Positions 1-64,000 of a DNA stretch of 64,000 nucleotides are shown here, piece by piece (position 1 is the stretch's first letter; every line of letters begins with the position of its first letter). A program made the translations under genes and the position numbers. Origin of the DNA: Nakamurella multipartita DSM 44233 (lineage in GTDB: Bacteria; Actinomycetota; Actinomycetes; Mycobacteriales; Nakamurellaceae); assembly GCF_000024365.1 (NCBI RefSeq), contig NC_013235.1, positions 2,542,001 through 2,606,000 on the forward strand, in the 5' to 3' direction. The notes below the pieces were generated by a model. It saw nothing but the letters and a program-made list of their open reading frames with translations, made no database searches and was not told the origin of the DNA.

Positions 1-1
1 C

Positions 2-145
2 AAGTCGATCTACGCCCAGCTGGGGGAGCAGATCGGCTACGAGACCAAGGAACGCGACGTCTCCAAGCCGTGGCTGATCGCGGGGACCATGCTGGTGGTG
101 CTCGGGTCGGCGGCGGCGCTGGTGATCACCGCACGCATCCCCTGA
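2..145 (+). CDS. C-terminal fragment of a membrane protein, probably VWA-type
   Basis: Only the last 47 codons lie in the window; the gene begins upstream. The visible tail has a charged segment ending in KERDVSKPW, then one hydrophobic helix (LIAGTMLVVLGSAAALVI) and the end TARIP. A C-terminal anchor after an extracytoplasmic domain is what the VWA membrane proteins encoded just before fabG1 in mycobacteria (Rv1481 position) have. The assignment rests mainly on this position, because no VWA motif is visible here. It is followed by about 160 bases before fabG1. Confidence 0.6.
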   Translation, partial: KSIYAQLGEQIGYETKERDVSKPWLIAGTMLVVLGSAAALVITARIP

Positions 146-307
146 CGCGCCTGCCGGGTCCCGCGGCCCGGGTCCGGATAAGGTCTGTCCCGGCAGCGGG
201 ACGGTGTTGCCCCGGTGGTGTTCCGTCCTGAGGTCGGCTCTGCACGACACGGACAGTTCCGGGCCCGGCGGGCCCGAACGGCCGGCGACACAGACGGGAC
301 GGACGAC

Positions 308-1030
308 GTGACGCAAGCACCCGCAACCGGGCGATCGGCGCTGGTGACCGGTGGCAACCGGGGAATCGGGTTGGCCATCGCCCGGGCCCTGGCCGCCGAC
401 GGTCATCGGGTGACGGTCACCCATCGTTCCGGGGAGCCCCCGCAGGGGCTGTCCGGAGTCATCTGCGACGTGACCGACGCGGCCAGCATCGACGCCGCGT
501 TCAGCCAGGTCGAGGCCGATCAGGGGCCGGTGGAGATCCTGGTCGCCAACGCCGGCATCACCGACGACACGCTGCTGCTGCGGATGAGCGAGGACACCTT
601 CACCTCGGTGGTGGACGCCAACCTGACCGGCGCCTACCGGGTGGCCAAGCGGGCCGCGTCCGGCATGCTGCGCAAGCGCTGGGGGCGGATGATCTTCATC
701 TCCTCCGTGGTCGGGCTGTCCGGCGGGGCCGGGCAGGCCAACTACTCGGCGTCCAAGGCCGGCCTGGTCGGCCTGGCCCGCTCGATCGCCCGCGAACTGG
801 GCTCGCGCCACATCACCGCCAACGTGATCGCCCCCGGATTCGTCGATACCGACATGACGCAGTCCCTGCCCGAGGCCCGGCGCACCGAGATCGTCAACCA
901 GGTGCCGTTGAAGCGGTACGCGGAGCCGTCCGAGATCGCCGACGCCGTCGCCTTCCTGGCCTCCGATCGGGCCGCCTACATCACCGGCGCGGTCCTGCCG
1001 GTCGACGGTGGCCTGGGCATGGGCCACTGA
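308..1030 (+). CDS. fabG1: 3-oxoacyl-[acyl-carrier-protein] reductase FabG1/MabA
   Basis: Short-chain dehydrogenase that reduces 3-oxoacyl-ACP with NADPH in the type II fatty acid (mycolate-type) elongation cycle; cytoplasmic. The 240-residue protein has the cofactor motif TGGNRGIG near residue 15, the NAG motif near residue 81, and catalytic Ser133, Tyr146 and Lys150 (YSASK). It ends in the family signature ITGAVLPVDGGLGMGH. GTG at 308 is preferred over an ATG at 215, because the upstream codons add an Arg-rich stretch foreign to the family. inhA follows 49 bases downstream, the same pair as mabA-inhA in mycobacteria, so the two are probably co-transcribed. Confidence 0.93.
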   Translation: MTQAPATGRSALVTGGNRGIGLAIARALAADGHRVTVTHRSGEPPQGLSGVICDVTDAASIDAAFSQVEADQGPVEILVANAGITDDTLLLRMSEDTFTSVVDANLTGAYRVAKRAASGMLRKRWGRMIFISSVVGLSGGAGQANYSASKAGLVGLARSIARELGSRHITANVIAPGFVDTDMTQSLPEARRTEIVNQVPLKRYAEPSEIADAVAFLASDRAAYITGAVLPVDGGLGMGH

Positions 1031-1079
1031 CCCACCCCGCTTCACCCACTCCCGATCCCCACCCCCGGAGGAACACCAG

Positions 1080-1892
1080 ATGGCCGACCACCTCGGCAGC
1101 GACCTGCTCGCCGGCAAGAACCTGCTCATCACCGGCATCATCACCGAGGCCTCGATGGCGTTCCACACCGCGCGGCTGGCCCAGCAGCAGGGCGCGAACG
1201 TGGTGCTGACCGGCTACGGGCGGCTGTCGCTGGTCGAGCGGATCGCCAAGCGGCTGCCGGCCCCGGCCCCGGTGGTCGAGCTCGACGTCACCGACAAGGC
1301 CCAGCTGGACTCGTTGGCCGACCGGGTCGGCGAGCACGTGAACCGGCTCGATGGGGTGCTGCACTCCATCGGGTTCGCGCCGGCCACCGCCCTGGGTGGG
1401 GACTTCCTGGACTGCCCCTGGGAGGACGTGGCCACCACCGTGCACACCTCCGCCTACTCGCTCAAGTCGCTGGCCGTCGCGGCGTTGCCGCTGATGACCG
1501 ACGGCGGCAGCATCGTCGGTCTGGACTTCGACGCCCGCCAGGCCTGGCCGGCCTACGACTGGATGGGCGTGGCCAAGGCCGCGCTGGAGTCGGTGACCCG
1601 GTACCTGGCCCGCGACCTGGGCCCGATGGGGATCCGGGTCAACCTGGTCTCGGCCGGCCCGATCAAGACCATCGCGGCCAAGTCGATCCCCGGCTTCGTG
1701 GACTTGGAGAACGGCTGGAGCACCCGCGCCCCGCTGGGCTGGGACACCTCCGACCCGACGCCGGTGGCCCGGGCCGCGGTCGCGCTGCTGTCCGACCTGT
1801 TCCCGGCGACCAGCGGCTCGATGGTGATGGTCGACGGCGGGTTCCACGCCCTGGGCTTCGGCAAGAAAGAGGTGGCCGCCCCGGCCGAGTGA
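1080..1892 (+). CDS. inhA: enoyl-[acyl-carrier-protein] reductase (NADH) InhA
   Basis: Reduces trans-2-enoyl-ACP with NADH, the last step of the FAS-II cycle. The protein has 270 residues, the usual InhA length. It carries the divergent SDR cofactor motif LLITGIITEASMAFH, an SIGFAP segment (Ser96, matching InhA Ser94), the active-site Tyr159-x6-Lys166 (YDWMGVAK) and the C-terminal VDGGFHALGF. ATG at 1080 has a clean GGAGG at 1067-1071. In mycobacteria hemH comes next; here an insertion sequence follows and no hemH is seen in the window. Confidence 0.93.
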   Translation: MADHLGSDLLAGKNLLITGIITEASMAFHTARLAQQQGANVVLTGYGRLSLVERIAKRLPAPAPVVELDVTDKAQLDSLADRVGEHVNRLDGVLHSIGFAPATALGGDFLDCPWEDVATTVHTSAYSLKSLAVAALPLMTDGGSIVGLDFDARQAWPAYDWMGVAKAALESVTRYLARDLGPMGIRVNLVSAGPIKTIAAKSIPGFVDLENGWSTRAPLGWDTSDPTPVARAAVALLSDLFPATSGSMVMVDGGFHALGFGKKEVAAPAE

Positions 1893-1921
1893 TACTCCGA
1901 CGGCCGTGCGCGGGGGGCTAG

Positions 1922-1934
1922 GACGCTCCTGAAT
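1922..1934 (+). repeat. left terminal inverted repeat of the IS1182-like element
   Basis: The sequence GACGCTCCTGAAT directly follows CTAG at 1918-1921 and is perfectly complementary to the right end. Confidence 0.85.
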
Positions 1935-1954
1935 TATCCGTATGTCGGCCCCTG

Positions 1955-3539
1955 TTGATCTTGTGGGTTCGGGATGATCTTGGTGTGCAGGGTCGGTCGC
2001 GGGATCAGCGTGAGTTGTTGGATGCCGAGTCGGTAGTCGGTGGGCTGCTCAAGCCGGGCAGCGTGTTCGCGTTTCTGGCCGCGCACCGTCGGGAGGTGTT
2101 CCCGGACGGCATGTTCGCGGATCTGTTTCCGTCGGGTCGGGGCCGCCCGTCAGTGCCGGCCGACGTGATGGCGTCGGTGATTGTGCTGCAGGCTCTGCAC
2201 GGCCTGTCCGACGCGGACACGGTGGACTCGGTGACGTTCGATCTGCGGTGGAAGGCAGCGTGCGGGTTACCGGTGACCGCTGCGGCGTTCCATGCCACGA
2301 CATTGACGTACTGGCGGCGTCGGCTGGCCGCTTCGCAGTCGCCGAACCGGATCTTCGACGCGGTCCGCCAGGTCGTGGACCAGACCGGGGTGCTGGCTGG
2401 AAAGAGCAGGCGAGCGTTGGATTCCACGATCCTGGACGACGCGGTCGCCACCCAGGACACGGTCACCCAGTTGATCGCGGCGATCCGCCGGGTCCGCCGC
2501 GAGGTACCCGGCGCCGCCGAGGTCGTCGGCGAGCACTGCTCGGCTCACGACTATGACGACCCGGGCAAACCGGCGATCGCCTGGAACGATCAGCAGGCCC
2601 GCGAGGCCCTTGTCGATGCGCTGGTCACCGACGCGCATCGGGTGCTGGGACACCTGCCCGACCAGGAGCTCGGACCGAAGGCGGCGGACGCGGTCGCCCT
2701 CTTGGCGTTGGTCGCCGGGCAGGACGTGGAACCGGTCGAGGGCTCGGACGGCACCGACGGACGGTGGCGGATCGCGCAGCGGGTCGCCCCGGGACCGGGT
2801 GATCTCCACCGTGGACCCGGAGGCGCGGCACGCCCACAAGACCGTCCACCGGCGGCAGGACGGGTTCAAGGCACACATCGCGGTCGAACCCGACACCGGT
2901 CTGGTCACCGCCTGCGCGGTGACCATGGCCAGCGGACGCGGCAACAGCGACGCCGAGGTTGGACCCACCTTGCTGGCACAGGAGACCGAAAAGCTGCACG
3001 TGCTGGCCGATTCGGCGTACGGATCGGGATCCGCGCGGGCCGAACTGGACCATGCCGGGCACATCGCGTTGATCAAGCCGTTCCCGCTGCGGTCGGCCGT
3101 GCCGGGCGGGTTCACCCTGGACGACTTCACCGTCGACCCCGAGGCCAGGACGGCCACCTGCCCGAACGGGGTGACCCGGTCGATCACCGCGCAATGGTCC
3201 GTCACCTTCGGAGCGGCTTGCCGCGGCTGCCCGCTCCGGGCCCAATGCACGACCAGCGACGCCGGTCGATCGCTGAAGCTGACCGAGTACGAAAGCCTGC
3301 TCAGGGCGGCCCGTCGACAAGCGGAAACCGAGGACTTCCAACAGGTCTACCGACGGCACCGGCCGATGGTCGAACGATCGATCTCCTGGCTGGTCCGCGG
3401 CAACCGCAAAGTCCGCTACCGCGGCGTCGCCAAGAACGACCACTGGTGGCACCACCGCGCCGCTGCGATCAACCTCAGGCGAATGCTCACCCTCGGGCTG
3501 ACGCGGGTGAGCGGGACGTGGACCATTGCACCGGCCTGA
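1955..3539 (+). pseudogene. IS1182-family transposase, frameshifted
   Basis: DDE transposase in two frames. The first part (from about 1955, TTG; GTG 1984 is another possible start) carries the N-terminal transposase domain with the motif LFPSGRGRPSVPADV, and the first catalytic Asp in ALDSTILDDA. The second part (to 3539) has HRRQDGFKAHIAVEPDTG, the second Asp in VLADSAYGSG and the Glu in RPMVERSISWL. The frames change at a CCCC run at 2787-2790; deleting one C restores VARDRVISTVDPEARHAHK. Without that correction the protein loses its second half, so the element is probably inactive unless the shift is programmed or a sequencing error. The first frame stays open far past the junction, which argues against a designed frameshift signal. 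Confidence 0.85.
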
Positions 3540-3707
3540 CCGGCCGGCACGAGACCTCACCGGGCCGTGAGCAACGGCCCGTCCCTCCGATCAGTCAGGA
3601 GAATCATCCAGGGCCGGGCGACGACTCAGGACCACGCCTGACAGCCCGATCACGCGCGAACGCTCCCACTGTCCCAAAGCGAACTCCCGAACCCACAAGT
3701 GACCGTT

Positions 3708-3720
3708 ATTCAGGAGCGTC
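3708..3720 (-). repeat. right terminal inverted repeat of the IS1182-like element
   Basis: ATTCAGGAGCGTC is the exact reverse complement of the left repeat and is followed by CTAG at 3721-3724. Confidence 0.85.
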
Positions 3721-4527
3721 CTAGAGCGAGCGCCCGAGCCCGCGCGGTGCGCCGGTGGATCGCCGGCCCAGGCCGCGGACGCCGGCGGCCACCGCCGCCC
3801 GCCGGGCCTCGCGGATGGCGATGGCCAGCGGCCGCAACGCGTCGTCGACGGCGGCCATCTGGTAGCTGGTGACGGTGGCCGTGTCGTGGCTGTCGGCCAC
3901 CGTGAGCAGCGCCTGCAGCGAGATCGAGGTGGCCAGCAGCGCCGACGCCGGCCGCGGCATGTCCGGCGGGGTGGACACCGCATCGGCCAGGATCAGCTGC
4001 CGGACCCGCTCCCGGGCCCCGTCCGACTGTCGGGCCACGTCCAGCGCGGTCAGGCTCCGGGTGGCCCGGGCGACCTCGTCGTCCAACCGGTCATGGGCCT
4101 GGGCCAGATCATCGGCCGGATGCCGGGCCGAGTTGGCGAAAACCCGCCAGTGCCCGTTGACCGGGACCACGGCCAGCGACGGTCCGGTCAAGGTGACCGC
4201 GGCGCCGGCGTCCAGCGCGGTGACCGTCAGCTCTCCGGACGTCGGCAGGCCGCGCAGGTCGCCCGGGTAGGGCAGCAGCAACTGCGCCTCGCCGGCGTCC
4301 CGCAGCAGCGGCAGCAGCGCGGCCGACCCCGCGGTCGGGCTGCCCGGGCCGGGCAGGCCCGTCATCACCGCGATCTCGTCGGTCGCCGCGCGCACACCGG
4401 CCCGGTGGTCGGCGCCGTCGATGGCCTGCAGCACGTCGTCCGGGCTGGCGCCGCCCTGCCACGCGGCCGACCACAGGGCGAGCGTGGTCGCCGCACGGAC
4501 GGCTCCGGACACTGACACGAGCGCCAC
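3721..4527 (-). CDS. hypothetical protein (possible Rv1486c-position homologue)
   Basis: A 268-residue Ala- and Leu-rich protein of no recognised family. It has no signal peptide or clear membrane segment; the middle contains a beta-rich stretch (ELTVTALDAGAAVTLTGPSLAVVPVNGHWRVF) and the second half is helical and charged, ending in an Arg-rich tail. Its stop codon TAG lies inside the CTAG duplicated by the adjacent insertion sequence, so the reading frame was preserved by the insertion. In mycobacteria a reverse-strand hypothetical gene (Rv1486c) sits between hemH and the NfeD/SPFH genes, and this gene may be its positional equivalent; I cannot confirm that from sequence. Confidence 0.7.
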   Translation of the reverse strand: MALVSVSGAVRAATTLALWSAAWQGGASPDDVLQAIDGADHRAGVRAATDEIAVMTGLPGPGSPTAGSAALLPLLRDAGEAQLLLPYPGDLRGLPTSGELTVTALDAGAAVTLTGPSLAVVPVNGHWRVFANSARHPADDLAQAHDRLDDEVARATRSLTALDVARQSDGARERVRQLILADAVSTPPDMPRPASALLATSISLQALLTVADSHDTATVTSYQMAAVDDALRPLAIAIREARRAAVAAGVRGLGRRSTGAPRGLGRSL

Positions 4528-4593
4528 GGTACGTCACGCCTGCGACAGCCGCGTTTCCGGCGGGGTTCGAGCTGCCGGGCCCGTTCACCGCTA

Positions 4594-4624
4594 TTGACCT
4601 ATTGCACTAGTTGAGTAGTGTAAT
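4594..4624 (+). promoter_or_regulatory. promoter and palindromic operator of the GntR/ABC operon
   Basis: A -35 TTGACC (4594-4599) and a -10 TAGTGT (4616-4621), 16 bp apart, place the start of transcription at about 4628, so the GntR message would be nearly leaderless from GTG 4629. The spacer and -10 lie within an inverted repeat at 4601-4624 (ATTGCACTA, six bases, TAGTGTAAT; one mismatch). Repressor bound there would cover the promoter, as expected for autoregulation by the YtrA-type regulator. Confidence 0.65.
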
Positions 4625-4628
4625 TGAG

Positions 4629-5009
4629 GTGATCGAGTTCCGGATCGACCGGCGTTCGGGGATGCCGACCTACCTGCAGATCGTCGAGCAGGTTCGCCAG
4701 GCGCTCCTGCTCGGGCGACTCGGCGTCGGCGACAAGCTGCCCACGGCCAGGGAAGTCGTGGCCAGCACGGCCATCAACCCGAACACCGTGCTCAAGGCCT
4801 ACCGCGAGCTGGAACGTGAGGGGTTGGTCGAGGGCCGGGTGGGCGCGGGCACGTTCGTGCTCCGCGGGCTGGCCCGGGACGAGATCGGACCGCACTCGCC
4901 GGTGGGCGAGGAACTGACCGGGTGGGTGGGTCGCGCCAAGGCGGCCGGGCTGGCCCGGCACGAGCTGGAGGCACTGGTGAAGGCAGCGTTGGACAAGGAA
5001 TTCGGGTGA
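4629..5009 (+). CDS. GntR-family transcriptional regulator, YtrA subfamily
   Basis: A short GntR protein (about 126 residues). It has a winged helix-turn-helix containing IVEQVRQALLLGRLGVGDKLP, TAREVVASTAINPNTVLKAYRELEREG and the wing GRVGAGTFV, and then only a short C-terminal helical dimerisation segment. This is the layout of the YtrA subfamily, which controls ABC transporter operons rather than carrying a large ligand domain. GTG 4629 is favoured because it sits just after the predicted -10; TTG 4611 is an alternative. The ABC ATPase gene starts within ten bases of the stop, so it is one operon with an operator overlapping its own promoter. Confidence 0.87.
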   Translation: MIEFRIDRRSGMPTYLQIVEQVRQALLLGRLGVGDKLPTAREVVASTAINPNTVLKAYRELEREGLVEGRVGAGTFVLRGLARDEIGPHSPVGEELTGWVGRAKAAGLARHELEALVKAALDKEFG

Positions 5010-5015
5010 GTGGGG

Positions 5016-5906
5016 ATGAGCAGTGAACAGGCACACGGGGCGATCCTGCAGGTCCACGACGCCGGTGTGCGATACCGCCGGGGCTGGGCGTTGCGGCACT
5101 GCGAGCTGGAACTGTCGGCGGGCTCCATCACCGCCCTGGTCGGCCCCAACGGCGCCGGCAAGAGCACGCTCATGCTCGCCGCGGCCGGGTTGCTGGAACT
5201 GACCGAAGGCCGGATCGACGTCCTCGGCGCGCCCGCCGGCACGTCGCCCGGTCATCCCGAGCTGAGTTATCTGGGCCAGGCCCGGCCGTTGTACCGGCAG
5301 TTCACGGTGGACACCATGCTGGAGCTGGCCCGTCACCTCAACACCAGCTGGGACGGCCCGCTCGCCGATCGGCTGTGCGAGGAGGCCCGCCTGGACCGGG
5401 GCGCTCGGGTGCGCACGCTGTCCGGCGGGCAACGCACCCGTTTGGCCCTGGCCATCGTGCTGGCCCGCCGGCCGACCCTGGTGCTGCTGGACGAGCCGTT
5501 GGCCGAGCTCGACCCGCTGGCCCGGCTGGAGGTCGCCCAGACGTTGCTCGCGCAGGCCGCCGACAGCGGGCTGACCGTGCTGATGTCCTCCCACGTGCTC
5601 AGCGAGATCGAGGACGCCTGCGATCATCTCGCCCTGCTCACCGGCGGCCGGATCACCCTGCACGCGCCGATCGAGCACCTGGTGCAACGGCACCGGCTGC
5701 TCACCGGCCCGGACGACGACGAGACCACCTTGGCCACATTGCGGCCGGCGGCGGTCGAGATCCGGCGCAGCGTACGGCAGGTCACCGTCCTGCTGGACGG
5801 GCGCCCGGCCGTGGTCCCCGAGGGGTGGACCGAGGCCGAACCCACGCTCGAGGAAGTGGTGATCGCCCGACTGCGGGCGGCCGCCGACCACCGGGAGGCA
5901 GCATGA
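5016..5906 (+). CDS. ABC transporter ATP-binding protein
   Basis: ATPase subunit of an exporter-type ABC system; cytoplasmic face of the membrane. It has Walker A GPNGAGKST near residue 45, signature LSGGQRTRLALAIVLARRP, Walker B LVLLDEPLAELDPLARLEV and the switch-region SSHVLSEIEDACDHLALL. The C-terminal 80 residues are extra and beta-rich, as in many YtrB/CcmA-like ATPases. ATG 5016 is used; GTG 5010 directly after the GntR stop is possible. The permease gene overlaps the stop by ATGA, so the two are translated together. Confidence 0.92.
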   Translation: MSSEQAHGAILQVHDAGVRYRRGWALRHCELELSAGSITALVGPNGAGKSTLMLAAAGLLELTEGRIDVLGAPAGTSPGHPELSYLGQARPLYRQFTVDTMLELARHLNTSWDGPLADRLCEEARLDRGARVRTLSGGQRTRLALAIVLARRPTLVLLDEPLAELDPLARLEVAQTLLAQAADSGLTVLMSSHVLSEIEDACDHLALLTGGRITLHAPIEHLVQRHRLLTGPDDDETTLATLRPAAVEIRRSVRQVTVLLDGRPAVVPEGWTEAEPTLEEVVIARLRAAADHREAA

Positions 5907-6874
5907 ACACCACGTCGATCGCGCCGGCCCGCCCCCTCGCCGGTCGGGCTCCCGGCGGCATGTGGTGGGTGGCCTGGCGACAGCACCGCACCCTCGTGCT
6001 GTCCGGCCTGGGCCTGATGCTGGTGGTGGCGGTCGCGATGGTGGTCTTCCGCCTGATCTACGACGCTCGGCCGCCCGGCGGGTCCCAGTATGCCGACGAC
6101 AATCGGTTCTGGCTCTGGTTGCGGCTGTCCCTGGTGGTGCTGCCGGTCGGGTTGGGTGCCCTGGGCGGGACGATGGTCGTCGGTCCCGAGCGGGAGCGGG
6201 GGACCACGCTCTTCGCATTCAGTCAGGGGGTCGGCCGGTTCCGCTGGTACTGGACAAAGTGCGCTGTGGTGGTCGCCCCGCTGACCGTGGGCGTGCTGGC
6301 CCTGGGCCTGCTCGCCCAGTGGGTGGTCACCGCGCCCGGGCTGGAGCCATGGAGCCCCTTCGCAGTCCCCGACTTTCAGACCAACGGCACCGTGCCGGCC
6401 ATCCTCACCCTGATCGCCTTCGGCGTCGGCGTGCCGGCCGGCGCCCTGCTCCGTTCGCTGGCCGCCGCGCTGACCCTGGCGTTCGTCCTGGCCACGGTGG
6501 TCACCGCGGCGCTGGGCTACGGCGCCTACGTCGACCTGGCCCCGCACGACCGCGTCGTCACGCCGGTGGCCCAGGCGTACGGGGTGCTGCCGGAGGGCGG
6601 CTACCAGGTCGGCTATGGCTACCTGGACGCCGCCGGCCGGACGGTGCCGGTCCCGTCGTGCCCGTTCGACGTGGGGCCGTCGGGGAGTCAGGCCGATGGT
6701 GACGCGGCCTGGCAGCGGTGCCTGACCGGCGCGGGCGTCGTGGCGTCGTACGTCGAGTACGTCGCGGCCGATCGGCGCACCCAGGTGACCCTGAGCCTGG
6801 CCGGCCTCGGCACGGTGATCGCAGCCGCCGGATTCACGCTGGGTTGGTGGCGGGTCCGGCGCCGGTCGCTGTGA
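5903..6874 (+). CDS. ABC transporter permease
   Basis: A 323-residue membrane subunit partnering the upstream ATPase. ATG 5903 overlaps the ATPase stop (ATGA) and has GGGAGG just upstream. About six hydrophobic helices are visible: residues 32-50, 77-95, 124-146, 169-186, 190-210 and a last one near 295-315, with a larger extracytoplasmic segment of about 80 residues before the final helix. The TTLFAFSQGVGRFRWYWTKC stretch resembles ABC-2 type exporters. The substrate cannot be told; such GntR-linked exporters are often cell-envelope stress or peptide exporters. Confidence 0.85.
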   Translation: MNTTSIAPARPLAGRAPGGMWWVAWRQHRTLVLSGLGLMLVVAVAMVVFRLIYDARPPGGSQYADDNRFWLWLRLSLVVLPVGLGALGGTMVVGPERERGTTLFAFSQGVGRFRWYWTKCAVVVAPLTVGVLALGLLAQWVVTAPGLEPWSPFAVPDFQTNGTVPAILTLIAFGVGVPAGALLRSLAAALTLAFVLATVVTAALGYGAYVDLAPHDRVVTPVAQAYGVLPEGGYQVGYGYLDAAGRTVPVPSCPFDVGPSGSQADGDAAWQRCLTGAGVVASYVEYVAADRRTQVTLSLAGLGTVIAAAGFTLGWWRVRRRSL

Positions 6875-6927
6875 TCTCGGGCGTGCCGACCCGGCCCGGC
6901 GGCGGCACCCCGGTAGGTTCAGCGGCC

Positions 6928-7740
6928 GTGACGCGCTCCTACCGTGATCCGTTGACCCCGCGGCCGCCCAGGGTGATTCCGGAGCTACCGGCCACCGGCG
7001 AGGTGGTCGCCGAGGACCCGCTGTCCGGCTTCTGCGGGCTCGTCGTCGCCTGCACGAACAGTGCGGTGACGCTGGAGGACCGGCACGGCAAGCGGCGCAA
7101 CTTCCCGCTGACCGTCGGCGCCTTCCTGGTCGACGGGCAGCAGGTGACGCTGGTCCGGCCCAAGGCCGCCCCGGCCGCCCCGGCCCGCACCGCGTCCGGA
7201 TCGCGGGCCGTCGCCGGGTTGCGGGCCCGGACCGCCCGGGCCAGCCGCATCTGGGTGGAGGGGGTGCACGACGCGGCCCTGGTGGAGCGGGTCTGGGGGC
7301 ACGACCTGCGGGTCGAGGGGATCGTGGTGGAGCCGCTGGACGGGTTGGACAACCTGCCCGACGCCGTCGCCGAGTTCGGGCCGGGGCCGGGCCGGCGGGT
7401 CGGGGTGCTGGCCGATCACCTGGTCCCGGGGTCGAAGGAGAGTCGCATCGCGGCCACCGTCCAGTCCGGGCCGGCGAGCCGCTTCGTGCTGGTCACCGGT
7501 CACCCGTACATCGACATCTGGCAGGCCGTGCGGCCCTCCGCCGTCGGCATCGCGGCCTGGCCGACCGTTGCCCGCGGCACCGACTGGAAAACCGGTGTGT
7601 GCCAGGCGCTCGGATTCTCCGACGTGCACACGCTGTGGGGTCGCATCAACGGTTCGGTCCGCAGCTACCGGGATGTGGACACCCCGCTGATGACCGCCGT
7701 CGAGCGGCTGATCGACTTCGTCACCGAGCCGGAGGGCTGA
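6928..7740 (+). CDS. DUF3097 family protein
   Basis: A conserved actinobacterial protein of unknown function, 270 residues, predicted soluble. Family-like stretches are SRIWVEGVHDAALVERVWG near residue 105, VGVLADHLVPGSKES near 160 and VLVTGHPYIDIWQAVRP near 190. The WVEGxxDAxLVE segment recalls TOPRIM-like acidic motifs, which is only a suggestion. GTG 6928 is chosen because a TAGGTT lies at 6914-6919, so the message may be leaderless; upstream in-frame codons are Arg/Pro-rich and not family-like. Confidence 0.82.
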   Translation: MTRSYRDPLTPRPPRVIPELPATGEVVAEDPLSGFCGLVVACTNSAVTLEDRHGKRRNFPLTVGAFLVDGQQVTLVRPKAAPAAPARTASGSRAVAGLRARTARASRIWVEGVHDAALVERVWGHDLRVEGIVVEPLDGLDNLPDAVAEFGPGPGRRVGVLADHLVPGSKESRIAATVQSGPASRFVLVTGHPYIDIWQAVRPSAVGIAAWPTVARGTDWKTGVCQALGFSDVHTLWGRINGSVRSYRDVDTPLMTAVERLIDFVTEPEG

Positions 7741-8151
7741 GCACGCGGGCGGTCGCGGATGCTCCGGACCCGCCGGCTCGCCCGGCGGAACCACATCGAT
7801 GAAATTCGTCATCACGCTGCGTGCAACTCCCACCCGCCGGGGCCGCTCCGAGGGTGAAGTACGCCGCGGCGGCGGTGAACAAAGGGTGGACCTCTTGTCC
7901 GGATTCGTCCGGTCGGTGATGCTGCTCTCGACGCTGTCGCGGGGGGTCAGGACCGAGAACGGCAAGGTGGTGGAGGCCACCCAATGGCAGCGTCCTTTGC
8001 TTGTGTCCTTTGCTCGTGTTGCCGCTCGTGCTCGCCTGTCCCACCCTGTCGGCACGCTTCGCGCGCCGACCCACACGCCACTCTCCGCGCGGCGCGCCGG
8101 CTGTACGGCGGCGCGCCGCGCAAAATTTTCCGTCGCCCCCGGCCGGAGCGG
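7741..8151. other. intergenic region between convergent genes
   Basis: No supported gene. The long open frames here follow GC-rich codon bias and match no family. The only clear structure is the strong hairpin at 8087-8129, reported separately, plus a short direct repeat CCTTTGCT about 7993-8013. Confidence 0.6.
8087..8129 (+). terminator. strong rho-independent terminator-like hairpin
   Basis: A perfect 13-bp GC stem (arms 8087-8099 and 8109-8121, sequence GCGCGGCGCGCCG and its complement) with a 9-base loop, followed by AAAATTTT. It lies between the convergent DUF3097 gene and ybdD and would stop transcripts from the left; the T run is on the plus strand only. Confidence 0.72.
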
Positions 8152-8385
8152 TCAGCAGCAGCGGGCGCCCGGGTGGGCGTCCTGCTCGGCGTACCGCTGC
8201 CGCCAGTACTCGCGTTCGGTGGGGACCGGCTCGCCGGGGTGGGTGCGGCGCAGATGCTCGACGTACCGCGCGTACGCGGTGTCACCCAGCACCGAGCCCA
8301 CCCACCACCGCAGGCCCCGCCAGGCCCGCCCGCAGGCGGACCCGGCGGCCCGGACCGAACCGATCGAAACCGGTTGGGCGGTCAA
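8152..8385 (-). CDS. ybdD: YbdD/YjiX family small protein (DUF466)
   Basis: A small Arg- and Tyr-rich protein (77 residues) that habitually follows CstA-type transporters and is needed for, or tunes, their activity. The family core is visible as VLGDTAYARYVEHLRRTHPGEPVPTEREYWRQRYAEQ. The start is TTG 8385-8383, which overlaps the cstA stop (ATTGA) and has GGAG eight bases upstream; no other start codon fits. This overlap implies translational coupling with cstA. The family matches closely in its conserved half; the first 25 residues are variable. Confidence 0.85.
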   Translation of the reverse strand: MTAQPVSIGSVRAAGSACGRAWRGLRWWVGSVLGDTAYARYVEHLRRTHPGEPVPTEREYWRQRYAEQDAHPGARCC

Positions 8386-10643
8386 TGGTGTGCTCCGTGC
8401 GGGACCCGGGCCGGGGTGATTTCGGCCCACTGCGCCTCGATCTTCTTCTCCTCCGGGGTGGCCACGAAGCCGCGCGGCGCGAACGTGTGCGACGGGGTGT
8501 CCGGCTCCTCGCTGGTCGGCAGCCCGCCGGCCCGGATCGACCGGACGCACACGATGGCGGCGGCGATGACCACCAGGATGACCAGGGTCGCGAAAATGAT
8601 CGACAAGGTGCCCTGGATGAAGGTGTTGCGGACCACCGCGGCGATCGCCTCGGGCGAGGACGCGGTGCCGAACTTCTGCGCCCCGGACTCCTGGGCGGTC
8701 TTGAATGCGTTGTGCTGCGCCCAGTATCCGATTGCCGGCACCGAGGAGAAGATCTTCTGGTAGGACGCCGTCAGGGTCACCACCAGGTCCCAGACCAGCG
8801 GAACACCCGGGATCCAGCACCACTTGTACATCCGCTTCTTGATCAACACGGTGAACACCAGGGTCAGCGCGATGGCCGCCAGCAGCTGGTTGGCGATACC
8901 GAACAGCGGGAAGAGGGTGTTGATGCCGCCCAGCGGGTCGGTGACGCCCATCAGCAGGATCATGCCCCAGGCCAGCACGACCACGGCCGAGCACACCCAG
9001 GCGCCGACCCGCCAGGACGGGTCGCGGAACTTGCGGGCGCCGGGGATGTTGCCCAGCGAGTCCGAGAGCATGAAACGGGCCACCCGGGTACCGGCATCCA
9101 CGGTGGTCAGGATGAACAGCGCCTCGAACATGATCGCGAAGTGGTACCAGAACGCCTTGCCGCCCAGGCCCCACAGGGCCGAGTGCAGCACGTCGGACAT
9201 GCCGAAGGCCAGCGTCGGGGCGCCGCCGGTACGGGAGATGATCGATTGCTCGCCGACGTCGGCGGCGGCCTGGTTGATCAGGTCGGGGCTGATGTTCGGG
9301 CTGGTCAGGCCCAGGCCGTTGACGTAGGCGGCGGCCGTCTCGGCGGTCCCGCCGGTCAGCCCGAGCGGGGCGTTCATCACGAAATACAGGTGCTGGTCGA
9401 TGATCACGGCGGTGACCAGGGCCATGATGGCCACGAACGACTCGGTCAGCATGCCGCCGTAGCCGATCATCCGGGTCTGGCTTTCGTTCTCCACCATCTT
9501 CGGGGTGGTGCCCGAGCAGATCAGCGCATGGAATCCGGACAGCGCCCCGCAGGCGATGGTGATGAACAGGAACGGGAACAGGGAGCCCGCGAACGCCGGC
9601 CCGTTGCCGTTGATCGCGAACGAGGTGATGGCCGGCATCTGCACGGTCGGCTGGGCGATGACGATGCCCACCGCCAGCAGCATGATGGTGCCGACCTTCA
9701 TGAAGGTGGACAGGTAGTCCCGGGGCGCGAGCAGCATCCACACCGGCAGCACCGAAGCGGCGAAGCCGTAGATGATGATGGCCCAGGCCAGCGTGACCTT
9801 GGACAGGGTGAACCAGCTCTGGCCCCACTCGGTCTGGGCGACCCAGCCGCCGGAAACGATGGCCAGCAACAGCAACGCGACGCCGATGACGGTGACCTCG
9901 GAGACCCGGCCGGGCCGAAGGTAGCGCAGGTAGAAGCCCATGAACAGGGCGATCGGGATGGTCATGGCCAGGGAGAAGACACCCCAAGGGCTCTCGGCCA
10001 GGGCGTTCACCACGACCAGGGCCAGCACCGCGATCAGGATGATCATGATGACGAAGACGGCGATCATCGCGGCGATCCCGCCGAAGCTGCCCAATTCGTC
10101 CCGGGCCATCTGGCCCAGGCTGCGGCCCCGGCGGCGGGTGGACAGCCACAGCACCAGGTAGTCCTGGACGCCGCCGGCCAGCACCACGCCGATGATGATC
10201 CACATGGTGCCGGGCAGGTAACCCATCTGCGCGGCCAGCACGGGTCCGACCAGCGGGCCGGCGCCGGCGATCGCCGCGAAGTGGTGACCGAACAGCACCC
10301 GGCGATCGGTGGGGTCGAAATCCTTGCCGTTGGCGTAGGTCTCGGCCGGCGTGGCCCGGTCGTCGCGCGGCTTGACCACCTTGTACTCGATCAGCCGGGC
10401 GTAGAAGCGGAAGGCGATGAAGTAGGTGCACACGGCCGCGACCACGAACCAGACCGCGTTCACCGCTTCGCCGCGGACGATCGCGATCATCGTCCAGCCG
10501 ATGGCGCCGAGCAGGCCGATGACCGCGTAGACGGCCTTGGCCGCCGGTTTCATCGGCCGGTGGCCGCGCACCGCCACCGGTGGCTGGTCCGGATCGGTCC
10601 GGACCAGTTCGATGTGGGGATCGTCGGTTGCCGTTGCTGTCAT
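8382..10643 (-). CDS. cstA: carbon starvation protein A (peptide/pyruvate transporter)
   Basis: A 753-residue polytopic inner-membrane protein of the CstA/BtsT family, which imports pyruvate or small peptides when carbon is short. Recognisable stretches are YRFYARLIEYKV-type text (FRFYARLIEYKVVKPRDDRATP), the FGHHFAAIAGAGPLVGPVLAAQMGYLPG motif early, and GFHALICSGTTPKM in the middle. ATG 10643 begins MTATATDDPH; an upstream extension is Arg-rich and unlikely. ybdD follows with overlapping start and stop codons. The gene is divergent from the NfeD gene across 213 bases that presumably hold both promoters. Confidence 0.94.
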   Translation of the reverse strand: MTATATDDPHIELVRTDPDQPPVAVRGHRPMKPAAKAVYAVIGLLGAIGWTMIAIVRGEAVNAVWFVVAAVCTYFIAFRFYARLIEYKVVKPRDDRATPAETYANGKDFDPTDRRVLFGHHFAAIAGAGPLVGPVLAAQMGYLPGTMWIIIGVVLAGGVQDYLVLWLSTRRRGRSLGQMARDELGSFGGIAAMIAVFVIMIILIAVLALVVVNALAESPWGVFSLAMTIPIALFMGFYLRYLRPGRVSEVTVIGVALLLLAIVSGGWVAQTEWGQSWFTLSKVTLAWAIIIYGFAASVLPVWMLLAPRDYLSTFMKVGTIMLLAVGIVIAQPTVQMPAITSFAINGNGPAFAGSLFPFLFITIACGALSGFHALICSGTTPKMVENESQTRMIGYGGMLTESFVAIMALVTAVIIDQHLYFVMNAPLGLTGGTAETAAAYVNGLGLTSPNISPDLINQAAADVGEQSIISRTGGAPTLAFGMSDVLHSALWGLGGKAFWYHFAIMFEALFILTTVDAGTRVARFMLSDSLGNIPGARKFRDPSWRVGAWVCSAVVVLAWGMILLMGVTDPLGGINTLFPLFGIANQLLAAIALTLVFTVLIKKRMYKWCWIPGVPLVWDLVVTLTASYQKIFSSVPAIGYWAQHNAFKTAQESGAQKFGTASSPEAIAAVVRNTFIQGTLSIIFATLVILVVIAAAIVCVRSIRAGGLPTSEEPDTPSHTFAPRGFVATPEEKKIEAQWAEITPARVPHGAHH

Positions 10644-10856
10644 CGGATTTCCCTGCCCTTCCGGGGTGCGGCCGGCGGCCGATGTCGCCGGGTGAGACCG
10701 GCCGGGACGATACCCTCCGTGCACGGGTACCGCTCAGACCGTGAACCTCCGCGACCCGGATCACTCGCATTGATGGCCGGATCGTGTCGCTCCTGTACCC
10801 GGTCCGAGACCTGTCGACGCCGTCGGGGCCGGGTCGCGCTCTGGCAGGATGGGGTC

Positions 10857-11288
10857 ATGTCCGCATGGATCTGGCTCGTCGGCGGCGTCCTGCTGTCCAT
10901 CGCCGAGGTCCTGGGCGCCGAGTTCGTCCTGCTGATGCTCGGCGGCGGTGCGTTGATCACCGCCGGCTTCGCCGCGTTCTTCCCGGAGCTGCTGTGGTTG
11001 CAGGTCCTGGTGTTTGCGCTGTCCTCGGTCGCGCTGGTGCTGGGCCTGCGGCCGATGCTGCTGCGCAGGTACTACCAACCGTCGCAGACCCGCACCGGCA
11101 TCGACGCGATCATCGGGTCCAAGGCCACCGTGGTGTCCACCGTGGACGCCGATGGCGGTCAGGTCAAGATTGGCGGCGAGGTCTGGTCGGCGGTCAGCCT
11201 GGACGGGCACCGTGCCCTGCCGCCGGGTACATCCGTCACGGTCGTCGAGGTCCGCGGGGCCACCGCAGTCGTTATTTGGGGGGCATGA
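10857..11288 (+). CDS. NfeD-like membrane protein
   Basis: A 143-residue NfeD family protein (Rv1487 counterpart). It has three hydrophobic helices in the first 75 residues (SAWIWLVGGVLLSIAEVLG, FVLLMLGGGALITAGFAAF, LWLQVLVFALSSVALVLGL), then a C-terminal OB-fold domain beginning near IDAIIGSKATVVSTV and ending TVVEVRGATAVVIWGA. NfeD proteins work with SPFH/stomatin proteins in membrane quality control. The SPFH gene begins three bases after the stop, the conserved pairing, so this is an operon. Confidence 0.9.
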   Translation: MSAWIWLVGGVLLSIAEVLGAEFVLLMLGGGALITAGFAAFFPELLWLQVLVFALSSVALVLGLRPMLLRRYYQPSQTRTGIDAIIGSKATVVSTVDADGGQVKIGGEVWSAVSLDGHRALPPGTSVTVVEVRGATAVVIWGA

Positions 11289-11291
11289 GCA

Positions 11292-12713
11292 ATGGATGTC
11301 GCACTGATCGTCGCACTCGTCGTCGCCATCTTGGTGATCGTGGTGCTGGTCCGGTCGGTCAAGGTGATCCCGCAGGCCCAGGCCGCGGTGATCGAGCGCC
11401 TCGGCCGGTACAACAAGACCGGCAGCGCCGGTCTGGTCTGGCTGATCCCGTTCCTGGACCGGATCCGGGCCCGGATCGACCTGCGGGAGCAGGTCGTTTC
11501 CTTCCCGCCGCAGCCGGTCATCACCGAGGACAACCTGACCGTCTCCATCGACACCGTCGTCTACTTCCAGGTCACCGACCCGCGGGCGGCGGTCTACGAG
11601 ATCGCCAACTACATCGTGGCCGTCGAGCAGCTGACCACCACCACGCTGCGCAACGTGGTCGGTGGGATGAACCTGGAACAGACCCTGACCAGCCGCGACT
11701 CGATCAACGGGCAGTTGCGCGGGGTGCTGGACGAGGCCACCGGCAAGTGGGGCATCCGGGTCGCCCGGGTCGAGCTCAAGGCGATCGACCCGCCGCCGTC
11801 GATCCAGGAGGCGATGGAGAAGCAGATGCGCGCCGATCGGGACAAGCGCGCGATGATCCTGAACTCCGAGGGCCAGCGGGAGTCGTCGATCAAGACGGCC
11901 GAGGGGCAGAAGCAGGCCGCGGTGCTCTCCGCCGAGGGGGCCAAGCAGGCCGCCATCCTGTCCGCCGAGGGCGAGCGGCAGTCCCGCATCCTGCGCGCCC
12001 AGGGTGAGCGGGCCGCCCGTTTCCTGCAGGCGCAGGGCCAGGCCAAGGCGATCGAAAAGGTCTTCGCCGCCGTCAAATCGGCCAAGCCGACGCCGGAACT
12101 GCTGGCCTACCAATACCTGCAGACCCTGCCGCAGATGGCGCAGGGTGATGCGAACAAGGTTTGGCTCATTCCCAGCGATTTCAACAAGTCGCTCGAGGGC
12201 TTCGCCCGGATGCTGGGCACCAAGGGTGACGACGGGGTCTTCCGGTACGAACCGCCCAAGGAGGAACCGGCCGATCCGGACAACCCCAAGCCGCGGCCGG
12301 GGGACATCGACGACGACGTGGCCGACTGGTTCGAGGGCACCTCGGCTCAGGAGGTCGCCGCCGCCGTCGCCAAGGTCGAGCAGGAGGCCGCGCTGACCAT
12401 CGCCGACCAGGAGGCGGCCCGCATCGCCGCCTACCGCGGCGAGGTCGGCCCGCCGGAGCGCCCGGCGATCTCCACCGGCAAGACCGCCGACCCGGACGAC
12501 GAACGGGCCGCGCAGCCGCAGTCGGCGTCCGGACAGCAGCCCCCGGCCCAGCAGCAGCGTCCGCCGCAACAACCGGGCTATCAGGGCGGGCCGCCTCCCG
12601 GCCAGGGCCGCCATCAGGGACCGCCCCCGGGCTACCAACCGCCGCCGCCCGGGTACCAGCAGCCGCCGCCGGGCTATCAGCCGCCGCCCGGCCAGTACGG
12701 GCCCGGGCGCTGA
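11292..12713 (+). CDS. SPFH/Band 7 (stomatin/QmcA-like) membrane protein
   Basis: A 473-residue protein with an N-terminal membrane anchor (residues 3-22), an SPFH domain from about 25 to 190 (IPQAQAAVIERLGRYNKT, then FLDRIRARIDLREQVVSFPPQPVITEDN), and a long coiled region of degenerate repeats (GQKQAAVLSAEGAKQAAILSAEGERQ). The C-terminal 100 residues are disordered, with PPGYQPPP-type repeats. The Pro/Gln/Gly tail is longer than in short QmcA proteins. It pairs with the upstream NfeD protein, probably forming large membrane rings (Rv1487-Rv1488 arrangement). Confidence 0.92.
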   Translation: MDVALIVALVVAILVIVVLVRSVKVIPQAQAAVIERLGRYNKTGSAGLVWLIPFLDRIRARIDLREQVVSFPPQPVITEDNLTVSIDTVVYFQVTDPRAAVYEIANYIVAVEQLTTTTLRNVVGGMNLEQTLTSRDSINGQLRGVLDEATGKWGIRVARVELKAIDPPPSIQEAMEKQMRADRDKRAMILNSEGQRESSIKTAEGQKQAAVLSAEGAKQAAILSAEGERQSRILRAQGERAARFLQAQGQAKAIEKVFAAVKSAKPTPELLAYQYLQTLPQMAQGDANKVWLIPSDFNKSLEGFARMLGTKGDDGVFRYEPPKEEPADPDNPKPRPGDIDDDVADWFEGTSAQEVAAAVAKVEQEAALTIADQEAARIAAYRGEVGPPERPAISTGKTADPDDERAAQPQSASGQQPPAQQQRPPQQPGYQGGPPPGQGRHQGPPPGYQPPPPGYQQPPPGYQPPPGQYGPGR

Positions 12714-13525
12714 CCGAGCCGCCCGCCGTCGGCGCTGCGGCCGGCCCGACTGACCGGTCGCCCCTGCCGCAGCCGCTGGCCATCGTCGGGGCTGGCCGGC
12801 TCGGCTCGGCGCTGGCCGCCGCGCTCCGGGCGGCCGGGGTCGCCGTCACCGGGCCGCACGGGCGGGGCTATGCCGGGGCCGGCGACGCCGTGGTGCTGCT
12901 CTGCGTGCCGGACGATGCCATCGCCACCGCCGCCGCGTCGATCGAACCTCCGGCTGTGCTCGGGCACTGCTCGGGGGCCTGCGGCCTGGACGTGCTGGGA
13001 CCCCGACGCGGCTTCAGCGTGCACCCGCTGATGACGGTCACCCCGGCCGGCGCCGACTTCCGGGGCGTGTGGGCCGCGGTGGACGGATCGGACCCGGGTG
13101 CCCTGGACACCGCTCGCACGCTGGCCGGCGTGGTCGGGCTGCGGGCCGTGCGGGTGGCCGATCGGGACCGGGTGGCCTACCACGCCGCCGCGTCGATCGC
13201 GGCGAACTACCTGATCACCGTCGAGGCGGCCGCGGCCGAGCTGCTGGCCTCGGCCGGCCTGGACCGCCAGGTGCTGGTGCCGCTGGCCCGGGCCGCCCTG
13301 GAGAACTGGGCTCGGGTCGGACCGGCCGCACTCACCGGCCCGGTGGCTCGCGGTGACACCGGCACCGTGGCCCGGCATCGCGCGGCCGTCGCCGAACGGG
13401 CCCCGCAGCTGCTCGAACTGCTGGACGCGCTGGTCGGGGCGACCCGGCGACTGGTCACCGAACCCGTCCCGGTTCAGGCCGCCGCCGACCCGGCGGCCGG
13501 CGGCGAGGGTGCTCGCGACGGCTGA
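12710..13525 (+). CDS. Rossmann-like/DUF2520 domain protein
   Basis: About 271 residues. The N-terminal Rossmann domain has LAIVGAGRLGSALAAALRAAG, then VVLLCVPDDAIATAA, and the C-terminal helical DUF2520 region contains AYHAAASIAANYLITVEAAA. It resembles pyrroline-5-carboxylate and 6-phosphogluconate dehydrogenase folds, and such genes sit immediately before panC in many actinobacteria, so an oxidoreductase role linked to pantothenate is plausible but unproven. No ATG, GTG or TTG exists before the Rossmann fold; a CTG at 12710 overlapping the SPFH stop (CTGA) is the only reasonable start. The first GTG (12890) would delete the glycine motif. Confidence 0.8.
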   Translation: MTEPPAVGAAAGPTDRSPLPQPLAIVGAGRLGSALAAALRAAGVAVTGPHGRGYAGAGDAVVLLCVPDDAIATAAASIEPPAVLGHCSGACGLDVLGPRRGFSVHPLMTVTPAGADFRGVWAAVDGSDPGALDTARTLAGVVGLRAVRVADRDRVAYHAAASIAANYLITVEAAAAELLASAGLDRQVLVPLARAALENWARVGPAALTGPVARGDTGTVARHRAAVAERAPQLLELLDALVGATRRLVTEPVPVQAAADPAAGGEGARDG

Positions 13526-13730
13526 TCCGCCCCGGTCGGCCTTGCGCAGAACGTTGACCGCTCCTGCGCCAGCTCGCGGCAGCCGGTCCCGCCGGCAGCA
13601 CGGTCACTGACGAACGAGCGATGACCGGCTCCTTTCGCCCGCTGGGCGGGCGGCGTGCGCATGCGGGCGCGCGGCCGCGATACCCTCCGGACAGGTTTGT
13701 CCCCTCGACCCGCCGGAGTCCTGTCCGCCC

Positions 13731-14585
13731 ATGAAGATCGTCCGGACCGTCCCCGACCTGCGTGAGCTGCTGCGTCCCTACCGGGGGGAGGGCTCCGTCG
13801 GGTTCGTGCCGACCATGGGTGCCTTGCACGAAGGGCACCTGGAGCTGGCCCGGCGCGCCCGCGCGGCCGACGACGTGGTCGTGATGTCGATCTTCGTCAA
13901 TCCGACCCAGTTCAACGATCCCGCCGATCTGGCCGCCTATCCGCGCGACGAGCACAAGGACGCCGAACTGGCCGCCTCGGCGGGGGTGGACGTGCTCTTC
14001 GCCCCCGGCGTGGCCGAGGTCTACCCGCCCGGATTCACCGCCACGGTCAGCCTGCACGGGCCGATCGTCGAGGCGTTGGAGGGGGCGCACCGCGGGGTCG
14101 GTCACTTCCAGGGGGTGACCACGGTGGTCAGCAAGCTGTTCGGCATGGTCTCGCCCGACCGGGCCTATTTCGGCCAGAAGGACGCCCAGCAGGTGCGGGT
14201 GGTCCGGGCGATGGTGGCCGATCTGAACATTCCCACCGAGATCGTCGTCGTGCCCACGGTCCGGGAGCCCGACGGGATGGCCATGTCCAGCCGCAACCGG
14301 CGGCTGAGCCCGTTCGAACGGGCCCGTGCGGCGCACATCTCGGCGGCCCTGTGGGAGGCCGAGGTGGCCGTGGCCAACGGCATCGTCGACGCCGGGGCGG
14401 TGGTGCAGGTTGCTCGAAAGGTGCTGTCCGACAACGCCATTGACGTGGAATACCTCGAGCTGGTGGACGCCGACACCTTCCTGCCGGTCCGGGTGCTCGT
14501 CGCCGGCCCGGCGCTGCTCGCCGTCGCCGCAGTGATCGGCGGCGTACGCCTGATCGACAACGTGGTGCTGCACCCCCGCGCCTGA
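13731..14585 (+). CDS. panC: pantoate--beta-alanine ligase
   Basis: Joins pantoate and beta-alanine with ATP to form pantothenate; cytoplasmic. The 284-residue length is normal. Motifs: VGFVPTMGALHEGHLELARRA (HIGH-like, near residue 35), FVNPTQF near 60, the pantoate-binding HFQGVTTVVSKLF near 125, the FGQKDAQQ segment, and MSSRNRRLSPFER (KMSKS-like) near 185. ATG 13731 is the natural start. It follows the DUF2520 gene by 205 bases. No panD is in the window, and panB lies about 3.1 kb further on. Confidence 0.95.
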   Translation: MKIVRTVPDLRELLRPYRGEGSVGFVPTMGALHEGHLELARRARAADDVVVMSIFVNPTQFNDPADLAAYPRDEHKDAELAASAGVDVLFAPGVAEVYPPGFTATVSLHGPIVEALEGAHRGVGHFQGVTTVVSKLFGMVSPDRAYFGQKDAQQVRVVRAMVADLNIPTEIVVVPTVREPDGMAMSSRNRRLSPFERARAAHISAALWEAEVAVANGIVDAGAVVQVARKVLSDNAIDVEYLELVDADTFLPVRVLVAGPALLAVAAVIGGVRLIDNVVLHPRA

Positions 14586-14607
14586 TCTCCGGCCGAGGCG
14601 CGCCCGG

Positions 14608-14639
14608 TGTAGTGCCAGCGCTATTCCCGCGGGCCGCCC
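14608..14639 (+). promoter_or_regulatory. conserved upstream element, copy 1
   Basis: TGTAGTGCCAGCGCTATTCC and the following GC-rich bases closely match 16078-16110 before the neighbouring paralogue. Both copies lie about 80-110 bases before the start codon, so this is a shared regulatory or promoter element copied with the gene. Confidence 0.5.
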
Positions 14640-14715
14640 GACGTGATGAGCTGGTGGCAGGCCGGTGCCCGGGGCGGCACGCGTCCCCGGCCGCCGCGCG
14701 GCCGAAGGAGCTGAC

Positions 14716-16038
14716 GTGCGCATTCGACTGGCCGGCCTGCTGGCCGGCGCCCTGCTGGCGGTCACCGCCTGCACCTCCGGCGGCACCACCGCGTCCAGCA
14801 CTGCTTTGCCCACCACAGGTGGGTCCACCACTGCTGTCTCCACCACAGCGGCGTCGAGTATCGCCGGGACGACGTCGCCGGCGGGGGGCAGCGGGGCCGC
14901 CCCGGCCGACGCGGCCCTGACCGCGCAAGTGATGAACGTGGTGAACACCTTTGTGCAGGACAACCATCTGCGCTCGGTCCTGATCCGGGTCACCCGGGGT
15001 GAGGACGTGCTGGTCGAGCAGGCCGTCGGCGAGTCGATGACCGGGGTGCCGGCGACCACCGACATGCACTTTCGCAACGGCGCGGTGGCCATCTCCTACA
15101 TGTCCACGCTGCTGCTGATCCTGGTCGACGAGGGCAAGGTCGCACTGGACGACAAGGTGTCGACCTGGCTGCCGGACATCCCCCACACCGATCAGGTGAC
15201 CCTGCGCCAGCTGGCCCAGATGACCTCGGGCTACGTCGATTACGAGCAGACGCCGGAGCTGACCGCCGCCAACTACGCGGACCCGTACAAGCAGTGGACC
15301 CCGCAGGAGCTGCTGTCCTTTGCCGTCGACCAGCCGCTGTATTACACCCCGGGCACCAACTGGAACTACGCCCACACCAACTACGTGATCCTGGGCCTGG
15401 CCCTGGAGAAGATCACCGGGCAGCCGCTGGACGAGCTGCTGCGCAGCAAGGTGCTGGACCCGCTCGGGCTCACCCAGACTTCCGGGAACGACGGCACTCC
15501 GGCCATCCTCGAGCCGGTCCTGCACGCGTTCACCAGCGAGCGCCGGAGCGCGCTCAAGGTGCCCGCCGACATCGCCCTGTACGAGGAGTCCACCTTCTGG
15601 AATCCGTCCTGGACGCTGGCCCAAGGGGCGATCCAGACGACCAACCTGCGCGACCTGAGCGTGACCGCCCGGGCCATCAACTCGGGCCGGCTGCTCTCGC
15701 CGCAGTCCTACGCGACGTTCTCCTCGACCGAGCTGCGGGGCAAGACCAGTGCGGTGGCCGGCTGCCCGGCCTGCTTCGAGCAGGGCATCGGCTACACCTA
15801 CGGCCTGGGCGTGGTGATCAGCGACGACTGGTTGCTGCAGAACCCGCTGTTCTCCGGCGAATCCGCCGTCGAGGCCTACCTGCCGAGCCAGGACGTGGCG
15901 ATCGCGGTCGCCGTGACCTACGACCCGGCGGCGTTCGACGCGACCACCGGCGCCTACGTCAACGCGGCCGACCAACTCTGGCGACAGGTCGCGCTGACCG
16001 TGGTCCCGGACAACCCGCCGCCGATCAAGAAGGGCTGA
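14716..16038 (+). CDS. lipoprotein of the beta-lactamase/serine hydrolase fold, catalytic motifs lost
   Basis: A 440-residue lipoprotein: signal peptide with lipobox LLAVTAC (Cys19), a Thr/Ser-rich linker to about residue 65, then a class C beta-lactamase/D-Ala-D-Ala carboxypeptidase-type domain. Alignment with the paralogue at 16163 shows that the SxxK motif is replaced (FRNGAVAIS; A123-V-A-I126), and the YxN motif reads Y-A-H (NYAHTN). It is therefore unlikely to be a hydrolase and may bind or regulate. GTG 14716 has AAGGAG at 14705-14710. It shares a related upstream element with its paralogue, so it arose by tandem duplication. Confidence 0.85.
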   Translation: MRIRLAGLLAGALLAVTACTSGGTTASSTALPTTGGSTTAVSTTAASSIAGTTSPAGGSGAAPADAALTAQVMNVVNTFVQDNHLRSVLIRVTRGEDVLVEQAVGESMTGVPATTDMHFRNGAVAISYMSTLLLILVDEGKVALDDKVSTWLPDIPHTDQVTLRQLAQMTSGYVDYEQTPELTAANYADPYKQWTPQELLSFAVDQPLYYTPGTNWNYAHTNYVILGLALEKITGQPLDELLRSKVLDPLGLTQTSGNDGTPAILEPVLHAFTSERRSALKVPADIALYEESTFWNPSWTLAQGAIQTTNLRDLSVTARAINSGRLLSPQSYATFSSTELRGKTSAVAGCPACFEQGIGYTYGLGVVISDDWLLQNPLFSGESAVEAYLPSQDVAIAVAVTYDPAAFDATTGAYVNAADQLWRQVALTVVPDNPPPIKKG

Positions 16039-16077
16039 CCGCAGTGCCGGCCCCCGCGGGCCGGACCGGCCGGCAAA

Positions 16078-16110
16078 TGTAGTGCCAGGTGTATTGCCCG
16101 GCGGGCGGCC
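16078..16110 (+). promoter_or_regulatory. conserved upstream element, copy 2
   Basis: TGTAGTGCCAGGTGTATTGC and following bases match the element before the degenerate paralogue (14608-14639), which marks a common promoter or operator in the duplicated unit. Confidence 0.5.
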
Positions 16111-16162
16111 ACCCGGTGAGCTGACCGGGCACGGGTACCTCGACACAGAAGCAGGTAGTTCC

Positions 16163-17566
16163 ATGACCCCATTGCGCACGCCGCGCCGATCGACCACCGC
16201 CCTGACCGCGTTGCTGGTGGCGGGCACGCTGGGCGTGGCCGCCTGCACGTCGTCCGGATCCAGCGCCACGACCTCCTCGACCGGTTCATCGGCCGCTTCG
16301 TCGGGCGGTTCGACAGGTGGTTCGACAGCCGGTTCGACAGCGTCCGGATCCGGGTCGGGCTCGGCCACCCCCGGATCGACCGGCGCGACGCCGGCCTACG
16401 CCGCCGAGGTGAGCGCGGCGGTGCGCAAGGTGATGCAGGACAACGTGATTCCCGGTGCGGTGGTGCTGATCGCGTCCCCGGATCAGGGCGACTGGACCGG
16501 CACCTTCGGCACCCGGACCTGGGGCGACGAGCAACCCATGTCCGCCGGCGACCACTTCCGGATCGGCAGCAACACCAAGACGATGACCTCGACGGTCATC
16601 CTGCAACTGGTCCAGGAGGGCAAGCTCGCCCTGGACGACCCGATCTCCAAGTACATCCCCGGGGTGCCCGGCGGCGACCAGATCACCATCGCCAACCTGT
16701 CCGAGATGCGCAGCGGCCTGTACAGCTACAGCTTCGACACCACCTTCAACAACACCCTGGACCAGCAGCCGCAGAAGGTCTGGACGCCGCAGGAACTGAT
16801 CGACATCGCCTTCAGCCACCCGCAGAACGGGCCGCCCGCGCAGGAGTTCAACTACAGCAACACCAACATCATCCTGCTCGGCATGGTCATCGAGAAGCTG
16901 ACCGGCATGACCGCGTCGGAGGCGTTCCAGGAACGGATCTTCACCCCGTTGGGCCTGAAAGACACCTCCCTGCCGCTGAACTCGGACATCCCCAACCCGC
17001 ACCCGCAGGGTTACTCGTTCGGCAGCAACACCTCGACGATCGATACGTACGCGCTGCCGGCCGCGGACCAGCCGCTCGCGCTGGACGGTCGCCTGCTGCC
17101 CAACAACGAGACGATGGCCAACCCGTCCTGGGCATGGACGGCCGGCGGCGCGATCTCCACCGTGCAGGACATGAAGACCTACGTCGAGGCCCTGGTCGAC
17201 GGCGGCCTGCTCGACCAGCAGACCCAGAAGATCCGGATGGACAGCATCCAGCCTGCCGCCCCCGGCACGACCGGCGCCGGGTACGGCCTGGGCATCGCCC
17301 AGTTCGACCAGCTGTACGGGCACGACGGGCAGATCCCCGGCTTCATGACGTTCATGGGTCACGACCCGAAGACCGGGCTGACCATCGTCATCGCCACCAA
17401 CCTGGCCACCATCCCGAACGGGGAGGGCTCGGCCCTGGCCATCCTCAAGGGGCTGATCCCGATCTTCTACCCGAATGCGGTCGTGCCCGGCGACCCCGCC
17501 GCGGCGCCCGGCGCGACCGGCAGCGGGACGGCCAGCACGGCGCCGTCGGCCAGCACGGGCGGCTGA
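16163..17566 (+). CDS. lipoprotein serine hydrolase (beta-lactamase/D-Ala-D-Ala carboxypeptidase family)
   Basis: A 467-residue secreted lipoprotein: lipobox GVAAC (Cys28), a Ser/Gly/Thr-rich linker to about residue 75, then the hydrolase domain. Active-site motifs are intact: S136-N-T-K139 (FRIGSNTKTM) and Y-S-N in FNYSNTN; a GHDGQIPGF segment occupies the third-motif position (usually H/K-x-G). It would cleave a D-amino acid peptide or ester outside the membrane; the substrate is unknown. A second Ser/Thr-rich tail follows the domain. It is the catalytically competent paralogue of the preceding gene. Confidence 0.88.
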   Translation: MTPLRTPRRSTTALTALLVAGTLGVAACTSSGSSATTSSTGSSAASSGGSTGGSTAGSTASGSGSGSATPGSTGATPAYAAEVSAAVRKVMQDNVIPGAVVLIASPDQGDWTGTFGTRTWGDEQPMSAGDHFRIGSNTKTMTSTVILQLVQEGKLALDDPISKYIPGVPGGDQITIANLSEMRSGLYSYSFDTTFNNTLDQQPQKVWTPQELIDIAFSHPQNGPPAQEFNYSNTNIILLGMVIEKLTGMTASEAFQERIFTPLGLKDTSLPLNSDIPNPHPQGYSFGSNTSTIDTYALPAADQPLALDGRLLPNNETMANPSWAWTAGGAISTVQDMKTYVEALVDGGLLDQQTQKIRMDSIQPAAPGTTGAGYGLGIAQFDQLYGHDGQIPGFMTFMGHDPKTGLTIVIATNLATIPNGEGSALAILKGLIPIFYPNAVVPGDPAAAPGATGSGTASTAPSASTGG

Positions 17567-17714
17567 GTCGCCGGCGGCCGCCGGCGGTGCGGTGCAGTGG
17601 GTCACAACCTGGCCCAGGGGTCGGGCCCCCGGTGGTAGCAATGGACCGCACAGTAGGGTCGCGGTCCGGACGCGCGCGGCGCACCGCGGCCCGGCCGGAG
17701 CAAAGGAGCACCCG

Positions 17715-18611
17715 ATGTCGACCCGCCCCGCCCTGCCCGCCGACCGCAAGCCGATCGCGATCCCCGACCTGTTCGAGCTCAAGCGCGCGGGTCGCAAGAT
17801 CGTCATGGTCACCGCCTACGACTACCCGAGCGCGCTGGCCGCGGAGGCCGCCGACGTCGACATGGTGCTGGTCGGCGACTCGGGGGCGATGACGGTGCTC
17901 GGCCATCCGAGCACCGTCGAGGTCACCGTCGAGGAGATGCTCGTGCTGACCCGGGCGACCCGCCGCGGGGTCAACCACGCGATGCTGGTCGCCGATCTGC
18001 CGTTCGGGTCCTACGAGGTCAGCGACGAGCAGGCGATCGCCACCGCGGTGCGGTTCGTCAAGGAGGCCCGCGTCGACGCGGTCAAACTCGAACGCGGCGA
18101 CCCGGACTCGGTCAGCCGGGCCCGCGCGATCGTCGCCGCCGGGGTGCCGGTGGTCGGGCACGTCGGGCTCACCCCGCAGTCGGCCACGGCGTTGGGCGGG
18201 TACCGGGCGCAAGGCCGCAGCGCCGAGTCCGCCGTCCGCATCACCGACGGCCTGCTGGCCCTGCAGGACGCCGGCTGCTTCTGCATCGTGCTGGAGGCCG
18301 TGCCCAATGCGCTGACCGCCGAGATCATGCCGCTGACCACGGTGCCGATCATCGGCATCGGCGCCGGGCCGGCCACCGACGGGCAGGTGCTGGTCTTCCA
18401 CGACCTGCTGGGCATCCGGGAGGGCAAGGGGGCCAAGTTCGTCCGTCGTTACGCCGATCTGCTCGACGCGATGGCCGACGGCGTGGCCGCCTACGCCCGG
18501 GAGACCCGCGCGGTGAGCTTCCCCGCCCCCGAGCACGCCTACGGCATCGACGAGGCCGAACTGGTCCGGTTCCGCGAGCTCCGGGGCGGCGGCGCGGACC
18601 CGCGCGCGTGA
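17715..18611 (+). CDS. panB: 3-methyl-2-oxobutanoate hydroxymethyltransferase
   Basis: First step of pantothenate synthesis: transfers a hydroxymethyl group from 5,10-methylenetetrahydrofolate to ketoisovalerate. The 298-residue protein shows MVTAYDYPSALAAEAADVD, LVGDSGAMTVLGHPST (metal Asp), VVADLPFGSYE-type text (LVADLPFGSYEVS), VGHVGLTPQSATALGGYRAQGR and the catalytic-Glu motif CIVLEAVPNALT, all typical. ATG 17715 has AAAGGAG upstream. The next gene's GTG overlaps the panB stop (GTGA), linking the peptidase genes to the same message. Confidence 0.95.
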   Translation: MSTRPALPADRKPIAIPDLFELKRAGRKIVMVTAYDYPSALAAEAADVDMVLVGDSGAMTVLGHPSTVEVTVEEMLVLTRATRRGVNHAMLVADLPFGSYEVSDEQAIATAVRFVKEARVDAVKLERGDPDSVSRARAIVAAGVPVVGHVGLTPQSATALGGYRAQGRSAESAVRITDGLLALQDAGCFCIVLEAVPNALTAEIMPLTTVPIIGIGAGPATDGQVLVFHDLLGIREGKGAKFVRRYADLLDAMADGVAAYARETRAVSFPAPEHAYGIDEAELVRFRELRGGGADPRA

Positions 18612-19957
18612 ACGGGCCCGACGAGTTCGACCCCCTGGCGGTGGTCGAGCTGGCCGCCCGGCTGGTCCGGCTGCGCACCGTGCACGACGGCCGGGCCGGC
18701 GGGGATCAGGGCGGCGATCACGGTGGGAATCACGGGGGGAATCACGGTGGGACTCACGGTGGGGACGTGGAACGGCCGGCGGTCGAGCTGGTGGCCGCCC
18801 TCATGCGCGACTTCGGCTGGTCGGTCAGTGTCGTCGAGGTCGCTGCGGGCCGGCACTCGGCGATCGGCGTGATCGACGGGGCGATCGAGGGAGCCGGGCC
18901 CGGGCGGACCCTGATGTTCGAGGGCCACGTCGACGTGGTGACCGAGGGCGACCCGGACAGCTGGTCGTTCGAACCCTACGTCGGGGACATCGTCCCCGGG
19001 CCGGGCGCAGAGCAGGAGCTGATCCTGCGCGGCCGGGGGAGCGCGGACATGAAGGCCGGGGTGGCCGCCATGCTGCACGCCGCCCGGGCGGTCGAGCTCG
19101 GCGGGTTCACCGGTCGGATCGTCGTCGGGGTGCTGGCCGGCGAAGAAGGAATGATGCTGGGCGCCAAGCGTTTCGCCGCCGATCTGGTCGCCGGTGCGAT
19201 CCCCGGGGTGGGCACCGTGGACGGGGTGATCGTCTGCGAGCCCGAGGGTGGCGAGGTCTGCCCGGTGGCCAAGGGGGCATTACGGCTCGCGGTGCGCTTC
19301 ACCGGCGCCATGGCGCACGGGGCGATGCCTTGGATGGGCCGAAACCCGTTGCCGGCCATCGGGTCCATGCTGGCCGCGATCGCCGACACGGAACGGGTGC
19401 TGCGGGCCACGTACGGCGAGCACCCGCTGCTGGGTCCGATCTGCCTGACCCCGACCGTGCTGCGGGCGGGCGAGCTCGACCAGATCAACGTGATGCCGGC
19501 GCACGCCACCCTGGCCATCGACGTGCGCACCACGCCGCAGGTCGAGCACGCCCGGCTGGTGGCCGACCTGGCCGACACCGCGAGCCGGATCGCCCGAGCG
19601 AGCGGGCTGACCGCCGAGCTCACCGTCATCGACGACCGGCCACCGGTGAACACCTCGCCGGATCATCCGGTGGTGCAGGCGATGCTGGCCGGGCACCTGG
19701 CCGCCACCGGCCGGCCGGCCGTGATCGGGGGTGTCCCCGGCGCCACCGACGGCACCATCCTGACCCGCGACGCCGGACTGGCCACCGTGGTCTACGGCCC
19801 CGGCGGGAAATGGATCGCCCATCAGGCCGACGAGCACGTCGCCGTCGCGGACATCATCACCAGCACCCGGGCCTACATCGCGGCGGCCCGGCACTTCTTG
19901 CGCGGTGCGCCGGACGGCGGCGAACCGTTGGACACGACGGACTCCGGAGGCCACTGA
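18608..19957 (+). CDS. M20 family zinc metallopeptidase (ArgE/DapE type)
   Basis: A 449-residue M20 peptidase/deacylase. Zinc ligands and catalytic residues appear in order: FEGHVDVV (His), GRGSADMKAG (Asp), LAGEEGMMLG (Glu-Glu), CEPEGGEV, and the C-terminal HQADEHV. The N-terminal part has an unusual low-complexity insert, four copies of a 12-bp DNA repeat at 18717-18764 giving DHGGNHGGNHGGTHGGD, which could bind metal. The start overlaps panB, and the next gene overlaps this stop, so it is an operon of peptidases. The substrate cannot be read from sequence. Confidence 0.88.
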   Translation: MNGPDEFDPLAVVELAARLVRLRTVHDGRAGGDQGGDHGGNHGGNHGGTHGGDVERPAVELVAALMRDFGWSVSVVEVAAGRHSAIGVIDGAIEGAGPGRTLMFEGHVDVVTEGDPDSWSFEPYVGDIVPGPGAEQELILRGRGSADMKAGVAAMLHAARAVELGGFTGRIVVGVLAGEEGMMLGAKRFAADLVAGAIPGVGTVDGVIVCEPEGGEVCPVAKGALRLAVRFTGAMAHGAMPWMGRNPLPAIGSMLAAIADTERVLRATYGEHPLLGPICLTPTVLRAGELDQINVMPAHATLAIDVRTTPQVEHARLVADLADTASRIARASGLTAELTVIDDRPPVNTSPDHPVVQAMLAGHLAATGRPAVIGGVPGATDGTILTRDAGLATVVYGPGGKWIAHQADEHVAVADIITSTRAYIAAARHFLRGAPDGGEPLDTTDSGGH

Positions 19958-21042
19958 TGGGACCAGGACGCTTCAACGCGCTGATCGACGTGGCCGGGAT
20001 CCGGGTCGGTCATCACACCGCCATCGGCCAGGGCTTCCTGACCGGGACCACGGTGGTCCTGGGCCCGGATCAAGGCATGGTCGCCGGGGTCGACGTCCGG
20101 GGCGGGGGCCCGGCCACCCGGGAGACCGACCTGCTCGCGCCGACCGCCTCGGTGCAGCGGGTGCACGCCATCGTGCTCTCCGGCGGCAGCGTCTTCGGTC
20201 TGTCGGCCGGCAGCGGCGTGGTGGACCACCTCGCGGCTGCCCGCATCGGGCTGCCGGTGGGCCCGCACCCGGACGCCGTCGCCCCGATCGTGCCCGGCGC
20301 CAGCCTGTTCGACCTTGGCCGCGGCGGCTCGTACACGGCCCGACCGGACGCCGGCTTCGGCGCCGCCGCGCTGGCCCAGGCGATGGCCGACGCGCCCGGC
20401 GCGACGGACCGGGCGGCCGGCGCGGTCCAGGGCACTGTCGGCGCCGGCACCGGTGCCGTGGTCGGCGGCCTCAAGGGTGGCATCGGCACCGCGTCCACCG
20501 TCCTGCCCGGAGGCGCCACCGTCGCCGCCCTGGCCGCGGTCAACGCCGCCGGGACGCCGCTGGACCCGCACACCGGCACCCTGCTGGGCGCGCACCTGCT
20601 GCGACCCGAGGACGCCCCGGGCCTGCCCGTCCCGGACGAGCGGGCCCGGGCCGCCCTGCTCGCGATCACCAGCCCCGACGTCGCCGGCTTCGGGTTCACC
20701 GAGCCGCCCCCGCTGCGGCACACCACGCTGGTCGTGGTGGCCACCGACGCGAGCCTGACCAAGGTGCAGTGCTCGAAACTGGCCGCGGTCGCCCAGAACG
20801 GGATGGCCCGTGCCCTGAACCCGGTGCACACGATGGACGACGGGGACATCGTGTTCGCCGTCGCCACCGAGCACGGCCCGGCGCCCGACCCGCTGACCTA
20901 CCGGCAGATCACCGCCGAAGGGGCTGACGTGGTGACCCGGGCGATCGCCCGCGCCGTGCTGGCCGCCACCGGTATCGGCACGGCGGCCGGACAATGGCCC
21001 TCGTGGACGGACGTGGTGCAGGGACTCGCTCCGCCACGCTGA
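19957..21042 (+). CDS. P1/S58 family peptidase (DmpA-like aminopeptidase)
   Basis: A 361-residue N-terminal nucleophile hydrolase of the DmpA/peptidase S58 group, which self-cleaves into two chains and releases N-terminal residues or cuts amides. It starts IDVAGIRVGHHT, has RGGGPATRETDLLAP and VLSGGSVFGL, and the self-cleavage region QGTVGAGTGAVVGG near residue 155. The ATG overlaps the M20 stop (TGATG), so it is translationally coupled. The family includes beta-aminopeptidases and nylon-oligomer hydrolases, so the exact reaction is open. Confidence 0.87.
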   Translation: MGPGRFNALIDVAGIRVGHHTAIGQGFLTGTTVVLGPDQGMVAGVDVRGGGPATRETDLLAPTASVQRVHAIVLSGGSVFGLSAGSGVVDHLAAARIGLPVGPHPDAVAPIVPGASLFDLGRGGSYTARPDAGFGAAALAQAMADAPGATDRAAGAVQGTVGAGTGAVVGGLKGGIGTASTVLPGGATVAALAAVNAAGTPLDPHTGTLLGAHLLRPEDAPGLPVPDERARAALLAITSPDVAGFGFTEPPPLRHTTLVVVATDASLTKVQCSKLAAVAQNGMARALNPVHTMDDGDIVFAVATEHGPAPDPLTYRQITAEGADVVTRAIARAVLAATGIGTAAGQWPSWTDVVQGLAPPR

Positions 21043-21638
21043 TCGCCGGCCGGGCCTGCACGGCTCTGGGTTGGTTGCTTTGGGTCGCCCTGCAGGTGCT
21101 GACCGACGATCCGTTCCCGCCGGAGATCTCGGTGTCCCAGTACGGGCTCGGCCCGACCGGCTGGGTGTTCACCGTGTGGGCGGTGGCGCTGGGCGCCGCG
21201 CCGCTGCTGTTGCTGGCCGGCGCCGCCGCGCCCGGCCCGACCCGGCCCGTGCTCTGGGTCGGTTTCGCCGGTGCCGCCCTGATGGCCGTGGTCCGCACCG
21301 ACGAAGGGGGCGGCGCCATGTCCGGGCATGCGCAGGCGCACATGGCCGGCGCCGTCGTCGCGCTGGTCTTCCTGCCGCTGGGCATCGTGCTGGCCCTGCG
21401 CGGGGCACCCCCGGCGGCCCGGCGGCTGGCCCTGGCGCTGACCGCCCTCGCCGCGGTCCTGGGTGTGTTGGTGATCATGTCGGCGACCGGACTGGACACC
21501 GCCGGTTTGGGAGCGGGTGGCTCGTGGGCACTGTGGCAGGGCGCACTGGTCGTCGTGGAGATGATCCTGGTCACGGTCCTGGCCGTGGTCGCCGATCGGC
21601 TCCCGCCCGGCCGGAACGCTGTCGGTGCCGACGGTTAG
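20994..21638 (+). CDS. DUF998 family membrane protein
   Basis: About 214 residues with six hydrophobic segments (near residues 20-36, 60-78, 86-101, 117-134, 142-162 and 178-200). It carries the DUF998-type loop FPPEISVSQYGLGPTGWVF between helices 1 and 2. Function unknown; integral membrane. ATG 20994 overlaps the peptidase by 49 bases; GTG 21003 or 21015 are possible. The NDH-2 gene follows 41 bases after the stop. Confidence 0.75.
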   Translation: MALVDGRGAGTRSATLIAGRACTALGWLLWVALQVLTDDPFPPEISVSQYGLGPTGWVFTVWAVALGAAPLLLLAGAAAPGPTRPVLWVGFAGAALMAVVRTDEGGGAMSGHAQAHMAGAVVALVFLPLGIVLALRGAPPAARRLALALTALAAVLGVLVIMSATGLDTAGLGAGGSWALWQGALVVVEMILVTVLAVVADRLPPGRNAVGADG

Positions 21639-21679
21639 CGTGGCCAGGGAAACGCCCGAACGACCGGCGAGGAGAACGC

Positions 21680-23017
21680 GTGAGTGAGCGTCGAGTGAAC
21701 CATCAGGTCGACCCGAGTGCACCGGGCGGCCCGGCCGCGGTGTCCGGTGCGCCGCGGCGGCCGCACGTCGTGGTCCTCGGTGGCGGCTTCGGTGGGTTGA
21801 CCGCGGTCCGGGCGCTGGGCAAGGCCGACGTGGACATCACGCTGGTCGACCGCCACACCTACAACGCGTTCCAACCGCTGCTGTACCAGGTGGCCACCGC
21901 CGGGCTGAACCCCGGCGATGTGACTTTCTTCCTGCGGGCCACCCGGATGGCGCAGCGCAACGTGAGCTTCCGGCAGGCCGAGGTCGAGGGCATCGACCCG
22001 GGGACCCAGCACATCAGCTTCGTCGGCGGCACCGGCCTGCATTACGACTACCTGATCATCGCCACCGGCGCGACGACCAACTATTTCGGCACCAAGGGTG
22101 CGCAGGAGAACTCGCTGGCGATCTACACCCGGGCCCAGGCGCTGCGGCTGCGGGACAAGATCTTCACCAACCTGGAGCACGCCGCCGCGGCCAACACCGA
22201 GGAGGACCTGGCCATCGTGGTGGTCGGGGCCGGCCCGACCGGAGTCGAGATGGCCGGTGCGCTGGCCGAACTGCGCAACGACGCGATGGCCACGGTGTAT
22301 CCCGAGCTCGATCCCCGGCGCACGCACATCGTGCTGGTCGAGATGTCGGACAAGGTGCTGGCCCCGTTCGCGCCGCCGCTGCGGGACTTCGCCGCGCGGG
22401 CCCTGCGCGAGCGCGGGGTGGAGCTGCGGCTGAACACCTCGGTGGCCGAGGTGCGACCCGACGGGGTGGTCCTCGGTGGCGGTGAATTTCTCAAGGCCGG
22501 CGTCGTGGTGTGGGCCACCGGGGTCACGGTCCCGGCCGCGGTGAAGGACTGGGGCCTGCCGCAGGGCCGGGGCGGGCGGATCACCGTGGACAAGGATCTG
22601 CGGGTCACCGGCTTCAAGAACATCTTCGCCGTCGGCGACATCGCGCTGCTGCCCGAACCGCTGCCGCAGCTGGCCCAGCCCGCGCTGCAGGGCGGGCAGC
22701 ACGCGGGCAAGCAGGTCGTGGCCCTGATCGCCGGCCGCCCGACCCACCCGTTCCACTACCACGACAAGGGCACGATGGCGACGGTCGGCCGGCGCGCGGC
22801 CATCGCCGACATCCAGCTGATCAAGGGCCGGTCCATCCGGTTGACCGGGACCCTGGCCTGGTTGGCCTGGCTGTTCGTGCACATCGTGATGCTGCTGGGC
22901 AACCGGAACCGGCTGGCCACCTTCGTCAACCTGACCACGAAGTACTTCGCACCGTCGCGCCGGACCAATCCGATCGTCGGGGACGTGCCCGTGTTCGAAC
23001 ATCCTGGGCGAAGTTGA
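21680..23017 (+). CDS. ndh: type II NADH dehydrogenase
   Basis: Single-subunit, non-proton-pumping NADH:quinone oxidoreductase (445 residues), peripheral on the inner membrane. Two dinucleotide-binding folds are visible: FAD (VVVLGGGFGGLTAV near residue 31) and NADH (IVVVGAGPTGVEMAGALAEL near 180). The AVGDIALL motif near 320 and QPALQGGQHAG (quinone side) are typical, and a C-terminal hydrophobic helix (LTGTLAWLAWLFVHIVMLLG) gives membrane attachment. GTG 21680 has GGAG about six bases upstream. Its stop overlaps a palindrome that probably regulates the marR gene. Confidence 0.93.
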   Translation: MSERRVNHQVDPSAPGGPAAVSGAPRRPHVVVLGGGFGGLTAVRALGKADVDITLVDRHTYNAFQPLLYQVATAGLNPGDVTFFLRATRMAQRNVSFRQAEVEGIDPGTQHISFVGGTGLHYDYLIIATGATTNYFGTKGAQENSLAIYTRAQALRLRDKIFTNLEHAAAANTEEDLAIVVVGAGPTGVEMAGALAELRNDAMATVYPELDPRRTHIVLVEMSDKVLAPFAPPLRDFAARALRERGVELRLNTSVAEVRPDGVVLGGGEFLKAGVVVWATGVTVPAAVKDWGLPQGRGGRITVDKDLRVTGFKNIFAVGDIALLPEPLPQLAQPALQGGQHAGKQVVALIAGRPTHPFHYHDKGTMATVGRRAAIADIQLIKGRSIRLTGTLAWLAWLFVHIVMLLGNRNRLATFVNLTTKYFAPSRRTNPIVGDVPVFEHPGRS

Positions 23018-23026
23018 TCCATCAAC
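23013..23026 (+). promoter_or_regulatory. perfect 14-bp palindrome before the MarR gene
   Basis: GTTGATCCATCAAC overlaps the end of ndh and lies 32 bases before the MarR start. A TACTCT -10-like hexamer is at about 23045. It is a good candidate operator for the adjacent MarR protein. Confidence 0.5.
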
Positions 23027-23057
23027 CTCTTGCCCATTTCTGGGTACTCTCGCAGGT

Positions 23058-23639
23058 ATGACGTCCTCACCGCGCTGGCTCTCCGACTCGGAGCAGCGAG
23101 CCTGGCGCGCGATCCAGCAGTTCGGGGCGCCGCTGGCCGCGGCCCTGAACCGGCAGCTGGTGGCCGATTCGGCGCTGTCCTCGGCCGACTACCAGGTGCT
23201 CGTCGTGCTCACCGAGGGCGGCCCGGAGGGGCTGCGAGCCGGTGAACTGGGCCGGGCCACCGGCTGGGAGAAGAGCCGGCTCTCGCACCATCTCAAGCGG
23301 ATGCAGGCGCGTGGGCTGGTGCGCCGCGAGGAGTGCCGCACCGACGGGCGCGGCCTTCTCGTGCTGATCACCCCGGCCGGCCGGCAGGCCATCGCCGACG
23401 CCGCCCCGGGGCATGTGGCCACGGTCCGCGATCTGGTGATCGACGCGCTGACCCCCGAGCAGCTGCAGGTCCTGGCCGAGGCCGGGGAGGCAGTGGGGGC
23501 CCGGCTGACCGCCGTCAACTGCCGTGCCGCCGAAGCGGAGGGTTTCGACACCGCGGCCGGTGCCGACAGTGTCGAGGGGGCCGTCGAGCTCCCGTCAATC
23601 GACGCGCAAGGGGTGGGTCATGTCTCAACCTCCAGTTGA
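23058..23639 (+). CDS. MarR-family transcriptional regulator
   Basis: A 193-residue MarR protein. Helix-turn-helix and wing are at residues 55-100 (LSSADYQVLVVLTE, ELGRATGWEKSRLSHHLKRMQARGLVRREE, DGRGLLVLITPAGRQA), with dimerisation helices at both ends. Its last 50 residues are acidic and not part of the fold. The ATG of the next membrane-protein gene lies within its last 20 bases, which suggests that gene is the target or a co-expressed partner. The palindrome just upstream is a likely autoregulatory site. Confidence 0.9.
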   Translation: MTSSPRWLSDSEQRAWRAIQQFGAPLAAALNRQLVADSALSSADYQVLVVLTEGGPEGLRAGELGRATGWEKSRLSHHLKRMQARGLVRREECRTDGRGLLVLITPAGRQAIADAAPGHVATVRDLVIDALTPEQLQVLAEAGEAVGARLTAVNCRAAEAEGFDTAAGADSVEGAVELPSIDAQGVGHVSTSS

Positions 23640-24258
23640 GGGTAAGGGTTTACCGGCCCCCTCGCGGACCAAGCAGGCGATGACGGCGGCCGCGGCCGCG
23701 CGGGACACGGCGATCAGCCGGTTCGTCTCGGTGTTGATTCCGGTGATCAAGGCGACGCGGGTGCCGATCCTGCTGGTCATCCTGGTCCCGGTGGTGCCGG
23801 CCGTGCTGGTCATCTCGATCGCCCTGTCCCGGCCCGGCCCGGACGACTGGTTCTGGGTCGTGCTGGCCGGCTTCGGCCTGGTCCTGGCCGGCTGGCTGGC
23901 CTGGCGCCGCCGGCAACTGCTCGCGGTGGCCGCCGACCGGGACACCCTCGTCGTCGCCCTCACCGGCCTGGTCACCGGACGCGACCTGTGGGCCCAGCTG
24001 ATCGACAACCTGAGCGTGGGCAAGGTCGGCGCCGTCGCCGCGCGCCGCTCCCGCCCGGTGCGGGCGCTGCGCGGGCTCTGGCGCGGGGTCAAGGCCGCCG
24101 GGGTGCTGGCCGAGTTCGCGGCCAGCGATGAGCTGGCGCCGCTGACGCCGATGCGGCTGCGCGGCCTGTGGCTACTGGTGGTGTCCTGCCTGCTGGCCGG
24201 CGGGGTCCTGGGCATCGCGGTGCTGGTCGCCGGTCTGCTGTACCTGCTCGGCGCCTGA
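23620..24258 (+). CDS. hypothetical membrane protein
   Basis: A 212-residue protein without a recognised family. Hydrophobic stretches are at residues 42-68 (IPVIKATRVPILLVILVPVVPAVLVISIA in part), 77-94 and 178-210; between the last two is a basic region (ARRSRPVRALRGLWRGVKAAG) that should face the cytoplasm. ATG 23620 has AAGGGG upstream and overlaps the marR gene, so it is probably co-transcribed with the regulator. Confidence 0.72.
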   Translation: MSQPPVEGKGLPAPSRTKQAMTAAAAARDTAISRFVSVLIPVIKATRVPILLVILVPVVPAVLVISIALSRPGPDDWFWVVLAGFGLVLAGWLAWRRRQLLAVAADRDTLVVALTGLVTGRDLWAQLIDNLSVGKVGAVAARRSRPVRALRGLWRGVKAAGVLAEFAASDELAPLTPMRLRGLWLLVVSCLLAGGVLGIAVLVAGLLYLLGA

Positions 24259-24294
24259 CGCGGCTGCGCCCGCGCGACGGCTACGGTGGTGGAC

Positions 24295-24714
24295 ATGATC
24301 GACGAGACGCAACCCGGGTACGACGTGACCGAAGGGGTCTCCGAGCAGCTGACCGTCAGCGACACGTTGTCCGACGAGCGGCTCGACGACTTCCTCGACG
24401 AGGGCTACAACCCCCCGGACCGTGAACCGACGGTGCAGGTGCCCACCGAGTCCGAGGAGGAGCGGGGGCAGAGCCTGGATGAGCTGCTCCGGGCCGAGAC
24501 GCCGGACGTCTGGGAACGGGACGAGGAGAACCTGTTCGACGAGTCGGGCGACGAGGTCGGCGATGTGCGGGCCGGGCGGCTGGTCGCCGACGGGTCCGAC
24601 GCCTACGCGGACAACCGCAACGACGTGCTGGCCGACGACGTCGGCATCGACGGGGCCGGGGCCAGCGCCGAAGAGGCGGCCATGCACGTCATCGACGAGT
24701 ACGACCAGCGCTGA
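24295..24714 (+). CDS. DUF5709 family protein
   Basis: A small, very acidic, probably disordered actinobacterial protein (139 residues). The family core is SDTLSDERLDDFLDEGYNPPDREP near residue 25, followed by GQSLDELLRAETPDVW and an acidic tail with AEEAAMHVIDEYDQ. Function unknown. ATG 24295 is chosen; GTG 24286 is in frame just before. The hydrolase gene follows at six bases. Confidence 0.8.
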   Translation: MIDETQPGYDVTEGVSEQLTVSDTLSDERLDDFLDEGYNPPDREPTVQVPTESEEERGQSLDELLRAETPDVWERDEENLFDESGDEVGDVRAGRLVADGSDAYADNRNDVLADDVGIDGAGASAEEAAMHVIDEYDQR

Positions 24715-24720
24715 CCGCGG

Positions 24721-25584
24721 TTGCCCGGACGGGTCCGGCGGCGCATGCTGACCATCGTTCTGGTCCTGGTCGGGGCCTTGCTCGCGGGAGTCGCGGTGCT
24801 GTGGTCGGGGCAACGGCGGCTGATCTACCAGCCCGACACCAGTGCCGTGCCGGCGGCCTCGGCGCTGCTCGACGACGCCCTGGACGTCACCCTGACCACC
24901 GAGGACGGCGTGGCCCTGCGCGCGCTGTACGTGCGGGCGCCGGTGCCCCGCGACCCGGCCGGGTGCCGCAGCACGGTGCTGGTGGCGCCGGGCAACGGAG
25001 GTAACCGGGCCGGCCGGCTGCCGTTGGCCCGGGCCCTGCGTGAGGCCGGCTTCGGGGTGCTGCTGCTGGACTACCGCGGTTATGGCGGCAATCCCGGTCG
25101 GCCCAGCGAGGACGGGTTGGCGGCCGACGCCCGTGCGGCCTACGCGTTCCTGACCGGCGACGCCGGCCTGTCCGCGGACGAGTTGATCTACCTGGGGGAG
25201 AGCCTGGGTGGGGCCGTGGTCACCCGGCTGGCCACCGAGCACCCCCCGGCCGCCCTGCTGCTGCGCTCCCCGTTCACCGAGCTGGCCGACGTGGCCCAGC
25301 GGCAGGTCCCGGTGCTGCCGGTGCGGTGGCTGCTGCGGGACCGGTTCCCGGTGGTCGACCTGACGGTGGCCCTGCCGGTGCCCACCACGGTGGTCTACGG
25401 CACCGCGGACACTCTCGTGCCACCCGCGCTGAGCCTGACCGTGGCGGCCCGGTCGGCCGGCGATCCCGTGGTGATCGCGATCGAGGGGGCCGACCACAAC
25501 GACCCGGCCCTGACCCACGGGCCCGATCTGATCGCGGCCGCTGTGGTGCTGGCCAAGCGGGCCGGCTGCCCGCCGGCGGGCTGA
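24721..25584 (+). CDS. alpha/beta hydrolase, membrane-anchored (BEM46/ABHD13-like)
   Basis: A 287-residue protein: an N-terminal hydrophobic anchor (LTIVLVLVGALLAGVAVLW), then an alpha/beta hydrolase fold. Nucleophile elbow GESLGG (Ser near 165), oxyanion region VLVAPGNGGNRAGR, acid Asp in TVVYGTADTLVPP and His in EGADHNDPAL. The LDYRGYGGNPGRPSEDGL stretch matches the BEM46/ABHD13 group. Start at 24721 (TTG) or ATG 24745. Substrate unknown. It is followed by an inverted repeat at 25592-25613 that may be its terminator. Confidence 0.85.
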   Translation: MPGRVRRRMLTIVLVLVGALLAGVAVLWSGQRRLIYQPDTSAVPAASALLDDALDVTLTTEDGVALRALYVRAPVPRDPAGCRSTVLVAPGNGGNRAGRLPLARALREAGFGVLLLDYRGYGGNPGRPSEDGLAADARAAYAFLTGDAGLSADELIYLGESLGGAVVTRLATEHPPAALLLRSPFTELADVAQRQVPVLPVRWLLRDRFPVVDLTVALPVPTTVVYGTADTLVPPALSLTVAARSAGDPVVIAIEGADHNDPALTHGPDLIAAAVVLAKRAGCPPAG

Positions 25585-25591
25585 ACGCCCT

Positions 25592-25613
25592 GGTTGGCCC
25601 GGCCGAGCCAACC
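25592..25613 (+). terminator. inverted repeat after the hydrolase gene
   Basis: GGTTGGC (25592-25598), an 8-base loop and GCCAACC (25607-25613), followed by GATTTCG. It is a modest terminator-like hairpin seven bases after the hydrolase stop; the T run is short. Confidence 0.45.
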
Positions 25614-25637
25614 GATTTCGCGGGTGGCGGAAAACCG

Positions 25638-25666
25638 TTGCGCGGGTGCGGATCGCGACGTAAGTT
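25638..25666 (+). promoter_or_regulatory. sigma-A-like promoter before a 12-codon ORF
   Basis: -35 TTGCGC (25638-25643) and -10 TAAGTT (25661-25666) are separated by exactly 17 bp. The expected start is about 25673, nine bases before a perfect Shine-Dalgarno sequence. Confidence 0.5.
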
Positions 25667-25698
25667 CGCTGGTACACGAGGAAGGAGGTGGTCCTGAG

Positions 25699-25737
25699 TT
25701 GAGTATTTCTCGGACACGTGAGGTGGCTGGCCGCTAG
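25699..25737 (+). CDS. 12-codon small ORF with a perfect ribosome binding site
   Basis: TTG 25699 to TAG 25735-25737 encodes [21 protein letters not shown] at 25682-25690 is fully complementary to the 16S rRNA tail and lies eight bases before the TTG, better than any other site in this stretch. A promoter with 17-bp spacing is just upstream and a hairpin (25762-25781) just downstream. Nothing else is coded on this strand before the convergent DUF2252 gene. The peptide is not recognised; it may be a leader peptide, a small regulatory protein or part of a dual-function RNA. Confidence 0.5.
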   Translation: MSISRTREVAGR

Positions 25738-25986
25738 GCCGCACCGACCGAAAGGGCCCTCCAGTCCTCGTCGAGGAACTGCGGTCCAGCAATTCACGGA
25801 CAGTCACCCGACCCCCGGCGCCGCCGACCCCGTCCAATCGGCCCCCCGCGAGCATCGCGAGGGAAACGGCCCGGGGGTTGTCCGTGTCCGGCGGCAGTTC
25901 CCGGCCCCGCCAGCTCGCGCCGACCGGCGGCTCGCGCCGTTCCTGCGCTCGCCCGTCCCGCGCTCGGTCGTCCGGGTCGGCCCGCG
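25738..25986. other. region between small ORF and convergent DUF2252 gene
   Basis: No further gene is supported. One hairpin is clear: CAGTCCTC at 25762-25769 pairs with GAGGAACTG at 25773-25781 with one bulged A and a 3-base loop. Its position shortly after the small ORF suggests attenuation or 3' end formation. Confidence 0.4.
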
Positions 25987-27420
25987 CTACAGGCCCCGCT
26001 CGACCGGCATGATGCCCCGCTGGACCGCCTTGACCAGCGCCGCATGGTCGGCCTCGGTCTGATCGGCGTAGAGCCGCGCGAAATGGGCCAGCGCGACGTC
26101 GAGCTTGTCGCTCTTGCCGCAGTATCCGGCGATCATCGAGGCGCCCGAGGTCCGGGCGTGGCCCTTGGCCAGCAGATGCCCGACGATGCCGGCGTAGTCG
26201 GCCAGCGCCGAGCCGTCGATCGAGTCCAGGGCCACGGTGCCCTTCATGTTCCGGAACTGGCGGACGTAGTACTGCCGGCCGTCGGCCTCGGCCCAGCCCA
26301 GCAACGGGTCGCTGACCGTCTGCAGGGCCTGCTGGTACTCGACCACCCGCTGGCCCTGATGGGCGTGCCAGGCCGACTCGCCGTGCACGTACTTGGCCAG
26401 CACCGACCGGCGGGCCTGCTTGAGCTGCAGGAAGACGACGTCGTCGGGACTGCTGCCCTCGAGCAGCACCACGTAGGCGCGCAACCCGACACTGCCGACC
26501 CCGACGACCTTGTGGGCGATGTCGACGATCGTGTAGCCGCCCAGGGCCCGCCGCCAGTGCGGGGCCAGCGTCTGCAGGTACCCGTCCAGCCCCGCGGACA
26601 GGATCGCGAAGTCCTGCTCGCTGACCCGGGTGATCAGGGGCGGCTCCTCCACGATCCGGCGCCGGCCCTGCTCCTGATGGGTGAAGCGGGGCAGCGCGCG
26701 GTCGCTGGTGCGGTGGCGGGCCCGGGAGACGGCGCGCCGGATCTCCTGCCGCAGTGAGGGGTTGGAGGTGGTCTTGTGCAGGTGGTCGACGTCGATCCGC
26801 TGGTAGGAGCGCGCCAGCAGGGGAGTGCGGGCCAGTTCCCGCACCTCGGTGCGGTAGGCGGCCACGCATTGCCGCGCGGCGGACTCGCAGTCCGACTCGC
26901 CGGCCCCGTTCTGCCGGCCGGCCACCCAGATGCTGGCCACCAGTCTGCGCAGGTCCCATTCCCAGCCACCGGGGTGGGCCTCGTCGAAGTCGTTCAGATC
27001 CATGACCAGGTCGCGCTCGGGCGAGGCGTAGAAGCCGAAGTTGCCCAGATGCGAGTCACCGCAGATGACCGGGGTGATGCCGGTCGAGGGCAACCGGGCG
27101 ACGTCCTCGGCCATCACGATGGCCGTCCCACGCAGGAAGCCGTAGGGGCTGCCGATCATCCGGCCCACCCGGATCGGGATGAGCCAGTCCAGCCGACCCT
27201 CGTGCGAGTCCATGATCAGCTGGACCGGGTCGGGCCGGCCGATCGGCGGCGCCCAGTCGGCCAGCGACTGCCGGGACACCTTGTCGCGCAGCGACTTGCC
27301 CATCAGGTATCGGTCGGCCCGGGCGGTCGGGCGCCGGGACAGGGAGTCGAACGATTCGCTGTCGGCGGTGGCCAGGACGACGTGCCCGCGGGACTTGCTG
27401 CGACCGATCACAGCCGGCAC
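25987..27420 (-). CDS. DUF2252 family protein
   Basis: A 477-residue cytoplasmic protein of the DUF2252 family, which has a protein-kinase-like fold of unknown reaction. The family motifs are clear: GFLRGTAIVMAEDVARLP, VICGDSHLGNFGFYASPE, and VMDLNDFDEAHPGGWEWDLRRL, where the His and Asp residues resemble a kinase catalytic and metal loop. Further on are KVVGVGSVGLRAYVVLLEG and SDKLDVALAHFARLYADQTE. GTG 27420 is used; GTG 27411 is also in frame. It lies 44 bases downstream of the GlgC-like gene, on the same strand. Confidence 0.87.
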   Translation of the reverse strand: MPAVIGRSKSRGHVVLATADSESFDSLSRRPTARADRYLMGKSLRDKVSRQSLADWAPPIGRPDPVQLIMDSHEGRLDWLIPIRVGRMIGSPYGFLRGTAIVMAEDVARLPSTGITPVICGDSHLGNFGFYASPERDLVMDLNDFDEAHPGGWEWDLRRLVASIWVAGRQNGAGESDCESAARQCVAAYRTEVRELARTPLLARSYQRIDVDHLHKTTSNPSLRQEIRRAVSRARHRTSDRALPRFTHQEQGRRRIVEEPPLITRVSEQDFAILSAGLDGYLQTLAPHWRRALGGYTIVDIAHKVVGVGSVGLRAYVVLLEGSSPDDVVFLQLKQARRSVLAKYVHGESAWHAHQGQRVVEYQQALQTVSDPLLGWAEADGRQYYVRQFRNMKGTVALDSIDGSALADYAGIVGHLLAKGHARTSGASMIAGYCGKSDKLDVALAHFARLYADQTEADHAALVKAVQRGIMPVERGL

Positions 27421-27464
27421 CCTAGTGCCCCCGCGGGCCGGGCGCGCGGACGCCGGCCTGCGGG

Positions 27465-28664
27465 TCAGCGCGCGGCGCGGATCAGGTCGCGAGGTCGGTG
27501 CGGCTCCACCTGCGTGCCCGCCGGCAGCTCGGCGTCGGCGGCGATCCGGCGGTGGGCCCCGATCACCACGGGGTGCCGCGCCTGCGGTGCCCCCAGCGTG
27601 GCCCGCCGGCCGACCACGCTGCCCTCGGCGATCACCGACCGGCTGACCTGGGCGCCGGCCCGGACCACGACGTCGTCCATCAGCACGCTGTGCCGGACGG
27701 TGGCGCCGCGTTCGATCACCACCCCCGGCCCGAGCACCGAGTTCACCACCGCGCCGGCGACGTCGGCGGCCGGCGCGAGCCAGACGCGTTCGAGCTCGGC
27801 GGTCCGGCGGACCCGGGCCGGACCGCGCATCGGCATGGAGGTCAGGATCGGCCAGTCCGGGTCGTCCAGCCGCATCGGCGGCCGGTCCCGCAACAGCTCG
27901 AGCTGCCCGTCCAGGTAGGCCATCGGCGTGCCCAGGTCACGCCAGTGCCCTCGGTGGTGGAAGTCGCCCACGGTGCCGTCGGCGACCAGGCTGGGCAACA
28001 GCCGCTCGCCGTAGTCGCCGAGCTCGCCGGTGCGATGCAGCTCGCGCAGGTGCTCGGCCAGCACGTCCGGGCGGTAGGCGAAGACCTCGGTGCCGACGGA
28101 GCGGCCGCGGCCGTGCTCGGGCTTGTAGTCGACCGAGCGGACCCGACCGCCGTCGGCCTGTACCACCAGGTAACGGGACACGTCCGCGCCCGCCGGCAGG
28201 GTGGTGGACACGACGGTGGCGTCGACGCCGGACTCCCGATGCTGGGCCAGCACGGCGCGCAGGTCCAGGGTGAGCAAGTGGTCGGCGCTGCAGACCAGCA
28301 GGACCTCCGGGTCGTAGGCGGCGATCACCGGCCAGTTCCGGATCAATGCGTCGGCGTTGCCGGAGGCAAACCCGTCGTGGGCCGGTCCCTGGAACGGGGC
28401 GAGGAGACGAAAGCCGCCCCGGGTGCGGTCCAGGTCCCAGGGGCGACCGCCGGCCAGATGCTCACTGAGCAGGTGCGGCTCGTACTGCTGGAGCACCCAG
28501 ACGTCGGACAGGCCGCTGTGGGCGGCGTTGGACAGGGCGAGATCGATCAACCGGTAGTTGCCGCCGACCGGCAGCGACGGCTTGGCCCGGCCTGTGGTCA
28601 GGGGGCCCAGCCGCGATCCGCGGCCCCCGGCGAGCACCACGCACAGCACGCGTCCATGTGTCAT
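27465..28664 (-). CDS. glgC: GlgC-like glucose-1-phosphate adenylyltransferase
   Basis: A 399-residue nucleotidyltransferase with an N-terminal Rossmann-like domain and a C-terminal left-handed beta-helix. GlgC features are LAGGRGSRLGPLTTGRAKPS, GGNYRLIDLALSNAAHSG, and HRGHWRDLGTPMAYLDGQLELL. The family motifs GTADA and SGDH read SGNADA and SADH here, so it is a diverged member, and activity on glucose-1-phosphate is likely but not certain. Product would be ADP-glucose for glycogen or trehalose polymers. ATG 28664 is chosen; an in-frame start at 28697 is possible. It is divergent from the rpf leader. Confidence 0.78.
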   Translation of the reverse strand: MTHGRVLCVVLAGGRGSRLGPLTTGRAKPSLPVGGNYRLIDLALSNAAHSGLSDVWVLQQYEPHLLSEHLAGGRPWDLDRTRGGFRLLAPFQGPAHDGFASGNADALIRNWPVIAAYDPEVLLVCSADHLLTLDLRAVLAQHRESGVDATVVSTTLPAGADVSRYLVVQADGGRVRSVDYKPEHGRGRSVGTEVFAYRPDVLAEHLRELHRTGELGDYGERLLPSLVADGTVGDFHHRGHWRDLGTPMAYLDGQLELLRDRPPMRLDDPDWPILTSMPMRGPARVRRTAELERVWLAPAADVAGAVVNSVLGPGVVIERGATVRHSVLMDDVVVRAGAQVSRSVIAEGSVVGRRATLGAPQARHPVVIGAHRRIAADAELPAGTQVEPHRPRDLIRAAR

Positions 28665-28785
28665 CCACAGGCTCTTCCCCGCTGGCCCATGGGCCACACG
28701 GTGTTTACTGACGCGAACAACGGGGAATACTTGGCGCGGCCGACCGGTGCGGCGGTGCGCACGCTGTGCGACCGCTGTGCGCGGT

Positions 28786-28813
28786 CCTAGTAAAGCTTGT
28801 CCAAAATACTAGG
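28786..28813 (+). promoter_or_regulatory. inverted repeat in the glgC-rpf intergenic region
   Basis: CCTAGTA (28786-28792) and TACTAGG (28807-28813) are perfect 7-bp arms 14 bases apart, in an AT-richer patch about 120 bases upstream of glgC. It is a candidate operator. The rest of 28665-29040 contains no gene that I can support; a GCCGGG/CCCGGC hairpin lies at about 28999-29016. Confidence 0.4.
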
Positions 28814-28924
28814 CCGATCGGGTGAATTTGGATGATCCACAGGTAGGTCGACCGGAGGGTGGGGAAGCGGTCGTCAGACCCCGGTCCAGCAGCCAAAACG
28901 CCGCACCGCGGCCTGCCGAGCTGA

Positions 28925-30046
<1,122 letters not shown>

Positions 30047-30117
30047 GCTAGCTCACGCCCGGTCCCCGCTGACCGCAGCCAGCCGACGGCGTCCCGTCAC
30101 CCCGGTAACATCCGGGC

Positions 30118-31659
30118 GTGGGGGGACGCCGTTGGGCTATCGGGGCTGCCGGCACGGCCGTCCTGCTGGCCGCCCTGGACGCGTACGTCGTCGTCGGGTT
30201 GCTGGTCGACATGGTCGTGGACCTGGGCATCCCGGTGAACCGGCTGGAACGGGCCACCCCGATCGTCACCGGTTTCCTGCTCGGGTACGTCGCGGCCATG
30301 CCGCTGCTGGGTCAGGCCTCCGACCGGTACGGCCGGCGCCGGGTGCTGCAGCTATGCCTGCTGGGCTTTGCCGCCGGCTCGGCCCTCACCGCCGCGGCGG
30401 GTTCGGTGCCGTTGCTGGTGGCCGGTCGCGCCGTGCAGGGCATCGCCGGCGGGGCCCTGTTGCCGGTGACCATGGCCCTGGTCGCCGATCTGTGGCCGGA
30501 GCGGCGCCGGGCCGGCGTCCTGGGCGCGGTCGGGGCCGCCCAGGAGATCGGCAGCGTCCTGGGCACCTTGTACGGCGTCGGGGTGGCCGCCCTGTTCGCC
30601 TCGTGGCCGTTGTTCGCCGCGCTCCAGCCGGAGAGCTGGCGCTGGGTGTTCTGGGTCAACCTGCCGCTGGCCGCGATCGCCATGCTCGTGGTGCAGCTGA
30701 CCGTTCCCCGCTCCGCGGCGCGGCCGGGCGATCGCCCCGGCGTCGACCTGATCGGGGGCGCGCTGCTGGCCCTGGCCCTTGGCCTGCTGGTGGTCGCGCT
30801 CTACAACCCGGACCCGTCCCGATCCGTCCTGCCGTCCTGGGGATGGCCCGCGCTGGCCGGGGTGGCGGCGTTGGTCGTCGCCTTCGTCGCGTACGAGCGG
30901 CGGGCCCGAGTGCGGCTGCTGGATCCGGCGGGCGTCCGGATGGGGGCGTTGCTCACCGGTCTGGGGGTCAGCGCGATCTCCGGGGCCGCCCTGATGGTCA
31001 CCCTGGTCGACGTCGAGCTGTTCGCTCAGACGCTATTGCGCATGACCTCGGCCGAGTCGGCCCAGCTGCTGGTGCGCTTCCTGGTGGCGTTGCCCATCGG
31101 GGCCCTGGTCGGCGGGCTGCTCGCCGCCCGGTGCGGTGAGAAGTGGGTCAGCGCGGCCGGTTTGGCTCTGGCCGCCGGCGGATTCGTCCTGATGAGCCGC
31201 TGGACGCCCCAGGTGCGCGAATCATCCCATCTGTTCGGAATGCCCGCGCTGGACAGTGATCTGGCGGTGGCCGGGTTCGGCCTCGGGCTGGTCATCGCGC
31301 CGCTGTCCGCGGTGACGCTGCGGGTGGTGCCGGCCCCGTCCCACGGCGTCGCCTCGGCCGCGGTGGTGGTCGCGCGGATGACCGGCATGCTGATCGGGTT
31401 GTCCGCGCTCACCGCGTTCGGGCTCTGGCGGTTCCGGGACCTGACCCGAGACCTGGTGCCCCCGTTGCCGATCGGGATCACCGACGAGCAGTTCAACGAC
31501 CGCCTGGCCGCTTTCAGTCGGGCCCTGGAGCAGGCCCTGACCACCGAGTACCAGGAGATTTTCCTGGTCACCGCCGGGCTCTGCGGGCTCGGGGTGGGGC
31601 TTTCGCTGCTGCTGCCGCGGCGCGATCGGGCCGCCGTCCGGTCAGGCGATCCGGCGTAG
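30118..31659 (+). CDS. MFS exporter, P55-like (Rv1410c family)
   Basis: A 513-residue drug:H+ antiporter-type MFS protein with about 14 helices. The N-terminal text closely matches mycobacterial P55: [20 protein letters not shown], then [20 protein letters not shown] (the loop 2-3 motif). P55 works with the lipoprotein LprG in exporting lipids and drugs; no lprG is adjacent here. TAACAT at 30106-30111 lies just before GTG 30118, so the message is likely leaderless. The 3' end overlaps the convergent monooxygenase gene by 18 bases. Confidence 0.88.
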
Positions 31660-31962
31660 CCGGGTGATCGTCAGGCCGTTGTCGTCGACCAGCTCGGGCA
31701 ACCGGGCGGCGAACTCGGTCAGGTGCGGGCGGCCCAAGTGCGCGTCCAACAGCGCGGCGTTGTCCCAGTTCTCGTACAGGTAGAACAGGTCCGGATCCTC
31801 GACCCCCTGGTGCAGGTCGTAGTTGACGAAACCCTCTTCCCGGCTGGTCGGTTCGACCAGGGCGATCAGCGCGTCGCGCAGTTCCTGCTGCCGGCCGTCG
31901 CGGGCCCGCATGTGGGCGACGACGGTCAACAGCTCGGGGTTGGCATCGGTGGGCGTGCTCAT
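31642..31962 (-). CDS. antibiotic biosynthesis monooxygenase (ABM) domain protein
   Basis: A 106-residue single ABM domain (dimeric ferredoxin-like fold). Typical elements are [42 protein letters not shown] and [22 protein letters not shown]. Such proteins are cofactor-free oxygenases, quinol oxidases or stress proteins, and the exact role is unknown. ATG 31962 has GAGGAGATCTG upstream, an excellent ribosome site. It is divergent from the DUF3500 gene. Confidence 0.88.
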
Positions 31963-32040
31963 CAGATCTCCTCGGGGCGCCGGTGGCCGGGGTCGGTCGA
32001 ATTCTGGCCCAGTACCCGAGGCGGCGCTACATTTCCCGGG

Positions 32041-33207
32041 GTGAACCTCTCCGAGCCTGCCGCCGCCGACGCCGCCCGCCGCGAGGTGGCCACGGCCATG
32101 GCCCGGGCCGCCCAGGCCTGGGTGGACAGCCTGGATCTGCGGCAGCGGGCGCGCGGCCTGGGCCACCCGCCGGCCAACGAGGCCACCGACGCCGAGCGCC
32201 GGCGCTGGTTCTACACCCCGACCGATCACGGCGGCTTGACCGTGCACCAGCAGCGCCCCGATCAGCATCGGGCGGCGATGCGGCTGATCTCCACCGGGCT
32301 GTCCACCCCGGCCTACGTCACGGTGGCCACGATCATGGGCCTGGAGAACGTGCTCGACCAGATCGAGGGTTTCACGGCCAAGTTCGACCGGATCCGCGGC
32401 CGTGACCCGGGGCTGTACTACCTGCGCGTGTTCGGGGAACCGGGCGGGTCGGCGCCCTGGGGATGGCGGTTCGGCGGGCACCACGTGTCGCTGAACAACC
32501 TGATCGTCGACGGTGCCCTGGTCGCGGCGACCCCGTTGTTCCTGGGGGCCGACCCGGCCGCGTCGCCGTTGCTGGGCGGCGCGGTCAACCGGCCGTTGGC
32601 CCGGGTCGAGGACCTGGGCCGGGACCTGGTCCGATCGCTGCCGTCCGAGCTGGCCCGCCGGGCGATCCTGCTGGACAAGGCCCCGTCCGATTTCGTGACC
32701 GCCAACCGGACCACCGTCGCCGACGGCGACCAGGTCATCCCGTTGGCCGGGGTCTGGCGGGACGAGGCCTTCCCCGATCCGGTGGAACAGGCCAAGCTGC
32801 AGGCGTTGTCGGACCGGATCGACCGGAACGCCGGCCTGGATGCGCACGATCACCGGGTCGTCGCCTACACCACCCGGGCCAAGGGCGTGGCCGCGGCCGA
32901 ATTCGATGCCGAGCAACGAGAGCTGCTGCGGCGCCTGCTGGCGACCTATTTCGGCCGGGTGCCCGACGCGCTGTCCCCGGCGTCGCGGTACCTGGACGAC
33001 GCCGTGCTGGACCAGGTGTCCTTCGCGTGGGCCGGATCGACCCAGGCCGGCCAGCCGCACTACTACCGGTTGCAGGGCCCCCGGCTGCTGATCGAATGGG
33101 ACAACACGCAACGGGGCGCGAACCATGCGCATTCGGTGTGGCGGGACCCCAGCGCCGACTTCGGCCTGGACGTGCTGGCCCGGCACCGCGCCGAGCACCG
33201 GCACTGA
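32041..33207 (+). CDS. DUF3500 family protein
   Basis: A 388-residue protein of the DUF3500 family (unknown function). It has the family hallmarks RRRWFYTPTDHGGLTV near residue 55, PWGWRFGGHHVSLN near 140 and the C-terminal LLIEWDNTQRGANHAHSVWRDP. The conserved His and Asp residues suggest a metal or hydrolytic site. GTG 32041 begins MNLSEPAA; no signal peptide is seen. It is divergent from the ABM gene over 78 bases and convergent with the VOC gene. Confidence 0.88.
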   Translation: MNLSEPAAADAARREVATAMARAAQAWVDSLDLRQRARGLGHPPANEATDAERRRWFYTPTDHGGLTVHQQRPDQHRAAMRLISTGLSTPAYVTVATIMGLENVLDQIEGFTAKFDRIRGRDPGLYYLRVFGEPGGSAPWGWRFGGHHVSLNNLIVDGALVAATPLFLGADPAASPLLGGAVNRPLARVEDLGRDLVRSLPSELARRAILLDKAPSDFVTANRTTVADGDQVIPLAGVWRDEAFPDPVEQAKLQALSDRIDRNAGLDAHDHRVVAYTTRAKGVAAAEFDAEQRELLRRLLATYFGRVPDALSPASRYLDDAVLDQVSFAWAGSTQAGQPHYYRLQGPRLLIEWDNTQRGANHAHSVWRDPSADFGLDVLARHRAEHRH

Positions 33208-33211
33208 CCGG

Positions 33212-33661
33212 TTAACCCTCGGCCGGGTCGAGTTGCTGGGGGTCGAGTCTCTGGGGGTCGAGTTCCTGGAACAGGGTGAGCTGCAGCCCGGCCGGGGCGG
33301 CCAGCCGGGCGTTACGCGAATCCCACGGGGTGCGCGTCGGCGGCACGATCAACTCGGCGCCCGCACCGACCGACGCGGCGGTGGCCCCGTCCACGTCGGC
33401 GACCTCGAACGCGACCCGGAGCCGCGGCGCCACCCGGCGGCCGACCTCGAGCCGGTCGATCATGGCCACCTGGGCCGGGTTGGACAGCTCCAGGGTGGCT
33501 CGCCCGACGTCCAGGATCATCACCTTCTCGCCCGCGTCCCCGTGCCCGACGAATTCCTCCCGCGCCCCCAGCACGTCCCGGTAGAACACGACGGCCTCGT
33601 CGAAGTCGGCGGTCTCGACCACCAATCGCATCTGCAGCACCCGGCGGTGCGGTTCGTCCAT
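33212..33661 (-). CDS. glyoxalase/VOC superfamily protein
   Basis: A VOC (glyoxalase/bleomycin resistance/extradiol dioxygenase) protein of about 149 residues with two beta-alpha-beta units: QMRLVVETADFDEAVVFYRDVLGARE, then RLRVAFEVADVDGATAASVGAGA and RLAAPAGLQLTLFQEL. A His, a Glu-containing LELSN strand and a C-terminal Gln/Glu could bind a metal. The C-terminus is lengthened by three 15-bp DNA repeats (33226-33270) encoding a DPQRLDPQQLDP tail. ATG 33661 or the upstream start at 33673 are both possible. Confidence 0.85.
   Translation of the reverse strand: MDEPHRRVLQMRLVVETADFDEAVVFYRDVLGAREEFVGHGDAGEKVMILDVGRATLELSNPAQVAMIDRLEVGRRVAPRLRVAFEVADVDGATAASVGAGAELIVPPTRTPWDSRNARLAAPAGLQLTLFQELDPQRLDPQQLDPAEG
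33226..33270 (+). repeat. three 15-bp tandem repeats inside the VOC gene
   Basis: Units GGTCGAGTTGCTGGG, GGTCGAGTCTCTGGG and GGTCGAGTTCCTGGA are in frame and encode a repeated Asp-Pro-Gln-x-Leu tail at the protein's end, a likely slippage product. Confidence 0.7.
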
Positions 33662-33753
33662 GACGACCAGCATCCGCGCCGGCGGTCGTGGACGCCATCG
33701 ATCGCCGGGCGCCGGTGGGCGGGGCCGCGGGGTTTGCTTCCTAGGATGGGACG

Positions 33754-34020
33754 GTGGACTCCTGGATCTGGATCACCCTGATCTCGCTGGCGATACTCAC
33801 CATCCCGTTCCTGGCCATCCGCCGGGCGGCCAAGAGCCGGGTCGACCCGACGGAGGTCAGCATCGACCCGGCGATGGCGGCTCGGGTCAAGGAGCTGTAC
33901 CGGCAGGGGGACAAGGCGGGCCGGCTGCAGGCGGTCAAGGAACTGCGGGCGGCAACCGGCCTCGGCCTGGCCGACGCGGCCCGCATCGCCGACAAGCTGG
34001 GCCAGCCCAAGCGACCCTGA
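33754..34020 (+). CDS. small membrane protein with an L7/L12-like C-terminal segment
   Basis: An 88-residue protein: one N-terminal helix (WIWITLISLAILTIPFLAI), a basic stretch, then a soluble part where VKELRAATGLGLADAARIADKL resembles the C-terminal fold of ribosomal L7/L12 used by several small actinobacterial proteins. Function unknown. TAGGAT at 33742-33747 ends six bases before GTG 33754, so the transcript is probably leaderless. Confidence 0.75.
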   Translation: MDSWIWITLISLAILTIPFLAIRRAAKSRVDPTEVSIDPAMAARVKELYRQGDKAGRLQAVKELRAATGLGLADAARIADKLGQPKRP

Positions 34021-34027
34021 CTCAGGC

Positions 34028-34498
34028 TCAGCCGCCGACCGCCCGCAGAATGTCCGGATCCCGGCAGGCGGCGCCGAAAGCCTCGATGCGGCGGCGGATC
34101 TCGCGACCCAGCAGCCACTGGCCGATCGGCTCGGCGATCCGCCGCAGCCAGGCCGGCCGCACCGAGTAGGTGTACTTCCAGACCGCCTGCGTGCCCTTGG
34201 GATGGGCCTGAAACCGCCACCCGCCGCCGAACCGGTCGAAGAACCAGGGCCCGTCGACCATGGTCATGCCCACGCTGGTGGGTGGCCGGTAGGAGACGTA
34301 CTCGCTGGTCATCGCCGGGCCCAGCCGGGCCAGGGTGCGGGTGCGGACCCCCTTGGCCGGCGCGGTGGCCCCGTCCAGGAAGTACTGCCGGCGGATGAAC
34401 GGGTCCCAGGTCAGCCGGAGCTCGCCGGTGGTCTGCGACACCGCGAACGCGACCTGCGGCGGGACCGGGACCACGACCTGGGCACTGACTTGCGGCAT
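34028..34498 (-). CDS. SRPBCC (START-like) family protein
   Basis: A 156-residue helix-grip protein of the SRPBCC superfamily. Features are the opening strand VSAQVVVPVPPQVAFAVSQ, WDPFIRRQYFLDG, the beta strands SEYVSYRPPTSVGMTMVDGPWFFDRF and the long C-terminal helix IGQWLLGREIRRRIEAFGAAC. Such proteins bind hydrophobic ligands. ATG 34498 is used. It is convergent with the small membrane protein and divergent from the RpiB-like gene. Confidence 0.85.
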   Translation of the reverse strand: MPQVSAQVVVPVPPQVAFAVSQTTGELRLTWDPFIRRQYFLDGATAPAKGVRTRTLARLGPAMTSEYVSYRPPTSVGMTMVDGPWFFDRFGGGWRFQAHPKGTQAVWKYTYSVRPAWLRRIAEPIGQWLLGREIRRRIEAFGAACRDPDILRAVGG

Positions 34499-34539
34499 GC
34501 CGCTCACGCTACGGCTCGCCGCGGGTAGCGTGACCGACC

Positions 34540-34974
34540 GTGCGCATCTCCGTCTCCGCCGACGAGGACACCGGGGTCGCCCGGGCCGTGCTCGACGAGC
34601 TGACGGCCCGCGGGCACCGGCCCATCCGGCACGGCGCGCTGGCCGCGGGAGAGCGAGCGGACTGGGCGTGGGCCTCTGCGGCCGCCGCCCGCGACGTCGC
34701 CGAGGGCCGGGCCGAGTCGGCCGTGGTCTGCTGCTGGACCGGCACCGGCGCCAGCATCGCCGCCAACAAGGTGCCGGGCGTCCGGGCCGCCCTGTGCTGG
34801 GATGCCCCCACCGCGGCCGGGGCGCGCCGCTGGAACGATGCCAACGTGCTGGCGTTGTCGCTGCGGAGCACCTCCCGGGCGGTGCTGACCGAGATCCTGG
34901 ATGCCTGGTTCGCTGCCGACCCGTCGGACGATCCCGGCGACCGCGCCAACATCGAGCATCTGGACGCGCTCTGA
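34540..34974 (+). CDS. RpiB/LacA/LacB family sugar-phosphate isomerase-like protein
   Basis: A 144-residue protein of the RpiB/LacAB fold. It has the N-terminal ISVSADEDTGVARAVLDEL and the phosphate/active-site loop VVCCWTGTGASIAANKVPGVRAALCWD, where the second Cys after VV matches the family's catalytic Cys-x-x-G-x-G motif. Arg/His residues typical of RpiB are partly altered, so the substrate may not be ribose-5-phosphate. TAGCGT at 34526-34531 lies eight bases before GTG 34540. Confidence 0.82.
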   Translation: MRISVSADEDTGVARAVLDELTARGHRPIRHGALAAGERADWAWASAAAARDVAEGRAESAVVCCWTGTGASIAANKVPGVRAALCWDAPTAAGARRWNDANVLALSLRSTSRAVLTEILDAWFAADPSDDPGDRANIEHLDAL

Positions 34975-35127
34975 CGGTGTCCGGGCCCGGCGGGACCGCG
35001 TCCCGGAAATTCTGAGTGGCCGGGGTGTCGATCCGGCCGGCCCGCTGCGTCAACGGGGCAGCGGCGGGGACGGACCCGGCCGCGGCGGGATCATGAAGAT
35101 CCGCCCCGCTCGACCCAGGGAGTTGTC

Positions 35128-35484
35128 ATGGAGTACATGGTGCTGATCTACCGCGACGAGGCGTTCGCCCCGGAGTACGGCTCGCCCGAATGGGAGCAGA
35201 TGATGGGCGGCTTCCTGGCCTTCAACCAGCGGCTGATCGACGGCGGGCACTGGATCGCCGGGGGCGGTCTGCAGACGACCCCGAGCGCGACCACCGTGCG
35301 GTTGGCCGCCGGCACCGTGCCCAAGGTGCTCGACGGTCCGTACGCCGAGACCAAGGAGCAGCTGGGTGGGTTCTACCTGGTGCGGGCCGACACCCTGGAC
35401 GAGGTCCTGGACCTGGCCCGGTCGCTGCCGATCGAGGGGGCGATCGAGGTCCGGCCGCTGACCTACCGGCCGACGGGCGAGTGA
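35128..35484 (+). CDS. YCII/DGPF-domain protein
   Basis: A 118-residue YCII-related protein. It contains the DGPF-family signature VLDGPYAETKEQLGGFYLVRADTLDE, with a ferredoxin-like fold of unknown reaction. Genes of this kind are the usual partner of ECF42-type sigma factors, and here the sigma gene overlaps the stop (GTGA). The pair is therefore co-translated and probably functions as one stress-response unit. ATG 35128 follows AGGGAG. Confidence 0.9.
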   Translation: MEYMVLIYRDEAFAPEYGSPEWEQMMGGFLAFNQRLIDGGHWIAGGGLQTTPSATTVRLAAGTVPKVLDGPYAETKEQLGGFYLVRADTLDEVLDLARSLPIEGAIEVRPLTYRPTGE

Positions 35485-36740
35485 GCGATCCGGTCGCCGA
35501 TGCGGTGACGCGGCTGGCGCGAGAGGACAGCGGCCGGATGGTCGCGATTCTCGCGCGCCGGTTCGGCGACCTCGACGTCGCCGACGAATCGGTGCAGGAC
35601 GCCCTGATGGAGGCGGTGCAGGCCTGGCCGGGCACCGGCGTCCCGGACAATCCGGCCGGGTGGCTGCGCACGGTCGCCACCCGCAAGGCCATCGACCGGA
35701 TCCGCCGGGCCGGGTCGGCCTACCGCCGCACGTTGGCCGTTGCGCGGGACCTGCTGGCCGAGCCGGTGGACGGTCCGGACCCCGAGGAAGATCCGGGGGA
35801 AGAGCTCATGATCGACGACGACGCGATCCGGGATCAGCAGTTGCGGCTGATCCTGCTGTGCTGCCATCCGGCGCTGCACCCCGATGCGCAGGTGGCCCTG
35901 ACCCTGCGCCTGGTCGGAGGGCTGTCCACGGCCGAGATCGCGGCCGGCTTCCTGGCGCCGGAGGCGACGATCGCGCAACGGATCGTGCGGGCCAAGCGCA
36001 AGATCCGGGAGGCCCGGATCCCGCTGCGGCGGCCCGACGACCTGGCCGAACGGGTCGAGGTGGTGCTCGCCGTGCTCTACCTGGTCTTCAACGAGGGTTA
36101 CCTGTCCCGCCGGTCGGCCGGCGCCCGGGTCAACCTGATGGACGAGGCGATCCGGTTGACCGAGGTGCTGGCCGACCTGCTGCCGCAGGAGCCGGAAATC
36201 GCCGGCCTGCTGGCCCTGGAACTGTTCCAACGTTCGCGCACCGGTGCCCGCTTCGATGCGGCCGGCGACCTGGTGCTGCTGGAGGATCAGGATCGCTCGT
36301 CCTGGGACCTGGCGATGATCAACCGGGCCAACCGGGTGCTCGGCCCGGCGCTGGGCCGGATGCGGCCCGGGGTGTACCAGGTCCAGGCCCTCATCGCGGC
36401 CCAGCACGCGAACGCGCGGACCGCCGCCGACACCGACTGGCCTGCGATCGCGACGCTCTACGGGCAGCTGCTGGCCATGACCGGCTCGCCGGTGGTCGCC
36501 CTGAACCATGCGGTCGCGGTCGGACTGGCCGACGGGCCGGATGCGGGGTTGGCCCGGCTGGATCAGCTCACCGGTCTGGACGGCTATCACCTGTTGCCGG
36601 CCGCGCGGGCCGAGATGCTGGTGCGCGCCGGGCGTCCGGCCGAGGCGGTGGCGCAGTTCGACGCGGCCCTGCGGCTGGTCGGCGGCCAGACCGAGCGGCG
36701 TCATCTGCAGCGCCGGCGGGATTGCCTGCGGAGCGGCTGA
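35481..36740 (+). CDS. ECF sigma factor, ECF42-like, with C-terminal TPR-like extension
   Basis: A 419-residue sigma factor. Region 2 is at residues 10-80 (VQDALMEAVQAWPGTGVPDNPAGWLRT), region 4 at about 135-190 (LRLVGGLSTAEIAAGFLAPEATIAQRIVRAKRKIR), and a roughly 220-residue helical C-terminal domain follows (VYQVQALIAAQHANARTAADTDW), typical of ECF42. That extension is needed for activity in the studied cases and replaces an anti-sigma factor. GTG 35481 overlaps the YCII stop. Confidence 0.93.
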   Translation: MSDPVADAVTRLAREDSGRMVAILARRFGDLDVADESVQDALMEAVQAWPGTGVPDNPAGWLRTVATRKAIDRIRRAGSAYRRTLAVARDLLAEPVDGPDPEEDPGEELMIDDDAIRDQQLRLILLCCHPALHPDAQVALTLRLVGGLSTAEIAAGFLAPEATIAQRIVRAKRKIREARIPLRRPDDLAERVEVVLAVLYLVFNEGYLSRRSAGARVNLMDEAIRLTEVLADLLPQEPEIAGLLALELFQRSRTGARFDAAGDLVLLEDQDRSSWDLAMINRANRVLGPALGRMRPGVYQVQALIAAQHANARTAADTDWPAIATLYGQLLAMTGSPVVALNHAVAVGLADGPDAGLARLDQLTGLDGYHLLPAARAEMLVRAGRPAEAVAQFDAALRLVGGQTERRHLQRRRDCLRSG

Positions 36741-36790
36741 CCGGGCGGCGGGGTCGACCGCGCACCGGCGGCGACCCACCGGCGACCCGG

Positions 36791-36829
36791 CGGACAACCC
36801 CAGGGGGACGGCTTGTCCGCACCGGACAA
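36791..36829 (+). promoter_or_regulatory. candidate operator before the forward BMC-H gene
   Basis: Three CGGACAA half-sites: 36791-36797, its complement TTGTCCG at 36813-36819, and 36823-36829. The last two form a tight palindrome (3-base centre), and the first two form GGACA-N17-TGTCC, the same spacing as at 45619-45645 before the divergent BMC operon. It lies 54-92 bases before ATG 36883. Confidence 0.6.
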
Positions 36830-36882
36830 CACCACGGCCGCCGGGCGGGGATACCGTCGGCCCTCGTCCAACGGGAGGCACC

Positions 36883-37188
<306 letters not shown>

Positions 37189-37212
37189 AGGTCGGGGTTT
37201 CGGTCGGTTCGC

Positions 37213-39330
37213 TCAGTCCCCGATCGCGTCCGAGGTCTGGTTGACCTGCAGCAGCCGCAACGCGAAATCGGCCCGCATCCGGTCCTCGTGCCGGCTCAGG
37301 TCCAACCCGGTGAGCTGCCGGATCCGTTCCAACCGGTACCGAAGCGTCTTGTGGTGGACGAACAGTCGCTCGGCGGCCACCCGTTGGGAACAATCGGCGT
37401 CGAAGAACGCGCGCAGGGTGCGGATCAGCGCGCCGTCGTTGTCCCGGTCGTAGGCGATCAGCGGGCCGGTGACCTCCTCGATGAAGGTCTGCAGGTCGGG
37501 GTCGTTGCCCGAGCCGAGCAGCAACCGGACGATGCCCAGCTCCTCGTACAGCAGCGCGTTGCGGCCGCCGAGCCGGCGGGCCGCGGCCAGGGCGGTCTCC
37601 GCCTCGCTCAGCGCGTTCGGCAGCTCCATCGGGTTGGCCCGCTCCCGGCTGACCCCCCAGGTCAGCCGCAGGCCCGGCCACTCGGCGTGGATGGCGGCGC
37701 AGGTCGCGGCGGCCAGGTCCTTGACCGACGCCCGGTCCAGATCGGCGGCGACGGCGACCAGCAGGTCCCCGCGCATGCCGGTCAACGGCAGCCGCCGGGC
37801 CTCGTCGACGCCGCGCACCGCGCGGAGCACCCCGCGGCGGACCTTGTCCGTGTGCGAGGTGTCCCAGCCCTGCTCGGCCGCGAGCTCCTCGACGTTCTCG
37901 ATCTGGCCGTGCAGGACCCGCAGCGACCCGAGCAGGCTGATGCCCAGCTGCTGGGCCCGGGACCGCGCCGCGACCCGATGCTGCACCGGGCCCTGCAGCA
38001 GGTCCCACAACACCTGGTCGACGGCCTGGGCCCGGGCCCGGCTGGCCGCTCGTTCCCGCAGCAGGGCCAGCGAGCAGGCCATCGCCACCTGCCCGGCCAC
38101 CGCGTCCATCAACTCGGCCGACGCCTCGCCCTGGATCAGCACCACCTGGCCGACCTGGTCCCCGTCGGCGTAGACCGGCCGAACCCAGCGGCCCGGGGTT
38201 GCCGGGCGGGCGCGCACCGGCAGCCGGGCCGGCAACGACGCCGGTGTCGAGCCTGGGGTATGGGTGGCGATCATCGCCCCGTCCGGTCCGAAAACACCGA
38301 CCTCGCAGCCGAGTTCGATGGCCACCGCGTGCACGACGGCCGGCAGGCCACCGCCCTCGATCACGGTGGTGAGCAGTTTCTGCTGCAGCCGGGAGGAGCC
38401 GTTGAGCATGGCTACCTGCTGCTGCAGCTCGTCCCGGGCCCGCTCGGCCTCGACGGTCGAGGCGGCCTGCTCGTCGTGCAGCCGGGCGTTGTCGATGGCC
38501 ACGGTGGCGATGTCGGCCAGCACCACCATCCGGTGTTCGTCGTGCTCGGTGAACGTCGAGGGTCGGCGCCGCCACACCTCCAACACCCCGATCAGCTCGC
38601 CGTGCAGGCGTAGCGGGACGGCCAGCGCGGACCGGGTCTCCTCCTGCTCGGCCAGCGACATGAAGTCCGGGCTGATTGTCCGGTCCTCCAGATAGGTGTC
38701 GACCTTGGCCGGGCGACCGATGTCGAAGACCAGCCCGGCCAGGCCCTGGCCGCGGCGCATCCGTAGCCGCGCGGTCTGCGCGACCCGGTTGCCGACACAG
38801 GCTCGCATGCAGACCCGCTCGCCCTCCCGGAGCATGACGCCGCAGATGTCGGCGTCCAGCAGCCGCAGGGTGCGCTCGGCGATCGAGGTGAGGACCTGGT
38901 CGACGTCGCGTACCGAGAGCAACTGCTGCACGACCTCGCGGACGGCGACGCTCTCCGGTTCGACCGCCGGCGCCCCGTCCAGCCGCCGGATCATCGACAG
39001 CCACACGCAGGCCTGGGTCAGGAGCGGGCGCCAGCGCTCGGCGTCGTCCGCGGCCGGACCCCAGCCCAGGGCGACCGAGCCGTCGGGCGCGGCCACCTGC
39101 CCGGCCACCCGGGTCGGGTCACCGGCCAGCACGCCGGACCGCTCATCCAGGACGGTCACCGGGGCCCCCACCAGGGCGCTCGCCCGTGCGGCCAGATCCG
39201 TTGCCGCACCGGTGGAGTCGGCGGGCTGGGTCTGCAGCAGGGCGATCACGGCGGCCAGCTCGTCGACCGGGCCGGCGTCCCCGGGCAGCGGGATGGCCGG
39301 CAGCGCGGTCAGCGGTTGGGCCGAGGCCAT
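37213..39330 (-). CDS. PucR-family transcriptional regulator with GAF domain
   Basis: A 705-residue regulator. A GAF domain occupies about residues 140-300 (ADICGVMLREGERVCMRACVG, GQGLAGLVFDIGRPAKVDTYLED), followed by a coiled-coil stretch (EAERARDELQQQVAMLNGSSR), a middle PucR-type domain, and a C-terminal helix-turn-helix (SQRVAAERLFVHHKTLRYRLERIRQLTG). It probably senses the pathway substrate. It is the last gene of the BMC operon, 20 bases after the alcohol dehydrogenase stop, so it controls its own operon. ATG 39330 is preferred over 39354 because GGAGG sits nine bases upstream. Confidence 0.9.
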   Translation of the reverse strand: MASAQPLTALPAIPLPGDAGPVDELAAVIALLQTQPADSTGAATDLAARASALVGAPVTVLDERSGVLAGDPTRVAGQVAAPDGSVALGWGPAADDAERWRPLLTQACVWLSMIRRLDGAPAVEPESVAVREVVQQLLSVRDVDQVLTSIAERTLRLLDADICGVMLREGERVCMRACVGNRVAQTARLRMRRGQGLAGLVFDIGRPAKVDTYLEDRTISPDFMSLAEQEETRSALAVPLRLHGELIGVLEVWRRRPSTFTEHDEHRMVVLADIATVAIDNARLHDEQAASTVEAERARDELQQQVAMLNGSSRLQQKLLTTVIEGGGLPAVVHAVAIELGCEVGVFGPDGAMIATHTPGSTPASLPARLPVRARPATPGRWVRPVYADGDQVGQVVLIQGEASAELMDAVAGQVAMACSLALLRERAASRARAQAVDQVLWDLLQGPVQHRVAARSRAQQLGISLLGSLRVLHGQIENVEELAAEQGWDTSHTDKVRRGVLRAVRGVDEARRLPLTGMRGDLLVAVAADLDRASVKDLAAATCAAIHAEWPGLRLTWGVSRERANPMELPNALSEAETALAAARRLGGRNALLYEELGIVRLLLGSGNDPDLQTFIEEVTGPLIAYDRDNDGALIRTLRAFFDADCSQRVAAERLFVHHKTLRYRLERIRQLTGLDLSRHEDRMRADFALRLLQVNQTSDAIGD

Positions 39331-39350
39331 CGGTCGCACCTCCGTGGGCG

Positions 39351-40385
39351 TCACACCGCGATGAGTGTCTTGAGCGTACGTCGATCCGCCATCCGGCGGT
39401 ACGCCTCGGGCACGTCGTCGAGACCGACCGTGTCCGAGACCAGCACCGTGGGGTCAATCGCGCCCGAACGGACCAGGTCCACCAGGGCGTCGCCGTCACG
39501 CATCGCATCGCCGATCACGAAGCGCAGGGTCAGCTCGTCGGCGAAGGCCCGGGCCACCGGCAGCGACCAGGCCAGGTCCCGGTGCACGCCGACCGAGATC
39601 ACCGAACCGCGGCGCCGGACCAGCGCGCAGGCGGTGTCCAGGGCCCGCGGCCCGCCGACCGCGTCGATGACCGCATCGGCGCCCCGCCCGTCGGTGACCC
39701 GGTCGATCAGGGTCCGGGCCAGTTCCGGTTCGGCGACCACCGCGCCCTGCGCGGCGGCCAGTTCCCGCCGATCGGCCACCGGTTCGACCACCACGACGAC
39801 GCCCGCTCCGCATGCCTGGGCGGCCAGGCTGATCAACTGGCCGACCGGGCCGCCGCCCAGGACCGCGACGGTGCCCCCCGCGCGCAGCTGCGCCCGGCTC
39901 ACCGCGGCGTAGCCGGTAGCCAACGTGTCGCCCAGGAACACGGCCGCGTCCAGGCTCAGCCCGGCCGGCACCGCACGCAGCGCGGTGTCGGCGAACGGGA
40001 CCCGTAGCAACTGCGCCTGCGCGCCCGGCAGGGCCGGGCCGAAGGCGGTGCCGGTGCCGAAGAACCGTCGTTGCGGGCACTCCCAGTGGTCGCCGGCCCG
40101 GCACCACCAGCAGTGCCCGCAGGCGGTGAAATCCGAGCCGTACACGATGGTCCCGGGCTGATGGGTCTGCACGGCCGGGCCGACCTCGATCACCTCGCCG
40201 GCGAACTCGTGCCCGAGCACGGTCCCGACCGGCAGCCCGTCGGGGTGGGCGACGGCGTGCAGGTCGGTGCCGCAGACGGCCGCCCGGCGGACCCGGACCA
40301 GCGCGTCCTGCGGCTGCGAGATCGTCGGCGTGGGCACCGAATCGACCCGCACCTGGCCGTCCCCGGCGAACACCACCGCCTTCAC
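39351..40385 (-). CDS. zinc-dependent alcohol dehydrogenase (MDR family)
   Basis: A 344-residue medium-chain dehydrogenase. Catalytic zinc ligands lie in AAVCGTDLHA and LGHEFAGEV; the structural zinc Cys set is CGHCWWCRAGDHWEC near residues 89-103; the NAD fold has VAVLGGGPVGQLISLAAQ near 170. It would interconvert an alcohol and aldehyde or ketone, recycling NADH made by the BMC aldehyde dehydrogenase. Its start overlaps the MDH-like stop (ATGA). No N-terminal targeting helix is evident. The exact substrate is unknown. Confidence 0.9.
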   Translation of the reverse strand: MKAVVFAGDGQVRVDSVPTPTISQPQDALVRVRRAAVCGTDLHAVAHPDGLPVGTVLGHEFAGEVIEVGPAVQTHQPGTIVYGSDFTACGHCWWCRAGDHWECPQRRFFGTGTAFGPALPGAQAQLLRVPFADTALRAVPAGLSLDAAVFLGDTLATGYAAVSRAQLRAGGTVAVLGGGPVGQLISLAAQACGAGVVVVVEPVADRRELAAAQGAVVAEPELARTLIDRVTDGRGADAVIDAVGGPRALDTACALVRRRGSVISVGVHRDLAWSLPVARAFADELTLRFVIGDAMRDGDALVDLVRSGAIDPTVLVSDTVGLDDVPEAYRRMADRRTLKTLIAV

Positions 40386-41767
40386 GAGGCCGTCCCGATC
40401 GATCCTGTCCCGAGCAGGGTGGGCAGCCCGGCCAGCCGTTCCCGGATCCGCTCGGCCGCCCGCCGCAGCGCAGTGAGCTCGGCCGGCGGCAACGGCAGTT
40501 CGACGATGCCGGCGACCCCGTCCCGCCCCAGCCGGGCGGGCAGCCCCACGTACACGTCGCGGATGCCGTAGCTGCCGTCGGCCAGCACGGCGGCCGGCAT
40601 CACCTCACCGGTGTCCCGGGCCATCGCCAGCACCATCCGGGCCGCCGACGTGCCCGGGGCCAGGAAGGCGCTGCCGGTGCGCAGCAGCCCGACCACCTCG
40701 GCGCCCGACCCGCGAGTGCGGGTGACCACCGCGTCGATCTCCGGGCCGGCCAGGGGGCGGCCGTCCAGACTGGCCTGGGACAGCGGCACGACCATCTCCT
40801 CACCATGGCTGCCCAGGGCCCAGGCGCTGACCCGGTCGGGGCGGGCGGTGGCCGACACCGTCGGCGCGGCCAGGGCCTGGAACCGCGCGGTGTCCAGCAC
40901 GCCGGCCATCCCGATGACCCGGCGGGCCGGGAAGCCCGAGGTAGCCCACGCATGCTGGGTCATCTCGTCCAACGGGTTGGTGACGACGAGCAGGACCGCG
41001 TGCGGTGAGGTCGCCGCGACGCGCCGGGACAACTCGCCGACGATCGCGGCGTTGGTGCTGATCAGGTCGGCCCGGTTCATGCCCGGTTGGCGGGCCCGGC
41101 CGGCGGTGATGACCACGTAGTCGGCCGGTCCGGCGGCCTCGACGCTGCCCACCCCGCGAATCCGGGTGGCGAACCCGGACAGGGCGGCCGTGTGGGTCAG
41201 ATCCAGCGCCACCCCGGCCGCGCGGCCCTCGTCGACGTCGACCAGCACCAGTTCGGTAAACAGGTCGGCGTCGGCCAGCCGCAGCGCGGTGATCATGCCG
41301 ACGTGACCGGCGCCGATCACCACCACCCGGCCGGTCCGGCCGGTCGGTTCCCGGGGCCCGGTCACCGGCGCGCCACGCCGGTACAGCGCCCCGGACGGCG
41401 GACCGACGAACGGCGCCACCGGGCCCAGCAGCGGGCCAAGCACCGGGAGCAGGGCCCGGCCGGGCCCCGGGTCGGGGGCCGGCAGACGCAGCGGGTCCGA
41501 TCCGATCACCGTGGCCCGCGGGGCCGCCCGCGCCGGGACCAGCGCCGGCTTCACGGCTGGGCTCGGGGCCGGCCGGCCGGCGGCCTGGCCCGCCCACCGG
41601 GTCGGCGCCGGGGTGGGTCCGGAACCGCCGGTGTCCGTGACGATCTCGACCTTCAGGTCGCGGGCCCGTTCCCGGGCCAGGGGAGTGAGCAGGTCGGCCG
41701 GATCGACCCGCAGCGGCCGCCCGTCCCGGGCCGCGCGCTCGACCGCGTCGGCCCCGATGACCGTCAT
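40382..41767 (-). CDS. malate/lactate dehydrogenase-like protein with N-terminal extension, BMC-associated
   Basis: A 461-residue protein in a shell operon. Residues 1-50 form a small region (DAVERAARDGRPLRVDPADLL then LTPLARERARDLKVEIV) like segments seen in BMC-linked proteins; 50-140 is a Pro/Ala linker; from about 145 is the LDH/MDH fold: VVVIGAGHVGMITALRLADA, ITAGRARQPGMNRADLI (MDH-type Arg residues), VVTNPLDEMTQHAW and the catalytic ALGSHGEEMVVP. It may regenerate NAD inside the compartment. The short N-terminal helix could be a targeting or docking segment (inference). Its start overlaps the BMC-T stop. Confidence 0.85.
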   Translation of the reverse strand: MTVIGADAVERAARDGRPLRVDPADLLTPLARERARDLKVEIVTDTGGSGPTPAPTRWAGQAAGRPAPSPAVKPALVPARAAPRATVIGSDPLRLPAPDPGPGRALLPVLGPLLGPVAPFVGPPSGALYRRGAPVTGPREPTGRTGRVVVIGAGHVGMITALRLADADLFTELVLVDVDEGRAAGVALDLTHTAALSGFATRIRGVGSVEAAGPADYVVITAGRARQPGMNRADLISTNAAIVGELSRRVAATSPHAVLLVVTNPLDEMTQHAWATSGFPARRVIGMAGVLDTARFQALAAPTVSATARPDRVSAWALGSHGEEMVVPLSQASLDGRPLAGPEIDAVVTRTRGSGAEVVGLLRTGSAFLAPGTSAARMVLAMARDTGEVMPAAVLADGSYGIRDVYVGLPARLGRDGVAGIVELPLPPAELTALRRAAERIRERLAGLPTLLGTGSIGTAS

Positions 41768-42393
41768 CGGGGGTGCTCCCGGCCGGGCAGGTCCTCCAGG
41801 GCGGCGACGGCCGCGTCCCGGGCGGTCTGCACCTCGCTCTCGGTGCCGGACAGGAACATCCGGCCGAACCGGCCCACCGCCCGCAGCTCGATCACGGTGA
41901 TGTTGGCGGCCTTCTCGGCCTCGTTGGCGGCGATGGCAATGTAGGCGGCGGGCGCGACCTCCATCACGAACAGGCTCTGGCCGGGCATCATCATCGAGCC
42001 CTTGCGCCACTTGTTGAGCAGCTGCGCCTGGTAAGGGTGCACGTTGGTGATGAACTGGGTGGAGGCGATCACCGGCTTGAGCCGGTCCAGCTCGGTCAGG
42101 CCCAGCTCGTCCAACACGGCTTGACCGGAGGCCAATACCTCGGCCTGCTGCTCGGAATGGATTTCCAGCAGACCGAACTCGCGCTCGATGATCTGCAGGG
42201 CCGGCCGGACACCGGCGGCCTTGAGGGCGACGTCGGCGGCGCGGAACACCTCGTTGCCGGGCGCCATCTCGATGTACAACTCGGCCATCCCGGCCAGCGG
42301 GACGTCCCCGGGGCTGGTGGCCGCGATGTGCGCCGCGCATTGCGGCTGCATCCGGTCGACGAAGGCGTAGGTGCGCAGGGTGGGTCCGCTCAT
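41764..42393 (-). CDS. BMC-T (tandem BMC domain) shell protein
   Basis: A 209-residue shell protein with two BMC-type domains, forming pseudohexameric trimers, often with a gated central pore. The first half contains VPLAGMAELYIEMAPGNEVFRAADVALKAAG and the second AAYIAIAANEAEKAANITVIELRAVGRFGRMFLSG. It opens with YAFVDRMQPQCAAHIAATSPG. The start overlaps the EutJ-like stop (ATGA) and its stop overlaps the next gene, so translation is tightly coupled. Confidence 0.92.
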   Translation of the reverse strand: MSGPTLRTYAFVDRMQPQCAAHIAATSPGDVPLAGMAELYIEMAPGNEVFRAADVALKAAGVRPALQIIEREFGLLEIHSEQQAEVLASGQAVLDELGLTELDRLKPVIASTQFITNVHPYQAQLLNKWRKGSMMMPGQSLFVMEVAPAAYIAIAANEAEKAANITVIELRAVGRFGRMFLSGTESEVQTARDAAVAALEDLPGREHPR

Positions 42394-43259
42394 GTCCGGG
42401 TCCGTCCAGGGGGCGCCGATCGGGCGATGCCGACCGGGGTGATGAGCAGGGCGTGGGGGTAGGTCACGACGGTGCGCTGCAGGTAGCGGGCCAGCACGTC
42501 GCCGGCGCCGGGGAGCATCAGCGCCCCGCCGGCCAGGTGCAGGGGTAGGTCGGCCGCATCCGGGGTCAGCGCCCGGATGTTCTCGGCGATCCGCTGCAGG
42601 CCGGGGATCAGGATGGCGAAGGCGTCGGCGGGGTGGTCCCGCTTGCGGCTCTCGGCCTGGGCCACGTCGATGCCCAGTGCGCCGGCCAGGATCAGATCCA
42701 GGTGATGGCCGCCGCCCGGGCGATCGTCCAGCGCGACCAGCCGGCCGCCGCGGAACACCCCGACACCGGTCGATCCGCCGCCCACGTCGACCACCACGCC
42801 GTCCCCGATGCCCAGCGTCCGCTGGGCCGCGGTCACCTCGTCGACCAGCTCGACCTGCTCGAAACCGGCCGCCTCGCAGACGAATCGGCAGGCCCGGGCG
42901 TCGTCGACGGGGATGCCGGGCGGGTAGGCGGTGGCCGCGTCGGCCAGCTCCAGGCCCAGTGCCGCCTCGGCGGCCTGCTTGAGCCGGCCGATGGTCGCGG
43001 CCGCCCGGGCGAAGTCGACCACGACGCCGTCCCGCAGCGCGCCGGACGGTTCGGCGCCGACCCAGATCGGCTCCTCGCCGCGCAGGACCACCAGCACGCA
43101 GCTGGCCGTGCCCAGGTCGACCCCGATCCGCAGCGGTCCGGTCGGGTCGACATCAGGGCCCGGATCGAGGTCGGCCGTTCCGGTCTCGAGCAGCGCGGCG
43201 GCGGCGGCCAGCAACCCGTCCACCGCACTGTGGACGGGGTTCATGAGGGCGACCGCCAT
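42390..43259 (-). CDS. EutJ-like chaperone (actin/Hsp70 ATPase fold)
   Basis: A 289-residue ASKHA-fold ATPase resembling EutJ, found with microcompartments. Phosphate-1 motif is RIGVDLGTASCVLVVLRG near residue 44, connect/phosphate-2 is VVVDVGGGSTGVGVFRGG near 155, and the adenosine motif is LHLAGGALMLPGAGDVL near 245. It may assist cargo folding or reactivation. The start is two bases after the aldehyde dehydrogenase stop (TGACATG); ATG 43244 is an alternative start. Confidence 0.88.
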   Translation of the reverse strand: MAVALMNPVHSAVDGLLAAAAALLETGTADLDPGPDVDPTGPLRIGVDLGTASCVLVVLRGEEPIWVGAEPSGALRDGVVVDFARAAATIGRLKQAAEAALGLELADAATAYPPGIPVDDARACRFVCEAAGFEQVELVDEVTAAQRTLGIGDGVVVDVGGGSTGVGVFRGGRLVALDDRPGGGHHLDLILAGALGIDVAQAESRKRDHPADAFAILIPGLQRIAENIRALTPDAADLPLHLAGGALMLPGAGDVLARYLQRTVVTYPHALLITPVGIARSAPPGRTRT

Positions 43260-43260
43260 G

Positions 43261-44661
43261 TCACAGCTCCACCGGGTCGTAGACGGTGCGCCACGGCCGG
43301 ACCTCGTGCGCGATGCGCTTGATGTTGATCAGGTGCAGGGGGGTCACGTTGTCCGAGCAGATCGACCCGCTCCAGGTGCCCGTGCCCAGTTGGAACGACG
43401 GGTCGACCTCGGCCGAGAACCCCATGCCGCCGAACAGGGCCGGGGTGTTGATCAGGATCCGGCCGGCAGGCAGCGCGGCGAACGGCGCGATCTCCTCCGG
43501 GTCGGCCGCGTGCACCGCGGCGGTGTGGCCCTCCCCGCCCAGGGCCAGCACCTGCCGGCAGCGGTCCAGTCCGGCGGCGGCGTCGCTGACGCGGTAGACC
43601 GACAGCACCGGCCCGAGGATCTCCTTGGACAGCGGGACGTCGGCCGCGACCTGGTCCAGCCGGGCGGCCAGCACCCGGGTGCCGCGCGGCACCGAGAATC
43701 CGGACAGGCGCGCCAGGGTGCCGGCCGACTGGCCGACCGACGCCGGCCGCATGGCGCCCCGCTCGTCGAACAGGGTGCGGGCCAGCGCCTCCTGCTGCCC
43801 GGCGTCGAGCCAGTGCGCGCCGCGGGCGGCGAAGGCGGCCAGGAACGCGTCGGCCACGGCGTCGACCACCACCACCGACTGCTCGGCCACGCAGGCCGTG
43901 CCGTTGTCGAAAGACTTTGAGGTCAGGATCATCTCGGCCGCCTCGGCCGGGTCGGCGACGCTGGCGCCCACGTAGGCCGGCACGTTGCCGGCACCGACGG
44001 CGATGGTCGGTTTGCCGCTGGAGTAGGCGGCCCGCACCATGCCGGGCCCACCGGTGGCGAGCACCAGCGCGATCTCCGGGCGCCGCATCAACTCGGCGGT
44101 GACGGTCAGGGTGGGTTGTTCCAGGCAGGAGATCAACCCGTCCGGGGCGCCGGCGGCGACCGCCGCCTCGGCCATGATCTGCGCGGCCCGCAGGGTGCAG
44201 CCGGCCGCCCGGGGGTGCGGGGCCAGCACGATGGCGTTGCCGGACTTGACCGCGGCCAGGCACTTGAACAGGGCGGTGGAGGTCGGGTTGGTGACCGGGA
44301 TGATGCCGGCGATGACGCCCATCGGCGCCCCCACCGCGGTGACCCGGGCCGCCTCGTCCACCCAGAGCACGCCAACGGCCCGCCGCTGCAGCATCCACCG
44401 GGCGACGAACCCGGTGTTGTACCGGTTCTTGTAGATCTTGTGTTCGTAGAGGCCGTAACCGGTCTCGTCCACGGCCAGCCGGGCCAGTTCCTCGGCGGCC
44501 CGGGTGCCGGCCTCGGCCATCGCCCGCACGTAGCGATCGAGCTGGGCCTGGTCGGCGCCGGCGAGCAGATCGAAGGCGCGGCGCGCGGCGCGCGCCTTGG
44601 CCCGGACATCGACCAGGCCGGCCAGATCGGCGTCCAGGCCGTCCACCTGGGCAGTCATCAA
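43261..44661 (-). CDS. CoA-acylating aldehyde dehydrogenase, BMC-type
   Basis: A 466-residue aldehyde dehydrogenase of the PduP/EutE-like group, which converts an aldehyde, CoA and NAD to acyl-CoA and NADH. Catalytic Cys lies in KSFDNGTACVAEQ, NAD-binding text in GIIPVTNPTSTALFKCLAAVKSGNA, and the end FQLGTGTWSGSICSDNVTPLHLINIKRIA is typical. It is the core enzyme of the compartment, whose shell confines the aldehyde. Translation starts at 44661 or at the next codon (Met2). A triple 17-bp repeat lies just upstream. Confidence 0.93.
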   Translation of the reverse strand: MMTAQVDGLDADLAGLVDVRAKARAARRAFDLLAGADQAQLDRYVRAMAEAGTRAAEELARLAVDETGYGLYEHKIYKNRYNTGFVARWMLQRRAVGVLWVDEAARVTAVGAPMGVIAGIIPVTNPTSTALFKCLAAVKSGNAIVLAPHPRAAGCTLRAAQIMAEAAVAAGAPDGLISCLEQPTLTVTAELMRRPEIALVLATGGPGMVRAAYSSGKPTIAVGAGNVPAYVGASVADPAEAAEMILTSKSFDNGTACVAEQSVVVVDAVADAFLAAFAARGAHWLDAGQQEALARTLFDERGAMRPASVGQSAGTLARLSGFSVPRGTRVLAARLDQVAADVPLSKEILGPVLSVYRVSDAAAGLDRCRQVLALGGEGHTAAVHAADPEEIAPFAALPAGRILINTPALFGGMGFSAEVDPSFQLGTGTWSGSICSDNVTPLHLINIKRIAHEVRPWRTVYDPVEL

Positions 44662-44670
44662 CGCACCTCA

Positions 44671-44721
44671 CTGATTCGGACACGGCACTGATTCGGACAC
44701 GGCCCTGATTCGGACACGGCA
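44671..44721 (-). repeat. three exact-length 17-bp tandem repeats before the aldehyde dehydrogenase
   Basis: Unit CTGATTCGGACACGGCA repeats at 44671-44687, 44688-44704 (last base C) and 44705-44721. Each contains CGGACA, the half-site seen at the two promoter regions of the locus; a fourth CGGACA is at 44740-44745. It lies in the gap between BMC-H and the aldehyde dehydrogenase, so it may be an internal control element. Confidence 0.8.
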
Positions 44722-44810
44722 CCGTGCTGGGCCCGGCGTCGGACACACGGAAGGGGGTGGAGGCCGCACGCCCGGTACCCCGAGGGGTTGGGCGCCGGGC
44801 GTGCGGACGG

Positions 44811-45131
44811 TCAGCCCTTCGGCCGGGTGAGGATGGCCAGGATGCCTTCGGTCTCCTCGTGCGGCCGTGGGATCACGTGCACGGACACCACCTCGCCGGC
44901 CTTGCCGGCGGCCACCGCGCCGGCATCGGTCGCCGCCTTCACCGCACCGACGTCGCCGCGGACCATGACGGTGACCAGGCCGCCGCCGATCTCCCGGTGG
45001 CCGACGATCTGCACGTTGGCCGCCTTGACCATGGCGTCCGCCGCCTCGATCGCGCCGACCAGGCCTTTGGTCTCGATCAGGCCCAGCGCGCCGCGTGGCC
45101 CGAGGGTGCCGGGCGTGCCCGTGGTGGCCAT
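44811..45131 (-). CDS. BMC-H microcompartment shell protein
   Basis: A 106-residue single-BMC-domain shell protein. Core text is [58 protein letters not shown] and [18 protein letters not shown] 45131 has GGAGG at good spacing. It is the second gene of the shell operon, between BMC-P and the aldehyde dehydrogenase, and closely resembles the solitary BMC-H at 36883, which suggests duplication and possible mixed hexamers. Confidence 0.95.
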
Positions 45132-45186
45132 GGGGTCCTCCAAGTTGGTAGCGGGTGGTGGCCGACTGTTCTGGTCGGCCCGTGGA

Positions 45187-45489
45187 TCAGTGCTTGCGGT
45201 AGGTGACCGCGCCGTCCCGGATCACCGTGTCGGCGATGGCGACGACGGCCCGGTCGGTCGGTACGTGTTGGCCGGCAGTGCCGCTGGCGACCAGGTGAGC
45301 GGCGCTGCCCCCGACGACCAGCACCAGCTCCCCGACCCCGGCGCCGATCAGGTCGACGGCGACGTAGGCCGCTCCCGGGGCACTGCCGGGATCGTCGGCG
45401 GCGTCCTGGACGACCAGCAGGGTGAACCGGTCCAGCCCGGGTTCCTTGACCGTGGCGACCACCTGGCCGAGCACTGTGGCCAACCGCAT
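45187..45489 (-). CDS. BMC-P (EutN/CcmL) vertex protein
   Basis: A 100-residue pentameric vertex protein that closes the icosahedral shell. Family features are [26 protein letters not shown], then [23 protein letters not shown] and [13 protein letters not shown] 45489 has GGAGGTGG nine bases upstream. It is the first gene of the operon, so the promoter lies in 45490-45749. Confidence 0.95.
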
Positions 45490-45517
45490 GCCCGGACCAC
45501 CTCCATTGGTCGTCACA

Positions 45518-45652
45518 TCCCGATCGTGAGTCCCGATCGTGAGTCACCGCTCGGCGCGATGGGCCGCCGACACCACGGACCGTAGGGTGGGTTCCGCGAC
45601 GGGGGCGTTATCCCGTTCGGACAGCATCCCGGGGTGTGGTTGTCCCGGGATG
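45518..45652 (-). promoter_or_regulatory. control region of the BMC operon
   Basis: Contains a 13-bp direct repeat (TCCCGATCGTGAG at 45518-45530 and 45531-45543), a GGACA-N17-TGTCC pair (45619-45623 and 45641-45645) and a perfect inverted repeat CATCCCGGG/CCCGGGATG (45625-45633, 45644-45652). The GGACA pair has the same geometry as before the solitary BMC-H gene, so it is a candidate PucR-type operator for both units. Confidence 0.55.
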
Positions 45653-45749
45653 GCATGGCCGGGGCATCGGTGCGGGCAGAGTCTGACCGGGTGCCGACGG
45701 CCCCGCAGCCGGGTGCCGGCCGCCGCGCCGACCAGGAGGAGGTTCATCG

Positions 45750-46763
45750 GTGATCCGCTCGCAGGACGCCCAGTTCCATCGTCCGACCAGCGACGACCCG
45801 TTGTGGTCGGAGACGAACTACTTCGGCCTGTACGCCGGGCAGGACACCGACCGGCCGATGAACATCGGCATCTACGGGCTGTTCCGGGAGCCGCTGGGCG
45901 TGCTCGGCTCGACGGTTTCGGTGAACAGCCGCCGGGTGACGATGCCCTGGGCGGCCGACTACTGGGACGCCTGGCAGCACCTGGTCGTCCCGCAACCGTC
46001 GAACCTGCTGGATTACTCGCTGGCCAACGGTCTTCGGGTCCGGGCGAGCGAGCCGAACCGGGTGTGGGACGTCGATTATTCCGACCCGGCGGCCGGTCTG
46101 GAGATCCACTTCCGGTACACGGCGCTGATGGAGCCCTACGACATCAACGACCCGACGCAGGACCCGATGGCCGTCGATCGGGACATGTCGTTGACCTGGG
46201 GTCACGCCTACGCCGGCCATTTCGACCAGACCGGCCACTACGAGGGTGAGATCGAGCTGCGCGGGCTGCGCACCCCGATCGATTGCGTGTCGACCATGGA
46301 TCACAGCTGGGGGGTGCGGGCCGAACGGCAGACCTCCCGGTTGAGCTGGATGCACGCGCACTTCTCCCGGGATCTGGTGGTGCACGGCCTGTTCGACTTC
46401 TCCACGCAGGACGGCCCGGACGCGGCGGGCGAGATCCGGATGACCCACGGGTACGTGCTCGAGGACGGAAAGGTGTTCGGGCTCAAGGCCGGCGGCGGGC
46501 GCACCGAACGCGCCGGGTTCTATCCGGAGCGGGTCTCGTTGTCCGTCATCGACTCCGCCGACCGGACCTGGGAACTGACCGGCTCCGCGCTGACCACTTT
46601 CCCGTGGCAGTCGCAACCCGGGGTGGTCGGGCACAACAGCCTGCTGCGCTGGGAGATGAACGGGCGGACCGGCTACGGCGAGGCGATGGACTTCGTCGGC
46701 CTCGGTGAGCTGGGTGAGGTGTACGCCCGGCTGCACCGGACCGGCGTCGCCGCCCGTGGTTGA
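45750..46763 (+). CDS. beta-barrel protein, AttH/CrtC-like (DUF7064/DUF7065-type)
   Basis: A 337-residue protein resembling actinobacterial proteins related to the hydroxyneurosporene synthase (CrtC)/AttH fold. Recognisable stretches are WSETNYFGLYAGQDTDRPMNIG at the start and IDCVSTMDHSWGVRAERQTSRLSWMHAHF in the middle, where a conserved Asp-His-Ser-Trp motif suggests a ligand or active site. No signal peptide. GTG 45750 has AGGAGGAGG upstream. The HAD gene overlaps its stop. Function unknown; lipid, isoprenoid or hydrophobic substrate chemistry is a guess. Confidence 0.6.
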   Translation: MIRSQDAQFHRPTSDDPLWSETNYFGLYAGQDTDRPMNIGIYGLFREPLGVLGSTVSVNSRRVTMPWAADYWDAWQHLVVPQPSNLLDYSLANGLRVRASEPNRVWDVDYSDPAAGLEIHFRYTALMEPYDINDPTQDPMAVDRDMSLTWGHAYAGHFDQTGHYEGEIELRGLRTPIDCVSTMDHSWGVRAERQTSRLSWMHAHFSRDLVVHGLFDFSTQDGPDAAGEIRMTHGYVLEDGKVFGLKAGGGRTERAGFYPERVSLSVIDSADRTWELTGSALTTFPWQSQPGVVGHNSLLRWEMNGRTGYGEAMDFVGLGELGEVYARLHRTGVAARG

Positions 46764-47784
46764 CGCCGATCGCCCGCCGGTGCGGGCGGTGATCTTCGAC
46801 CTGGACGGCACCCTGGTCCAGACCCGGATTGCGTCCTGGGAGATCTTCGCGCGCATCAACGATCGCTTCGAGCTCGGCGTGGACCGGCCGGAGAAGTACT
46901 TCGAGCTGTTCAACGGCAACGTGTTTCGCTCCATCCGCAAGCTGTGCCGGGACGACGCACAGGCGCAGCAGGTGAACGCGGCCTTCCTGGAGCTGCTGCG
47001 CACCGAGTACACGCCGCCGCTGGTACCCGGCATGGCCGAGGTGGTCCGGCGATTGGCCACCGACTGCACCCTGGCCGTCATGTCGTCCAACGCGATGGCG
47101 GTGCTGCGCCGGGTGCTGGTGGCCAACGATCTGGCCTTCTGCTTCGCCCACGTCTTCGGGGGCGATATCGCCCCGGACAAGAAGACGGCCATGCGCAGCT
47201 TCCTGGCCGACGCCGGCAACGGCTACGGCCGCCGGTGCGCCGCCGACTACGACGAGGCCGCCACCCGGCGCGACGCCGACCCGGCCAGCACCGTGCTGGT
47301 CACCGACACCGCCGGCGACGTCAAGGACGCGCTCGCGGTGGGTATCCGCGCGGTCGGGGTGGCCTGGGGCATGCATTCGGTCGACGAGTTGACCCGGGCC
47401 GGGGCCGAGTTCGTCGCGCTGTGGCCGCAGGAGCTGGGCGCGCACATCCTGGGCGACGAGGCGGCCCGACCGCCGCGGGGCGCGTGCGCGGTGCCGGCCG
47501 TGCATCCGGCTCGCGGACCCGAGGCCGTCCGCCCCACCACCCCGGCCTCGGGTTGCGGGTGTGGCTGCAGCGGAAAAGACTGCCCGGTCAAGGACTTCGT
47601 GGTCGGTGACGATCCGGTGCGGCGGGCGGCGGCCATCCGTCGCCGCCGCCGGCAGGGCAGTGCTCCGGTCTCGGCCCCGGCCTCGACCCCGGCCGGCGCC
47701 CTGCCACCGGGGCCGGGGCGACCGTCCGGGCCGCCCCCGGCCGACGAGTTGCTGCAGGCGGTGCGCCGGGTCTGCCGTGCCTGA
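46756..47784 (+). CDS. HAD-family hydrolase with Cys-rich C-terminal region
   Basis: A 342-residue HAD phosphatase-like protein. Motif I is VIFDLDGTLVQTRIASWEIF, motif II LAVMSSNAMA, motif III Lys in IAPDKKTAMR and motif IV VLVTDTAGDVKDAL. After residue 240 the chain is unusual: ASGCGCGCSGKDCPVKDF, a possible metal site, then a basic, Pro-rich tail. Its GTG overlaps the preceding stop and its own stop overlaps the next start, so three genes form one unit. Substrate unknown. Confidence 0.82.
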   Translation: MVDADRPPVRAVIFDLDGTLVQTRIASWEIFARINDRFELGVDRPEKYFELFNGNVFRSIRKLCRDDAQAQQVNAAFLELLRTEYTPPLVPGMAEVVRRLATDCTLAVMSSNAMAVLRRVLVANDLAFCFAHVFGGDIAPDKKTAMRSFLADAGNGYGRRCAADYDEAATRRDADPASTVLVTDTAGDVKDALAVGIRAVGVAWGMHSVDELTRAGAEFVALWPQELGAHILGDEAARPPRGACAVPAVHPARGPEAVRPTTPASGCGCGCSGKDCPVKDFVVGDDPVRRAAAIRRRRRQGSAPVSAPASTPAGALPPGPGRPSGPPPADELLQAVRRVCRA

Positions 47785-48526
47785 CGTGCGGCCGGAGCCG
47801 ACCCGCAGCCCGTTGGTCGGCGCACTGGACTTCCGGGACCTGGGCGGTCTGCCCACCGAGGACGGCCGCCGGCTGCGCCCCGGCGTGCTGGTGCGCAGCG
47901 ACACCCTGCAGGCCTTGACGGCGGCGGACGTCGATTTCCTGGTGACCTCGCTGCGGCTGGAGCTGATCGTCGATCTGCGGGCCGGCCCGGAGGCGGTCGG
48001 CGAGGGGCGCGGGCCGATGGCCGACACCGGGGTGTGTTACCTGAACGCGCCGCTGCGCGACCTGTCCCCGGCCGACGGCGTGCCGCCCGACGAGCAGGCC
48101 CTGCGTTTCTCGCTCGATCACCTGGCCGCCCCGGCCTCCCCGCTGCCCACCGTGGTGCGGGTGCTGTGTGCGTTGGCCGGGCGCCCGGTGCTGGTGCACT
48201 GTGCGGCCGGTAAGGATCGGACCGGCCTGATGATCGCCCTGCTGCTGCGGCTGATCGGCGTCCGCGACGAGCAGATCGTCGCCGACTACCTGCGCACGGC
48301 CGTCCACATGGATCGCATCGTCGCGCGCTTCCTGGGCTGGCCCCGGTACCGCGAGCACATCGCCCGCGTGCCGCCGCAGGTCTACCAGGCGCAGGAGCAG
48401 ACGATCGTCGGCCTGCTGGCCGGGCTGGACCGCGAGCACGGCGGTGCGGCCGGGTGGGCGGCCTCACGGGGGATCACCGAGGACGAGCTGGCGGCGTTGC
48501 GGGCCGGTCTGACCGAACCGGCGTGA
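47777..48526 (+). CDS. PtpB-like tyrosine/lipid phosphatase
   Basis: A 249-residue phosphatase of the PtpB (Y_phosphatase3) group. The N-terminal signature GALDFRDLGGLPTEDGRRLRPGVLVRSD and the active-site loop VHCAAGKDRTGL (Cys-x5-Arg, near residue 137) are clear. PtpB relatives act on phosphotyrosine, phosphoserine and phosphoinositides. GTG 47777 overlaps the HAD stop. Its 3' end overlaps the convergent TetR gene by 53 bases. Confidence 0.88.
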   Translation: MPDVRPEPTRSPLVGALDFRDLGGLPTEDGRRLRPGVLVRSDTLQALTAADVDFLVTSLRLELIVDLRAGPEAVGEGRGPMADTGVCYLNAPLRDLSPADGVPPDEQALRFSLDHLAAPASPLPTVVRVLCALAGRPVLVHCAAGKDRTGLMIALLLRLIGVRDEQIVADYLRTAVHMDRIVARFLGWPRYREHIARVPPQVYQAQEQTIVGLLAGLDREHGGAAGWAASRGITEDELAALRAGLTEPA

Positions 48527-49166
48527 GCGTCCGGGGCGGCTGCGCCCGGGCGAAGCCGTCGGCCAGATCGCGAAAGGCGGTGTCCAGCAGGTCGAGCAGG
48601 TCGGCATCGTCCTGGGTCAACCAGACGTCGTAGGCGGCGATGGCCGCGGCCAGCGAGGCGTAACCGATGGTCTGGACCAGCAGCGAACCGACCGGTGCGA
48701 CCAGCCGACGGGCCACGAACTCGCAGACGACCTGCCGCCACTGGGCGTACCGGAGGGTGGAATGGGCCTGCAGGGCCGGGGTGCTCAGGATCAGGGCCAG
48801 CCGCTTGCGATGCCAGGGCTGCTCGGCGGGGTCGACGGTGTTGAAGGCCAGGACCGCCCGCCGGATCGCCTCCATCACCGGGACGCTGTCCGGCGTCTGG
48901 TCCAGCACCGCGCGCAGGTAGTCCAGTTCGCGGTCGAACGAGCCCCACGGCACATCGTTCTTCGAGGCGAAGTAGCTGAAGAAGGTGCGCCGGGCAATCC
49001 CGGCGGCCCCGGCGATGTCGTCCACGGTGGTCTGCTCGAAGCCGCGCTCGTCGAAGAGCCGGAACGCGGCGTGTTCGATCTCGGTGCGCGAGCTGGCCGG
49101 CTGCCGACCCGGGCGGCGCGAGGGGCCGACGGGTGGTTCGGCGGGGACGGCGGCGGGTTCGGTCAC
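48474..49166 (-). CDS. TetR-family regulator, MftR-like (mycofactocin system type)
   Basis: A 230-residue TetR repressor. The DNA-binding part, RTEIEHAAFRLFDERGFEQTTVDDIAGAAGIARRTFFSYFASKNDVPWGSFD in segments, matches the mycofactocin regulator subgroup closely (RTFF-YF-SKND-PWG). That subgroup controls mycofactocin genes and their SDR partners. It is divergent from the first mycofactocin-type SDR gene, across a perfect palindrome at 49230-49246. No mftA-F gene is present in this window, so a cofactor source must be elsewhere if it is needed. Confidence 0.85.
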   Translation of the reverse strand: MTEPAAVPAEPPVGPSRRPGRQPASSRTEIEHAAFRLFDERGFEQTTVDDIAGAAGIARRTFFSYFASKNDVPWGSFDRELDYLRAVLDQTPDSVPVMEAIRRAVLAFNTVDPAEQPWHRKRLALILSTPALQAHSTLRYAQWRQVVCEFVARRLVAPVGSLLVQTIGYASLAAAIAAYDVWLTQDDADLLDLLDTAFRDLADGFARAQPPRTLTPVRSDRPATPPARPR

Positions 49167-49229
49167 GCCCCGACCCTATTGACCGACCGGAACATTGACA
49201 CAGCGAATCTTCAGCCACGGGTCTTTCTT

Positions 49230-49246
49230 GATGCACTCAGTGCATC
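49230..49246 (+). promoter_or_regulatory. 17-bp perfect palindrome, candidate MftR-like operator
   Basis: GATGCACT, one central C, and AGTGCATC lie midway between the TetR gene (64 bases away) and the first SDR gene (97 bases away). A TGACATCG direct repeat follows at about 49263 and 49280. It is the best candidate site for mutual control of the two genes. Confidence 0.6.
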
Positions 49247-49342
49247 TAGGGTGGGAAGCAGGCAGTTGACATCGAGGTCAGCTGACATCGCCGTCACTGG
49301 AGGCGTTGTCCTCCCGGCGGCACCGGCGAACGGAGTCGCGCA

Positions 49343-50149
49343 ATGGGGCGTGTCGAGGGCAAGGTCGCGTTCATCACCGGGGCGGCCCGGGGTCAGGGGC
49401 GCAGCCATGCGGTGCGGCTGGCCGAAGAGGGCGCCGACATCATCGCGGTCGACATCTGTGCCCAGCTGGACACCGTGCCCTATCCGATGGCCACCCCCGA
49501 GGATCTGGCCCAGACGGTCAAGGAGGTCGAGGCGCTCGACCGCCGGATCGTCGCCCTGCCGGCCGATGTGCGCGACGCCGCCGCGTTGCGGGAGGCGGTC
49601 GAGCGCGGCGTGGCCGAACTCGGGCGACTCGACATCGTCTGCGCCAACGCCGGTATCTGCACCATCCAGGCCTGGGACGAGGTGACCCCGGCCGCCTGGC
49701 AGGACACCCTGGACACCAACCTCACCGGGGTCTGGAACAGCATGGTCGTGGCGATCCCGCACCTGATTGCGGCCGGCGGCGGCTCGATCATCGCCACCAG
49801 CTCCACCGCCGGCATCAAGGGCCTGCCGTTCCTGGCGCCCTACGTGGCCGCCAAACACGGCGTCGTCGGGATCGCCAGATCGCTGGCCAACGAGCTGGCC
49901 AAGCACCACATCCGGGTCAACACCGTGCACCCGACCGGGGTGGACACCCCGATGGTTTCCGGGCTCGGGGGCCTGGAGACGTTGCTGGGCCGGGACCCGA
50001 ACCTGGGGCCGATCTTCATGAACACGCTGCCGGTGGAGATCGTCGACCCGCGCGACATCAGCAACGCCGTGCTCTTCCTGGCCTCCGACGAGGCCCGATA
50101 TGTCACCGGACTGGAATTCACCGTCGACGCCGGAAACACCATCCGCTGA
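49343..50149 (+). CDS. mycofactocin-coupled SDR family oxidoreductase (copy 1)
   Basis: A 268-residue short-chain dehydrogenase of the mycofactocin-associated type (carveol dehydrogenase-like): ITGAARGQGRSHAVRLAEEGADIIAVDIC, followed by the characteristic insertion after strand 2 (DTVPYPMATPEDLAQTVKEVE). Catalytic Ser is in IIATSST, Tyr/Lys in YVAAKHG, and the end [20 protein letters not shown]. Such enzymes hold NAD non-exchangeably and pass electrons to mycofactocin. It is the first of three tandem copies. Confidence 0.9.
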   Translation: MGRVEGKVAFITGAARGQGRSHAVRLAEEGADIIAVDICAQLDTVPYPMATPEDLAQTVKEVEALDRRIVALPADVRDAAALREAVERGVAELGRLDIVCANAGICTIQAWDEVTPAAWQDTLDTNLTGVWNSMVVAIPHLIAAGGGSIIATSSTAGIKGLPFLAPYVAAKHGVVGIARSLANELAKHHIRVNTVHPTGVDTPMVSGLGGLETLLGRDPNLGPIFMNTLPVEIVDPRDISNAVLFLASDEARYVTGLEFTVDAGNTIR

Positions 50150-50183
50150 CGGTGACCCGACCACGAAGAAGGAGTGCATCAGC

Positions 50184-51017
50184 ATGGGTCGAGTAGAAGG
50201 CAAGGTCGCCTTCGTCACCGGGGCCGCGCGGGGTCAGGGCCGCAGCCACGCCGTCCGGCTGGCCGAGGAGGGGGCCGACATCATCGCGATCGACATCTGC
50301 GACCAGATCGACACGGTGCCGTTCCCGATGGCCTCACCGGCCGACCTCGAGCAAACCGTGAAAGAGGTCGAGGCCCTCGACCGGCGCATCGTCGCCGTCC
50401 AGGCCGACGTGCGGGACTACGACGCGCTGAAATCGGCCGTCGATGCCGGGGTCGCCGAGCTCGGCCGGCTCGACATCGTCAGCGCCAACGCCGGTATCGC
50501 GGGTGGGAACCGGCCGTCGTGGGAGCAGAGCGAGCAGGAGTGGCACAACACGATCGACGTCAACCTGACCGGGGTCTGGCACACGGCCAAGGCGGCCGTG
50601 CCGCACCTGCTGGCCGGTGAACGGGGCGGCTCGATCGTGCTGACCAGCTCGGCGGCCGGCCTCAAAGGCATGCAGAACATCTCCGACTACGTCTCGGCCA
50701 AGCACGGTGTCGTCGGTCTGATGCGCACGCTGGCGCTGGAACTGGCTCCGCACAGCATCCGGGTGAACAGCGTCCACCCGACCGTGGTGAACACCCCGAT
50801 GATCCAGAACAGCTGGACCGCCGGGCTTTTCCGGCCCGACCTGGAGAATCCGACGATCGAGGACGCGCACGAGGTGTTCCGCAGCCTGAACGTGCTGCCG
50901 ATCCTGTGGGTGGAACCGGTGGACATCAGCAACGCGGTGCTGTTCCTGGCCTCTGACGAGGCCCGGTACATCACCGGGGTCACCCTGCCCGTCGACGCCG
51001 GTTTCGGCATCAAGTAA
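50184..51017 (+). CDS. mycofactocin-coupled SDR family oxidoreductase (copy 2)
   Basis: A 277-residue paralogue 34 bases after copy 1. It has VTGAARGQGRSHAVRLAEEG, the long insertion with DTVPFPMASPADLEQTVKEVE, VLTSSAAG, and active-site YVSAKHG. The C-terminal segment NSWTAGLFRPDLENPTIEDAHE is longer than in copy 1, in the substrate-binding loop, so a different alcohol may be used. ATG 50184 has AAGAAGGAG upstream. Confidence 0.9.
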   Translation: MGRVEGKVAFVTGAARGQGRSHAVRLAEEGADIIAIDICDQIDTVPFPMASPADLEQTVKEVEALDRRIVAVQADVRDYDALKSAVDAGVAELGRLDIVSANAGIAGGNRPSWEQSEQEWHNTIDVNLTGVWHTAKAAVPHLLAGERGGSIVLTSSAAGLKGMQNISDYVSAKHGVVGLMRTLALELAPHSIRVNSVHPTVVNTPMIQNSWTAGLFRPDLENPTIEDAHEVFRSLNVLPILWVEPVDISNAVLFLASDEARYITGVTLPVDAGFGIK

Positions 51018-51028
51018 GGGGAGCACCG

Positions 51029-51861
51029 GTGACCGGACGAGTAGCGGGCAAGGTCGCGTTCGTGACGGGTGCCGCGCGCGGGCAGGGGCGCAGCCACGCG
51101 CTCCGGCTCGCCGAGGAGGGCGCCGACATCATCGCGGTCGACATCTGCGACCAGATCGACACCGTCCCGTACGGGATGGCCACGCCGGCCGACCTGGAGC
51201 AGACGGTCAAGGAGATCGAGGCGCTTGATCGCCGCATCGTCGCGGTGCAGGCCGACGTGCGCGACTTCGGTGCCGTGCGGGCCGCCGTGGACGCGGGCGT
51301 GGCCGAACTGGGCCGGCTGGACATCGTCTGCGGCAACGCCGGCATCTTCAGTTTCGCGGCCGGCGGCGCCGACCTGGACGAGTCGATGTGGTCGGACATG
51401 ATCGATGTCAACCTCACCGGGGTCTGGCACACCGCGAAAGCGGCGGTGCCGCATCTGATCGCGGCCGGCGGCGGGTCCGTCGTGCTGACCAGCTCGACGG
51501 CCGGGCTCAAGGGTACCCCAACTTCGCGCACTACGTCTCGGCCAAACATGGTGTGGTCGGCCTGATGCGGACGTTGGCGCTGGAACTGGCCCCGCACCGC
51601 ATCCGGGTCAACACGGTGCATCCGACCAGCGTGGACACCGACATGGTGCAGAACGAGGCGACCTGGTCGCTGTTCCGCCCCGATCTCGCCACACCCACCA
51701 GCGAGGATGCCCGGGCCACGTTCCAGAGCATGAATGCGCTGCCCATTCCGTGGGTCGAACCCCGGGACATCAGCAACGCGGTGCTGTTCCTGGCCTCCGA
51801 CGAGGCCCGCTACATCACCGGCGTCACGTTGCCGGTGGATGCCGGCTCGACCCAGCGATAA
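51029..51861 (+). pseudogene. mycofactocin-coupled SDR (copy 3), frameshifted
   Basis: The start GTG 51029 and first 160 codons match copies 1 and 2 (VTGAARGQGRSHALRLAEEG, insertion with DTVPYGMATPADLEQ). At GGG 51511-51513 one G is missing: the frame runs into PTSRTTSRP and stops at 51565, while the correct continuation ([28 protein letters not shown]) is in another frame to 51861, including active-site Tyr and Lys. Either a recent inactivating deletion or a sequencing error. The downstream part is otherwise intact, with no stop codons, pointing to a very recent event. Confidence 0.88.
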
Positions 51862-51869
51862 GGACGGCG

Positions 51870-52844
51870 ATGACAGCGATCGCGGCGGCCAACGGTCGCC
51901 CGGCACCGGCCGGCGGTTCGGGCCGGCTGATGGCCGCGGCCGACGTGATCGCCATTCGGCAACGGGTCGCTGCATCCATCGTCGGCCGCGAGCGCGAACT
52001 GGACCTCGTGCTCGCGGCCGTCGCGGCCGGGCGGGACCTGGTGCTCGAGGGTCCGCCCGGCACCAGCAAGACCACGATGCTCAAGGCGATCACCGCCCAG
52101 TGGGGCATCCCGTTGCTGTTCGTGGAGGGCAACGCCGACCTGACCCCGGCCAAAATCGTCGGGCACCACAACCCGGCCCGGGTGCTGCGGGAGGACTACA
52201 GCGCCGACAACTTCGTCCCCGGGCCCCTGGTCGAGGCCATGCGAGACGGCGGGTTCCTCTACATCGAGGAGTTCAACCGGGCCCCCGAGGACACCTTGAA
52301 CACCCTGCTCACCGCGATCGCCGACCGGGCGATCGCGGTGCCGCGGGTCGGCACCGTCACCGCGGCCGCCTCCTTCCGGGTGATCGCCTCGATGAACCCC
52401 TACGACAACGTCGGCACCACCCGGCTGTCGACCTCCGTGCACGACCGGCTGTGCCGGCTGGCGATCGACTACCAGGACGAGCCGGCCGAGCGGGCGGTGG
52501 TGGCGCTGCGCGCCCCGGATGTGCCGGCCGGCCTGGGCTCTCGCCTGATCCCGGACGGGGTCGCGCTCACCCGGGCCACCCGGACCCACCCCGACGTCCG
52601 GCAGGGCAGCAGCGTGCGCGGCGCGATCGACACCGTACTGGTCGCCGCGGAACTGTGCGCCCTGCGCGGAATCTCCGATCCCGGCGACACCGATTACGTC
52701 GAGACCGTCTTCGACGCCATGATCGTCGCCCTGTCCGGTCGTATCCATCTGGACGAGGCGGCCGAGACCACGGCGGAGCAGGTGCTCCGGGAGATCTTCC
52801 AGGATCACTTCGTGCTGGACCCGGCGGCCGCCCGGCCCGGTTGA
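51870..52844 (+). CDS. MoxR/NorQ-type AAA+ ATPase
   Basis: A 324-residue AAA+ ATPase of the MoxR group (NorQ/CbbQ-like), which with a VWA partner remodels or inserts cofactors into enzymes. Walker A is LEGPPGTSKTTMLKAI near residue 60, Walker B GGFLYIEEFNRAPEDTLNTLL near 130, and sensor 1 RVIASMNPYDNVGTTRLS near 175. It starts nine bases after the third SDR gene and the VWA gene follows six bases after its stop. Client unknown; the neighbouring unrecognised enzyme genes are candidates. Confidence 0.92.
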   Translation: MTAIAAANGRPAPAGGSGRLMAAADVIAIRQRVAASIVGRERELDLVLAAVAAGRDLVLEGPPGTSKTTMLKAITAQWGIPLLFVEGNADLTPAKIVGHHNPARVLREDYSADNFVPGPLVEAMRDGGFLYIEEFNRAPEDTLNTLLTAIADRAIAVPRVGTVTAAASFRVIASMNPYDNVGTTRLSTSVHDRLCRLAIDYQDEPAERAVVALRAPDVPAGLGSRLIPDGVALTRATRTHPDVRQGSSVRGAIDTVLVAAELCALRGISDPGDTDYVETVFDAMIVALSGRIHLDEAAETTAEQVLREIFQDHFVLDPAAARPG

Positions 52845-52850
52845 AGAGCG

Positions 52851-53840
52851 GTGGCCGCCGATTCGCCGCTGCGCCGGCCCGGCCGTCGGCCGGCCACGTC
52901 GCGCTCACCCCTGCGGCGCCGGCCCAAGCAACTGACCAGCCCGCCGACCGTGTTCGTCCCGGTCGGGGGCGGCGGCACCGGCCTGGTCTGGGGCGCCCGG
53001 CCCGGCGGATCGCCCCACTCGCCCACCCCGGCCGGCGGTTCGGCGCCGGGCCTGACCGACGAGACCGCCCGCGTGGTCGACGCCGCCGACCTGGTCGGCG
53101 GTCGCCGCGAGCACGAGGCGGCGGTCCGGGCGCAGGCCCGGCAGATCGCCGCCCGCCTGTCCGTGCCCCTGCCCCGGCACGACGCGTCGGCCCGGCGCGG
53201 GGCAGGCAGCCTGGCCAGCCTGCCCTACCGGGGCGGCGCGGACGAGATCGATCTGGACCGCACCATCGAGGTCCTGGCCGAACGCCCGGTGCCCGACGAC
53301 GAGGACATCGTGGTCCGCGATCGGGTCCGCACCCGGCGGTCGGTGGTCCTGGTCGTGGACGTGTCCGGGTCGATGCGCGGTGAGCGGGTCCGCACGGCCG
53401 CGGCGACCGTCGCCGCGCTGGCCGCCGAACTGCACCGGGATCACCTGGCGGTCATCGCCTTCTGGTCCGACGCCGCCGTGGTGGCACCACTCGGGGCCCC
53501 GGTCCGGCCGCTGGATCTGCTTGACCGGATCCTGGCCCTGCCGGCCCGCGGCCTGACCAACGTGGCCTTCCCGTTGCAGCTGGCCGGCGAGCAGCTGGCC
53601 CGGGTGCCGGTGCGGGACGCGCGGGTGGTGCTGCTGTCCGACTGCGTGCACAACGCCGGCCCCGATCCCCGAATCGAGGCTGCTCGGCTGCCGAGAGTGG
53701 ATGTACTGCTGGATGTCTCGGGCGAGAACGACCGGGAACTGGGTCGCCAGCTGGCCCGGTCCGGCCGCGGCCGGCTCGCCCCGATCCGCACCTACCGCGA
53801 CGTCGCGCCGGCACTGCGATCGGCATTCGGCGACCGCTGA
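52851..53840 (+). CDS. VWA-domain protein, partner of the MoxR ATPase
   Basis: A 329-residue protein with a basic, Pro-rich N-terminal third and a VWA domain from about 165. The MIDAS motif is intact: VVLVVDVSGSMRGERV, the Thr in LTNVAFPL and the Asp in VVLLSDCVHNAG. MoxR-VWA pairs (NorQD, CbbQO) bind a metalloenzyme client through the VWA domain. The start is GTG 52851. The stop abuts the convergent membrane gene with no space (53840/53841). Confidence 0.9.
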   Translation: MAADSPLRRPGRRPATSRSPLRRRPKQLTSPPTVFVPVGGGGTGLVWGARPGGSPHSPTPAGGSAPGLTDETARVVDAADLVGGRREHEAAVRAQARQIAARLSVPLPRHDASARRGAGSLASLPYRGGADEIDLDRTIEVLAERPVPDDEDIVVRDRVRTRRSVVLVVDVSGSMRGERVRTAAATVAALAAELHRDHLAVIAFWSDAAVVAPLGAPVRPLDLLDRILALPARGLTNVAFPLQLAGEQLARVPVRDARVVLLSDCVHNAGPDPRIEAARLPRVDVLLDVSGENDRELGRQLARSGRGRLAPIRTYRDVAPALRSAFGDR

Positions 53841-55169
53841 TCACGAGTCCCAGATGGGGCCGTAGGCGGCGATGCCGTCCGCCCGCAGCCGGCCGACCAC
53901 CCGCATGGTGGCCTTCTTGTTCGAGATGCACACGACCGCCTCGGCCCCGGTCTCCCGGCAGACCCGGGCGGCCAGCTGGGCCAGATCGGGCTTGCCGTCG
54001 GCGTCGGTGTCCCAGATCAGCGCGTCCGGCTGGGCCGCCATGATCTGCGCGACCAGCTCGCGGCCGTAGGTGCGCTCAGGGTTCCGGGTCACCCAGATCA
54101 GCCGGGCCGGGGTCGGGTCGCCCAGCAGGTGCGGCAGGCACGGCGCGATCCCGCTGCCGGTGGCGACCCACACCACCCGGGTGAACAGGCGGGACACCGA
54201 GCCGACGCCGGTCGTCGGCACGCCCTTGACCCAGACGTGGTCGGGCCGGTCGGCGATGAACTCCGAGGTCCAGCCGCCGGCCCGGGACACCGCCATCCGG
54301 TACTCGGTCGAGCCGGGCACGGTCATGTTGGCGAAGGCGTGCCACTGGCCCAGTGGGCGCCGCGCGATCCGGCTGGCCGACCCGGTGCGGACGGACCGGC
54401 CGCGATTCACCGTCACCAGGGCGACGTGTTCCGACGGCGCCGCGACTTGCACCGCCGCTCGCCGCAGCTGCAACCACGGCAGGATCGCCGCCACCGCCGC
54501 CAGCAGCAGGATCCAGGTGTTGGGGGAGTCGGCGACGGTCAGCTCCCACGAACCGGCCGGACCCCGGGTCGTCACGACCCCGAACAGCACGGTCAGTACG
54601 GCGAAGAGCGCCAGGGCCAGCCAGCCACCGAAACGATGAGTGGCCTCGAACAGGTCATGGTGCCGCTCGCGCATCCGCGGGACCGCGCAAATCGTCATGA
54701 TCACCAGCACCACCAGGATCGCGGCGGCCACCCCGAACGCCGCCGTCCAGGCCGCCCCACCGGTCAGCACCCGCCAGCCGACCAGCGCGGTGAAGGCGCC
54801 GAACCACCCGGTCGCCGCGATGGCGCTGCCGACGTGGATGCCGGCCAGCACCTGATGGACCTGCGCGAGCGCGGCCCGCACTCGTAGCGGCCAGGAATGC
54901 GGCGCCGCGGTGACCCCTCCGAACACCGCGTTGACCACATCCTGTTGCCGCACGAGCGCGGCCGTCCCGATGGCCACGCTGGCCGCCGTAATGGTGGCCG
55001 TGACCAGCCCGGACCAGGAGAGCCCCCGATCGAGCAGTGCGGCGGCGGCGACGGCATGCAGGCCGACCACCGCCAGCAGGGTGCTCACGAACGGCCGGAT
55101 CGCCGATGCGGTCCGGTCGGTCGTCGGGTCCTGCCGATCCGGCCGCCGGCTCAGGATTCTCGTGCTCAT
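53841..55169 (-). CDS. six-helix membrane protein with C-terminal reductase-like domain
   Basis: A 442-residue integral membrane protein. Six helices are visible (around residues 24-45, 52-70, 100-127, 135-160, 178-198 and 208-228), then a cytoplasmic part with VWVATGSGIAPCLPHLL, resembling the nucleotide-binding loop of ferredoxin-NADP reductase-type proteins, and DALIWDTDADGKPDLAQLA. The pattern is like membrane-bound ferric-reductase relatives and the membrane proteins seen beside adenylate-forming reductases, but haem-ligand His pairs are not obvious. Start ATG 55169 has GGGAG upstream. It is not clearly in the same operon as the PPDK-like gene. Confidence 0.65.
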   Translation of the reverse strand: MSTRILSRRPDRQDPTTDRTASAIRPFVSTLLAVVGLHAVAAAALLDRGLSWSGLVTATITAASVAIGTAALVRQQDVVNAVFGGVTAAPHSWPLRVRAALAQVHQVLAGIHVGSAIAATGWFGAFTALVGWRVLTGGAAWTAAFGVAAAILVVLVIMTICAVPRMRERHHDLFEATHRFGGWLALALFAVLTVLFGVVTTRGPAGSWELTVADSPNTWILLLAAVAAILPWLQLRRAAVQVAAPSEHVALVTVNRGRSVRTGSASRIARRPLGQWHAFANMTVPGSTEYRMAVSRAGGWTSEFIADRPDHVWVKGVPTTGVGSVSRLFTRVVWVATGSGIAPCLPHLLGDPTPARLIWVTRNPERTYGRELVAQIMAAQPDALIWDTDADGKPDLAQLAARVCRETGAEAVVCISNKKATMRVVGRLRADGIAAYGPIWDS

Positions 55170-55324
55170 GGCGACCACTCCCGCAGGTTGTGCGCTCCCG
55201 GTTGGTTCCGGTAGTCACCACCATCGGCCAGCGCAGGGTGCGGCACCGTCGGTCGATCGGGGGATCGACCGGTGGATCGTGGGGTCCCCCGATCGGCGGA
55301 CAAGCACCCGCCGGCGCGGTCGGG

Positions 55325-57808
55325 TCAGGCGGTCGCGGCCCGGCCCAGCGCCAGCACCAGCGGCCGGGTCTCGGGGGTGGAGATCGCGAACCGGCGAAAC
55401 CCCAGCCGGTACAGCTGCTCGACCACCGCCTCCGACACCTCGCCGGCCAGCCGCACCCCGACCCGGGCCGGGCCGGACACCGCGGGCACCCCGGTCAGCA
55501 GACGGTGCACCGAGGGGTCCAGCGTGGTCCGGGGGTCGAGCGCCAGCAACCCCCGCCGCAGGTAGCCGTCCAGCGGCTCGGCGGTCAGCAGCAGCCGGGG
55601 CGGCAGGCCGAACATCGCCGCCTGCAACGAGCGGACCTCCAGCCAGATCACCGGGCAGGACGTCGCGATGGCCTCGATGGCCTGCACCGCGCGCGGGCTG
55701 GTCAGGTAGGACCCGACGGGAATGCCCGACTCACCAGCGATCTCGCGCAGCAACCGGGCCTCGGCCGGGTCGCTGATGTGCCGGACGGCCAAGTGCACCC
55801 GGGCCGTGCCGCCGGCCGCGGCGACGGCCCGCGACAGCCCCGCCAGCTGGGCCTCGACCAGCGCCCGCCGGCCCAGCGGCAGCGACAGCTCCGGGTTGCG
55901 GGTGGTCACCGCGGTCTGCTGCAACAGCTCGCGGGACTCGTCGGCGACCAGGTCGATCGCCCGCACCCCGACCTCCAGCTCACCGGCCCGGGCCAGGATC
56001 GGGGTGAGCTCCTGCGCGACCAGGTCGGTGAAGCGTTCGAACTCGTCGTCCTCGCGGGTCGGGCCGGCCAGCAGGTGCGCGATCAGGCCGTCCAGGTGTC
56101 CGGTGGCGGCCAGCACGTCGTCGATCGCGGTGACCAGCCCGGTGCACCCGGCTGCGCGGGCCGGCTCGACGTCGGAGGGCAGGGTGACCCGGCTGAGCAC
56201 CTCGGTGCCGCTCGCGTCGGCCGCGATCGCCAGCAGCCGATCCAGGGCACCGGAGGCGGCGGCGGGGGTCGCGGCGGCGAAGGCCCCGGCGAACAGCTCC
56301 CCGGTGGACCCGTCCAGCGACACCGGGTCACCCTCGCGCAGCGTTCGCTCGCCGGCCCGCAGGATGCGGGCCGCCGGGTCGATGTGCAGCTCGCCGGCCC
56401 CGACCACGCAGCAGGTGCCCAGGGCCCGGGCGACCACCGCGGCGTGACTGGTCGACCCGCCGGTGGCGGTGACGATGCCGCGGGCGGCGATCATCCCGTG
56501 CAGGTCGGCCGGGCTGGTCACCGCGCGGGCGAGCACGACGGCCTCGCCGGCCTCGGCCCGCGCCTTGGCCCGGTCCGGGTCCAGCACCAGGGCGCCGCTG
56601 ACCTGCCCCGGGCAGGCGCCGATGCCGGTGGTCACCAGCCGCCCGCCGTCCCGGGCCGCGGCGATCTCGGCCGGGTCGAACCCCGGCCGCTGCACCTGGC
56701 GCACCTGGGCGGCCGAGACCGTCCGCAGTGCGGCCGGCCGGGTCGCGGTGCCCTCGTCGACCAGATCGGCGGCGATGCGCACCGCGGCCTCCGGGGTCCG
56801 CTTGGCCGCGCGGACCTGCAGCAGGTAGAGCACCGATCGTTCGACGGTGAACTCGATGTCCAGCACGTCGCCCTGGGCCCGCTCCAGGGCCGCGCAGGTC
56901 GAGCGCAGCTCGCCGAGCACCGTCGGGGCCAGGGCCTGCACCACCGGGTCGGGGGTCCGGGTGCCGGCGACCACGTCCTCACCCTGGCTATGGGCCAGAT
57001 ACTCGCCGAACAGGCCGGGTTCGCCGGTCACCGGGTTGCGGGTGAAGACCACGCCGGATCCGGAATCGTCGGACAGGTTCCCGAACACCATCGACTGCAC
57101 GACCACGGCGGTGCCCAGATCGTGCGGGATGGCGTGGAAGTCGCGATAGGTGCGGGCCCGTCGGGTGTTCCAGGAGCGGAAGACGGCCTCCACCGCACCC
57201 ATCAGCTGATCGCGGGGATCGGCCGGCACCGAGTCCCCGGTGTCCTGCGCCAGCGCCTGCTCGCACGCCGCCCACACCCGGTCGTAGACGACGCCGGGAT
57301 CCTCGTCGGCCGCGACCCCGGCGACCACCCGATCCACCCCCGCGCCGGGATCCAGCGCCCCCAGCACGGTCTCGGAATACATCGCGTGGAAGCGGGCGAC
57401 CACGTCGGCGACGAACCGGCTGTCCCCGGTGGCCGTGCCCAGCGCCAGCGCGCTGGCCCGGTTGATGCCCAGGTTCAAGATGGTGTCCATCATGCCGGGC
57501 ATGGAGATCGGCGCGCCCGAGCGCACCGAGAGCAACAGCGGCACCGGCCCGCCGCCGAACACCTTGCCGCTGGCCCGCTCCAGATCGTCCAAGCGATGCA
57601 GGATCTCCTCGACCAGGCCGTCGGGCAACCGGTTCTGGGCCAGGTAGGAGCGGCAGGCGGGGGTGCCGATGATGTACCCGGGGGGCACCGGCAGCTGCTG
57701 CTGGGACATCCGGGCCAGACCGGCGCCCTTGCCGCCGAGGCGGTCCACGTCGGCCGGATCGGCCTCGGCGAAGGTGAGCGTGTAGCCGGCGAACGCGGTC
57801 ACGCTCAT
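55325..57808 (-). CDS. PPDK/PEP synthase-like protein with divergent C-terminal domain
   Basis: An 827-residue protein. The ATP-grasp half is pyruvate phosphate dikinase-like: GGKGAGLARM near 25, SVRSGAPISMPGMMDTILNLG near 94, GSGVVFTRNPVTGE near 251, DIEFTVERSVLYLLQVR near 317. The mobile domain has phosphohistidine His455 in TGGSTSHAAVVARALG. The last 320 residues, however, lack the RTEHMF motif and the catalytic-Cys region of the PEP/pyruvate barrel; text such as EPARAAGCTGLVTAID remains. It may make a phosphohistidine and pass it to another acceptor. Its start overlaps the preceding gene's stop. Confidence 0.85.
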   Translation of the reverse strand: MSVTAFAGYTLTFAEADPADVDRLGGKGAGLARMSQQQLPVPPGYIIGTPACRSYLAQNRLPDGLVEEILHRLDDLERASGKVFGGGPVPLLLSVRSGAPISMPGMMDTILNLGINRASALALGTATGDSRFVADVVARFHAMYSETVLGALDPGAGVDRVVAGVAADEDPGVVYDRVWAACEQALAQDTGDSVPADPRDQLMGAVEAVFRSWNTRRARTYRDFHAIPHDLGTAVVVQSMVFGNLSDDSGSGVVFTRNPVTGEPGLFGEYLAHSQGEDVVAGTRTPDPVVQALAPTVLGELRSTCAALERAQGDVLDIEFTVERSVLYLLQVRAAKRTPEAAVRIAADLVDEGTATRPAALRTVSAAQVRQVQRPGFDPAEIAAARDGGRLVTTGIGACPGQVSGALVLDPDRAKARAEAGEAVVLARAVTSPADLHGMIAARGIVTATGGSTSHAAVVARALGTCCVVGAGELHIDPAARILRAGERTLREGDPVSLDGSTGELFAGAFAAATPAAASGALDRLLAIAADASGTEVLSRVTLPSDVEPARAAGCTGLVTAIDDVLAATGHLDGLIAHLLAGPTREDDEFERFTDLVAQELTPILARAGELEVGVRAIDLVADESRELLQQTAVTTRNPELSLPLGRRALVEAQLAGLSRAVAAAGGTARVHLAVRHISDPAEARLLREIAGESGIPVGSYLTSPRAVQAIEAIATSCPVIWLEVRSLQAAMFGLPPRLLLTAEPLDGYLRRGLLALDPRTTLDPSVHRLLTGVPAVSGPARVGVRLAGEVSEAVVEQLYRLGFRRFAISTPETRPLVLALGRAATA

Positions 57809-58422
57809 TCGACCCGTTCCCGGCCCAGCGTGCGCAGCAGGTCCTCGTGGAACTCGAACCAGACGGTGTGCACGGAGTCCAGTGTGGGGGAGGAGACGAA
57901 CTCGGCCTGCCCGCCGTCGACGGCGGCCATCGCCGCGGCGAACCGGGTGGCGTAGCCGGCGAACCGTGGGTCGTGCCCGGCCAGCGCGTCGATGAGCGGG
58001 GTCAGCCGGGCGACCAGCTTGTCGATCCGGCTGATGATCTTGTCGTCGTACTCCGCGTCGGTGTGATCGTTGGCCACCTTGCGGCCGCCCACGTCGATCT
58101 GTTGCCAGAGCGAGATCGTCGTCAGGAATTGGGCGTTGACCGTCTCGAACCGGTCCACCAGGGCCAGCACGGCGGGGTCGGTGCGCAGGGCCGCGTACCG
58201 ATCGGCGGCGGCCGCCCGCAGCGCCGGTTCGGCCTCGTCGGTGGGCAGCGCCGCGCCCCCGGCGACGAACACCACACCGTCCGCGGCCAACCGGGCGAAG
58301 GCGTCCTGCACCGCTTGCGCCGGGACGGCGATCACCTGGGTGACGGCGGCCGCGGTCGCCATCTTCTTCAGGGCCACCACGTTGAGCACGTCGTAGTCGG
58401 TCGTATCGAGCACCACAACCAT
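57805..58422 (-). CDS. unrecognised 205-residue protein of the PPDK-like operon
   Basis: A soluble protein of unknown family. The N-terminus MVVVLDTTDYDVLNVVALKK and VFVAGGAALPTDEAEPALRA suggest a Rossmann-like start; the rest is helical (LVDRFETVNAQFLTTISLWQQID). AAGGAA lies at good distance before ATG 58422. Its stop overlaps the PPDK-like start (ATGA), so a 1:1 protein ratio is likely, as for subunits of a complex. Confidence 0.75.
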   Translation of the reverse strand: MVVVLDTTDYDVLNVVALKKMATAAAVTQVIAVPAQAVQDAFARLAADGVVFVAGGAALPTDEAEPALRAAAADRYAALRTDPAVLALVDRFETVNAQFLTTISLWQQIDVGGRKVANDHTDAEYDDKIISRIDKLVARLTPLIDALAGHDPRFAGYATRFAAAMAAVDGGQAEFVSSPTLDSVHTVWFEFHEDLLRTLGRERVE

Positions 58423-58497
58423 CGTCGGTTCCTTACATGCGATCGGGGGCGGCGCCTGGGCTGCGCCGCCCCCGACGGGAGCCTGCCGGAGAAAGGA

Positions 58498-59934
58498 TCA
58501 GAGCCAGCGGTACTTGGACCGGCGCCGATCGGCGTTGTCGGAGAAGGGCAGGTAGCCCGCTCCGGAGAAGATCTTGCTGGGCACGGTCTCCTGGGCGAAA
58601 CCGCGCTTGGTGATGTCGTAGTAGTAGTTGGCGACCCGCTGGTCGATCTCCCACAGGTCGTAGTCCCGGCACGCCTTCTCGTAGGCGCCGGCCAGCCGCA
58701 TGTGCGGCAGGATCATGTCGACGTAGTAGACGTACTGACCGTTCCAGATCAGGTCCCGCCGGCACATCCTGGCGGTCTTGCTGTAGAGCTTGAAGGTCGC
58801 CGCCCGCACCCGCTCCAGGTGGTCGTCCAGCTCGTCGATGGCGATGTGGTTGACCTGGCCCATCGGGGTGTTCCACTTCTCCCGGGAGAACACCGCGCCC
58901 CCGACGATCGCGTCGATGTAGTTCTTGGGCCGGGTGAAGGTGGTCGAGATGTCGTTGACCCGGATCTCGGCCAACGCCATCTTCTCCGGATCGATGACGA
59001 TGGCCAGCGTGTAGGCGTGCGGTAGGCCGGCGTCCTCGCAGACGTCGCTCCAGTGGAAGACCTCTTCGTTGACGAACAGGTCGCGCAGGATGAGCAGGTT
59101 GCCGTCGGGCAGCTCGTACGGCCCGGTGTCACCCAGCCCCAGCCGGCAGTCGTAGTGGTCCAGGAACGAGAGCAGTTCGGCCGCCGCGTTGAACTGGGTG
59201 AACGCGCCGTGCTTGGGGCTGCCCGCCTCCAGCGGCTCCACCTGCGCGGTGAGGGTGGCCAGGAAGTCGGGTTCATGGATGCGGCAGCGGTAGCGGTCCT
59301 GGGAGTTGAGGATGTAGCCGTCCTGCCGCTTGCCCCACAGGATCCGCTGCATGAACTTGAGGATCTCGTTGGACTCCTCCTCGATGTAGTCGTCCGGGCC
59401 GATCACCTCCAGCGCCAGCAGGCCGCAGCGGCCCATGCCGAAGCCGACCGCCCCGATGCACCAGTCGTGCACCGCGTTGACCTTTGTGCCGATCTCCCGG
59501 CGGGCCGACGCGCCGATGTCCATCACACCCTGGGGACCGCCGGCCTCGTCGGTGGTCATCCGCAGGATCTCCGGCCACCGGTAGAACTCGTGCATGAAGG
59601 CGAGGATCTCGTATTCCTGGCGCGGGATCATGCCGCTGACGCCCTCGGTGGCGCGCATGACCAGCACGTCCCAGATGTTCCAGGCCAGGTAGTTGTTCAG
59701 ATCATTGAGCTCGTCGATCGTGAACTGGTCGCGCAGCACGTCGTCCTTCGAGACGCGTTCCAGCACGCCGCTCTTGGCGCGCGAGCGCATCATCTTGTCG
59801 CCCTTGATGCCGTCGGTGACGGGTTCGAGGCCGACGAAATTGCCGGTGTAGGTCAGGTCCTGAAAGCGCAGGCCGTCGTCGGCCGCTTCGTACCGCTGCT
59901 GGTACGTCGAGCGCTTGTTTTCCATGGTCGTCAT
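58498..59934 (-). CDS. unrecognised 478-residue protein of the PPDK-like operon
   Basis: A large, well-formed soluble protein rich in aromatic, acidic and His residues, unlike a membrane or DNA-binding protein. Striking stretches are YLAWNIWDVLVMRATEGVSG, EILAFMHEFYRWPEILRMT, VNAVHDWCIGAVGFGMGRCG, NEEVFHWSDVCEDAGLPHAY and WNGQYVYYVDMILPHMRLAG. I do not recognise the family. Position between a phosphohistidine protein and a PPDK-like protein suggests the substrate-binding catalytic subunit. AGGAG precedes ATG 59934; Met4 (59925) is an alternative. Confidence 0.8.
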   Translation of the reverse strand: MTTMENKRSTYQQRYEAADDGLRFQDLTYTGNFVGLEPVTDGIKGDKMMRSRAKSGVLERVSKDDVLRDQFTIDELNDLNNYLAWNIWDVLVMRATEGVSGMIPRQEYEILAFMHEFYRWPEILRMTTDEAGGPQGVMDIGASARREIGTKVNAVHDWCIGAVGFGMGRCGLLALEVIGPDDYIEEESNEILKFMQRILWGKRQDGYILNSQDRYRCRIHEPDFLATLTAQVEPLEAGSPKHGAFTQFNAAAELLSFLDHYDCRLGLGDTGPYELPDGNLLILRDLFVNEEVFHWSDVCEDAGLPHAYTLAIVIDPEKMALAEIRVNDISTTFTRPKNYIDAIVGGAVFSREKWNTPMGQVNHIAIDELDDHLERVRAATFKLYSKTARMCRRDLIWNGQYVYYVDMILPHMRLAGAYEKACRDYDLWEIDQRVANYYYDITKRGFAQETVPSKIFSGAGYLPFSDNADRRRSKYRWL

Positions 59935-59982
59935 TGACTCATTGCTCCTGTCCGAGTGGCCGCGAGAACGTCAGGGAAGGGA

Positions 59983-60402
59983 TCAGTTCTCGGCCACCAC
60001 CCGGCCGACCTCGTGATCCGTGCAGTCCAATCGCACCTTGCGGCCGTCCAGCGATCCGGCGATCTCCTCGAAGTGGGATTCGTCGGTGTTTCCGACGACA
60101 TACCGGGACTCGCTCCCGGTCAAATGGGCGGTCATCACGCACGGCGTCTGGAATTCGCGGGACAGGATGCCCAGGTGCGATTCCGGGGCCCCGGACATGG
60201 TGATCACCCCGATGGCCCCCATGCTCAGGGCCGGGGCCAGGAAAGTGGTGGTTCCGCCGCGCACCAACAGGATGTGCTCGGCCAGCTTGCCGGACTGGAT
60301 CAACGAGATCACGTCGGCCGGCGAGGCCAGGTACTTCACCGTCCCCGAGGGCGATTTCGCAGTGTCGAAGACGTTGAATCCCTCGGCGAGCACCTCAGCC
60401 AT
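59983..60402 (-). CDS. free-standing PEP-utiliser mobile (phosphohistidine) domain protein
   Basis: A 139-residue protein consisting essentially of the swivelling phosphohistidine domain of PEP synthase/PPDK. The active His76 is in SGAPESHLGILSREFQTPCV, matching the TSHxxIxxRExxxPxV signature. A separate copy exists in the PPDK-like protein. The ribosome site AAGGAGGAACTTC before ATG 60402 is the strongest in the operon, and it is the first gene. Such stand-alone mobile domains occur in phenylphosphate synthase-like systems, where they carry phosphate to a substrate. Confidence 0.87.
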   Translation of the reverse strand: MAEVLAEGFNVFDTAKSPSGTVKYLASPADVISLIQSGKLAEHILLVRGGTTTFLAPALSMGAIGVITMSGAPESHLGILSREFQTPCVMTAHLTGSESRYVVGNTDESHFEEIAGSLDGRKVRLDCTDHEVGRVVAEN

Positions 60403-60619
60403 GAAGTTCCTCCTTGAACTGTGGGGACCGGTACCACCCGCGCGGCCGGTGCCGGAGCCGGATGCGACGCCTGCGGGCCGGATGTTGCCGTCGTCACAGT
60501 GCCGCGCGCCACCCGGCCGGCCGATGGTCCCGACAGACAAAAGTAACCGAGGGTCTTGTCCAGGATGGATAGCCGACCGGACGGGTCAGTGCCGGGCGCA
60601 GCGGGCACCTCACGACCGG

Positions 60620-61897
60620 TCAACCCAGCAGTCCCAGGGCGGTGCGAGCCGCCTCGCGGCCACTGTGCACGGCGCCTTCCAGGTAGGACGCGGACACCCG
60701 GGTGACGTCGCCGCCGGCCGGCACGATCCGGCCGTGCGGGACGGCCACCGCGTCGACCTGCGCCGCGCTGGTGGCCGCGTCGTGGGCCAACCAGGTGCCC
60801 CGGGACCAGGGGTCGGCGGTCCAGTTGTGCATGGCCGCGGCCAGCACCTCGATGTCCTCGGCGACGGGCCGCAGCAGGTCGGCGATGGCGGCCAGATCGT
60901 CCGGGTCGATCCCGTCCGGCTGCGGGCCGAAGGCCACCAGGCTCGTGGTCCCGTCCGACCACCGGCGAATCGTCTTGACCACCAACAGGTTCGGCAGCGA
61001 GCAAAAGGCCACATCGGGAATCTCGCCCCGGGCCAGCACCCCGAGCTTGTACCCGCGCCCCCGGTGTCCGCGGGCGATCAGGGCGGCGGCCTCGGCCGGC
61101 CAGGGCGGGGAGACGGCGACGTCGCGCCAGGTATTCAGCGGGGTGGCCAGCACGACCGCCCGGCTGCGCCGGGATCCGCCGGCGGCGGTGCGCACGTCGA
61201 CGCCGGATCCGTCGTCGGTCAGGCCGGCGACCGGAGTACCGAGCTGGACGTCACCCGCCTCGCGGTGCAGCGCCGCGGTCAGGGCGCTCACGCCGCCGTG
61301 CACGGTGGGGGCCAGCATGGCTGCCACCGTCCAGCGGGTGACCGACCCGCCGGAACCGGCCAGGTCCTCGGCCATGGTCTGCATGGACGCCTCGGCCCAG
61401 TCGCCGGAGACCTCGGTGCAGAAGTAGGCCCGCAGCAGGTCCAGGGTGTGCGGGCCGTGCACCCGGGTGGTGAAGAACTCGGCCACCGAGCCGGGGACGA
61501 AGCCGCCGGCGCCCGCTTCGGCGGCCGCGTCCTGCCAGGCGCGGACCGCGATCTCCAGCTGCGGCAGCTCATCCGGCGGGACCGGCAGACCGCCGCGGCG
61601 GGCGACGCCCTGGGTCAGCCAGGTGACGGTGGTCGGGAACGGCAGCGGATCCAGGGTCAGCCCGTACCGGTCGAGCTCGGCGACGATCGCGGTGTGCGAC
61701 GGGTCGACGAACATGCCGCCCATCTCGAACCCGGTGCCCCGCAGTGCGGCCGGCTCGGTCCAGGCTCGCCCACCGACCCGGTCCCGGGCCTCCAGCGTCA
61801 GCACCTCGACCCCGGCTGCGTTCAGGTCGCGCGCGGCGGTCAACCCGGCCAGGCCGGCACCGACCACGATCACGTCCACATCGACCGATCTCGTCAC
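60620..61897 (-). CDS. flavin monoamine oxidase family protein
   Basis: A 425-residue FAD-dependent amine oxidase/dehydrogenase-like protein. The N-terminal dinucleotide fold has VIVVGAGLAGLTAARDL and LEARDRVGGRAWT; the C-terminal FAD motif is VPAGGDVTRVSASYLEGAVHSGREAA. It may act on amines, or more broadly as a desaturase/oxidase, since the family is diverse. GTG 61897 begins MTRSVDVDVIV. It lies upstream of the PPDK-like operon on the same strand, with 217 bases between, so it may be co-regulated but need not be co-transcribed. Confidence 0.85.
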   Translation of the reverse strand: MTRSVDVDVIVVGAGLAGLTAARDLNAAGVEVLTLEARDRVGGRAWTEPAALRGTGFEMGGMFVDPSHTAIVAELDRYGLTLDPLPFPTTVTWLTQGVARRGGLPVPPDELPQLEIAVRAWQDAAAEAGAGGFVPGSVAEFFTTRVHGPHTLDLLRAYFCTEVSGDWAEASMQTMAEDLAGSGGSVTRWTVAAMLAPTVHGGVSALTAALHREAGDVQLGTPVAGLTDDGSGVDVRTAAGGSRRSRAVVLATPLNTWRDVAVSPPWPAEAAALIARGHRGRGYKLGVLARGEIPDVAFCSLPNLLVVKTIRRWSDGTTSLVAFGPQPDGIDPDDLAAIADLLRPVAEDIEVLAAAMHNWTADPWSRGTWLAHDAATSAAQVDAVAVPHGRIVPAGGDVTRVSASYLEGAVHSGREAARTALGLLG

Positions 61898-61930
61898 CCG
61901 CCCGACGCTACCCCCTCCTGCTGGAGTTGA

Positions 61931-61981
61931 TCATGGGGAGAGTGCTGTTCTGGCGCAGCCAGAACAGCACTCTCCCCATGA
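61931..61981 (+). repeat. 24-bp perfect inverted repeat hairpin
   Basis: Arms 61931-61954 and 61958-61981 are perfectly complementary with a 3-base loop (GCA). The arm begins TCATGGGGAGAGTGCTGTTC. The stem is far longer than the other hairpins here, lies 33 bases upstream of the amine oxidase start and next to the IS110 left end, and looks like a REP-type or mobile hairpin rather than a simple terminator. Confidence 0.85.
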
Positions 61982-61982
61982 A

Positions 61983-62223
61983 CGACTGGGGGCCCTTGCG
62001 GGCCGTCCCGTGGCGGCGAAAATGTTCTTGGTGCTGCCCTCGGGTTGTCTGACGTCGATGTTGATTGGTGCCGGCGAGCCTGGCCATGAACTGGACGCTG
62101 GAGGTCGGTCAGGGATCCCGTGGTGTTGCTTCGAGCACGTGACTGATCGTCTTTGCCGGGAGACCTCCCACCCGACGGCGGCACCACCCGTCACAAGGGA
62201 TACCGGAAACGGAGGTAAGGCTG
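61983..62223 (+). ncRNA. candidate bridge-RNA region of the IS110 element
   Basis: IS110-group elements encode a structured bridge RNA in the non-coding left end upstream of the transposase; this 240-base stretch has no supported ORF of its own and is in exactly that place. Short hairpin-forming segments include GGGGGCCCTTGCGGGCC at 61989-62005. I could not derive target- and donor-binding loops by hand. Confidence 0.4.
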
Positions 62224-63495
62224 ATGCCGGTGATCGACGACGACGAGATCGCCTACGGCCGGGTCGCGGGGATGGACATCTCCAAGCGCGATGTCAAGGT
62301 CGCGGTCCGGCTGATCGAGAACGGCCGGGTCAAACGACTCAAGGTCCGCACCTTCGCCACGACGACACCATCGCTGCTGCGGCTACGGGACTGGCTGACC
62401 GAACTGGACATCGAGCTGGTCGCGATGGAATCGACCGGGGTGTACTGGAAACCATTGTTCCTGGTGCTGGAAGACCAGTTCAGATGCTGGCTACTCAACC
62501 CGCGGGACGTCAAACGGGTACCGGGCAACAAGACCGACGTCAAGGACGCCGAATGGATCGCTCGGATGGCTCAGCTCGGGCTCGTCACACCCTCGTTCGT
62601 GCCGGACATCCCGGTGCGGGAGCTGCGGGAGTTGACCCGGTACCGCAGCAACGTGGTCCGCGACCGGACCCGCGCCGTGCAACGGCTGCAGGATCTGCTC
62701 GAATCCGCCGGGATCAAGCTGTCCAGCACGGTCAGCGACATCACCGGCAAATCGGCCACCGCGATGCTGCACGCGATGATCAACGACCCGGCCGGGGCGA
62801 TGAGTGATCCCCGCCAGGTCGCGGACCTGGCGCTGGTCCGGATGCGCAGCAAGCTCCCGGAACTGACCGAGGCCCTGACCGGACACTTCACCGACCACCA
62901 CGCGCGACTGGCCGCCACGATGATGCGACAGATCAACGACCTCGACACGCTCCTCACGGACCTGGACCAACAGATCGACCAGGAGATCGCCCCTTTCGCC
63001 CGAGCGGTTGACCACCTCGAGACGATCCCGGGAGTCAGCCGCCGCGCCGCGATGATCATCGTCTCCGAGATCGGGATCGACATGAGCCGGTTCACCGGGA
63101 CCGACCGGCTGGCCTCGTGGGCCGGGCTCAGCCCCGGGAACAACGAATCAGCCGGACGACACCTCTCGACCCGGACCCGCAAGGGCAACCGGTCACTACG
63201 CGCAGTGCTGTTCCAGTGCGCCAAGGCCGCCGCCCGCACCCACAGCACGTACCTGGCCGCGAAGTACGCCGATCTGTGTACCCGGATGAAACCAACCAAA
63301 GCCCTGGTCGCGATCTCCAGGATCATCCTGGAGACCTGTCACCACCTGATCCGCAAAGACACCGACTACCACGACCTCGGACCCACCTACCTGAACGAAT
63401 ACCGCCGCCGCGACCTGGACAAGAACCGGATCCGCCGCGCCCGCACCATCCTCGAAACCAACGGCTACACCGTCACCCACAACGACGCCGCATGA
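62224..63495 (+). CDS. IS110-family transposase (DEDD, Tnp20 serine)
   Basis: A 423-residue RuvC-like transposase. The DEDD acids are Asp18 (GMDISK), Glu69 (AMESTGVYW), Asp105 and Asp108 (NKTDVKDAEW); the helical linker follows, and the C-terminal Tnp20 domain starts near VDHLETIPGVSRRAAMIIVSEIG with GLSPGNNESAGR, where Ser309 is the likely catalytic serine. The reading frame is intact, so the element could be active. ATG 62224 has GGAGG at 62212-62216. It would recombine DNA guided by the bridge RNA. Confidence 0.93.
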   Translation: MPVIDDDEIAYGRVAGMDISKRDVKVAVRLIENGRVKRLKVRTFATTTPSLLRLRDWLTELDIELVAMESTGVYWKPLFLVLEDQFRCWLLNPRDVKRVPGNKTDVKDAEWIARMAQLGLVTPSFVPDIPVRELRELTRYRSNVVRDRTRAVQRLQDLLESAGIKLSSTVSDITGKSATAMLHAMINDPAGAMSDPRQVADLALVRMRSKLPELTEALTGHFTDHHARLAATMMRQINDLDTLLTDLDQQIDQEIAPFARAVDHLETIPGVSRRAAMIIVSEIGIDMSRFTGTDRLASWAGLSPGNNESAGRHLSTRTRKGNRSLRAVLFQCAKAAARTHSTYLAAKYADLCTRMKPTKALVAISRIILETCHHLIRKDTDYHDLGPTYLNEYRRRDLDKNRIRRARTILETNGYTVTHNDAA

Positions 63496-63634
63496 ACTAA
63501 CCCCGCCCCGCCAACCCCCACGCCCGTCACCAACCAGCCCACACCAGCAGGCCGGCAACTCAAACACGCCCCCGTCCGAGCCGCCCGTCACCTATTTTCG
63601 ACTGATCAACAGCCGGGTCGGGGTGACGGCGCGG

Positions 63635-64000
63635 TCAGTGGTCGGCCGTCGCGGGGCGGCGGAACAGGCTGCGCGCCCAGAGGTATCCGGCGATGGCGAT
63701 GATCACGCACCAGCCCGCGGCGGTGGCCAGGGTGGCCCACTCCCACTGGCCGGCCAGCAGCCCCCGAATGCCTTCGATCATCGGGGTGAACGGCTGGTGC
63801 TCGGCGAACCAGGACAGCCCGGCCGGCATCGACGCGGTCGGCACGAACCCGCTGCTCAGGAACGGCAGGATCATCAGGAAGGTAGGGGTGTTGCTGGCCG
63901 TCTCGACGCTGCGGGAGAGCAGGCCGAAGGCGACCGTGAGCCAGGTCAGGGCGAAGGCGATCAGGGCCAGCAGAGCGATGAGCACCAGCCACTGGGCGGG
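63635..64000 (-). CDS. ABC-2 type transporter permease (C-terminal part)
   Basis: The 3' portion of a reverse-strand gene that continues past the window end. It encodes at least 121 residues: helices LVLIALLALIAFALTWLTVAFGLL and WATLATAAGWCVIIAIAGYLWA surround the text SNTPTFLMILPFLSSGFVPTASMPAG and FAEHQPFTPMIEGIRGLLAGQ, characteristic of daunorubicin-resistance-type (DrrB) permeases. Its ATPase partner is not in the window. Confidence 0.85.
   Translation of the reverse strand, partial: PAQWLVLIALLALIAFALTWLTVAFGLLSRSVETASNTPTFLMILPFLSSGFVPTASMPAGLSWFAEHQPFTPMIEGIRGLLAGQWEWATLATAAGWCVIIAIAGYLWARSLFRRPATADH

Follow-up and report, generated by a model that had tools for sequence, protein, structure and literature searches.

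On balance, the gene content of one region of the Nakamurella multipartita DSM 44233 genome favours a phosphohistidine dikinase that acts together with a phospho-lyase/isomerase on a small tertiary alcohol, the resulting aldehyde being oxidised in a MIC1-like bacterial microcompartment (BMC). The region lies in a stretch of 64,000 nucleotides (contig NC_013235.1, positions 2,542,001 to 2,606,000), referred to below as the window. Open reading frames (ORFs) and profile searches revealed a four-gene operon on the reverse strand (55325–60402), which encodes, in this order, a free-standing phosphohistidine (swivel) domain of 139 aa with the motif SGAPESHLGILSR (PHIS, 59983–60402; PF00391 above cut-off), an orphan protein of 478 aa (H478, 58498–59934), a 205-aa HTH-like partner of PPDK-like proteins (MarR205, 57805–58422; MarR_2 match below cut-off) and a putative PPDK-like phosphoryl donor of 827 aa with ATP-grasp, swivel and a degenerate PEP/pyruvate barrel (55325–57808; PPDK_N above cut-off). 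PHIS starts with an ATG at 60402, upstream of which lies AAGGAGG. The gaps between PHIS and H478 and between H478 and MarR205 are 48 and 75 bases, respectively, and the MarR205 and PPDK-like genes share 4 bases. A promoter scan returned no matches. The operon is as the preliminary description of this DNA had it. That description omitted a membrane-protein-like gene (53841–55178; no Pfam match over cut-off) located between the VWA and PPDK-like genes, and overlooked the neighbouring BMC locus (36883–48526), a phospho-lyase-like protein and a link to carboxylases.

The PPDK-like protein is alignable to solved PPDK over residues 10–558 only. In a site table of 55 sequences, the ATP-grasp residues checked are kept and the catalytic swivel histidine is present in all, whereas R561, E745, N768 and C831 of the PEP/pyruvate site are retained in none and D769 in two; R617 is the sole PEP-site residue retained (51 sequences, four gaps). 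For all six residues we use what we take to be PPDK numbering. The C-terminal barrel is still related to PPDK by hhalign (local P 6e-12). An identity as an ordinary dikinase, raised in the preliminary description as the alternative, is ruled out by this loss of barrel residues. Judged from these sites, the protein is a predicted active donor but no pyruvate dikinase.

The PHIS profile matches the PPDK swivel (P 4.9e-6). Of 87 tblastn alignments, which include repeats of the same gene from overlapping loci, 86 retain the PHIS histidine. PHIS thus possesses the swivel with a conserved phospho-accepting histidine that is a feature of two-component dikinases, and is predicted to carry the second phosphohistidine of the system. 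H478 is strongly conserved and without known relative: it had no match in Pfam or NCBIfam and no convincing PDB sequence match, the search of its profile against PDB sequences giving four chance-level matches (best E 0.39). Fold searches with its AF2 model (pLDDT 87) returned nothing at E ≤ 0.001 with Foldseek and no confident PDB fold with VIA (best Z 3.5). RPH was not among the rows of these fold searches, which is no evidence for differing folds. When H478 was compared by hhalign to four whole RPH sequences, P was 0.34, a test of limited power in which PHIS itself reached only P 0.015. For a roughly cut RPH middle part P was 0.5 (reversed control 0.65), again with limited power and with a crude slice, as the RPH ORFs were taken from stop to stop (901–1396 aa). 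By elimination, H478 is proposed to be the substrate-binding subunit. The conserved C-terminal residues of MarR205 form the patterns DSxHxxWFExHED and GRxR (58 sequences); the protein also pairs with a short PPDK where H478 is not nearby.

The cassette recurs, beyond chance, at 56 homologous loci from Actinomycetota to Alphaproteobacteria. Neighbours were called by tblastn at E 1e-5 in the flanks of these loci, and PHIS was found in 55, MarR205 in 51 and PPDK in 51 of them. Two sequences for which the gene finder gave nothing, L060 and L155, were judged by tblastn only. In four records (L067, L090, L091 and L093) PHIS, H478 and MarR205 are fused into one ORF. Co-occurrence and fusions together support the prediction that the four proteins are one recurring unit, and the co-occurrence of these four expected in the preliminary description is borne out. 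Scattering of the genes in relatives, which it had also considered, is confined to exceptions: the Methylibium petroleiphilum PM1 plasmid, with cassette parts in three places, L044, the flank of which lacks PPDK and MarR205, L087, with a different gene order, and the PPDK–MarR205 pairs. None of 300 genomes in the group around G111, chosen by guess and possibly without the cassette altogether, contained it.

The BMC locus begins with a BMC-H shell protein on the forward strand (BMCa, 36883–37188; PF00936). Encoded on the reverse strand are a PucR/GAF regulator (REG705, 37213–39330; PF13556 and GAF), a zinc-type alcohol dehydrogenase (39351–40385; ADH family matches, all below cut-offs), a lactate/malate-dehydrogenase-like protein with a long N-terminal extension (40382–41767; PF00056, PF02866), a CcmP-like double BMC-T shell protein (BMC209, 41764–42393; PF00936, and NF053796 at 255 bits, below the cut-off of 340), a EutJ-like chaperone (42390–43259; over the NF011660 and TIGR02529 cut-offs), a EutE-like CoA-acylating aldehyde dehydrogenase (43261–44658; TIGR02518 at 470.6 bits, below the equivalog cut-off of 620.1), a second BMC-H protein (BMCb, 44811–45131; PF00936) and a BMC-P pentamer (EutN/CcmL, 45187–45489; PF03319). 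Of the 56 loci or genomes, 51 combine the cassette with shell genes, BMC-T having no match in three cassette-bearing isolate genomes; judged by gene neighbourhood, the BMC is the main partner of the cassette. REG705 homologues occur in 22 of the 56 loci and also adjoin the BMC-less cassettes L041, L047 and L049. ADH-ligase-ALDH genes likewise adjoin BMC-less cassettes, but also several with a BMC.

Three further genes of the locus lie on the forward strand. The first encodes a DUF7064/DUF7065 protein (h337, 45750–46763; PF23212 over cut-off), found in 55 of the 56 loci or their genomes. The best PDB match of its AF2 model (pLDDT 92.6) was 25-phosphosteroid lyase (Foldseek E 1.6e-11; VIA-align 2 Z 23.8, rmsd 3.2, 272 aligned), albeit AttH, with Z 22.9, ties with it, and hydratases and pericyclases have the same fold. 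25-Phosphosteroid lyase acts on a phosphorylated tertiary alcohol, from which it eliminates phosphate. It was also the sole PDB protein that the h337 profile search gave up to E 1 (E 0.0049, over 48 residues), and it shares the DxSWGxR motif with h337. On the strength of the fold and the motif, h337 is proposed to be a phospho-lyase/isomerase of an alcohol phosphate. Next come a HAD phosphatase whose C terminus carries a linker and a tail resembling an encapsulation peptide (46756–47784; HAD families) and a tyrosine-phosphatase-fold protein (PTP, 47786–48526; PF13350). Assessed by length and by eye, the tail is present in loci with shell genes, and three isolates with no BMC lack it; the two groups are not distinguished by hydrophobic moment (0.37–0.95 with shell genes, 0.41–0.62 without). 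PTP was found in only 15 of the 56 flanks, with SurE in its place in L033, L034, L059 and L066.

Genes for 3-methylcrotonyl-CoA carboxylase (MCC) flank the locus in Nakamurella (with an MCC-alpha BT domain), Rhodococcus, Nocardia, Microbacterium and Endobacter, i.e. in 5 of 71 sequences scanned, many of which are too short to reveal them. The 64-kb window contains none, and they are absent from Pseudonocardia (L151, L152) and Cryobacterium (L154) sequences extended beyond the BMC. Against TIGR01117, the adjacent carboxylases reach 299 bits in L047 and 334 bits in L066, whereas the best copy has 738–760 bits in five of six genomes. These high scorers are presumably of the propionyl-CoA type, and a propionyl-CoA pathway was rejected on this difference. 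In a congener, HMG-CoA lyase and hydratase follow, and relatives on the PM1 plasmid lie among tert-butyl-alcohol genes. The acyl-CoA product is thus most likely 3-methylcrotonyl-CoA, and the substrate is probably a small, tertiary and allylic, perhaps hemiterpene alcohol, to which 2-methyl-3-buten-2-ol fits best. The idea of this compound came from the neighbour genes, before the match to 25-phosphosteroid lyase emerged.

From the gene set, its co-occurrence and fusions, the kept and lost sites, the fold matches and the neighbours, all read from the sequence, we infer the reactions, the relay order and the substrate as follows. The PPDK-like protein would first be phosphorylated by ATP on the histidine of its own swivel and would then, with MarR205, pass the phosphate on to the histidine of PHIS, a relay assumed because the PEP/pyruvate site of the PPDK-like protein has decayed. 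PHIS would then phosphorylate the small alcohol held by H478, and h337 would ionise the tertiary phosphate, which is eliminated or shifted to the primary carbon. Simple elimination would leave HAD and PTP/SurE without an obvious job, so that a rearrangement in which the phosphate is retained has to be assumed. The phosphatase would release the primary alcohol, the alcohol and acylating aldehyde dehydrogenases of the BMC would convert it to acyl-CoA, and MCC would consume 3-methylcrotonyl-CoA. Tentatively, 2-methyl-3-buten-2-ol may thus pass through its energy-rich tertiary phosphate to prenyl phosphate (h337), prenol (lumenal HAD), prenal and 3-methylcrotonyl-CoA within the shell. What the preliminary description suggested, a phosphohistidine system that uses ATP to act on a small molecule with a hydroxyl group, is supported in this predicted form.

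It is doubtful that kinase and lyase instead make the aldehyde directly from a 1,2-diol by phosphorylation, elimination and conversion of the enol (e.g. isobutyraldehyde from 2-methylpropane-1,2-diol), as a B12-free substitute for diol dehydratase. This would be the classical metabolosome scheme: the first enzyme of a BMC normally forms an aldehyde, a sister BMC (L084; BMC-T 57% identical) with proteins EutABC-like by eye has no cassette in the stretch covered, and the PM1 relatives lie near 2-hydroxyisobutyryl-CoA mutase genes. However, the neighbouring carboxylases are 3-methylcrotonyl-CoA-like and not propionyl-CoA-like, HMG-CoA lyase and hydratase follow in the congener, and the phosphatases would be left without explanation. 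Phosphorylation of a phenolic compound, as by CreHI, HpeHI and PpsAB, with the BMC handling a side-chain aldehyde, seems improbable in view of the C5 link through MCC, the action of the lyase related to h337 on a phosphorylated tertiary alcohol, and the lack of profile similarity (at limited power) between H478 and RPH, to which HpeH is related. In its favour, distant relatives with genes for biotin carboxylase, thiolase and phosphatase (L069, L070) or P450, ferredoxin and phosphatase (L067) recall the Cre pathway. They also recall the Hpe pathway (PMC9618137), and phenols are the substrates of known two-component dikinases (PMC12167813). More improbable still is a regulatory phosphorelay, with no metabolic kinase, that regulates the BMC genes in response to PEP or energy state. 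Many loci already have a separate PucR/GAF regulator, MarR205 is fused to swivel and H478 in the four ORFs, the PEP-site residues are lost and the large, conserved H478 would have no role, although MarR205 has its weak MarR-type HTH match and PTS-like use of phosphohistidine is known.

The preliminary description had tied the cassette to three mycofactocin-type SDRs, which would oxidise alcohols, and to a MoxR–VWA pair, which would mature an enzyme of the set; this we find scarcely tenable. MoxR (51870–52844) and VWA (52851–53840) are real genes, and SDR1 (49343–50149) and SDR2 (50184–51017), with 398 and 424 bits, exceed the TIGR03971 mycofactocin-SDR cut-off of 300, but the third SDR runs across two reading frames (51029–51565 and 51553–51861), owing to a frameshift or sequencing error. 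The genes sit between BMC and cassette in this one genome, which also carries an MftC-type gene over its cut-off, and MoxR/VWA lie near one distant cassette variant, L113. However, no flank of the 56 loci contains MoxR or VWA, SDR1, SDR2 and SDR3 have matches in only 7, 6 and 6 flanks (∼30% identical, except 50–56% in L030), and in L149, the one congener in which the cassette was found, PTP, HAD, h337 and BMC genes come after it with no SDR, MoxR or VWA between. On these flank counts, MoxR, VWA and SDRs were rejected as parts of the system.

No prior description of the four-part system was found in open-access main texts, DUF7064 and 25-phosphosteroid lyase being outside the search. No open-access paper was found for PPDK with mycofactocin or for Nakamurella with microcompartments, and only unrelated ones for PPDK with microcompartment shell proteins and for BMC with Xanthobacter and Pseudonocardia. 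If the dikinase–lyase reading is true, it would join three questions and make them testable with named genes for each: the starting enzyme of MIC1-type BMCs, a type described as having no signature enzyme (PMC4207490), the enzyme that makes prenol from 2-methyl-3-buten-2-ol, still uncharacterised according to a 2016 paper (PMC4791888), and the substrate of truncated PPDK proteins. The missing signature module and the missing prenol-forming step would both be supplied, toxic prenal would be oxidised inside a shell, and tertiary alcohols from fuel ethers and plant emissions would have a second route beside the steroid kinase–lyase pair.

That pair, 25-hydroxysteroid kinase and 25-phosphosteroid lyase, dehydrates a tertiary alcohol at the expense of ATP when cholesterol is degraded anaerobically. 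Like the Nakamurella system, it combines a kinase with a lyase of the h337 fold and the DxSWGxR motif, but the kinase is a single protein acting on a steroid, as opposed to a dikinase for which a small compound is proposed. According to PMC8449060, the published kinase has <0.1% activity on small tertiary alcohols, and the phosphoryl-transfer potential of tertiary steroid phosphoesters slightly exceeds that of ATP, which would account for the use of a dikinase. Pyruvate phosphate dikinase shares with the PPDK-like protein the ATP-grasp, swivel, checked ATP-site residues and histidine; the PEP/pyruvate site is largely lost in the latter, and a canonical PPDK paralogue is encoded elsewhere in the same genome. 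The MIC1 metabolosome, as far as its gene content is given in the text of PMC4207490, appears to share with the locus an aldehyde dehydrogenase, zinc alcohol and LDH/MDH-like dehydrogenases, a phosphatase, a hydrolase and an MreB-like protein, as well as one CcmP homologue (PMC5853799); one further dehydrogenase named there had no clearly assigned counterpart. To this type, published without a signature enzyme, the Nakamurella locus offers a candidate. HpeHI, CreHI and PpsAB likewise combine an ATP-grasp protein, a phosphohistidine swivel and a substrate-binding part in catabolism, and a phosphatase follows HpeHI. In contrast to them, the Nakamurella system has four proteins with two phosphohistidine domains, the order swivel–H478–MarR205, an H478 with no relation to RPH detectable at limited power, and a donor that descends from PPDK, its PEP barrel decayed.

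The window occupies positions 2542001–2606000 of a single-contig genome of 6,060,298 bases and carries the four-gene cassette on its minus strand: a free phosphohistidine domain (PHIS, 60402–59983), the orphan protein H478 (59934–58498), MarR205 (58422–57805), which owes its name solely to a faint MarR_2 hit that stays under the Pfam cut-off, and a PPDK-like gene (57808–55325). A search with H478 recovered 56 distinct loci at 69–88% identity, in Pseudonocardia, Amycolatopsis, Actinomycetospora, Gordonia, Nocardia, Bradyrhizobium, Xanthobacter, Methylocella, Endobacter, an Eremiobacterota MAG and others. By tblastn, PHIS lies near H478 in 55 of the 56 loci and MarR205 and PPDK in 51 each. The only locus without PHIS (L064) also has an incomplete H478. 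Five loci lack MarR205 and PPDK; in four of them (L018, L030, L055, L058) the contig stops at once, and the fifth, L044, yielded neither in tblastn despite a long flank.

Remoter cassettes also exist, with H478 identities of 22–39%. In four of these (L067, L090, L091, L093) PHIS, H478 and MarR205 form a single ORF of 769–793 aa, and L067 has a separate PPDK of 557 aa that is devoid of the C-terminal barrel. The reverse operon singled out in the preliminary description therefore recurs as a unit, the exceptions being L044, L087, where the set is PPDK-PHIS-H478 and MarR205 was not seen, and the plasmid of the fuel-ether degrader Methylibium petroleiphilum PM1, on which the cassette parts lie in three places. 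The fusion ORFs and the co-occurrence argue for one enzyme, and on this sequence evidence the cassette is likely a four-part phosphohistidine kinase. In several Pseudonocardia (L057, L024, L017) the region upstream of the cassette holds genes resembling, by eye, those of the methionine/one-carbon cycle, and small actinobacterial genomes of 2.2–2.6 Mb (L095, L074–L077) encode ∼530-aa relatives of H478 (28–29% identical) adjoining a PHIS-like gene.

Residues 10–558 of the PPDK-like protein align to solved PPDKs, and the swivel motif GGSTSHAAVVAR falls within the aligned part. The swivel histidine is kept in all 55 family members compared, and the ATP-grasp residues checked are conserved in every sequence that covers the position, apart from a single exception each at two of the positions. 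Among the pyruvate/PEP positions, which were read off the genome's own canonical paralogue and carry what we take to be Clostridium symbiosum enzyme numbering, R617 alone is kept (51 sequences, 4 gaps); D769 occurs in 2 of the 55 sequences and R561, E745, N768 and C831 in none. The barrel is a decayed one, because hhalign still relates it to that paralogue (local P 6e-12). With the ATP half intact and the PEP site largely lost, the protein is predicted to load phosphate from ATP and should not form PEP. It is thus no ordinary pyruvate dikinase, in keeping with the activating role first proposed for the set; a canonical copy (908 aa, all motifs looked for present) is found at 4.50 Mb.

The histidine of PHIS is kept in 86 of 87 alignments, some of which represent one gene counted in two overlapping loci, and together with the swivel histidine it gives the cassette two phosphohistidine domains. 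We infer a relay in which phosphate would pass from ATP to the PPDK histidine, from there to the PHIS histidine and finally to the substrate. Relatives of MarR205 occur in 15 of 101 same-order genomes. In three such genomes (L115, L116, L117) the homologue pairs with a short PPDK-like protein (488–522 aa, no PEP barrel), and neither H478 nor PHIS was found within the 20 kb seen, so that MarR205 is assigned to the donor half; these pairs presumably resemble Rv1127c-Rv1126c.

By elimination, H478 would be the substrate-binding part. Pfam and NCBIfam contain no family that it matches, and among PDB sequences none matches convincingly. Its AF2 model is good (pLDDT 87); Foldseek returned nothing at E ≤ 0.001 and the best VIA-align Z was 3.5, which is no proof of a new fold. 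In an hhalign comparison of limited power (four sequences, crude slice) with rifamycin phosphotransferase, a family that counts HpeH among its relatives (PMC12167813), H478 scored no better than the reversed control, PHIS itself reached P 0.015 and the PPDK family 9e-11. A rifamycin phosphotransferase-type gene exceeding the NF041857 cut-off is present at 682914–685424 of the genome.

A bacterial microcompartment (BMC) locus lies at 36883–48526 and encodes two BMC-H, a CcmP-like BMC-T, a BMC-P and an EutJ-like protein, an EutE-like acylating-type aldehyde dehydrogenase, an LDH/MDH-like protein, a zinc alcohol dehydrogenase (ADH), a PucR/GAF regulator, a HAD phosphatase (46756–47784), a PTP-type phosphatase (47786–48526) and the DUF7064/7065 protein h337 (45750–46763). 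Shell genes flank the cassette in 47 of the 56 loci, and four of the nine remaining genomes carry BMC-T elsewhere, giving 51 in all; a genome-wide search, for BMC-T only, found none in two MAGs (L015, L030) or in the isolates Methylocella silvestris, Endobacter medicaginis and Xanthobacter oligotrophicus. The 40 loci whose flanks are complete include 34 with shell genes, 35 with h337, 35 with HAD and 39 with PPDK, and none with MoxR, VWA, the membrane protein or the FAD oxidase; the MoxR-VWA pair, initially viewed as a system partner, is consequently dropped. Cassette and BMC proteins show correlated pairwise distances (r 0.77–0.97, uncorrected for the species tree). We are fairly confident that the cassette feeds the BMC pathway. 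The third mycofactocin-type SDR (51029–51861) is split over two overlapping frames, a frameshift or sequencing error, and one distant cassette (L113) is accompanied by MoxR and VWA.

The protein h337 is found in 44 of the 56 flanks; of the 12 loci left, 11 come from genomes that have it (55 of 56), the MAG of L052 being the one in which it was not found. The best match to its AF2 model (pLDDT 92.6) is 25-phosphosteroid lyase (Foldseek E 1.6e-11); VIA-align gave Z 23.8 for this lyase (rmsd 3.2 over 272), 22.9 for AttH, a tie, and 20.1 for kievitone hydratase. Against all PDB sequences, the h337 profile had 25-phosphosteroid lyase as its sole match up to E 1 (E 0.0049 and 0.054). The match spans 48 residues and takes in DxSWGxR; entry 9g4c has N in place of the D of this motif, presumably as an active-site variant. 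In steroid degradation, a tertiary alcohol first receives a phosphate group that is lost again by elimination, the tertiary phosphoester having a transfer potential slightly above that of ATP (PMC8449060), which would be a reason for employing a dikinase that spends more than one phosphoanhydride bond. That h337 acts on the phosphate product is somewhat favoured by these matches. A plasmid of Rhodococcus ruber (L148) carries an h337 relative (34%) adjoining a P450, ADH and ALDH set and two genes of the phosphotransferase family; the lyase principle may be combined there with a different type of kinase.

Neighbouring genes bear on the pathway product. Within the family, 2 of 17 genomes have the cassette, the window's own and one congener. 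In the congener, the stretch after the BMC genes encodes HMG-CoA lyase (NF004283, 369 bits, cut-off 246), enoyl-CoA hydratase and the beta and alpha subunits of 3-methylcrotonyl-CoA carboxylase (MCC); the alpha subunit carries PF21139, a domain specific to MCC. The locus is likewise bordered by MCC genes in R. oxybenzonivorans (L066), Nocardia jiangxiensis (L153), a Microbacterium MAG (L156) and Endobacter (L047), in total 5 of 71 sequences scanned, several of which come from the same genomes and many of which are too short to show MCC; they were not found in L151, L152 and L154, all reaching past the BMC. The Endobacter carboxylase scores 299 bits to TIGR01117, the best copies in 5 of 6 genomes scoring 738–760, which we take to be of propionyl-CoA type; it shares 67% identity with a Xanthobacter gene that belongs to an MCC-hydratase-MCC-HMG-CoA lyase operon. 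Genes for ADH, CoA ligase and aldehyde dehydrogenase accompany the BMC-less cassettes L041 and L049 and the BMC-bearing L031 and L066, with parts in L033, L035 and L059. These neighbours point to 3-methylcrotonyl-CoA, to which we give an even chance of being the product. The window's own genome has an MCC-like carboxylase at 1.89 Mb, far from the locus.

As for the substrate, the PM1 plasmid (L147, 454–457 kb) has a BMC locus with h337 (50%), HAD, a degraded PHIS, a truncated H478 and PPDK, and a divergent second set ∼25 kb away. Relatives lie there among the tert-butyl alcohol genes and near the 2-hydroxyisobutyryl-CoA mutase genes; assigned by gene order, these mutase and tert-butyl alcohol genes should be Mpe_B0541/B0538, listed as a mutase, and Mpe_B0555/B0554, listed as tert-butyl alcohol hydroxylase (PMC4517660). 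An isomerisation of 2-methyl-3-buten-2-ol to prenol has been suggested for PM1, Aquincola and Pseudomonas putida MB-1, with enzymes described as uncharacterised (PMC4791888). Prenol would be converted via prenal to 3-methylcrotonyl-CoA, compatible with the BMC and MCC genes. The chances that the substrate is a tertiary alcohol appear evenly balanced, and 2-methyl-3-buten-2-ol itself is a tentative candidate.

In shell-gene loci HAD has a linker rich in Pro and Ala and a short tail that looks helical. Gene finding recovered 39 HADs from the 56 loci (tblastn finds 45); all 36 from shell-gene loci have at least 298 aa, L054 and L056 showing no clear helix by eye, and those of three BMC-less isolates have 236–268 aa. 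The tail is present in BMC-bearing Proteobacteria (L038, L042, L055) and is therefore not merely a lineage trait. The hydrophobic moment computed over the final 20 residues (0.37–0.95 with BMC versus 0.41–0.62 without) does not separate the groups, and the lengths of PHIS, H478, MarR205, PPDK and h337 do not differ between them. Consequently, a cytosolic location is probable for the kinase and h337 and a lumenal one for HAD. A phosphate ester would then seem to cross the shell, and rearrangement would be favoured over simple elimination.

A sister BMC (L084, BMC-T 57% identical) has proteins resembling ethanolamine ammonia-lyase by eye, and the cassette was not found, by eye, in the 14 kb seen. 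The gene content of the window's BMC locus is similar to that of the published MIC1 type, which is said to lack a signature enzyme (PMC4207490); MIC2–7 are likewise listed without an obvious one in PMC8217296. Three distant cassettes (L069, L070, L113) are accompanied by AMP-ligase, thiolase-like and phosphatase genes, L069 and L070 also by biotin carboxylase. These neighbourhoods resemble the Hpe-type pathway, but the kinase differs.
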